IMG/VR virus record: IMGVR_UViG_3300037225_001109
Coordinates: 1 to 26,535 of that record
Strand: one strand, 5' to 3'
Length of the DNA stretch: 26,535 bases
Source: a virus
In this document: piece by piece, positions 1 to 26,535 of the stretch
How the letters are laid out: every line of letters starts with the position of its first letter
How positions within the stretch are numbered: the stretch's first letter is position 1
Made by a program: the position numbers and the translations under genes
The notes under the pieces: generated by a model
Database searches by the model: none
What the model saw: the letters and a program-made list of their open reading frames with translations, nothing else
What the model was told of the DNA's origin: nothing

Positions 1-222
1 GCAACGTAGGAGCTCGACGCCAGGCGCGTATTGACCTGCGTATTCGAGGCCGGGTCTGCCGGCAGGTTGTCGGTCTTCGCCTTGATGCTTACGATGTCGG
101 TATTGTCCGGGGCAACGTAGGAGCTCGACGCCAGGCGCGTATTGACCTGCGTATTCGAGGCCGGGTCTGCCGGCAGGTTGTCGGTCTTGGCCTTGATGCT
201 CGCGATGTCGGCGTTGTCGGGC
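1..222. repeat. 111-bp tandem repeat (two copies visible)
   Basis: Positions 1-111 and 112-222 are copies of a 111-bp unit. The first ~75 bases are identical, and divergence is concentrated in the last third. The unit is 37 codons long, so it keeps the frame of the minus-strand tail-fibre-like gene. More copies may lie beyond the left edge. Confidence 0.9.
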
Positions 223-902
223 GCAGTGTAAGTGAACGTCGCCATCCTCGAGGAGATCGCGGCGTCGAGCTTTGACGCGAGAAGCGCGCCGAAGGAGTTC
301 ACCGCCTGGTACGTCGCGGTCAGCGCGTTCCACACGCCTGCCACGATAGCGGTAACGGCCGTCGCGTTAGGCGCGTCGATGAGGTCCATCTTGTCCCCGG
401 CCTTCGCCGGCGCATAGGCCGCCTGGGCGGCGCCGAGCGTCGCGACGATCTGGCCGTTGACCGCGGAGGTGTGTGCGTTGCCGTTAACCTGCGTAACGTT
501 CGCGGCGACAGGGTTTGCCGCGGCGGAGCCCGCGATATTTTTCGCGTTGACGGAGAGCGTGCTGCTAAGGTCCTGCGCGTCGGTCGAGAGCGCGGCCTTG
601 CCGTCTGAGCCGAGGAGGACGGGGCGATATTCCTGGCCGACGATGATGATGCCCGTCGACGAGGACTTGCCGCAGACGATGACCGAGTCGTAGTTCATCT
701 CGGCCTGGAGCGTCGCGACCTTATACCAGCCGGGGCAGTTCGTCGCGTCGACCTCGGTGCCGGCGCCGTTGGCCGCGGCGCGAGAGCCGTCCTTGATGAG
801 CGAGATCGCGTGCTGCGCGGCGTCGCCGGTTTTCCAGACGTTGTTGACGGTGTCCCAGGCTTGATAGAAAAGCGTGCCCGCCGCGTTCTTGATCGTAGCC
901 AT
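1..902 (-). CDS. Repeat-containing phage tail/fibre-like protein (3' part beyond window)
   Basis: An open frame begins with ATG at 902 and runs off the left edge without a stop (300 codons visible). The start overlaps the stop of the upstream gene as TAATG. The first ~100 residues look like a small globular virion domain (starts MATIKNAAGTLFYQAWDTV). A low-complexity Ala/Asn/Thr-rich stretch follows, then at least two 37-residue repeats containing SIKAKTDNLPADPASNTQ. Peptides of this kind are common in phage tail and fibre proteins, where they form extended shafts. It lies last in the visible late operon, after the capsid genes, which fits a virion surface or tail role. The exact function is unknown, and the receptor-binding end, if any, is outside the window. 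Confidence 0.7.
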   Translation of the reverse strand, partial: MATIKNAAGTLFYQAWDTVNNVWKTGDAAQHAISLIKDGSRAAANGAGTEVDATNCPGWYKVATLQAEMNYDSVIVCGKSSSTGIIIVGQEYRPVLLGSDGKAALSTDAQDLSSTLSVNAKNIAGSAAANPVAANVTQVNGNAHTSAVNGQIVATLGAAQAAYAPAKAGDKMDLIDAPNATAVTAIVAGVWNALTATYQAVNSFGALLASKLDAAISSRMATFTYTAPDNADIASIKAKTDNLPADPASNTQVNTRLASSSYVAPDNTDIVSIKAKTDNLPADPASNTQVNTRLASSSYV

Positions 903-1567
903 TAGAGAGGCTCCTTGTGCAGCACGCACGGCGGAGTCTTGATCGTCGCCCAGTCGGAGGGCATCGCGTCGGTGACGAGAATGTTGTCGTAGTTGGCGTA
1001 GCCCATATTCTTTTGCGTGCAGCCGAAGAGGATCTCGTCGATGTTGCCGTTGGGGAGCGTGTTGATCGCGAGGTTCGAGGCGATGACGCTGCCGTTGACG
1101 CTGAGACGGAGCTTTCCCGCGGTGCCCGTGCCGAGGAGAATCTCAAAGAGGATATCGACGTAGGCGCTCAGGTCCTGCGCCGCGCTCCCGTTTGCCCAGG
1201 TCGTGTTGTTGCCGATGCGCATCGACTGCTTGCTGTCTGCGGAGTGGTACTCCTCCTGGATGTAAACGCCAGCCTGGTTGGCGGTATTGAACGCGCGGAA
1301 GAGATGCTTCCACGTCGTCGCGTCGGTGTCCGATACCGCGAGCTTCATCGCCGCGGTGATCGCCTTGCCGGCGCCGAGCGCGGTGAATCCCTTCGTGCCG
1401 AAGGCCGTGCCGGCCGAGGACGACGTCGATATCTGAAACGCCCGGTCGCTGCCGCCGAAGCCTGGCGTGATCACGCCCGCGGCGCCGGAGCCGGTCGTCG
1501 TGATCGAGGCGAATCCCCAGGGAGTACTCCCGGAGAAAAGGCTATTGGAGAAAAGCGTCGTCGCCAT
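902..1567 (-). CDS. Putative virion protein with jelly-roll (LamG-like) fold
   Basis: This 221-residue protein is rich in Gly, Ser, Thr and Asn and is predicted mostly beta. The central part (about residues 65-200) has the look of a concanavalin/LamG-type sandwich: a strand such as AITAAMKLAVSD, then YVDILFEILLGTGTAGKLRL and SVNGSVIASN near the end. This is a fold impression, not a firm family match. The ATG at 1567 follows GGGAG and directly abuts the TAG of the upstream gene. It sits between the capsid region and the tail-fibre-like gene, so a capsid decoration or fibre-associated adhesin is plausible. No signal peptide or membrane segment is seen. Confidence 0.6.
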   Translation of the reverse strand: MATTLFSNSLFSGSTPWGFASITTTGSGAAGVITPGFGGSDRAFQISTSSSAGTAFGTKGFTALGAGKAITAAMKLAVSDTDATTWKHLFRAFNTANQAGVYIQEEYHSADSKQSMRIGNNTTWANGSAAQDLSAYVDILFEILLGTGTAGKLRLSVNGSVIASNLAINTLPNGNIDEILFGCTQKNMGYANYDNILVTDAMPSDWATIKTPPCVLHKEPL

Positions 1568-1906
1568 CTACAGCTCTCCCGCCAGGGGGTTATCGTCGGC
1601 GACAAGAAGCGCGTAACTCGGCTGCGCGGAGTCGAGCTGCTTTTGCGTCTTGTTGAGCTCCGGCGGCGCGGGGTTGCCGTCCTCGTAGTCTGCCTGCGCC
1701 TGGTCGAGCATGGCGTTGAGATCGTCGATGGTGGCGAGGGATGGATCGTAGACGAGCGAGCCTATGGCGGAGCCGTCCGGGGCGAGGGCTATCGCGATGC
1801 GGGAGCCTCCGCCCAGGGCGGCCTCGGCCGTCGATACGGAGGCGGCGTCGGAGAAATCCATCTCGACGTCGTCGACCGTTATCTGGCTTGCGCTCTGTGT
1901 GTCCAT
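1568..1906 (-). CDS. Small acidic late protein, unknown
   Basis: With the ATG at 1906 this is 112 residues, beginning MDTQSASQITVDDVEMDF and ending in DNPLAGEL. It is acidic, soluble and without recognisable motifs. The middle part (DDLNAMLDQAQADYEDG) is probably helical. A longer reading from GTG at 2029 adds 41 residues that translate a GC-rich palindrome (KGARHRASF..RVSARGAGLSKK) and look non-coding, so I prefer the internal ATG, although its Shine-Dalgarno (GGGACGG) is weak. It is co-transcribed downstream of the capsid gene. It could be a head-completion or fibre-assembly protein, but no function can be assigned. Confidence 0.6.
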   Translation of the reverse strand: MDTQSASQITVDDVEMDFSDAASVSTAEAALGGGSRIAIALAPDGSAIGSLVYDPSLATIDDLNAMLDQAQADYEDGNPAPPELNKTQKQLDSAQPSYALLVADDNPLAGEL

Positions 1907-1941
1907 CGTTACCGTCCCAGTCGGACCCGCTTTTTTAGAGA

Positions 1942-1989
1942 GGCCCGCCCCGCGCGCCGACACGCGCGGGGCAGGCCCGAGAAAGGAGG
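1942..1989. repeat. GC-rich palindrome followed on the plus strand by AGAAAGGAGG
   Basis: An inverted repeat pairs 1942-1956 with 1963-1977 (one mismatch, 6-nt loop). On the plus strand it is followed by CCCGAGAAAGGAGG, the same tail that follows the hairpin repeats of the early operon. All nearby genes are on the minus strand, so this copy is antisense. On the minus strand the hairpin is followed by A residues, not T, so it is not a canonical terminator. Confidence 0.6.
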
Positions 1990-2110
1990 CCCGGTGGCGG
2001 GCGCCCTTGTTGGAGACTTTCGTTTTCACTTCATCCCGGCTCTATCGCCGGGCCGTCTTCGTCATTCATGGGCCGCCAACGAGCGGCCACGGTCTAAGCG
2101 GCTCTGCCGC

Positions 2111-3124
2111 CTACGTGGGCAGCGCCTGCGAGACGTCGGCGACGACAACCGCCGCAGGGATGTAGATGACGGGCAAGAAGGCGTCGCGCTCGTAGAGATT
2201 CAGCATCGGCGGGTTCTCGCCGACCGAGGACCACGCGGCAGGCGCGGCCACTTCCTTGATCGTCTGGCCGGAGATGTCCGGGACGTCCGTCGTGCCGGTC
2301 TGCATCGAGGCCCAGCCGATGTCGCTCGGGACGATGCGCACGCCGCCGTCCGGGATCCACTTGTGGAAGACCCCGTCGTCGTCCGTGTAGCCGCCGTCCT
2401 CGCGCACGAAGTTGAGCGCCGCGATGCGGGCGATCCAGCGTTCCTGGCCGACCTGCACGGCGTACTGCTGCTGGCCGAGGAACTTCTGGACGCCGACGTT
2501 TTTCATCATCCACCCCATCGTGATGGAGTTGACGAACGCCCGCGTCGGCATGAGACCGGAGTCCTGGGAGATGAGCGTCGACCAGAGGGTGAGGTCGCCG
2601 ATGATATCGGCGGAGGTGTCCGACCAGACCTTGGCGCCGCTGACCTTGTGCGTTGCGGGGACCTTCGTATCGACGGTGAACTTGATGTCCGCGTTGTTGA
2701 CGACGATCTGCCCCGCGAGCGCCTGGAAGGCATAGAAATCGCGGGTGCGCATGTACGTCGTGTGGAGGGTCGAGAGCTCGCGCGTGATCCTGCCGCGAGA
2801 GCCCTTTTCGAGGGTGCCTTCCTCGCGCAGCTTGTTGAGCATCGAGCCCGGAAGGGGCTTGGTGTCGAAGAGGGTGATCATGTCGGAGGTGCCGCGCCCG
2901 ACCTTCTCGAGCCGGTTAACGTGCGCCTGCCCGCTGGGCGAGTTCGGGGCCGCAACGCCGCGGCCGCGTGCGAAGATGTCCCAGGACGCGCTTTGCCCCT
3001 GGATGGGCTCCGGGGGGAAAAGCTCCCCGATGACGGACGGCACATACGGGAAAAGCTCAACCGTCCGCGTCAGCGCCCTGTAGCCGAGGACCTCCAGCAG
3101 GTCCGCGTGGATGTCTATGGTCAT
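2111..3124 (-). CDS. Major capsid protein, lambda gpE type
   Basis: This 337-residue protein resembles the phage major capsid protein E family (lambda gpE-like HK97 fold) in length and pattern. It has an N-terminal segment through FPYVPSVIGELFPPEPIQG, an RGRGVAAPNSPSGQAH stretch, a helix containing TRDFYAFQALAGQIVVN, and a conserved C-terminal half with DIGWASMQTGTTDVPD and NLYERDAFLPVIYIP. It would form the icosahedral shell. The ATG at 3124 is preceded by AAGGAG with an 8-nt spacer. It follows the decoration protein gene directly, the classic D-E order. Mu itself uses an unrelated-looking T capsid protein, so the head module is mosaic. Confidence 0.85.
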   Translation of the reverse strand: MTIDIHADLLEVLGYRALTRTVELFPYVPSVIGELFPPEPIQGQSASWDIFARGRGVAAPNSPSGQAHVNRLEKVGRGTSDMITLFDTKPLPGSMLNKLREEGTLEKGSRGRITRELSTLHTTYMRTRDFYAFQALAGQIVVNNADIKFTVDTKVPATHKVSGAKVWSDTSADIIGDLTLWSTLISQDSGLMPTRAFVNSITMGWMMKNVGVQKFLGQQQYAVQVGQERWIARIAALNFVREDGGYTDDDGVFHKWIPDGGVRIVPSDIGWASMQTGTTDVPDISGQTIKEVAAPAAWSSVGENPPMLNLYERDAFLPVIYIPAAVVVADVSQALPT

Positions 3125-3191
3125 TGCGATCGCTCCTTGTCCTTAGCGTCAGTTAAAAACTACGTCAGTCTTACCAGTACCACCCCGCGCG

Positions 3192-3614
3192 CTAAACGAA
3201 GATGATGTGCGAGAGGTCGGCCTTGCCGGGACTGTCGAGGCCGTAGCAGTTGTGCGCGACGACCATCCCGAAAATCACGATGCTGCCGAGCGCGTCCGAC
3301 GCCGCTCCCAGGACGTCGAGGACGCTCACGGAATCACGCAGGATCCCCACGGCGACCTCGGTGCCGTCTTGCGCGGAGTCGTTGTATTGCGCGTACTTGC
3401 CGCTCTGGGTGATCTTGCCCATGACGAGGCCGCGGCGGAGCTGTGTCGTCGGGGTGCGAGGCGTAGAGCCGTCCGCCTGGAGCGCGTCGCGAGCCGAGGA
3501 GTCGATCGTGATCGGCAGCGCGAGGACCATGTGGGTATTGGCGAGAAACTCGCCGGGCTGTACGGTGATCTGCCCGAGCGCGGGCAGGTCTCCGGGTCTT
3601 CCGAGCATGCTCAT
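3192..3614 (-). CDS. Head decoration protein, lambda gpD type
   Basis: This 140-residue protein carries the signature of the HDPD/lambda gpD family: LRRGLVMGKITQSGKYAQYN followed by a short loop and GTEVAVGILRDSVS, with a beta-rich C-terminus. Such proteins bind the expanded capsid as trimers and stabilise it. The ATG at 3614 lies downstream of GGAGGT (9-nt spacer); a second in-frame ATG two codons later is also possible. It sits between the protease/scaffold gene and the capsid gene, as in many lambda-like head operons. Confidence 0.85.
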   Translation of the reverse strand: MSMLGRPGDLPALGQITVQPGEFLANTHMVLALPITIDSSARDALQADGSTPRTPTTQLRRGLVMGKITQSGKYAQYNDSAQDGTEVAVGILRDSVSVLDVLGAASDALGSIVIFGMVVAHNCYGLDSPGKADLSHIIFV

Positions 3615-3683
3615 TGTGAGTCTACCTCCGTGTTAAAAGCTTCTCTTGCCGGCCGCCCGCGGCGGCTATCGGAAATACTGGCG

Positions 3684-4181
3684 CTACTTTTCCCCGGCGG
3701 GCTTCATGCCGGCCGCGGCCAGGTTGAGCTTGGCCTGCTTGTCCGCCTTCTCGTCCTCCGCGGAGAGATGCTCCGTGCCTTCGCCCGAGCCGGGCTTACC
3801 GGCCGCGAGGCCGATCTTCGTCGCTTCCCCCACCGGGCAGATCCTGCCCTTGGGGATCGCGGCGAGGAACTGCCTGAACGCCTCGGCCGGCGACTTCTCA
3901 ACCGTGGTCGCGGCGCCGTCGGAGCCCTTTGCCGCGAGCTGGAGCTTGGGCGTGTCGCCGCCGTCGGCGGCCAGGAGCGCCCGCACCGCGGACTTGGCCT
4001 CGTCGGTGGCCGGGATCCGGCCCTCCTTGAGGAGCCCTTCGACCTCCGCGTCGACAGCGGCGAGGCGAAGTTTCTTGATCTCCGCATTGCGCGCGGTGAC
4101 CTGCGCTGACAACTGTTCCTTCTCGGCGGAGAGCTGCTCCACCGTCGGCGTTGCGGCGCCGCCCGCACCCTTGTCTCCCAT
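3684..4181 (-). CDS. Internal in-frame start: separate scaffold protein (Mu Z / lambda Nu3-like)
   Basis: Inside the protease gene, Met184 is preceded by a near-ideal Shine-Dalgarno (GGAGGAAACGGATATG). Starting there gives a 165-residue protein with only the coiled-coil and C-terminal scaffold part (begins MGDKGAGGAATPTVEQL). Mu Z and lambda Nu3 are made from internal starts in the same way. The site lies exactly at the boundary between protease and scaffold regions, which argues against chance. Production of the short form is inferred. Confidence 0.6.
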   Translation of the reverse strand: MGDKGAGGAATPTVEQLSAEKEQLSAQVTARNAEIKKLRLAAVDAEVEGLLKEGRIPATDEAKSAVRALLAADGGDTPKLQLAAKGSDGAATTVEKSPAEAFRQFLAAIPKGRICPVGEATKIGLAAGKPGSGEGTEHLSAEDEKADKQAKLNLAAAGMKPAGEK

Positions 4182-4730
4182 ATCCGTTTCCTCCGGAACT
4201 CGATCCAACTGAATGGCCTCGACGGCGGCGCCGTCATCGGCCGTAAGACGCGTGAAGTTCCCCTGCCCGGTCACGACCGGCATCGGCGTCAGCGCGATAT
4301 GCTCGATCACCGCGCCGAGGTGATTGCCCTCGCGATCCGTGAAGTTGGGGTCGATCGACGCGGAGACCGCGGTGATCGTCTTGCCGAGCTGCTCGGCGGT
4401 CGTCGCATCCGGGATCTCAACGATGCCCATGAGGGCGTCACCGTCGAGGTGCAGCCCGCGTGTGAAGCCGCGGTTATCGGCGGCCTTGTAGGAGTGTCCG
4501 TCAGGGACGGGCACGTCGATCTTCTGAGACGTCATGCGGCGGAAGTTGTCGGCGAAGCCCTTGAGCTCGTCGCGCGTGAAGCTGACGATCTTTTTGGTAA
4601 CCGGATGAACCCACTTCTCGCCGGCGCGCAGGACCTCCTTCAGAAAGAGGTTGCCGCCGATGGGCTGCGCCACCGTCGCCACGCCGGCCAGGTGCCACAC
4701 GCTGCGGGGAGTCGTCGCCTTGTCTGCCAT
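3684..4730 (-). CDS. Prohead protease with C-terminal scaffold (Mu I-type)
   Basis: This 348-residue protein would mature the prohead and scaffold capsid assembly. Residues ~20-165 form a Mu I-like protease domain. Candidate catalytic residues are His79 (PVPDGHSYK) and Ser123 (TAVSASIDPNF), followed by the conserved IEHIALTPMPVVTGQG. From residue ~184 on it is a scaffold: a coiled coil (VEQLSAEKEQLSAQV..), an Ala-rich helical part and a charged C-terminus. The ATG at 4730 has GGAGGGCGG just upstream and follows the TAA of the gpG-like gene by one base; an upstream in-frame start would enter that gene. Mu encodes its I protease and Z scaffold in one frame, the same plan seen here. Confidence 0.85.
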   Translation of the reverse strand: MADKATTPRSVWHLAGVATVAQPIGGNLFLKEVLRAGEKWVHPVTKKIVSFTRDELKGFADNFRRMTSQKIDVPVPDGHSYKAADNRGFTRGLHLDGDALMGIVEIPDATTAEQLGKTITAVSASIDPNFTDREGNHLGAVIEHIALTPMPVVTGQGNFTRLTADDGAAVEAIQLDRVPEETDMGDKGAGGAATPTVEQLSAEKEQLSAQVTARNAEIKKLRLAAVDAEVEGLLKEGRIPATDEAKSAVRALLAADGGDTPKLQLAAKGSDGAATTVEKSPAEAFRQFLAAIPKGRICPVGEATKIGLAAGKPGSGEGTEHLSAEDEKADKQAKLNLAAAGMKPAGEK

Positions 4731-4731
4731 T

Positions 4732-5451
4732 TTACCGCCCTCCAAATGCCTTGCGGATGTAGTCACGCAGGATCGTCATAAGCTTCTGTCTGCCGCGGTC
4801 GTCGAGCGGGACGATGATCGGCCGCGCGGGCACGCGGCCGCGGCGGCCCTCGCGCTCCCACTTGCGGAATATGCCACGCCACAGGAAGTGCAGCGGGTTC
4901 CAGGGCGACTGGAGCCCGAGCTTCTTCCACTGTCGGAGCTTGCCCGTTGCTTTCGGAGCGCGGCCGCCCCCGATGAGCTCCGGGACATTAGCCTTGAAGA
5001 CGCGGCGCTTCTCCTCGTCAAAAACGAACGGGTCCGTCTCGCCGCCGTTATGAAGCACCGCAGCGCGGGGATCGTTCGTGCCGACCGTGACGACGCCCTT
5101 GCCGACCTCGAAAACGTTATGCGTCCCGCCGAGCGTGAGGGAATCGAGAAGGGATTGCGTGTCGCGCATCTTCGGCGTCATCGCACGCTTGGCCTCGATA
5201 TCCGCCTCGCTCGTGAGCGCCATGCCGCCCTTGCGCAGGATCACCGTCGCCGGACCGAGCTTCGCCCAGAAGCCGTCGCTCGGCTTCGAGTGCGCCTCGA
5301 AGTAGTTGCGCTCCAGCGTGAGACCGACGCCGCCAAGCGCGGTGAGGCACTCTTTCGAGAGCGCGTCATTGCCGGCGAGGAACTCCGCGCCCTTCCTGAG
5401 CCGAGCGCTCATGGGCGCGACGTCGAGGATCACGTATGCGGACGAAGGCAT
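4732..5451 (-). CDS. Phage virion morphogenesis protein (Mu gpG-like)
   Basis: This 239-residue protein matches the phage virion morphogenesis / tail completion family (Mu gp31/G-type) in size, position and pattern. It has an N-terminal helix (ARLRKGAEFLAGNDAL..), then ERNYFEAHSKPSDGFWAKL, a region of short beta strands containing AAVLHNGGETDPF, and a C-terminus with VPARPIIVPLDDRGRQKL and a final helix. The RPI segment before a late helix is typical of the family. The ATG at 5451 overlaps the stop of the portal gene (TAATG), so translation is probably coupled. It is expected to act in late head completion or head-tail joining. Confidence 0.75.
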   Translation of the reverse strand: MPSSAYVILDVAPMSARLRKGAEFLAGNDALSKECLTALGGVGLTLERNYFEAHSKPSDGFWAKLGPATVILRKGGMALTSEADIEAKRAMTPKMRDTQSLLDSLTLGGTHNVFEVGKGVVTVGTNDPRAAVLHNGGETDPFVFDEEKRRVFKANVPELIGGGRAPKATGKLRQWKKLGLQSPWNPLHFLWRGIFRKWEREGRRGRVPARPIIVPLDDRGRQKLMTILRDYIRKAFGGR

Positions 5452-7781
5452 TACGCGACCCCCTTCGCCGCGGCGGAGATCGCGCCGAGGTCAGGCTTGC
5501 CGCCGAAGCCGGCCGATGCGACGCTCTTGACGAGCGACGAATCGCTGAGCTCATATGTGCCATCGGCAAGGTCCCACTTGTCGACGCCCTGGCGCGTGCA
5601 GTGGCAGCCGAAGTGGAGCTGCGGCGTGATGCGCTCCCAGATCGGATCGTCGACGGCGAAGACAAGGCCATCGAGCGGGGCACACGCGTTGCAGACGCGG
5701 TCGTTTTCCGCGGTGAGGTATCGCCACGCCGGCACGTATTGCGTGACGGCGGGATTGCGCATGAGGTTTTCCCACCCGGCGTGATACGCCTGGCGGACGT
5801 TCGTATCGAAAACCGTCGCCGCATGCGCGTCGGAGAGCGGCTCGACGCCGGCATCCTCGAAGGCCTTTCGAACGGCCTTCACCGTGTCGCCCTTCGTCGC
5901 GCCGGCCGCGATCGCGTCGGCAAGATAGCCCTTGACCTTCTCCAGAAGCGTCGTGGACTCCACGCCGGCGATCGTGAACGCGTGCTGCGAATAGCGCTGC
6001 CCCATGTCGGCAAGATCGCTGTCGCTTAGGACCCCCTTGGCCTTCAGGTACTTCACCGCGGCGTCGTAGTCGAGGTCGCCCGCGGAATCGCCTGGCGTCG
6101 CCGCGAGCATCTGGACGCCGTGAGCCCGCACCGCGGCCTCGACGTCCTGGAGCGCCTGGGCGCGGCTCATGACGTCGGCCTGGAGCATCGCGGCCCGGAG
6201 CGCCGTCGCCACGCCGGAAAGGTCGATTGATTCGAGCGGCTCGCCCTGGGCGGCCCGCAGTGCGAGGACGTCGGCCGCGTCGCGCCAGGAGGCAAGCGCC
6301 TTTGTCTTGGCCGCGTCCGCGAGATCGCTAATCGCCGCGGCGCGGGCGTCGCCCTGGACGTGCGCGGCGTCGAGCGCTGGGAGGGCCGGGCTCGCGACCT
6401 TGACGGCGGCGAGCTGCGACGACGGCGCGGGAGAAAGCGCGGCATCGGCGACGGGCTTGGCCGTCGCGGCGGCCGCGGCCGCGGCGGATGCGGCGGCCTC
6501 CTGGGCGGCCGTGCTTTGCGCGTCGAGATTCGCGAGGGCCTCGTCCTCATCGATTGTCGGGATGCCCCCGACGTCGAGCATCGACTTGTAGTCGAGCCTG
6601 GCGAGGAGCTCCTTGGGCGGAGCGACCTGGGCGATGAGGGCCTTGAGGATCTCGCGGAGGAGCTCCTTGGTGTCGTCGCTCAGGCCCCTGATCTTGAGGC
6701 GAACCTTCACGTTCGGACCGAAGTTTACCTCGACCAGGACGTCGACGATGCGCTCCTGGATCGCCTCGATTATCTGCGCGATAATCGAGTCGAGCATGTT
6801 GAAGAAGATCCTGAAGTGAATGTCCCCGAGCGCGTATGCGCCCGTCCCGTGCTGCGTGCCGACGAGGTCGGGAAGGCCTATCGCGCGCATGAGCTCCGTG
6901 TGGAGGAGCCTGTCATGCTCGTCGAACATTGTGCCGCGCTCAGGCGCGTTCATATACTCGGCGTCCCAGACGGGCTTGCCGTCGGGGCCGTTGTCCGACG
7001 GGAAGACGGCCGTGCCGCCGCTGCGCAGCGCCTGGAGCGAGTCGGCCGCGGCCTTGATGCAGTTCACGTCGTTGCCCTGCGCGTCCTTGAGAACGGCGCC
7101 CGGGGCGCGGCCCTTGATCGGCGGGTCGGCGGTCTTGTCGAAATACCGATCCGTCGCGAGCTCGTGATTTTGCTTTCTCCGCCAGGCCGCGATCGCGCCG
7201 TCGAGCTGCGAGACACCGTAGAGGTTCGAGAACTCCTTGTTGAGCGTGCAGAGGAAGCACTTCTCCGGCGGCAGCTCCGGGTCGACCGCCGCGGCGCGGT
7301 AGGAGAGCCCCGCGAAATGCCCGAGCTCGTCGCTGTGAATCGTCGTGAAACGCGGATCGAGGTCCTTGACGCGCCGTACGTGGTATTTGCCGTCGGCGTA
7401 CTCCCAGACGATTTCACCGCCGATAAAGCCCCACGGGATGCACTTTAGGGCAACGTCGAAGAGGTTTGTCCAGATCTCGTCGAGGTTGGTCTTCACAAAT
7501 TCCTTCGCGTCGACGTTGTCGGAGTCGAGGTAGTACTCGACGGTGCGGAGGGGGCCGAAGACCATCGAGAGTGGGAACTTGATCTCGCCCTTGCGGCGCA
7601 TCTCGCCGTACATGCGGAGGTTGCCTTCGCGGTCCCAGCCGCGCAGGAAGGGCCCCGCGGTCGAGACGGGAACCGTCGTCCGCTCGGTCGTGAGTTCCTT
7701 GCGCCAGGTCGTGTAGCCGGCCTTGACGGCCGCGCCGAGGGCCTTGACCTTCGAGAGCACGGTGGACTGGTTAAGCGACAC
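5451..7781 (-). CDS. Portal protein (DUF935) fused to Mu F-like minor head protein
   Basis: One uninterrupted frame encodes 776 residues. About residues 1-430 look like the DUF935/Mu gp29 portal family: early GPFLRGWDREGNLRMYGEM, then ECFLCTLNKEFSNLYGVSQL in the original order of such portals, and later the helical stem region with LPDLVGTQHGTGAYALGDIH. An Ala-rich linker (AQEAAASAAAAAAATAKP) follows. The C-terminal ~250 residues match the Mu F/SPP1 gp7 family, ending with CNAC (697-700) and HFGCHC (723-728), the usual Cys/His cluster. In Mu these are two genes (gp29, gp30). The GTG start at 7781 follows AGGAGG and overlaps the end of the terminase gene. The portal ring and the injected or neck-located F part would thus be made 1:1. 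Confidence 0.88.
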   Translation of the reverse strand: MSLNQSTVLSKVKALGAAVKAGYTTWRKELTTERTTVPVSTAGPFLRGWDREGNLRMYGEMRRKGEIKFPLSMVFGPLRTVEYYLDSDNVDAKEFVKTNLDEIWTNLFDVALKCIPWGFIGGEIVWEYADGKYHVRRVKDLDPRFTTIHSDELGHFAGLSYRAAAVDPELPPEKCFLCTLNKEFSNLYGVSQLDGAIAAWRRKQNHELATDRYFDKTADPPIKGRAPGAVLKDAQGNDVNCIKAAADSLQALRSGGTAVFPSDNGPDGKPVWDAEYMNAPERGTMFDEHDRLLHTELMRAIGLPDLVGTQHGTGAYALGDIHFRIFFNMLDSIIAQIIEAIQERIVDVLVEVNFGPNVKVRLKIRGLSDDTKELLREILKALIAQVAPPKELLARLDYKSMLDVGGIPTIDEDEALANLDAQSTAAQEAAASAAAAAAATAKPVADAALSPAPSSQLAAVKVASPALPALDAAHVQGDARAAAISDLADAAKTKALASWRDAADVLALRAAQGEPLESIDLSGVATALRAAMLQADVMSRAQALQDVEAAVRAHGVQMLAATPGDSAGDLDYDAAVKYLKAKGVLSDSDLADMGQRYSQHAFTIAGVESTTLLEKVKGYLADAIAAGATKGDTVKAVRKAFEDAGVEPLSDAHAATVFDTNVRQAYHAGWENLMRNPAVTQYVPAWRYLTAENDRVCNACAPLDGLVFAVDDPIWERITPQLHFGCHCTRQGVDKWDLADGTYELSDSSLVKSVASAGFGGKPDLGAISAAAKGVA

Positions 7782-9087
7782 CGACGGCCCTCCTCATGTC
7801 GCGCCCGTAGGTGTTCAAAGGCAGGCCGGTGAGGTGCAGGACGTTGGAGCCCTTCCACGCATCGCGAGCCAGGGCCAGCGCCCAGAACTCGTCGGCGTGC
7901 CCGGCCTCGTTGCGTTCGGCGTCGTAGCGGAAGTTGCCGCCGGTCGTCGCGATGCGCTTAACCGAGTGGAGCGACGTGCGCGTATCGCTGTCGATGGGGA
8001 TGCGCAGGCGGCGATCCTCGAACTCGGCCTTTAGCGCCGTGGCCAGCGCCTCCTTCGTCGCGAGGGAGAAGGTCACCTTGTCCACGCGGCCTCGGAAATC
8101 GAGGCTGAGATTTTCCGCGAGCATCGCCCCGATACCGGTCTCGTCTATCGAGCAGCGCACCACGCGCTGGTGCCGCATCACCTGCTGGAGAAATGCCTCC
8201 TGCGCGCGGTACGGGACGTTCTTGAGCCGCGTCACGCGGCGAGTCCAGCCGACGTCGCCGGAGATCTCCAGCTCCCAGATCACAGTGAGGTCGTGCTTGC
8301 GGCCGATGTCGACGCCGACGTAGATCGGGCCGCCGACGATGGCCCGCTCGGGGTTGCCTGCCAGGGCGTCCTCGCACGACGAGATGAGGTCGAACGTGAG
8401 GAACGCCTCCGCCTCGTCGAGGAACTCGCACATGAACTCGCGTCGCCAGCCGTCCTCGTCTGAGCCCATGCCCTTGCGCAGGAGCGCGATATCGCGCTTC
8501 ATGCCCATCCGCACCGCATCCTCGATAGTCACCTTGTGGATCTCGAAGATCGAGTCGGGCGCGGTGCAGAGCTCGTAGTAGAGGTCCTTCCCGCGCGGCG
8601 TGGAGGTGATGTAAAACTTGAGATCGTCGCTCGAAGAGACGATCGGGAAGATGATGCTGTACAGCTCGCGATTGTCCTTGAAGAGCGCGAACTCGTCGCA
8701 GATGAGGTTGCCCGTGAGGCCGGCGACGGTGTCAGGGTTGCCCGGCACGGTGATGATGCGCGATCCGTTCGGAAACTCGAACTCGAAGGAGTTGAGCTTC
8801 ACGTCCTCGAAGTAGCTGACGCCAAGCGCCTTTGTCGCCATCTCGTAGGCGCGGAGAAACTTGCGGATCTTGCGCGCGGTTTCCTTCGCCTGGCGGAGAG
8901 AGGCGGCCATGATGATCCACGTCGTCGCGCGCCCCGATGCCTCGTGCGCCATGACGTCGTTGACGACCTTGTAGGCGATGGTGAAGCCCTTGCCGAGCTG
9001 CCGCGCCCACAGGAGGATCATGAAGCGCGCCTGGCTCTCGATGACGCGGCGCTGATATTGCTTAAACTCGAATGCGGAGGCGACCAT
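7771..9087 (-). CDS. Terminase large subunit (Mu gp28-like)
   Basis: This 438-residue packaging motor has both expected domains. The ATPase domain has Walker A ARQLGKGF (28-35), Walker B LICDE (128-132) and motif III TSTP (161-164). The RNase H-like nuclease domain has metal-ligand candidates Asp260 (YVGVDIG), Asp315 (SIDETG) and Asp399 (HADEF). It would cut and translocate phage DNA into proheads; in Mu-like phages packaging proceeds from the integrated end by a headful mechanism. ATG at 9087 overlaps the TAA of the small subunit gene (TAATG). Its own stop lies 10 bases inside the portal gene, indicating tight translational coupling. Confidence 0.93.
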   Translation of the reverse strand: MVASAFEFKQYQRRVIESQARFMILLWARQLGKGFTIAYKVVNDVMAHEASGRATTWIIMAASLRQAKETARKIRKFLRAYEMATKALGVSYFEDVKLNSFEFEFPNGSRIITVPGNPDTVAGLTGNLICDEFALFKDNRELYSIIFPIVSSSDDLKFYITSTPRGKDLYYELCTAPDSIFEIHKVTIEDAVRMGMKRDIALLRKGMGSDEDGWRREFMCEFLDEAEAFLTFDLISSCEDALAGNPERAIVGGPIYVGVDIGRKHDLTVIWELEISGDVGWTRRVTRLKNVPYRAQEAFLQQVMRHQRVVRCSIDETGIGAMLAENLSLDFRGRVDKVTFSLATKEALATALKAEFEDRRLRIPIDSDTRTSLHSVKRIATTGGNFRYDAERNEAGHADEFWALALARDAWKGSNVLHLTGLPLNTYGRDMRRAVGVA

Positions 9088-9656
9088 TAGCCCTGTCCCT
9101 CCGCCTTGGCCTTGATGCCGAAAACCTTTGCCTGTATCTCCGCGATCTTGTCCGCATCGAGCCCGCCGGCCTCGGCGATCTCGCCTATCTCCTCGGCCGC
9201 CTTCTTTTTGTCGCGCTCCAGCTTGGCGTCCATCTCCTTCATCCAGATTAGCTTCAGGCGCTCGCGCGCCACGGTGGACTTTTCGAGTGACGCGGCGGCG
9301 TAGAGGAGGTCCTCGGTTTTCACCTCGTCCCAGTCGTCGGGCTGGAGCTCCAGGAGCCGGTTAAAGATCGCGTCCTGGGCGAGCCTCGTCGTTGCCTCGG
9401 CCTGCTCGGTGCCCGGCCTGTCGCCGACCGTCTTGGCAATCGCCTCGGCCTGCCGCGACGCGAGGGCCAGCTGCTCGAGGCGCCTGGAGAAATCCTTTCC
9501 CCATCGACCGACCGACGAGCGGCCAATCGTGGCGCCCTTCTCCGTGAGGAACGCGGTGATCTCGTCGTAGCTTTGGCCTTTCAAGCACAGCCCCTCGACG
9601 GCCTTTCGAAGGGCCTCCGGGAGCTCGCTGATTTTGCTATGCGTGCGGCGGGGCAT
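9087..9656 (-). CDS. Terminase small subunit (DUF3486, Mu gp27-like)
   Basis: The 189-residue protein begins MPRRTHSKISELPEALR, a typical DUF3486 N-terminus. An HTH region follows with LCLKGQSYDEITAFL and a second helix including GRSSVGRWGKDFSRRL, for DNA recognition. The rest is long alpha-helical (LEQLALASRQAEAIAKT.. and ..ARERLKLIWMKEMDAKLERD), suitable for ring oligomerisation. The ATG at 9656 has AAGG five bases upstream and follows the TAG of the preceding gene. A longer reading back to 9743 would be Arg-rich and overlap that gene. It sits directly upstream of TerL, as in Mu. Confidence 0.85.
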   Translation of the reverse strand: MPRRTHSKISELPEALRKAVEGLCLKGQSYDEITAFLTEKGATIGRSSVGRWGKDFSRRLEQLALASRQAEAIAKTVGDRPGTEQAEATTRLAQDAIFNRLLELQPDDWDEVKTEDLLYAAASLEKSTVARERLKLIWMKEMDAKLERDKKKAAEEIGEIAEAGGLDADKIAEIQAKVFGIKAKAEGQG

Positions 9657-9658
9657 AT

Positions 9659-9937
9659 CTACCTTGACTCCTCGATGAGCACGCCGGGATCGGGGCCAAT
9701 GGTGCCTTCGACGAGGTCCACGCCCTGGGCGTTTATGCGCCACTGGTCGGCGCCGAGTCGGTCGATGTAGTTCTTCGACTCCAGGTAGAGCATCTCGCCC
9801 CTGACCCCGTGGACGGTGCAGAGGAGCTCGTCGTCGCAGATGACGGCGTAGAGGGCATCGACTCGCAGGTAGAAGGGCTTTGCCGCGTGAAGGGCCCGCA
9901 ATAGCCGGCCCCGGATCTGTCTCGATAGAACGCTCAC
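9659..9937 (-). CDS. Small winged-helix-like protein (Mu-like phage conserved)
   Basis: A GTG start overlapping the upstream TGA (GTGA) gives 92 residues. The N-terminus SRQIRGRLLRALHAAKPFYL looks like a first helix pair. The middle VRGEMLYLESKNYIDRL followed by WRINAQGVDLVEGTIGPDPG is typical of a wing and a closing helix. Small proteins ending in a GVDLVEGT..DPGV-like motif are recurrent directly upstream of DUF3486 terminases in Mu-like phages. The role is unknown; DNA binding near the packaging genes is plausible. A much longer reading in the same frame (to 10531) merely shadows the neighbouring gene. Confidence 0.7.
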   Translation of the reverse strand: MSVLSRQIRGRLLRALHAAKPFYLRVDALYAVICDDELLCTVHGVRGEMLYLESKNYIDRLGADQWRINAQGVDLVEGTIGPDPGVLIEESR

Positions 9938-10398
9938 GATTGTGTCCCCTGTGCCCGCATGGAGTCGGTTATGAGTTTGCGGACCTCGCTTAAGTCCTCG
10001 CGGAGGCCCTCGAACTGCGACTTCATGAACGTCTGCTGGCCGTCCATGTGCATCGCGCAGGTGGACATGGAGACGAACACCGTCTGCGCGTGGTCGACTC
10101 GCTCGTGGACTCGCCGGATCGAATCGTCCTGTTTCTTGGCGAGGTCGCCCAGGCCGCCCCGCAACGCGGCGACGTCCTCGCGGTGCTCCTTGCGGATGAC
10201 CTCGCGCTCCAGGTCCATCTTGGCGAGCGTCGCCACGTGGCCCGCGCGGACGGCGGCGATGTCCGCGGTGAGGTTGGCAAACCAGCTCCGCGCGAGGAAC
10301 GCGATGATCGCGATGACGACCGAGGAGAGGATGCCGAGGATGGATAGCGCGAGCTGCGCGATCTGAATCCAGTTGACGTCGTGGACCGTTGGTGTCAC
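9934..10398 (-). CDS. Membrane-anchored coiled-coil protein, first gene of the late operon
   Basis: The 154-residue protein has one N-terminal membrane segment (about residues 11-36, IAQLALSILGILSSVVIAII), then a long charged helical region (DLEREVIRKEHREDVAALRG and onward) likely to form a coiled coil. The GTG start at 10398 is supported by GGAGGGGG five bases upstream. Its place before the packaging genes resembles the lysis/gp22-gp24 region of Mu, where small membrane proteins (holin or spanin-like) occur. The single membrane span and long coil make an inner-membrane spanin or a packaging accessory equally possible. Confidence 0.65.
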   Translation of the reverse strand: MTPTVHDVNWIQIAQLALSILGILSSVVIAIIAFLARSWFANLTADIAAVRAGHVATLAKMDLEREVIRKEHREDVAALRGGLGDLAKKQDDSIRRVHERVDHAQTVFVSMSTCAMHMDGQQTFMKSQFEGLREDLSEVRKLITDSMRAQGTQS

Positions 10399-10551
10399 CC
10401 TTTCCCCCTCCAGAAATCCCCGCGGTGCGGGGCAAACTGTGGCGGGCGGGGTTGCGAACCGTCACCGGTCCCCCGCCCGCCCTCGCGTTTACCCGCGCAT
10501 CTCCGAATCCTCCAAAAGCCATAACGAGCAATGCTCGAACCGTCTAAGATA
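10399..10551. other. Leader of the late operon with GC-rich inverted repeats
   Basis: No gene is seen. Two inverted repeats occur: CCCCGC/GCGGGG around 10419-10433, and GGCGGGCGGGG paired with CCCCCGCCCGCC across 10442-10482. Neither has a T-run on the minus strand, so they are leader structures or attenuator-like elements rather than clear terminators. Confidence 0.4.
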
Positions 10552-10582
10552 GTTATACGGTTCCATGCAGGGGGGTCGTCAA
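10552..10582 (-). promoter_or_regulatory. Candidate late-operon promoter (minus strand)
   Basis: On the minus strand TTGACG (10582-10577) is followed after 19 bases by TATAAC (10557-10552), about 150 bases upstream of the first late gene. The -35 lies in CTTAGGTTGACG, and TTAGGTTGACG is repeated in the divergent plus-strand site. The spacer is long for a housekeeping promoter, which would suit an activator or alternative factor. Not tested. Confidence 0.45.
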
Positions 10583-10588
10583 CCTAAG

Positions 10589-10626
10589 AAATGCCGAGCG
10601 AAGCGTCTTTTTTCGGTGCGGCATTT
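10589..10626. repeat. Inverted repeat between the two divergent promoter-like sites
   Basis: AAATGCCG (10589-10596) pairs with CGGCATTT (10619-10626), with a 22-base AT-richer centre containing a T6 run. It sits between the two TTAGGTTGACG sites and could be an operator or a weak terminator separating divergent transcription. Confidence 0.4.
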
Positions 10627-10658
10627 TAAGAAAAGGCAAAATATCGGGTAACGTTAGG

Positions 10659-10687
10659 TTGACGCGGGATGGCGGTTGGCGTATAGG
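10659..10687 (+). promoter_or_regulatory. Sigma-70-like promoter pointing right
   Basis: TTGACG (10659-10664), a 17-base spacer and TATAGG (10682-10687) make a good consensus-like promoter on the plus strand. No convincing plus-strand gene follows; transcription would enter a strong hairpin at 10704-10730 and then run antisense to the membrane-protein gene at 10754-11563. Confidence 0.5.
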
Positions 10688-10703
10688 ATGTGCAGGTAAA
10701 TGA

Positions 10704-10730
10704 CAAGGGCCGCGTCAGACGCGGCCCTTG
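10704..10730 (-). terminator. Hairpin terminator of the lysogeny operon
   Basis: A perfect 12-bp stem (CAAGGGCCGCGT / ACGCGGCCCTTG) with a 3-nt loop lies 24 bases past the stop of the 10754-11563 gene. On the minus strand it is followed by TCATTT, a weak U-tract. Outer TGCAGG/CCTGCA arms extend the palindrome. It could also end short plus-strand transcripts from the promoter at 10659. Confidence 0.6.
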
Positions 10731-10753
10731 AGGATCCTGCAGTGCGGGATCTC

Positions 10754-11563
10754 TTAGTTGATCATTTGCTTGTCGATAATGATGCGTATGCTCCCTCTGA
10801 GGCTCGTACTGTCGAGGTCGACGAGCCGACTGACCTCGCGGTCGCTTACCGTAACACCTTCGCGTTTGAACTCGCCTTTGACCTTAGCAACGGAATCGGC
10901 GACATCTTGGGATCCGCGGGCCCGCGCTTTGTCCGCAATAGCGCCGAGCTGCTCCTTAATTTCACGATCCTCGATTTTCTCGGAGAGAGACGCAACCTTA
11001 TCAAGGTTGTTCTTAGACTCCCGTTGCGCGTCATGCACGAAATCAATGTCGCAGACGACGCTTTCCATGAGCATTTCGCGTTTGGCCCAAAGCCCGACGT
11101 GCAGTGCGCGCCGCCGAAGCGACCGAAGTGTTTCCCACGATCCAACGGTGCGGGATGAGATCGACGACACGCGGGCCGCAACCTCGGCCTCGGGGCATAC
11201 CGCTATGGCCGCAGCATCGACCTCATCTATCGGAACGTCGGCCATAGCGAACTCTCGCATGATGGCCAAGGACGTCATTCTTCGCGCATAGACCGCTCCG
11301 CGGTTGGAAGCCGTCTGAGTCTCTTTACCAACGCCTAAGTCTATGGCGGTGGCTTTAATAAGCGCGATCCGGTCATGTCCATCCACGTATATCGCGCGCA
11401 GCTCGTAGACATGGGCCAGAAGGACAGAGGACGTGGCGTCGCGGAGCCCCCCCCTATAATGTCTCCAATAGAGCGCGCCTGCCGAGCCAATTGCGACGGC
11501 GAGGGCGACAACAATATAGAGGGCCATGTGATGTTTTCGACAAATGCGGCTGAACGTATTCAT
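10754..11563 (-). CDS. Single-pass membrane protein with helical soluble domain, lysogeny operon
   Basis: This 269-residue protein has a short basic N-terminus, one membrane segment (about residues 13-32, MALYIVVALAVAIGSAGALY), and a long helical soluble part, with a coiled-coil-like stretch DKVASLSEKIEDREIKEQLG and a final DLDSTSLRGSIRIIIDKQMI. The ATG at 11563 follows GGAGGT (excellent spacing). It lies 62 bases downstream of the repressor gene on the same strand, so it is probably expressed in the lysogen. Base composition here is less GC-rich than the head genes. Genes in this position often alter the host (exclusion of other phages, surface change), but no family is recognised. Confidence 0.7.
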   Translation of the reverse strand: MNTFSRICRKHHMALYIVVALAVAIGSAGALYWRHYRGGLRDATSSVLLAHVYELRAIYVDGHDRIALIKATAIDLGVGKETQTASNRGAVYARRMTSLAIMREFAMADVPIDEVDAAAIAVCPEAEVAARVSSISSRTVGSWETLRSLRRRALHVGLWAKREMLMESVVCDIDFVHDAQRESKNNLDKVASLSEKIEDREIKEQLGAIADKARARGSQDVADSVAKVKGEFKREGVTVSDREVSRLVDLDSTSLRGSIRIIIDKQMIN

Positions 11564-11625
11564 GCCAGACCTCCGGGTCAGAGTTCAGGGGGACGGAAGG
11601 ATTTTACACCAAGGAGCGTTGGCAT

Positions 11626-12339
11626 TCAAGCGAGAGCGAAGAAGAGTCGCGCCGCGAGGATGGCCTTCTTGGGAAAAACGCTCACCTCGTATGCCCCGCC
11701 TTGGATCACGCACTGCGAGCCGGCGCACTCCCACGAGGCAAGAAGAAGGCCGCGATTCTCGATGTCGATAAGCCCGCAACCATCGCGCGGCGCTGGCCGA
11801 CACGCCGGGCCGACAATTATGTATCGCGTCGGCCCCATCCCCATGAAGGCCACGTCCAGCCGCACTGCGAGAGAGTCCGCGGGTCGCGGAGAGTAGTCGA
11901 TGTAGGGTTCCATGCCATCGTCCTGCTGCGCGGGAAGCTCCGTTATCCCCGTTCCCAGGAATGCGCCGTAAACGCGAACGCACTCGCGAGACAGGCGCGG
12001 GTCACCCGCAACGTCCGCCGGCACGCGCCATGTTATGCCACGTGGATCTGCGCCTTGAGCGCCGAGTTCGGAACGCACGATGTGCTTCACATCGGGGCGA
12101 GACCGCGCGATGGCGAGGAGGGATTCCAGGGATCGAGTCTCGGCCTCGCTCAGCTTCAGGAACACGGCAATCTTCCTGAGCCTATCAAGCGTAGGCACAA
12201 ATCGGCCCTTCTCGATGTTGTTCACGTAGGAATACGATACGCCCGCAGCGACGGCAATGTCTGCGGGTTTCGCTCCGGCTCGGCGGCGGTACCCCTCAAG
12301 CAGCGGCCCGAGGGCCTTCTCCGTGGCGCGCATGACCAA
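11626..12339 (-). CDS. CI-like phage repressor (XRE HTH)
   Basis: This 237-residue protein has an N-terminal XRE-type HTH (about residues 12-67: DIAVAAGVSYSYVNNIEKGR, then PTLDRLRKIAVFLKLSEAE). The C-terminal part vaguely follows the S24/LexA pattern: DDGMEPYI at 141-148, DSLAVRLD, and DGCGLIDIENRGLLLASW. The usual catalytic Ser before MEP is Gly142, and no Lys is evident in the expected later position, so self-cleavage looks unlikely. AGGAGG lies 8 bases before a TTG at 12339 and 14 before the ATG at 12333, so TTG is the better start. Divergent from the early genes, it should hold the prophage silent by binding the 12340-12495 region. Confidence 0.8.
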   Translation of the reverse strand: MVMRATEKALGPLLEGYRRRAGAKPADIAVAAGVSYSYVNNIEKGRFVPTLDRLRKIAVFLKLSEAETRSLESLLAIARSRPDVKHIVRSELGAQGADPRGITWRVPADVAGDPRLSRECVRVYGAFLGTGITELPAQQDDGMEPYIDYSPRPADSLAVRLDVAFMGMGPTRYIIVGPACRPAPRDGCGLIDIENRGLLLASWECAGSQCVIQGGAYEVSVFPKKAILAARLFFALA

Positions 12340-12495
12340 AGTGCCAGCCTCCTAATCCTCTTCGACGCAGAAAGTATACTTTGTACCCCAAGCCGGGGTG
12401 ATTGCCTTTGGAAAAGATTTTAGTTTTTTTTGTTGAAGGTGGTGAATGGGGGTATACGATATAGAGTAGTGCTACGCGGGAGAAAGGAGGAATGC
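12340..12495. promoter_or_regulatory. Divergent early/repressor control region
   Basis: This 156-bp AT-richer stretch separates the repressor from the early operon. On the plus strand TTGTTG (12430-12435), 17 bases, TATACG (12453-12458) is a candidate early promoter. On the minus strand TATACT (12378-12373) is a candidate repressor -10 with a weak -35. GTATAC occurs in both -10 areas, and CCCC-N6-GGGG symmetry (12386-12399) and GGTATAC/GTACCCC similarity suggest shared operators. The early transcript leader ends in AGAAAGGAGG (12481-12490), a full extended Shine-Dalgarno. Confidence 0.55.
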
Positions 12496-12693
12496 ATGAA
12501 GTTCGACCCGAGAAAGATCGATGAGGGGCGCGGCAACATGAGTCTGCGAGAGCTCGCGGCTAAGATCAATGTCACCGAGCAGACGCTGAAAAACTGGCGT
12601 CGCGGTAGGACATCGCCCACCGTCAGAGATTTGGGCAGGCTCGCCGCGACGCTACGAAAGTCGGTCGGATTCTTTTTTGACAAAGCGGCGTAG
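12496..12693 (+). CDS. Ner/Cro-like small HTH regulator
   Basis: This 65-residue protein is essentially one HTH: SLRELAAKINVTEQTLKNWR, then SPTVRDLGRLAATLRKSVGF and FFDKAA. The ATG at 12496 has AGAAAGGAGG with a 5-base spacer. It is the first gene of the early operon, divergent from the repressor, exactly where Mu has Ner. It is likely to turn down early and repressor transcription. Its HTH and the trailing GFFF motif are closely similar to each of the first two HTH units of the next protein, implying duplication. Confidence 0.8.
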   Translation: MKFDPRKIDEGRGNMSLRELAAKINVTEQTLKNWRRGRTSPTVRDLGRLAATLRKSVGFFFDKAA

Positions 12694-12726
12694 AAGAGTG
12701 CTACTATACAGGTATAGGAGGCCGCA

Positions 12727-13593
12727 TTGAGTGACGGTAGATATGTTTCGAAATTCCCCTGCCGTGAGGCCGTGATCTATGACTGGACGCCAATAGGGAC
12801 GACGTTTCTCGGCGAGCGGATTTCCAAGGCAATGACCGGCAAAGGAATTAGCCAACTGAGCCGGCAGATCAAACGAACGCCTGCGCTCGTGCGTGCGTGG
12901 AGGAACGGCCTTGCATTGCCCCTGGCGACAGACCTCGCGGACATTTCGCGCGTGACCGGCAGGCCTGTCGGATTCTTCTACTGGGGCTATGTGACGGACG
13001 CGACCAAGGCCCCCTGCGCGGAATTCCGCGAGTTTTCTCACGCTGCGATAGGCGAGGCTGTAAAGACATGCGGGTCATCGAGCGCCAGGATTGCCGGGGA
13101 GGCCGGACTCTCAGTAGCGGGCCTGGAGGCAATGATCGCGGGGCAGGCGACGCCCACGGTCGAAGATCTCGCGAAGATCTCGGACGCCACGTTAAAGCCG
13201 ATTGACTTCTTTTATCGACCTCCGGCAGTGCACGGCCGCGCCTTGTTCCGGCGGAAGCAGTCGCAGAAGCGGGCGGAGCTCATTATTCGTGGAGAGCTCG
13301 CCTCGCGCCGGATGAGCATCTCGGCATGCGCGCGAGCCGCCGGCGTCCCCCGGTCGCACATTCAGGCTGTTATTAAGGGCCAAGAGCACGGATATGGCGC
13401 GGAGAAGTTCCTCGCGTCCCTGTGCCACGTCTCTATGGAGAAGCTCTTTGGCACAGCCGCCCATCGATGGCGCAAGTCCCGCACTGCGGGGGCATCGCCT
13501 TCCGCCGCGCGGCGGGGACGGAAAACGGCGACGAGCGACGCCGGGCTCCCCGCCGTCGCGACGGTCAAACCCTCCACCCGGAGGCGCGCATAG
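12727..13593 (+). CDS. Triple-HTH DNA-binding protein
   Basis: This 288-residue protein starts at TTG (AGGAGG, 5-base spacer; no ATG fits). It contains three successive HTH units of about 57 residues: 28-85 (ISQLSRQIKRTPALVRAWRN, closing VGFFYWG), 108-163 (ARIAGEAGLSVAGLEAM, closing IDFFYRP) and 185-241 (ISACARAAGVPRSHIQAVIK, closing EKLFGT). The tail (246-288) is Arg/Lys/Ser/Ala-rich and probably disordered. The third unit is the most diverged. Units 1 and 2 match the preceding Ner-like protein. It probably binds a long or repeated operator or the phage ends. No named family is known to me for this architecture. Confidence 0.75.
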   Translation: MSDGRYVSKFPCREAVIYDWTPIGTTFLGERISKAMTGKGISQLSRQIKRTPALVRAWRNGLALPLATDLADISRVTGRPVGFFYWGYVTDATKAPCAEFREFSHAAIGEAVKTCGSSSARIAGEAGLSVAGLEAMIAGQATPTVEDLAKISDATLKPIDFFYRPPAVHGRALFRRKQSQKRAELIIRGELASRRMSISACARAAGVPRSHIQAVIKGQEHGYGAEKFLASLCHVSMEKLFGTAAHRWRKSRTAGASPSAARRGRKTATSDAGLPAVATVKPSTRRRA

Positions 13594-13594
13594 C

Positions 13595-13924
13595 ATGACC
13601 ACCGGGGGGATCCGGCAGACAGTAACTCTTGACGAGCTCGCGCGGGCGCTCGACCTCACGCCCTGGGCGCTCCTGCGCTACGCGGCGCGCAAGCACTGGC
13701 CCCTCGCCCCGCGCCGCGACGACGGCCTCATTATATATGTCGCCCTCGTAGACCTCCTGCCGGAAGAAGCACGCGTAGCGCTCAACAACTACCGCGCGTC
13801 CTTGCCGGCGGTGACGCTTGAAGAGATCTCCGCCAAGACCCACATCCCGCTCGAAACCCTCCAGCGCCGCGCTGCGGCCGAGGGCTGGGCATATCGCACC
13901 GTACCCGGAGACACATCACGATGA
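13595..13924 (+). CDS. Small Mu-type winged-HTH protein ahead of the transposase
   Basis: This 109-residue protein carries two HTH-like segments. The first is TLDELARALDLTPWALLRYA followed by KHWPLAPRRDDG and LLPEEARVAL. The second is TLEEISAKTHIPLETLQRRA followed by EGWAYR. Both resemble the N-terminus of the adjacent transposase (SLRELAATTGIPRTTIMRRA..EAWPSR..LPDDIRTAL), a Mu-type wHTH. In Mu this domain family occurs in the repressor and in the enhancer-binding part of MuA. GGAGG lies 10 bases before the ATG. The stop overlaps the transposase start (ATGA). It may act as a detached DNA-targeting subunit of the transpososome or as an early regulator. Confidence 0.75.
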   Translation: MTTGGIRQTVTLDELARALDLTPWALLRYAARKHWPLAPRRDDGLIIYVALVDLLPEEARVALNNYRASLPAVTLEEISAKTHIPLETLQRRAAAEGWAYRTVPGDTSR

Positions 13925-15741
13925 TCGCGATCTCTCTCAGAGAGCTTGCCGCCACGACGGGCATCCCGCGCACGACGATCATGCGGCGCGCGCAGCAGGA
14001 GGCGTGGCCGTCCCGCCTCGTCCGCTGCAACGGAGGCCTCCGCCGCGAATGCCTCGTCGTGGGACTGCCCGACGACATTCGTACAGCGCTTACCCCCGAC
14101 GACCCGGAGTCACAGGCTGCCGTCTCGGCCTGCGACTCCGGGGCCGCTTTGCCTGAGCCCCGGCGTCGCCGCCCGGCGTATGCGACATTCGCCTCGGCGC
14201 CCGAGCGCTATCGCAACATCGCCACGCACCGCGCGGAGCTCCTCCATGCCTGGCAGCGCCGCACCGCGGAGATGGCCGTCCCCCTCGAGGCCGCGGTCAA
14301 CCCCGCCTGGGGCGTCCCCGTGCGCACCCTCTGGCGCTGGAAGGATCGCTACGCCGCGTTCGGGATCGACGGCCTCCTCCCGCGCTGGGGCGGACCGGAG
14401 ACGATGATACCGGAGGAGCTGTGGCTCGCGTTCCTCGGCGTGTACCTCGATCTCAATCAGCCCTCGGTTCAGCTCGCCTACGAGCGCGCACTCATTATAT
14501 ATGCGGAGGCGCACGCGGGAGACGTCACCGACGCGCCGTCGGTCACCGCGTTCCACCGCCGCGTTCGCCGGCTGCCGCGCGCGACTCTCATCCTCCAGCG
14601 CGAGGGCCGCAAGGCCTATTACGACAAGGCCGAGCCGTATCTCCTGCCCGACCGCTCCGCGCTGCGCGCCAACGACCAGTGGGTCTTCGACCATCACCTC
14701 CTCGACTTCTACTGCCGCGACGAGAACGGCAAGCCCTGCCGCCTGTGGGTGACCTTCGCGCTCGACGTCGCATCGCGGTTCGTCGCGGGCTGGCAGGTCT
14801 GCGCGAAGCCGTCGACCGACTCCATCCTCGCGACGCTCGCGAGCGGCGTCCGCAAATACGGCGCGCCCTGGCAGGGCTGGATGGACAACGGAAAGGACTT
14901 CTCCTCGAAGGAGGTCTCCGGCGGCGGACGTCGCCAGTTCGGCAAGCCGCGGTTAGAGGAGGGCAAGGTCCAGCCCATGACTGAGGCGCTCGGGATCGAG
15001 GTGCATTTCAGCTTGCCATACAATGCCCGCGCGAAACGCGTCGAGCGGTCGTTCAAAACCCTCGCCAATCGCTTCTCTCGCGAGTGGAAATCATACTGCG
15101 GGAACTCGCCGACCAATCGCCCCGAGACGGCGGCCTACTACTGGGCGCATCCTTCGGAGTGTCCATCGATCCACGACGTGATCTCGCGCCTCGCCGAGTG
15201 GATCGACTGGTACCACAAGCGCGTCCACGCCGGTCGCGGCATGAAGCGCCGAACGCCGGAGCAGGTGTTCGCGCTCGGCCAGGACGCCGCGCGCCGCGTG
15301 GACTCCTCCGCCCTCTCCGTTATGGCGCTGCGCCAGGCTCGGCCGCAGACGGTGAAGAGGAACGGGGTCTCGCTCTTCGGGGACCTCTGGTACTGGAACG
15401 CGGAGCTTCACACGCACCTGGGCGAGACGGTCATCGTGCGGTACGACTCGGCCGACCTCTCGCGGGTACATGTATTCGACGTCGACGGGCGCCAGATCGC
15501 GACCGTCGAGCGAAGCGAGCTCGACGGCGTCACGCGCGCCGACGTGGGCAAGGCCCTCGCCACGCAGCGCCGCGCCCGCAAGGCCGCGGCGGCATCCCTC
15601 GCGCCGCGGGTCGACTGGAAATACGGAATCGATAAGGACGCGCCGACCCCGACAGAAGCACGGTCGCGCGCGTCTCAAAACGCCCAGGACATGAGCGCGC
15701 TCGACGATGAGCTCGGGAACGCGCTCGCCAACGCGGGCTAA
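13921..15741 (+). CDS. Mu-type DDE transposase
   Basis: This 606-residue protein catalyses strand cleavage and transfer for integration and replicative transposition. Residues 1-58 form a Mu-type wHTH. Residues ~100-240 are the end-binding region (with LWRWKDRYAAFGIDGLLPRW, an HTH-like helix set). The RNase H-like core carries Asp257 (WVFDHHLLDF), Asp322 (GWMDNGKDF) and Glu375 (RAKRVERSFK). The C-terminal Mu-type beta barrel (~475-535) contains GVSLFGDLWYWNAEL and VHVFDVDGRQIATVE. The charged tail probably contacts the ATPase partner. The length fits MuA-type enzymes (~600-660). The ATG overlaps the upstream stop. All catalytic residues are present, so the enzyme is predicted active. Confidence 0.95.
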   Translation: MIAISLRELAATTGIPRTTIMRRAQQEAWPSRLVRCNGGLRRECLVVGLPDDIRTALTPDDPESQAAVSACDSGAALPEPRRRRPAYATFASAPERYRNIATHRAELLHAWQRRTAEMAVPLEAAVNPAWGVPVRTLWRWKDRYAAFGIDGLLPRWGGPETMIPEELWLAFLGVYLDLNQPSVQLAYERALIIYAEAHAGDVTDAPSVTAFHRRVRRLPRATLILQREGRKAYYDKAEPYLLPDRSALRANDQWVFDHHLLDFYCRDENGKPCRLWVTFALDVASRFVAGWQVCAKPSTDSILATLASGVRKYGAPWQGWMDNGKDFSSKEVSGGGRRQFGKPRLEEGKVQPMTEALGIEVHFSLPYNARAKRVERSFKTLANRFSREWKSYCGNSPTNRPETAAYYWAHPSECPSIHDVISRLAEWIDWYHKRVHAGRGMKRRTPEQVFALGQDAARRVDSSALSVMALRQARPQTVKRNGVSLFGDLWYWNAELHTHLGETVIVRYDSADLSRVHVFDVDGRQIATVERSELDGVTRADVGKALATQRRARKAAAASLAPRVDWKYGIDKDAPTPTEARSRASQNAQDMSALDDELGNALANAG

Positions 15742-15767
15742 GGCGGTCAACGAGAAAGGAGACGGAC

Positions 15768-16706
15768 TTGGTAAAGCGCGAACTCACACAAGAGGAACGC
15801 GAGATCATCAAGCGCCTGGAGGAGCACCGGGACACGTCGGGCTTCTCGAACGCGCAACTCGCGAGGAAGATCGGCATCGGCGCCGCTACGCTCTCGGAGC
15901 TTTTCAGCGGCAAGTACGAGGGGGCGGGGACGCTCGTCCTGCCCAAGATCCGCCGGTGGCTCAACTTCCAGGAGCGCGGCGGCGTCGAGTTCCTCGAAGG
16001 CGACACGGTCGAGACCGCCGTCTACAAGGGCGTGCAGACGGTGTGCCGCTACGCGCACAAGCGCGGCCGCGGGGGCCTCATCATCGGCGGCGCTGGCGTC
16101 GGCAAGACCACGGCCTTGAAGAAATACTGCGCCGAGAGCCCCAACGCGCACTATATCGGCCTCGGACCCACGCACACGGGCAAGGGGTTCCTCACGCGCG
16201 AGATCGCCTATCGACTCGGCGTGCCCTCCAGGGACCGGATCACGACCGTGCAGAAGGACCTCCTCGACGAGCTCCGGGACGCCAGCGCCTTCATCGTCTT
16301 TGACGACGCGCACTTCCTGGGCCCTATGTCGATCGCCCTCATCCAGTATATCCACGACCAGACGCGCTGCGGGTTCGTCCTCGCGGGCGTGCCGATGCTC
16401 CACACGCAGATGGTCCAGTCGAAGGACACCGAGTGGTTCGCCCAGATCCGCTCGCGCTGCGGGATCATCCGCAGGTTCGACGCCTCCGAGGTCACGCACG
16501 AGGAGGCCGTCGACGTGGCGCGCGCCATCCTGAAAGGAAGAGACCTCGCCCCCGACGCCGCCAACCTCCTCGCCGAGGTCGCCCGCGCCCAGGGCGGGTA
16601 CCGCTCAGTCGAGATGGCCGCGTCGCTCGCGCTCGAGCTCGTTAAGGACGGGCCGATTACCAAGGGCCTCATTGAGAAGGCACTCGCTTACAGGAGGGGA
16701 CTGTGA
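15768..16706 (+). CDS. MuB-like AAA+ transposition ATPase
   Basis: This 312-residue protein delivers target DNA to the transposase and gives target immunity in Mu. An N-terminal HTH (about 21-64: SNAQLARKIGIGAATLSELF) precedes an AAA domain with Walker A GGAGVGKTT (107-115), Walker B FIVFDDAHFL (175-184), and the downstream sensor region FVLAGVPMLHTQM. A C-terminal helical part follows. The TTG start at 15768 is supported by AGAAAGGAG upstream. The gene directly follows the transposase, as in Mu and Tn7/Tn5053-type elements. Confidence 0.92.
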   Translation: MVKRELTQEEREIIKRLEEHRDTSGFSNAQLARKIGIGAATLSELFSGKYEGAGTLVLPKIRRWLNFQERGGVEFLEGDTVETAVYKGVQTVCRYAHKRGRGGLIIGGAGVGKTTALKKYCAESPNAHYIGLGPTHTGKGFLTREIAYRLGVPSRDRITTVQKDLLDELRDASAFIVFDDAHFLGPMSIALIQYIHDQTRCGFVLAGVPMLHTQMVQSKDTEWFAQIRSRCGIIRRFDASEVTHEEAVDVARAILKGRDLAPDAANLLAEVARAQGGYRSVEMAASLALELVKDGPITKGLIEKALAYRRGL

Positions 16707-16795
16707 CCGCAAAGGAATTCATCGTCGGCTATGCCGCGGGCCTGGCCGTCGTCGCGCTGTGGTGGGCCGTGGTGGCAATGGTCTTTGCGCTGTAG
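16703..16795 (+). CDS. 30-residue single-span membrane peptide
   Basis: A GTG overlapping the MuB-like stop (GTGA) and preceded by AGGAGGGG opens a 30-codon frame. The product is VTAKEFIVGYAAGLAVV followed by ALWWAVVAMVFAL: a short polar start and one hydrophobic segment. Its TAG stop is inside a dispersed hairpin repeat. The strong Shine-Dalgarno and overlap argue that it is translated. Function unknown; tiny early phage membrane peptides often inhibit host proteins or affect the membrane. Confidence 0.65.
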   Translation: MTAKEFIVGYAAGLAVVALWWAVVAMVFAL

Positions 16796-16834
16796 GGGCC
16801 ATCCCGACGAGTTGGGATGCCCGAGAAAGGAGGG
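16791..16834 (+). repeat. Hairpin repeat at gene junction (copy 1)
   Basis: TGTAGGGGC, a variant stem (CATCCC / GGGATG with GACGAGTT loop) and GCCCGAGAAAGGAGG. It gives the TAG stop of the 30-residue peptide and abuts the Shine-Dalgarno of the next gene. Confidence 0.85.
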
Positions 16835-16838
16835 TTCA

Positions 16839-17255
16839 TTGAACGGGGGAAGTCAGGTTCGATCGAGGGAGTCGCACAAGGGCGTGCGCAGGGAGCAGGC
16901 GCTGCGGCGAATACTCCTCATGCGCGCGGCCGCCGTCCACGAGAAGCTCAACGATCTCGTGGTCGACGTGCGTGCGCTGCGGGCCGCGCTCGCGACGACG
17001 GAGACCTGCGCCTATGAGGGCGTGCAGAGGCGCTTCGCCGACGCGGTCGCGGGAACGGCCAACGAGGTGTTCGTCCTGGCCGAGGAGTTCTGCGGCGGTT
17101 ACGACCAGGCGCGGCTGGAGCGGCACATCGAAAAATGCGCCGCCCTCGCCGGCGCATATCACGCCGCCGCGGACGAGGCGGTTGACGAAGGGTCAGACGT
17201 GAAGCTCGACGACGCGCTCGTGCTCGTCGGTGCGGACAAGGGAAGAACTTCTTAG
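16839..17255 (+). CDS. Early helical protein, unknown
   Basis: The 138-residue product starts at TTG (AAGGAGG, 5-base spacer, immediately after the hairpin repeat). It begins with a basic segment (SQVRSRESHKGVRREQALRR), then is almost wholly helical: ILLMRAAAVHEKLNDLVVDV, ALRAALATTETCAYEGVQRR, then a segment with LERHIEKCAALAGAYHAAAD. No catalytic or metal motif is seen, and no family recognised. It lies between the transposition genes and Gam. Confidence 0.65.
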   Translation: MNGGSQVRSRESHKGVRREQALRRILLMRAAAVHEKLNDLVVDVRALRAALATTETCAYEGVQRRFADAVAGTANEVFVLAEEFCGGYDQARLERHIEKCAALAGAYHAAADEAVDEGSDVKLDDALVLVGADKGRTS

Positions 17256-17261
17256 GCTCTT

Positions 17262-17360
17262 CTCTGTGACTGGCGCAGGACGCGCCACTCTGTGAAGGCG
17301 GAGCCGCTCTGTGGTGGAAAGAGAATGCTTCACCACAGAGGACACAGAGAACACAGAGGA
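17262..17360 (+). repeat. 99-bp dispersed repeat (copy A)
   Basis: This 99-bp unit matches 19030-19128 at 97 of 99 positions. It includes a small stem TGGCGC/GCGCCA and a 10-bp stem CTCTGTGGTG / CACCACAGAG (17307-17316 with 17331-17340), and ends in ACAGAG-type direct repeats. It fills the gap between two genes. Confidence 0.95.
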
Positions 17361-17382
17361 CTCGCAGAGAAAGGGATGGAAT

Positions 17383-17886
17383 ATGGCAAAGAGAAAAGTC
17401 ACGCCGCCGGCGCGGGTGATACTGAGTTGGGACGAGGCCAACGGCGCCCTGGCCGAGCTTGCGTGCGCGCGCCAGGAGATAGCGCGCATCCAGACGAACG
17501 CGCAGCGCGAGATCGACGCCATGGTCTACGCCTCGACCGTCGCGGCCGACCCATACGTGAGCGCCGAGGCGGAGATACTCGCGGGCCTGGAGGCGTTCAC
17601 GCGTTCCCACGAAACGGAGCTCGAAGGCCGTTCGAAGCGCCTTCCCCTGGGCGTCGTCGGCCTGCGGAAGGCATCGTATCTCAAGGTCGTTCGCACGGTG
17701 AAATACGTCCTCGACGCGATCAAGGCCCGGGGCGCGGCGCTCGCGCACTGCATCCGCCTCAAGGAAGAACTCGACAAGGAGGCGATCGCGAAGCTCGACG
17801 CCGACACGCTCAAAAGTATCGGCTGCAAGGCAGCCGCCGAGGACAACTTCTACGTCGACCTCGGCGAGGTCACGGTTTCCCTGTAG
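17383..17886 (+). CDS. gam: Gam-like host nuclease inhibitor
   Basis: This 167-residue protein matches the Mu Gam family (Ku-like DNA-end binder that shields DNA from RecBCD-type exonucleases). It has a helical N-terminus (ALAELACARQEIARIQTNAQ), then the family core with a beta turn (SKRLPLGVVGLRKASYLKVV) and the C-terminal CIRLKEELDKEAIAKLDADT followed by EDNFYVDLGEVTVSL. The ATG at 17383 lies behind AAAGGGATGG. The frame continues upstream into the 99-bp repeat (MVERECFTTEDTEN...), which is repeat sequence rather than gene. Its stop TAG is supplied by the next hairpin repeat. Confidence 0.88.
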   Translation: MAKRKVTPPARVILSWDEANGALAELACARQEIARIQTNAQREIDAMVYASTVAADPYVSAEAEILAGLEAFTRSHETELEGRSKRLPLGVVGLRKASYLKVVRTVKYVLDAIKARGAALAHCIRLKEELDKEAIAKLDADTLKSIGCKAAAEDNFYVDLGEVTVSL

Positions 17887-17929
17887 GGGCGAGGCATGCC
17901 TCGCCCATTGGTGTCGCAAGAGAAAGGAG
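17882..17929 (+). repeat. Hairpin repeat at gene junction (copy 2)
   Basis: TGTAGGGGCGAGGCATGCCTCGCCC followed after 15 bases by AGAAAGGAG (the first part is shown in two pieces: TGTAGGGGCGAG, then GCATGCCTCGCCC). It supplies the stop codon of gam and the extended Shine-Dalgarno region of the next gene. Confidence 0.85.
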
Positions 17930-17936
17930 ACATGCG

Positions 17937-18611
17937 GTGGTACAGAAAGCACAGGAGACGAGGGTATCGCAACTCGCGGCGCTCATACTGTGGCTGCGCG
18001 GTCGCGAAGAGGAGATAGCTGCGCACCCGGAGGCCGCGGAGGCGTTTTCCGAGGGTGCGCTCGTCGTCGCGTTGGAGCATATATGCGATTTCCTCAAAGG
18101 CGGCAACGTAGAAAACCGTCGCTGCCAGTTCTGCGGCGTCGAGATCCTCTGCGGCGACGAGGAGGCCAAGGCGCACGCGTTCACCTGCTCGGAACACCCC
18201 GTCCACAAGCTGGCCGTGGCGCTCTCGGACATCCAGACGGTCTTCGACGCCTGGTGGAGCGGCAACCCGCAGCGCCAGCACCTGACGGCCGCATCATTCG
18301 CCTCGACGCTGAAAGAGATCCTCGACAGGCACAAGGCAGAGATCGCAGCGGTCCGGTCGGCGGGTCCGGATGTGCTCGCGCAAGAGACCACGCAGTCCTG
18401 TCCCGACGAGAGCATATCGACCCGTTGTGCCCTCGATCGTCGGCCAGTGTGGCAGGACTACGGGTGCAAGGACTATGTGCTGGCTGAAGGTCTAACCGGC
18501 GAGACCCCGCGCAACGGTGAATGCGACGGGTGCCATTACTGCCGTCCAGCGTCGGTGGGTCCCACTGTAGGGGCGATCCCGACGAGTCGGGACGTCCCCG
18601 AGAAAGGCTAA
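17937..18611 (+). CDS. Zinc-finger-like early protein with repeat-encoded C-terminus
   Basis: This 224-residue protein starts at GTG 17937 (AAAGGAG, 8-base spacer). The N-terminal 55 residues are helical. A probable zinc site follows: Cys63-x2-Cys66 and His80-x3-Cys84 (CQFCGVEILC...HAFTCSEH). A helical middle precedes a second Cys-rich stretch near the end (GECDGCHYCRP). The last ~15 residues (TVGAIPTSRDVPEKG) are translated from a hairpin repeat read in a frame that misses its TAG. The natural C-terminus may therefore have been replaced by repeat insertion. The function is unknown; nucleic-acid or protein binding is suggested by the zinc motifs. Confidence 0.65.
   Translation: MVQKAQETRVSQLAALILWLRGREEEIAAHPEAAEAFSEGALVVALEHICDFLKGGNVENRRCQFCGVEILCGDEEAKAHAFTCSEHPVHKLAVALSDIQTVFDAWWSGNPQRQHLTAASFASTLKEILDRHKAEIAAVRSAGPDVLAQETTQSCPDESISTRCALDRRPVWQDYGCKDYVLAEGLTGETPRNGECDGCHYCRPASVGPTVGAIPTSRDVPEKG
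18566..18607 (+). repeat. Hairpin repeat at gene junction (copy 3, translated)
   Basis: TGTAGGGGCGATCCC, GACGAG loop region, GGGACGTCCCCGAGAAAGG. It resembles copy 1 in its stem. The upstream gene reads through it, and GAGAAAGG serves as the GemA ribosome binding site. Confidence 0.85.
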
Positions 18612-18613
18612 CC

Positions 18614-19063
18614 ATGCCGCTCTCCAAATCCCAGCTCATCACGGTCCACCAGGCGATCAGGGATATCAAGCTCGCCGACGAGGACTACCGCGCGATGCTG
18701 CGGGCGGAGTTCGGCGTGGAGACGTCGAAGAATCTCGACAATCACGGGTTCGAGGCGCTGATGAAGCGCTTCGGTCAGATGGGTTACGTGAAGCCAGGCA
18801 AACAGGTGGCGGCGCCCACCGGCCCCGGCGCCGCCACCAATCAGCAGCAGTTCATGATCGCGGAGCTGCTGCATACGCTCCACCTCGACGCGGGCAGTGA
18901 CTACGCGCGCGGGATCTTCCGTAAGGCCGGCGCGGCGGAGCGCCCCGCATGGTTTACGCGCGCGCAGGCGTCGAAGGTCATAGACGCGCTGCAGTATTTG
19001 GTAAAGCATGGCAAGAACGATGTGGTTCCCTCTGTGACTGGCGCAGGACGCGCCACTCTGTGA
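18614..19063 (+). CDS. gemA: GemA-like protein (Mu gp16 family)
   Basis: This 149-residue protein matches the GemA/DUF1018 family of Mu-like phages. The conserved start is LITVHQAIRDIKLADEDYRA followed by MLRAEFGVETSKNLDNHGFE and ALMKRFGQMGY, and the second half includes NQQQFMIAELLHTLHLDAG and ARGIFRKAG...RAQASKVIDALQYL. In Mu, GemA affects host DNA relaxation and gene expression. The ATG at 18614 is preceded by GAGAAAGG from a hairpin repeat. The final ~10 residues (SVTGAGRATL) and the TGA stop come from the second 99-bp repeat copy. Confidence 0.85.
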   Translation: MPLSKSQLITVHQAIRDIKLADEDYRAMLRAEFGVETSKNLDNHGFEALMKRFGQMGYVKPGKQVAAPTGPGAATNQQQFMIAELLHTLHLDAGSDYARGIFRKAGAAERPAWFTRAQASKVIDALQYLVKHGKNDVVPSVTGAGRATL

Positions 19064-19128
19064 AGGCGGAGCCGCTCTGTGGTGGAAACAGAATGCTTCA
19101 CCACAGAGGACACAGAGAGCACAGAGGA
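19030..19128 (+). repeat. 99-bp dispersed repeat (copy B)
   Basis: Differs from the copy at 17262-17360 at two positions. It starts inside the gemA frame and provides its last codons and stop, then ends 16 bases before the next gene's start, whose Shine-Dalgarno follows directly. Confidence 0.95.
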
Positions 19129-19144
19129 CCGCAGGAGGAAGCAG

Positions 19145-19516
19145 ATGCCTGAGACAACTGACGCCGAGAAGATCTGGGCGGTCCTGGCCTCGCACCGCGA
19201 GAAGTCGCGGTCGATCACCGCGGGCGCGATCGCGCTGGCGACGAGTATTGGGGACGAGGCGGGGACGAAGGTCCGCGAGATCATCTCAGAGAGCTTTGAG
19301 TTCTTCCCCGGCATGCCCGTCGCGGCCTGGGAGCGCGGGTACTTCGTGACGGAGACCGTTGAGGAGGCGCGCGAGTATCGGCGCTCGCTCAAGCAGCGGA
19401 TCGAGATGGACGGCCGGCGCATGGCGATCTACGACCGCAAGATGGAGGCTGCCGGCTTCATCCGAAACGGCGACGCATACTCGCCGCGACAAGGGCTTTT
19501 CGTCGGAGGCATTTGA
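19145..19516 (+). CDS. Early phage protein, unknown
   Basis: This 123-residue protein begins MPETTDAEKIWAVLASHREK behind a good AGGAGG (ATG at 19145). It is mostly helical and acidic, with ..FEFFPGMPVAAWERGYFVTE followed by a charged helix EEAREYRRSLKQRIEMDGRR. Reading the frame further upstream enters the 99-bp repeat. No family is recognised. It ends 14 bases before the next small gene. Confidence 0.65.
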   Translation: MPETTDAEKIWAVLASHREKSRSITAGAIALATSIGDEAGTKVREIISESFEFFPGMPVAAWERGYFVTETVEEAREYRRSLKQRIEMDGRRMAIYDRKMEAAGFIRNGDAYSPRQGLFVGGI

Positions 19517-19530
19517 AGAAGGGGTCGGCT

Positions 19531-19740
19531 ATGAGCTCGATGATTAGACAGATGCGTCGACGGCGCTCGCAAGCAAAGATGTCGCCGGCGCTTGGCCTCG
19601 CCGCCTTCGCCGGACTCCGCGTTAGCGCGAATAAGGCGTGGGATATAGAGGAGCTCGTCGATCGTACGGAGCTTGCCAGGCGCGCAGGGCAGGCGAAGAT
19701 CGACGCCCGCGAAGATGTGGGACTACAGTCTACGGACTAA
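19531..19740 (+). CDS. Small basic early protein, unknown
   Basis: The 69-residue product begins MSSMIRQMRRRRSQAKMSPA, strongly basic at the N-terminus, then amphipathic helices (WDIEELVDRTELARRAGQAK). AAGGGG lies 6 bases before the ATG at 19531. An alternative TTG at 19513 is too close to its GGAGG. GC at third positions fits coding. No family is recognised. Confidence 0.5.
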   Translation: MSSMIRQMRRRRSQAKMSPALGLAAFAGLRVSANKAWDIEELVDRTELARRAGQAKIDAREDVGLQSTD

Positions 19741-19752
19741 GGACTTAATTGA

Positions 19753-19953
19753 ATGGACGGCTACGCGAGCATCACGGAGTTCATCGCGGACAGGGTGCGG
19801 CGGCGATACAGGATCACGTTTATGCACCGGACCGCGACGGACGTCTGGTATCACTGGCGCGGAGGAGATCTCCTTCGCACGACGCGCCTGCGCTGCGGGC
19901 ACTTCTATATCCGCCGCGCGGACTGCGTCCCAAGAGTCGCCGACGCGACCTAA
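19753..19953 (+). CDS. Small early protein, unknown
   Basis: The 66-residue product (MDGYASITEFIADRVRRRYR, then ITFMHRTATDVWYHWRGGDL) is basic and aromatic-rich with two Cys in its last third. AAGGA lies 9 bases before the ATG, and third-position GC is high in this frame, unlike competing frames. It ends 21 bases before the sigma-factor gene. Function unknown. Confidence 0.5.
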   Translation: MDGYASITEFIADRVRRRYRITFMHRTATDVWYHWRGGDLLRTTRLRCGHFYIRRADCVPRVADAT

Positions 19954-19974
19954 CACTGTAGCGTAGGTAACGCG

Positions 19975-20733
19975 GTGCGAAGCAGGACAGACAGAGAGCG
20001 CGCGTGTTGGGAAGCGTACACGGTCACGAGGACGCAGGGCGCCCTTAACGACCTCGTGCGACACTACGCGCATTACGCCGCCTACCTCGCCGAGCGGCAC
20101 TGGCCTGGCGTTGAACGAGACTTCCTGATAGCGGCCGGCCTCGTAGGCATATGGCAGAGTATCACGGCGTTCAGGCCCGACAACGGCAACCGGTTCCTCA
20201 CGTTTGCCACGCCGAGAATGCTCGGCGAGATGCAGGACGCGATGAGGAAGGAGGACCGCCTGAGTCGCGTTCAGCGTTCGCGGAGAAAGCTGCGCGTACG
20301 GGCCGAGCGAGCCTTTGAGGAGCGCACGGGCTTTGCCGCGACAAACGATGAGCTCGCGGCCGAGCTGGGCCTGGATCGCGCTGACTTCGAGAAGTTCTAT
20401 CGGGGCACGGAGCTGGACGATCCCTTAAGCCTCTCGTATTGCACCACGGGCGAGCGCGAGAAATCGCGCCCTCTGTCGGAGTCCGTGGAGGACACGACCT
20501 CGGGCAGTCCGCAGGGCTCCGCGCTGCGAGCGGACTTCTGGAGCAACATAACGCGCTGCCTTACGGCGCGGAATCGCAGGGTAATGATCGCGTTCTATCG
20601 CGACGGCATGTCCTGCGAGAAGATCGCCGAGCACGAGGGGATAACCCAGTCGCGTATCTGGCAGATACTCATGGCGTCGCGTACCCTGATCCGCCGCTCC
20701 GTGAGCGTCGAGGACCTGTGCGTTTCTGGCTAA
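19975..20733 (+). CDS. Sigma-70-family RNA polymerase sigma factor (FliA/SigF-like layout)
   Basis: This 252-residue protein has the three expected sigma parts. Region 2 (about 22-92) includes LAERHWPGVERDFLIAAGLV, GIWQSITAFRPDNGNRFLTF and ATPRMLGEMQDAMRKEDRLS. Region 3 (about 108-140) includes TNDELAAELGLDRADFEK. Region 4 (about 193-242) has CLTARNRRVMIAFYRDGMSC and the HTH EKIAEHEGITQSRIWQILMA. There is no region 1.1. The GTG start has TAGGT six bases upstream. Sitting in the middle of the early operon, it could redirect host RNA polymerase to middle or late phage promoters, a role filled in Mu by the activators Mor and C. Confidence 0.85.
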   Translation: MRSRTDRERACWEAYTVTRTQGALNDLVRHYAHYAAYLAERHWPGVERDFLIAAGLVGIWQSITAFRPDNGNRFLTFATPRMLGEMQDAMRKEDRLSRVQRSRRKLRVRAERAFEERTGFAATNDELAAELGLDRADFEKFYRGTELDDPLSLSYCTTGEREKSRPLSESVEDTTSGSPQGSALRADFWSNITRCLTARNRRVMIAFYRDGMSCEKIAEHEGITQSRIWQILMASRTLIRRSVSVEDLCVSG

Positions 20734-20745
20734 AAGGATCTTCTC

Positions 20746-21834
20746 ATGAACGTTTCACCCATGAACAGGATCGCGGACAAGGGCGTCGATGCCGAGGGGT
20801 CGCGACCGCGCGGCGCGCCGGCAGCGTGCGCGTGGCGGCCGGTGTTTCAGTTCAAGCGCGTCGACGGCGCATTCGGCCATGGCGAGGTCGCGTTCCACGC
20901 GCCGGGCAACGTCGCTCCGGGCAAGAGCGTCGAGGCCACGCACTGCGAGGGGCGATTCCTCATCATGGAGGCGGGAAAGCTCCGCATCGTCGACGTCGAC
21001 GCCGGGCACGTCGAGGACGTCATCGCGCGCCTGCGCGCGGCGCTGGGCCCCGACATGGATATCCACGAGGAGAAGAGCTTTCGCCGGCCGGTGTTCGCCG
21101 GCAAGGCCGCGCACGATAAATTCACGACGCCCGAGGACCGCGCGCGGCGACTGGCAGAGATCAAGGCGCGCCACGAGGCGCTGCGCTCTGCAGGGGCGAC
21201 GCATGCCTCGCCCGCGCGGGCGGACGGTCCGCCCGCGGAGGCTGTGGATGCGATCCCCACAACCGGGTTGACGTTTGAAATCCCGCGGGAGGATGTTCCT
21301 GCCGCGGACGTTGTAGGGGCGACGCACGCGTCGCCCGATGAGCCGCAACACGCGGCCGAGAAAGGAGACGATGCTATGGGAAAGAGGGCAGAGAGGTTGG
21401 AGGCGGATATCAAGAAGCTCCAGGCCGTGCTCAACCAGCACACATGCGAGGACGAGGCTATCACGACCGAGGCGCTCGCGAAGGCCGCGGGGGTGATCGA
21501 CTCTCGCGCCTACACGATCCTCGCGCGCGACGCGAGGCGCTTCGTCGGCAAGCTCATGAGCGGCCAGTCCGGGCGCTGGCTCGCGCCGGCCTCGGGGAAG
21601 ACGGCGCCAGCCGCGGCCGCGGGAGCGCGTCTGACGCCAGGCGGGGACACGCCGGCAGCCGACGCGGATCGCATGCCCGGCAGCCTGATGCAGGAGTTCG
21701 CGACCTATGTCAAGCACAAGGGCTCGGTGGCCGTTTCGCTGGAGTTCACAGAGCGAAGGCTCGGCGTCCATATACATCTCGACGGCCTCGATGAACTGCT
21801 CGCCGTGATCGCGAAGTACAAGGTGCCGGCGTAA
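20746..21834 (+). CDS. Early protein with repeat-encoded linker, possibly a fusion of two genes
   Basis: One frame of 362 residues follows AAAAGGA. Residues 1-~145 form one domain (RPVFQFKRVDGAFGHGEVAF, ..EGRFLIMEAGKLRIVDVDAG). Two hairpin repeats are then translated in frame as GATHASP (around 149 and 191). After the second comes AGAAAGGAG and an in-frame ATG at 21376 that would start a 152-residue protein (MGKRAERLEADIKKLQAVLN). Its ending GLDELLAVIAKYKVPA is a compact alpha/beta tail. So the locus may express a long and a short product. No family is recognised for either half. Confidence 0.6.
   Translation: MNVSPMNRIADKGVDAEGSRPRGAPAACAWRPVFQFKRVDGAFGHGEVAFHAPGNVAPGKSVEATHCEGRFLIMEAGKLRIVDVDAGHVEDVIARLRAALGPDMDIHEEKSFRRPVFAGKAAHDKFTTPEDRARRLAEIKARHEALRSAGATHASPARADGPPAEAVDAIPTTGLTFEIPREDVPAADVVGATHASPDEPQHAAEKGDDAMGKRAERLEADIKKLQAVLNQHTCEDEAITTEALAKAAGVIDSRAYTILARDARRFVGKLMSGQSGRWLAPASGKTAPAAAAGARLTPGGDTPAADADRMPGSLMQEFATYVKHKGSVAVSLEFTERRLGVHIHLDGLDELLAVIAKYKVPA
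21189..21213 (+). repeat. Hairpin repeat inside a coding frame (copy 4)
   Basis: TGCAGGGGCGACGCATGCC followed by TCGCCC; TGCAG replaces TGTAG. It is translated as part of SAGATHASP within the 20746-21834 frame. No Shine-Dalgarno tail follows. Confidence 0.8.
21312..21367 (+). repeat. Hairpin repeat inside a coding frame (copy 5)
   Basis: TGTAGGGGCGACGCACGCG then TCGCCC, about 24 intervening bases, and GAGAAAGGAG just before the internal ATG at 21376. The TAG is out of frame here, so the sequence is read as VGATHASP and joins two parts into one protein. Confidence 0.85.
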
Positions 21835-21888
21835 CGGACTCTTTGGGTAAGGCTTTGCCGACGGCAAGGTAGTAGTGAGTGCGTGAGG

Positions 21889-22103
21889 ATGTATGTAGGG
21901 ACGGCCACGTGCCGCGTATGCGGGCGCGTCGTGGACGTCACGGCGCCGTGCGAGCGCCGCGAGATCCGGGGCACGAGATGCTGGCGTTCTTTTTCATTTA
22001 CTGCCGCGAAGGACATCCGGCCGCCTGGAATGTGAAGGTAGCGTGGGAAGAAGCTGTAGGGGCGACGCATGCGTCGCCCGACACAGAGGACGCAAAGGAG
22101 TGA
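21889..22103 (+). pseudogene. Small zinc-ribbon gene, apparently frameshifted
   Basis: From ATG 21889 the frame encodes MYVGTATCRVCGRVVDVTAP, with CxxC, very high third-position GC, and then loses coding character. In the -1 frame the downstream part MLAFFFIYCREGHPAAWNVK followed by VAWEEAVGATHASP looks coding and ends at TGA 22103. The alternative single frame from 21879 has an Arg-rich, shadow-like N-terminus. The best explanation is one ~70-residue protein split by a shift near the T5 run at 21989-21993, either a mutation, a sequencing error or slippage. The last residues come from a hairpin repeat. Confidence 0.4.
22055..22080 (+). repeat. Hairpin repeat at gene junction (copy 6)
   Basis: TGTAGGGGCGACGCATGCG followed by TCGCCCG, a perfect stem, then a short ACACAGAGGACGCAAAGGAG stretch that resembles the second repeat family and provides the next gene's Shine-Dalgarno. 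Confidence 0.85.
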
Positions 22104-22106
22104 TGT

Positions 22107-23156
22107 ATGACAATGCAACCGCGGCCGAGGGGCAGCTCCGTCGTTGCCCCTATCGGCGTCTTCATGATCGTCTCGTGGACATTCATTATCGCCGTGGTGT
22201 GGCTTGCTTTCCTGAGTCACCCGCGCGCGTTCTCGGCCGCCGCGACGATCCAGTCCACCGCGCCGGGCGGCCCAGCTCTCACGGCGCAGTCGCCCTGGCC
22301 GGCCGGCATGGGCGTCTGGAAGTACGGCTCGGACGCCGACTCGCGCGCCTGGTACAAGACCGCGGGCATCGCCTGGTACCAGGCGTGGAGCGGGCGGTAC
22401 ACCGGCCTTGATCATCCTTATATATATGAGATCAAGACCGGCAACTGGTCGACGGCCGAGATCACGTCCTGGCTCGCGGTGCGGGAGCCGAATCGCTTCG
22501 GCGTCAACATCGACTGCGAGGTGCCCCGCACCGCGGCGACCGTTGGGGTCGCGCAGCGGGCGCGTGCGCTTGGACTAAAAGTGTTCACTGGCCCCTGCCC
22601 CTGGGACGTACAGGGGCAGGGTTACTTTTCCGCGTTCGACGGCATCATGACGTTCTACAACGTCACCGGGCCGACGAGGTTTCCCGCGGACGTCTTCTAT
22701 TTCAAGGCGCTTAGCTACTACTACGGCAAGCCGATGTGCTTCGGTGTCCAGCCCGTCGATAGCGACGGCAACCCCGTCGACGCCGCGGCGCTCGCCCAGG
22801 CCGAGACGTATGCCTCGTGCTTCGAGGGCCGCATCGCCTGGGGAACCGACCGCCTCGTCGATTCGACGGCGAGCGGCGCCGCAGCCGTGACCGCCGCGCT
22901 CGCGTCCATCGTCCCGGACGTCCCGCGCACGATCGTGACGGTGCGCTTCCAGAAAAGCTGGCGCCTCGACATGGCCCTCTGCCGCTGCGTCGCCTACCAG
23001 GGCTGTCTGCCGCAGGCATCGCTCACGGCAGGCGTGACGTGGGCCAACCTCGTCGTGCCGAAGGACTACATGTCAAATCTCACAAAGTTCTACGACGGCA
23101 GATGCACGAAGGCGACGCTCGAGAAAGAAGAGAGAGGGATGACGTGGAAGAAATAG
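22107..23156 (+). CDS. Membrane-anchored putative TIM-barrel (glycosidase-like) protein
   Basis: This 349-residue protein has an N-terminal membrane segment or signal anchor (about residues 14-36, VAPIGVFMIVSWTFIIAVVW), then a Ser/Ala linker. The large domain resembles a glycosidase-type TIM barrel: AWYKTAGIAWYQAWSGRY, RFGVNIDCEV (a DxE-like pair), GLKVFTGPCPWDV, FDGIMTFYNVTG, PADVFYFKALSYYYG, GRIAWGTDRLVD. Family assignment is by pattern only. Several Cys in the last third could form disulfides if exported. AAGGAG lies 6 bases before the ATG. It could be a cell-wall hydrolase (an endolysin or entry enzyme) or a surface-modifying protein. Confidence 0.6.
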   Translation: MTMQPRPRGSSVVAPIGVFMIVSWTFIIAVVWLAFLSHPRAFSAAATIQSTAPGGPALTAQSPWPAGMGVWKYGSDADSRAWYKTAGIAWYQAWSGRYTGLDHPYIYEIKTGNWSTAEITSWLAVREPNRFGVNIDCEVPRTAATVGVAQRARALGLKVFTGPCPWDVQGQGYFSAFDGIMTFYNVTGPTRFPADVFYFKALSYYYGKPMCFGVQPVDSDGNPVDAAALAQAETYASCFEGRIAWGTDRLVDSTASGAAAVTAALASIVPDVPRTIVTVRFQKSWRLDMALCRCVAYQGCLPQASLTAGVTWANLVVPKDYMSNLTKFYDGRCTKATLEKEERGMTWKK

Positions 23157-23217
23157 ATCCTCACCACAGAGAAATAGATCCTCACCACAGAGGACACAGA
23201 GGACACAGAGGAAGGGA
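23149..23217 (+). repeat. ACAGAGGACACAGAG repeat with 21-bp tandem duplication
   Basis: A 21-bp unit containing AGATCCTCACCACAG occurs twice in tandem (23149-23169, 23170-23190), followed by ACAGAGGACACAGAGGACAC-type direct repeats. It overlaps the stop of the upstream gene and ends before the AGGAGG of the next gene. Confidence 0.85.
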
Positions 23218-23229
23218 GAGGAGGAAGAC

Positions 23230-23364
23230 GTGGCAAATCATAAAGCGCCGAGGCAGTACTGCAATAAGGCCGGGACGTGTCCTTATCAGCACCAGGAGAT
23301 CGTGATGGCGCGCTGTCGCCTGCCGCGATCGAACGCGTGCGCGTACAGGAGACGCTTGAAATAG
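23230..23364 (+). CDS. 44-residue Cys-rich protein
   Basis: GTG at 23230 behind AGGAGG (5-base spacer) opens 44 codons: VANHKAPRQYCNKAGTCPYQ, then HQEIVMARCRLPRSNACAYR and RRLK. Four Cys (C11, C17, C29, C37) and a His fit a small zinc-binding fold, and the C-terminus is basic. It is flanked by a repeat on each side, and the strong ribosome binding site supports translation. Function unknown; nucleic-acid binding is possible. Confidence 0.65.
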   Translation: MANHKAPRQYCNKAGTCPYQHQEIVMARCRLPRSNACAYRRRLK

Positions 23365-23370
23365 ACTTGC

Positions 23371-23406
23371 CGTAGAGGCGATGCATGCATCGCCCGAGAA
23401 AGGAGG
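23371..23406 (+). repeat. Hairpin repeat at gene junction (copy 7)
   Basis: CGTAGAGGCGATGCATGC then ATCGCCCGAGAAAGGAGG: a perfect stem followed at once by the extended Shine-Dalgarno of the DUF4031 gene. Confidence 0.88.
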
Positions 23407-23410
23407 ACTA

Positions 23411-23725
23411 ATGGCCGTCTACGTAGACGAGCTCTTCGATACAGAGATCTACAAGAGCGCCAAGTGGAAATACAAGCAGGCGTGCCACATGTTCGTCGAG
23501 ACGCTTGACGACCTGGAGGAGCTGCATCACATGGCTGACGCGATCTGTTTGTTGCGCTCGTGGTATCAGGGACCGCCTACGCAGTCGCTTCCGCACTACG
23601 ATCTGACGCCGCGCAAGCGCCTTCTCGCGATCGCGCAGGGCGCGATCCCGCTGACACCCGCGGAGGCCAACGCTAAGATGAGGAAATACTTCACCGCGCT
23701 CCATGAGCGAGAAAGGGAGAATTAA
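23411..23725 (+). CDS. DUF4031-family protein
   Basis: This 104-residue protein fits DUF4031, a small family frequent in phages: start MAVYVDELFDT, then ACHMFVETLDDLEELHHMAD, LLRSWYQ, PHYDLTPRKRLLAIAQGAI and PLTPAEANAKM. The conserved CHM, HYDLT and GA segments are all present. Biochemical function is not established. The ATG at 23411 follows AGAAAGGAGG from the hairpin repeat. Its C-terminus (..EREREN) lies two bases before the next gene's GTG. Confidence 0.82.
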   Translation: MAVYVDELFDTEIYKSAKWKYKQACHMFVETLDDLEELHHMADAICLLRSWYQGPPTQSLPHYDLTPRKRLLAIAQGAIPLTPAEANAKMRKYFTALHEREREN

Positions 23726-23726
23726 G

Positions 23727-24275
23727 GTGTACGTACTCAAATCCGGCGACGCGCTTCTCGTCGTCGGCAACGACGCGATCTCGAAAGCGATCGAGATCGA
23801 GGAGTGCGGCGGGTGTCTCCCGGACGGGACGAGGCCGAGCCACATGGCGATGTACGTGAACGACCGCGGCGTCGGCAAGGTTTTCGAAATGACCTGGCCC
23901 CGCCTCCAGGTCACAGCCCCCGCCGACTCCTGGCTCGCGGCGCGTGCCGGCACGGTGTGGTTGCTGCCGCTCGCGGAGGCGTTGACCTACGGCCAAAGAT
24001 ATGGCCTGTGCGACTGGTGGACCAATCGTCTCGGTATGTGGTACGACGTCCCCGAGATGATCGCCCTCGGCTGGTACGCGACGTGGGCGTGGTGGCTCAA
24101 AGCGCTCCATCTGCCGGCGTCGTGGGCGATCCCTCCGGTCGCGATTAACGGCGTGTGCTCGGTGAACTGCGCGATGGCGTGGAACGCGATCGGCCTCAAC
24201 GTCGGCGATCCCCTCGTCGTCACGCCGAGCTCGGCAATAACGCTGCCCTGCGTGGGCGTTCCCGTAAAACTGTAG
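23727..24275 (+). CDS. Permuted NlpC/P60 (YiiX-like) papain-fold hydrolase candidate
   Basis: This 182-residue protein follows the circularly permuted papain-fold layout. An early strand-His segment has SGDALLVVGNDAISKAIEI and RPSHMAMYV (His39), and a late Cys segment has NGVCSVNCAMAWNAIG (Cys144, alternative Cys148). Enzymes of this group cleave peptides or amide/ester bonds in cell wall or lipids. A Trp-rich middle (LGWYATWAWWLKAL) may contact a membrane. The GTG at 23727 has GGGAG 7 bases upstream; the ATG at 23703 lacks one. The stop TAG is in a hairpin repeat. A lysis or wall-remodelling role is plausible. Confidence 0.65.
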   Translation: MYVLKSGDALLVVGNDAISKAIEIEECGGCLPDGTRPSHMAMYVNDRGVGKVFEMTWPRLQVTAPADSWLAARAGTVWLLPLAEALTYGQRYGLCDWWTNRLGMWYDVPEMIALGWYATWAWWLKALHLPASWAIPPVAINGVCSVNCAMAWNAIGLNVGDPLVVTPSSAITLPCVGVPVKL

Positions 24276-24338
24276 GGGTGATCCCGACGCAGGCGAACAC
24301 ACTGTAGGGGCGATGCATGCATCGCCGGAGAAAGGAGG
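24271..24338 (+). repeat. Two hairpin repeats in tandem at gene junction (copies 8 and 9)
   Basis: A truncated copy (TGTAGGGGTGATCCCGACGC, 24271-24290) supplies the stop of the preceding gene. A complete copy (24302-24338) has stem GGGGCGATGCATGCATCGCC and ends in GGAGAAAGGAGG, the Shine-Dalgarno of the next gene. Confidence 0.88.
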
Positions 24339-24343
24339 AGCTC

Positions 24344-24577
24344 GTGCCGCTTGAACGTGAGGAAGAGATTGAGGAGCACCTGCCTAAGGTGCCAGCACGC
24401 GCTACGGCTGAGCAGCGCGCGCAGTTCGAAACGATGCTGGCTGAAGTGGAGCGTACCTTAAATAACGTTCATCGTCTCGCCTGCGAGACCGGCCACCTGC
24501 ATGACAGCATCGCGTACTATATCGACGAGCTGCGCGGGCAGGTCGAATGGCTCGTGGGCAAGGTGGCGGAGTTGTAA
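24344..24577 (+). CDS. Small coiled-coil early protein
   Basis: The 77-residue product starts at GTG 24344 (AAGGAGG, 5-base spacer) and is acidic and helical: EREEEIEEHLPKVPARATAE, QRAQFETMLAEVERTLNNVH, then DELRGQVEWLVGKVAEL. It probably forms a helical hairpin or oligomer. No family is recognised. Confidence 0.6.
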   Translation: MPLEREEEIEEHLPKVPARATAEQRAQFETMLAEVERTLNNVHRLACETGHLHDSIAYYIDELRGQVEWLVGKVAEL

Positions 24578-24613
24578 TGCTTCACCACGCAGGATACAGA
24601 GCATACAGAGGAC
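24578..24613 (+). repeat. Degenerate ACAGAG-type repeat
   Basis: TGCTTCACCACGCAGGATAC, AGAGCATACAGAGGACAAG: a diverged copy of the end of the 99-bp repeat, lying between a stop codon and the GGGAGG of the next gene. Confidence 0.75.
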
Positions 24614-24628
24614 AAGAAGGGAGGATCG

Positions 24629-24874
24629 ATGGGCTGCGATAATTGTGGTAGATCTACCCCTATAGGAGCACGACTCTGCATCCCGTGCTCTGAGAGGGAG
24701 AAGCGCGATGCCAAGCGCGCTCTGGCGTTGCAAACCAAGACCGCCGAGGCCGAGGAATTACGTGGCCGACTCGTCAAGGCCGCGAACTATATTAGGCCGT
24801 TCGTTGAAGGTCGGAAGCGGAGCTCCACACTGGAAGCCGGCCTGCGGGAAGCCCTGCGTTTATTGGAGGGATAA
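24629..24874 (+). CDS. Zinc-ribbon plus coiled-coil small protein
   Basis: This 81-residue protein begins with a classic treble-clef/zinc-ribbon pair: Cys3-x2-Cys6 and Cys17-x2-Cys20 (MGCDNCGRSTPIGARLCIPC). A charged helix follows (SEREKRDAKRALALQTKTAE) and a short C-terminal helix. GGGAGG precedes the ATG at 24629. It could bind nucleic acid, RNA polymerase or ribosome. It ends 4 bases before the next gene. Confidence 0.65.
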   Translation: MGCDNCGRSTPIGARLCIPCSEREKRDAKRALALQTKTAEAEELRGRLVKAANYIRPFVEGRKRSSTLEAGLREALRLLEG

Positions 24875-24878
24875 TCTG

Positions 24879-25358
24879 ATGATGATCGTATTCGCTCTCG
24901 CGGCGCTCGTGCTCTTGCCGGCGGCGGGCATTGTGGCTATCGCGCTGCGGCGGCGCGCGGTCCGCGCTGCGATCTCCGAGGTCGACCGCTTAGAGCGCCT
25001 GGCCGCGGCAAAGGACCGCGCCGATAGATACCTCGCCGGCGAGGACGTCTACGACGGCACCGACGAGGAGGCGATTCGCAAGGTCGTGAGCGACGCGCTG
25101 CGCGGCGAGCGCGGCGAGGGAGAAAGAGCGCTCGCGGAGGATTACATGCGCCGCCTCAACTGCCGGCGCAATGATGCCGCCGCGTACAATAATTCCGCGC
25201 GTACGTTCGAGGAAGAGATGGCGGTCAACTTGCAAAAATATTTGGAAGCATTGACCGGTCGGCCTGTCCACATGAGGCGCGTCGAGGCCGGCCCTGACCG
25301 GGAGGCCGCGATCAGCATTTGCGTGGCACAGGACAACGATGCGAGGGGGATCGCTTGA
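24879..25358 (+). CDS. N-terminally membrane-anchored early protein
   Basis: This 159-residue protein starts with MMIVFALAALVLLPAAGIVA, one membrane segment, then a basic stop-transfer (LRRRAVRAA). The rest is charged and helical (RLERLAAAKDRADRYLAGED, ..RTFEEEMAVNLQKYLEAL), likely cytoplasmic. GGAGGG lies 8 bases before the ATG at 24879. Its TGA overlaps the TTG start of the last sigma-like gene. Function unknown. Confidence 0.6.
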   Translation: MMIVFALAALVLLPAAGIVAIALRRRAVRAAISEVDRLERLAAAKDRADRYLAGEDVYDGTDEEAIRKVVSDALRGERGEGERALAEDYMRRLNCRRNDAAAYNNSARTFEEEMAVNLQKYLEALTGRPVHMRRVEAGPDREAAISICVAQDNDARGIA

Positions 25359-26017
25359 GCGGGATACAACTGAGACATTTCTGCGAGACGGCCAAAGGAT
25401 TTTCTCCGCGCCAGCGGATGATCGCGCGTGCCGTCGCCGCGAGGTGCAGGGACGTCGCCGAGAGGTGGCAGGGATCGTCTGCGGACCGCGCGACTATCCT
25501 GAGCGATGAATTCATGTGGGACGCGTACGCGGTCGCGAGAGAGCGGTTTCATCGCCGATACCGTAAGGTCCAGAGCGCGCCTACGACGTACGCGTTTCAC
25601 TGCGCGCGTAGCGCCGTCACCGCGGCGACGAGGCTCCACGTCACGTACCGGTCGGTGACGTCGCGCCTCGGCCGAGTCCAGGTGCAGAGCCTGGAGTCAC
25701 TCCTGCGAGACGGGGTCCGCATCGAGAAACGGTTTGCTGACTTGTGGATGAGCACGTCGGCGCCGCCGATCGGTCGCTCGATGCAGGCGCGGTTGAACCT
25801 CGCGGTGGAGACGCTCGACGACTTCGCCAAGATGATCGTCAAGACGCACATCGGCGGGACGTCAATCGACGGGATCGCAAGCGCGCTCGGCTGCTCGCGG
25901 CAGTCGATCCACGCCAGGTGGAAGGCCGCGATCACGGAGCTCCGCGAGGCGCTCGGCGTCGAGCCCGATGAGGCCGCAAAACCGGCCCGGAAAAAGATCG
26001 TTGCGCGACAAAATTAA
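25355..26017 (+). CDS. Divergent sigma-like/HTH transcription factor, last gene of the operon
   Basis: This 220-residue protein starts at TTG 25355 overlapping the previous stop (TTGA). Residues ~48-95 resemble sigma region 2 (ILSDEFMWDAYAVARERFHR, then APTTYAFHCARSAVTAATRL; compare the ..STYAY..IRRAI pattern). Residues ~163-197 form a region-4-like HTH (GTSIDGIASALGCSRQSIHA, RWKAAITELREAL). Both identifications are by pattern and less certain than for the factor at 19975. It occupies the place of Mu C, the late activator, at the end of the early/middle operon, so late-gene activation is the natural hypothesis. The basic tail ARKKIVARQN may contact DNA. Confidence 0.6.
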   Translation: MSGIQLRHFCETAKGFSPRQRMIARAVAARCRDVAERWQGSSADRATILSDEFMWDAYAVARERFHRRYRKVQSAPTTYAFHCARSAVTAATRLHVTYRSVTSRLGRVQVQSLESLLRDGVRIEKRFADLWMSTSAPPIGRSMQARLNLAVETLDDFAKMIVKTHIGGTSIDGIASALGCSRQSIHARWKAAITELREALGVEPDEAAKPARKKIVARQN

Positions 26018-26029
26018 GATTATTTTCAC

Positions 26030-26061
26030 AAAAGGTGGACCACGCGTTTGGACCACCTTTT
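26030..26061 (+). terminator. Hairpin after the early operon
   Basis: AAAAGGTGG (26030-26038) pairs with CCACCTTTT (26053-26061) across a 14-nt loop, 12 bases past the last stop codon. The T4 ending is short but the U-rich arm is compatible with intrinsic termination. The same GGTGGACC motif recurs nearby, so it may also be a protein-binding site. Confidence 0.6.
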
Positions 26062-26106
26062 GGGACTAAATATGCGCTAATAGGCTGAGTCTCAATGAGT
26101 TATGGC

Positions 26107-26271
26107 AAGGTGGACCACTAAAATGATGACATGCACGCGCAAATCCTTCGAATGGCCCTCAAACGGCGTAACTACGCCATTCGAAGGCGTTTCGACGGCC
26201 GCGACGTCGTGGTCCACCTTTGGGCTCGCCCTCCGCGCCGCGATCCGCCTCAAACGGCGCGCCTGCGCCAT
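26107..26271. repeat. Clustered direct and inverted repeats near the prophage end
   Basis: AAGGTGGACCAC occurs at 26107-26118 (also within 26031-26043) and inverted at 26209-26220. CCTTCGAATGGC (26145-26156) pairs with GCCATTCGAAGG (26176-26187). CCTCAAACGGCG-N6-CGCCAT occurs twice (26157-26180, 26248-26271), 91 bp apart. No gene is seen. Possible transposase or regulator sites. Confidence 0.6.
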
Positions 26272-26450
26272 CCTGGGCCGCCTGGGCGCATTCCTCGCGC
26301 CTCGCCATGTCGAAAACGCAGGTTTGGCAGTAACCCGCCTCGCAATCCCCCCGTCCCTCGCCCTAACTCGTTGTGTCCCGCCCCTTACCGTCTAATCCCG
26401 CCCAATCCCGCTTTCCCCGGCTCCACTGCCAATCATTCCGCTCGTTTACA
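26272..26450. other. Right terminal segment of the prophage (attR side)
   Basis: A non-coding, pyrimidine-rich segment ends in CGCTCGTTTACA at 26450. Read inward, this is TGTAAACGAGCG: the TG...CA terminus typical of Mu-like and related transposons. AATCCCGC is repeated (26394-26401, 26404-26411), and CTCGTT occurs at 26367 and 26441. These may be transposase-binding sites, but no site consensus can be proven from one end. Confidence 0.55.
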
Positions 26451-26535
26451 CGAACGCGACGGACGTGTCGAGCTGGACGTAATCGATCCCGCGGTTCGTG
26501 CACCGGCGGCGGAGGCCCTCGACGAACGCGGATAT
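26446..26535 (-). pseudogene. Host gene fragment (DUF58-like), cut by the prophage end
   Basis: The minus strand encodes ISAFVEGLRRRCTNRGIDYV followed by QLDTSVAFV and a TAA. The segment GIDYV..LDTS fits the region shortly before the C-terminus of DUF58-family proteins, which usually continue about 15 residues (..ALxxYLxxR). Here the frame stops at once because the last codons GTG TAA are made by the phage terminus. Family assignment rests on ~28 residues only. It is the only host sequence in the window. Confidence 0.5.

Follow-up and report, generated by a model that had tools for sequence, protein, structure and literature searches.

The hairpin repeats that recur along the early operon of a Mu-like phage are probably host-type REPs (repetitive extragenic palindromes), tolerated as passengers in the slots between stop codons and Shine-Dalgarno sites, rather than a designed module; we put the probability of this reading at about 0.7. 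It rests on the family identity of the hairpins, in both sequence and structure, on their occurrence in bacterial chromosomes, on the turnover of the slots in related phages, and on the absence of a bias towards start codons or towards one orientation. REP-like repeats are known from chromosomes; here they appear to have entered phage operons, where individual slots gain and lose them.

The DNA analyzed here (the window) is a complete virus record of 26,535 bases, and its genes identify it as a Mu-like phage. They include a MuA-type transposase (13921-15741), a MuB-type ATPase (15768-16706), Gam (17383-17886), GemA (18614-19063), and a sigma-like protein (19975-20733), as well as the large subunit of the terminase (7771-9087), which is encoded on the strand opposite to the early genes. 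The closest relatives of its MuA were about 31% identical. Near relatives of the phage were found neither in IMG/VR by a MuB search nor in an annotated phage collection by a DNA search.

Nine GTAG-tailed hairpins were located in the early operon between positions 16792 and 24327, all on the + strand, which is the transcribed strand. This agrees with the preliminary description, which had reported nine copies within 7.5 kb, all in the direction of transcription. Six of the hairpins fitted the pattern GTAGGGGCGANGCATGCNTCGCC with at most two mismatches, a result obtained 0 times in 100 shuffles. The exact sequence TGTAGGGGCGA was present in only five, and three (at 16792, 18567, and 24272) had a second stem type, GATCCCGACGAGT or close to it. 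The 3' arm is missing from the element at 24272, and the hairpin at 21190 carries a C.C mismatch in its stem. Stem stability of the intact copies ranged from -11 to -21 kcal/mol.

Three of the hairpins supply the stop codon of the upstream gene with their own TAG, at the positions proposed earlier. In hairpin 1 (16792 to 16823, second stem type), the TAG at 16793-16795 ends a small membrane ORF that begins with GTG at 16703, and AGAAAGGAGG at 16824 and a TTG start at 16839 follow. In hairpin 2 (17883 to 17906), the TAG at 17884-17886 is the stop codon of Gam, with AGAAAGGAG at 17921 and a GTG start at 17937 downstream. The degenerate element 8 (24272 to 24303, second stem type) terminates the ORF 23703-24275 with its TAG at 24273-24275; it is followed by hairpin 9 (24304 to 24327), AGAAAGGAGG at 24329, and a GTG start at 24344. 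Only these three of nine, about one in three, as frame chance allows, give a stop, because translation continues in frame through the copies at 18567, 21190, and 21313. Hairpin 3 (18567 to 18599, second stem type) is translated (VGAIPTS) as the end of the ORF 17937-18611 (VGAIPTSRDVPEKG), and is followed by AGAAAGGC and the ATG of GemA at 18614. Hairpin 4 (21190 to 21213; AGATHASP), a GCAG variant with one mismatch, and hairpin 5 (21313 to 21336; VGATHASP) both lie in frame within the ORF 20746-21834. Behind hairpin 5, AGAAAGGAG at 21359 and an ATG at 21376 could form an internal gene start, and the ORF may represent two genes joined by repeats. Hairpin 6 (22056 to 22079) precedes a CACAGAGG repeat piece plus AAAGGAG and an ATG start at 22107. 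Hairpin 7 (23372 to 23395) begins 7 nt past the TAG stop (23362-23364) of the ORF 23230-23364, and AGAAAGGAGG at 23397 and the ATG of a DUF4031 gene at 23411 come next. We also noted another perfect palindrome (GCGGGCGGACGGTCCGCCCGC) at 21214-21240, between the two in-frame hairpins of the ORF 20746-21834.

The same early account had placed AGAAAGGAG after the stem at six sites. The motif was exact at 16824, 17921, 21359, 23397, and 24329, and at 18600 only AGAAAGGC was present; the sequence downstream of the 22056 copy was GCAAAGGAG, within a CACAGAG repeat piece. Occurrences of AGAAAGGAG without a hairpin were confirmed at 12481 and 15753. The placement of a repeat family between stop codon and Shine-Dalgarno site is supported. 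With strict patterns, the hairpin joined to AGAAAGG had no further match in viral or genome sequences.

Two unrelated repeat families share the same slots in the window. The second family (CACAGAGGACACAGAG; CACAGAGG) fills four further gaps of the operon and shares a fifth, with all copies on the + strand and directly 5' of Shine-Dalgarno sites. Its copies occupy the gaps before Gam (17262 to 17370) and before the ORF starting at 19145 (19030 to 19138, where the GemA ORF ends within the repeat), these two being 98% identical across 100 nt; others lie before the ORFs at 23230 (23163 to 23222) and 24629 (24563 to 24622), and the piece behind hairpin 6 spans 22080-22097. The gap between genes could be measured at nine repeat-bearing junctions and was 43 to 127 nt at eight of them. 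The ninth, before GemA, was 2 nt, since the upstream ORF reads through its hairpin. Repeat-free junctions had gaps of at most 33 nt in 12 of 13 cases. The gaps at the repeat-bearing junctions are made by the repeats. Shine-Dalgarno pairing was slightly stronger for genes behind repeats (P = 0.049, with one start in the table, g190, mis-set), as would be expected if coupling to the upstream gene were lost; this difference is suggestive only.

The core pattern of the hairpin was found in 72 stretches of IMG/VR viral contigs. At least 119 stretches of bacterial genomes also carried it; they came from many phyla and groups, among them Chloroflexi, Planctomycetota, Clostridia, Gemmatimonadetes, Acidobacteria, and Proteobacteria. 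The preliminary description had likewise mentioned similar repeats in many environmental genomes. A Pseudohongiella chromosome (OX638341.1; loci L204, L209, L230, and L233) had 286 forward and 270 reverse matches and a Glassbacteria genome had 52 and 49, counts in which full palindromes match on both strands. Judged by sequence and structure, the hairpins fit a GTAG-type REP family that is dispersed in bacterial chromosomes and is not phage specific. GTAG REPs are defined by GTAG and a short stem with alternative complementary pairs; their TAG often terminates the flanking gene, and they lie near the 3' ends of upstream genes, with some inside genes (PMC3733652). In the window, GTAG at one end of a 6- to 13-bp stem with a short loop was seen, with the stem intact or nearly so, in seven of nine copies. 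High copy number was seen in other bacteria (Pseudohongiella and Glassbacteria), and mostly extragenic placement near 3' ends with TAG as a stop codon was seen at both viral and chromosomal loci. The hairpins of the window, with stems of 8 to 9 bp, have the GTAG tail and the short stem-loop with alternative complementary stems in common with GTAG REPs, and both families show high copy numbers in some chromosomes, placement near 3' gene ends, use of the TAG as a stop codon, and in-frame copies inside genes. They differ in lying inside phage operons, which go unmentioned for GTAG REPs in PMC3733652, and in having no consistent transposase neighbor. We regard the hairpins as elements of an established kind whose occurrence at such a place is under-described. 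A literature search did not turn up the exact consensus GTAGGGGCGANNCATGNNTCGCCC, the family figure of PMC3733652 lying outside its reach, and Rfam gave no covariance-model match up to an E value of 1 for positions 16700-24700.

TnpA-REP enzymes cleave at a CT adjoining GTAG (PMC8266576), and CT stands directly 5' of GTAG (or GCAG) in seven of the nine window copies (16790-24304); no clear enrichment of CT before GTAG was seen in other loci. In REPtrons, TnpA-REP (RAYT) recognizes GTAG together with a hairpin (PMC8266576), and the window copies likewise combine the two. These systems have a Y1 transposase, whereas none is present in the window record and none was found in the Pseudohongiella genome, despite its many matches. 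A Y1 transposase domain was encoded in 30 of 41 repeat-bearing genomes. A transposase adjoining the hairpins was not a general feature, with only one clear case of hairpins near a Y1 transposase in 30 loci. The copies would come from the host, and an enzyme acting in trans would move them; because the genome of the host was not found, we infer this origin from other bacteria. The second stem type was also used to search for the host, but it matched none of 294 genomes from a single phylum, the one to which a Planctomycetota MAG belongs, and none of 39 repeat-bearing genomes.

Placement was analyzed with gene calls from a simple script, which are approximate; several small genes of the window were miscalled, and hand-checked ORFs were used there. 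In a crude count, a Shine-Dalgarno site and start followed the hairpin in 26/176 and 32/176 viral cases (for the two directions), compared to 4.4% of random positions, and no such excess was seen at chromosomal loci. The viral excess is misleading because phage gaps are short, and it was overturned by a gap-corrected test in which each hairpin was placed randomly within its own gap (80 viral gaps): 18 hairpins were near a start, compared to 16.6 expected. By the same test, 28 viral hairpins lay within 10 nt of a stop codon versus 16.7 expected, and 15 versus 7.8 did so in chromosomes. The TAG was donated as a stop codon in 9 viral cases versus 1.1 expected and in 6 chromosomal cases versus 0.5 expected. 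Where a gene runs into an element, its reading frame was that of the TAG in 21 of 42 cases in viruses and in 15 of 27 in chromosomes. Orientation relative to transcription was random across phages (37/77). Corrected for gap size, placement at both viral and chromosomal loci was drawn towards the stop and showed no pull towards the start.

A distant Mu-like phage (the contig of L057/L082; MuA 31% identical) shows the same anatomy. Five same-strand GTAG elements, at 6896, 7408, 8151, 13505, and 14496, each lie before a start codon, and three of them supply a stop codon. Gam is one of the genes ended in this way, as it is in the window. One opposite-strand copy lies inside a gene. The stem of the element at the end of Gam differs from that in the window, so parallel insertion is likely there, and a shared old site is conceivable. 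The strongest evidence for empty and refilled sites is a group of siphophage-like contigs (with terminase, portal, head, and tail proteins) whose flanking DNA is 70 to 100% identical. Most homologous slots in this group were polymorphic, being empty or filled with a REP or an unrelated repeat. At the junction L010-9446, the slot is empty in L006, L022, and L027, where stop codon and Shine-Dalgarno site are close together without an insert; L010 and L018 carry a REP and L014 a AATTATCAATT repeat. In L018, the TAG of the element stands in place of the native TAA and the end of the protein is kept (PSQI* to PSQL*). The slot at L014-8547 is empty in two relatives, whose start and stop almost touch; in L014 it contains a REP and then a fresh AAAGGA. 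Three alternative fillings occur at the junction L022-5871, namely a REP, GTACAAG repeats, and GGGTTACGGG repeats. REP slots of the Mu-like pair L009/L040 are also occupied by other repeats. Homologous junctions in relatives thus differ in their insert: the slot is stable and its content changes. Candidate empty sites in Erwinia were rejected, as the intergenic region was too variable and offered no clean breakpoint.

If the hairpins are tolerated passengers, GTAG-type REPs would have landed in the early operon and persisted where they are least harmful, in the short space from stop codon to Shine-Dalgarno site or in frame within a gene. An element could replace the native stop codon because it starts with GTAG, and would end up beside a Shine-Dalgarno site because phage gaps are tiny. 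Slots would be reused over time, standing empty or taking up a REP or another repeat. As a putative by-product, the hairpins may mildly affect coupling or mRNA stability. An apparent regulatory module can arise by insertion and purifying selection, and compact phage genomes with many relatives offer empty and filled sites that could settle how repeats move and affect flanking genes.

One point against passengers is the direction of the repeats in the window: all nine hairpins and all CACAGAG copies point with transcription, which would be rare under random insertion. The slightly stronger Shine-Dalgarno pairing behind repeats and the failure to link the hairpins to a Y1 transposase also count against them. 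The uniform orientation, together with the repeated anatomy, favors a purpose-built phage module, as originally suggested, in which stop codon, hairpin, and strong Shine-Dalgarno site would end translation, shield the mRNA, restart genes independently, and set their ratios. The five same-strand copies before starts in the Mu-like phage of L082, the stable stems of the intact copies, and the stronger Shine-Dalgarno sites behind repeats point the same way, as does the stalling of ribosomes reported for E. coli REPs at most 15 nt from a stop codon (PMC12306157). We nevertheless consider such a module unlikely. Gap size accounts for the nearness to starts, the orientation rule is absent across phages, some copies are read through in frame inside genes, the slots of relatives are empty or hold other repeats, and hairpins are lacking at the sigma-like gene and at the starts of MuA and MuB. 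The module is not needed to explain the position of the hairpins, and its best support is their orientation in this one window.

The repeats might instead be interchangeable intercistronic spacers, any of which would uncouple the translation of its neighbors and be kept for that, whatever its sequence. This idea agrees with the presence of two families within one operon and with the variety of families that relatives carry at a single slot. Relatives often have empty slots as well, however, and uncoupling is therefore dispensable; we regard the proposal as very improbable. A wider version, in which host repeats of several unrelated families serve environmental phage operons as interchangeable elements that uncouple neighbors and tune expression by turnover, seems decidedly unlikely to us. 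The hairpins are G+C rich and intergenic, which would suit intrinsic terminators or attenuators in the early operon, but a T-run followed none of the nine, none appeared in the terminator-like list, and the Rfam search gave no match; this scarcely conceivable reading is already contradicted by the sequence. The tolerated REPs proposed here also differ from the SAS and ESAS of cluster K mycobacteriophages, which are phage-specific 13-bp repeats that contain the Shine-Dalgarno core, are essentially absent from host genomes, and, for SAS, are conserved gene by gene (PMC3203893). Both are repeats with an inverted repeat directly upstream of starts, share one orientation, and occupy the genome half that carries the non-structural genes (PMC3203893). 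SAS are phage specific and conserved, whereas the window hairpins belong to a repeat that is widespread and abundant in chromosomes, lies 5' of the Shine-Dalgarno site, and turns over.

Minor features were noted in the same material. In L052, at about position 693 on the - strand, a run of nine A residues precedes a hairpin that is translated in frame (GKKKSVGAIHESP), and at the homologous site of L027, exactly 18 nt of the in-frame hairpin are missing, in frame. In the window, positions 1-222 form a direct tandem repeat of a 111-nt unit, 94% identical, within coding sequence at the record's end.
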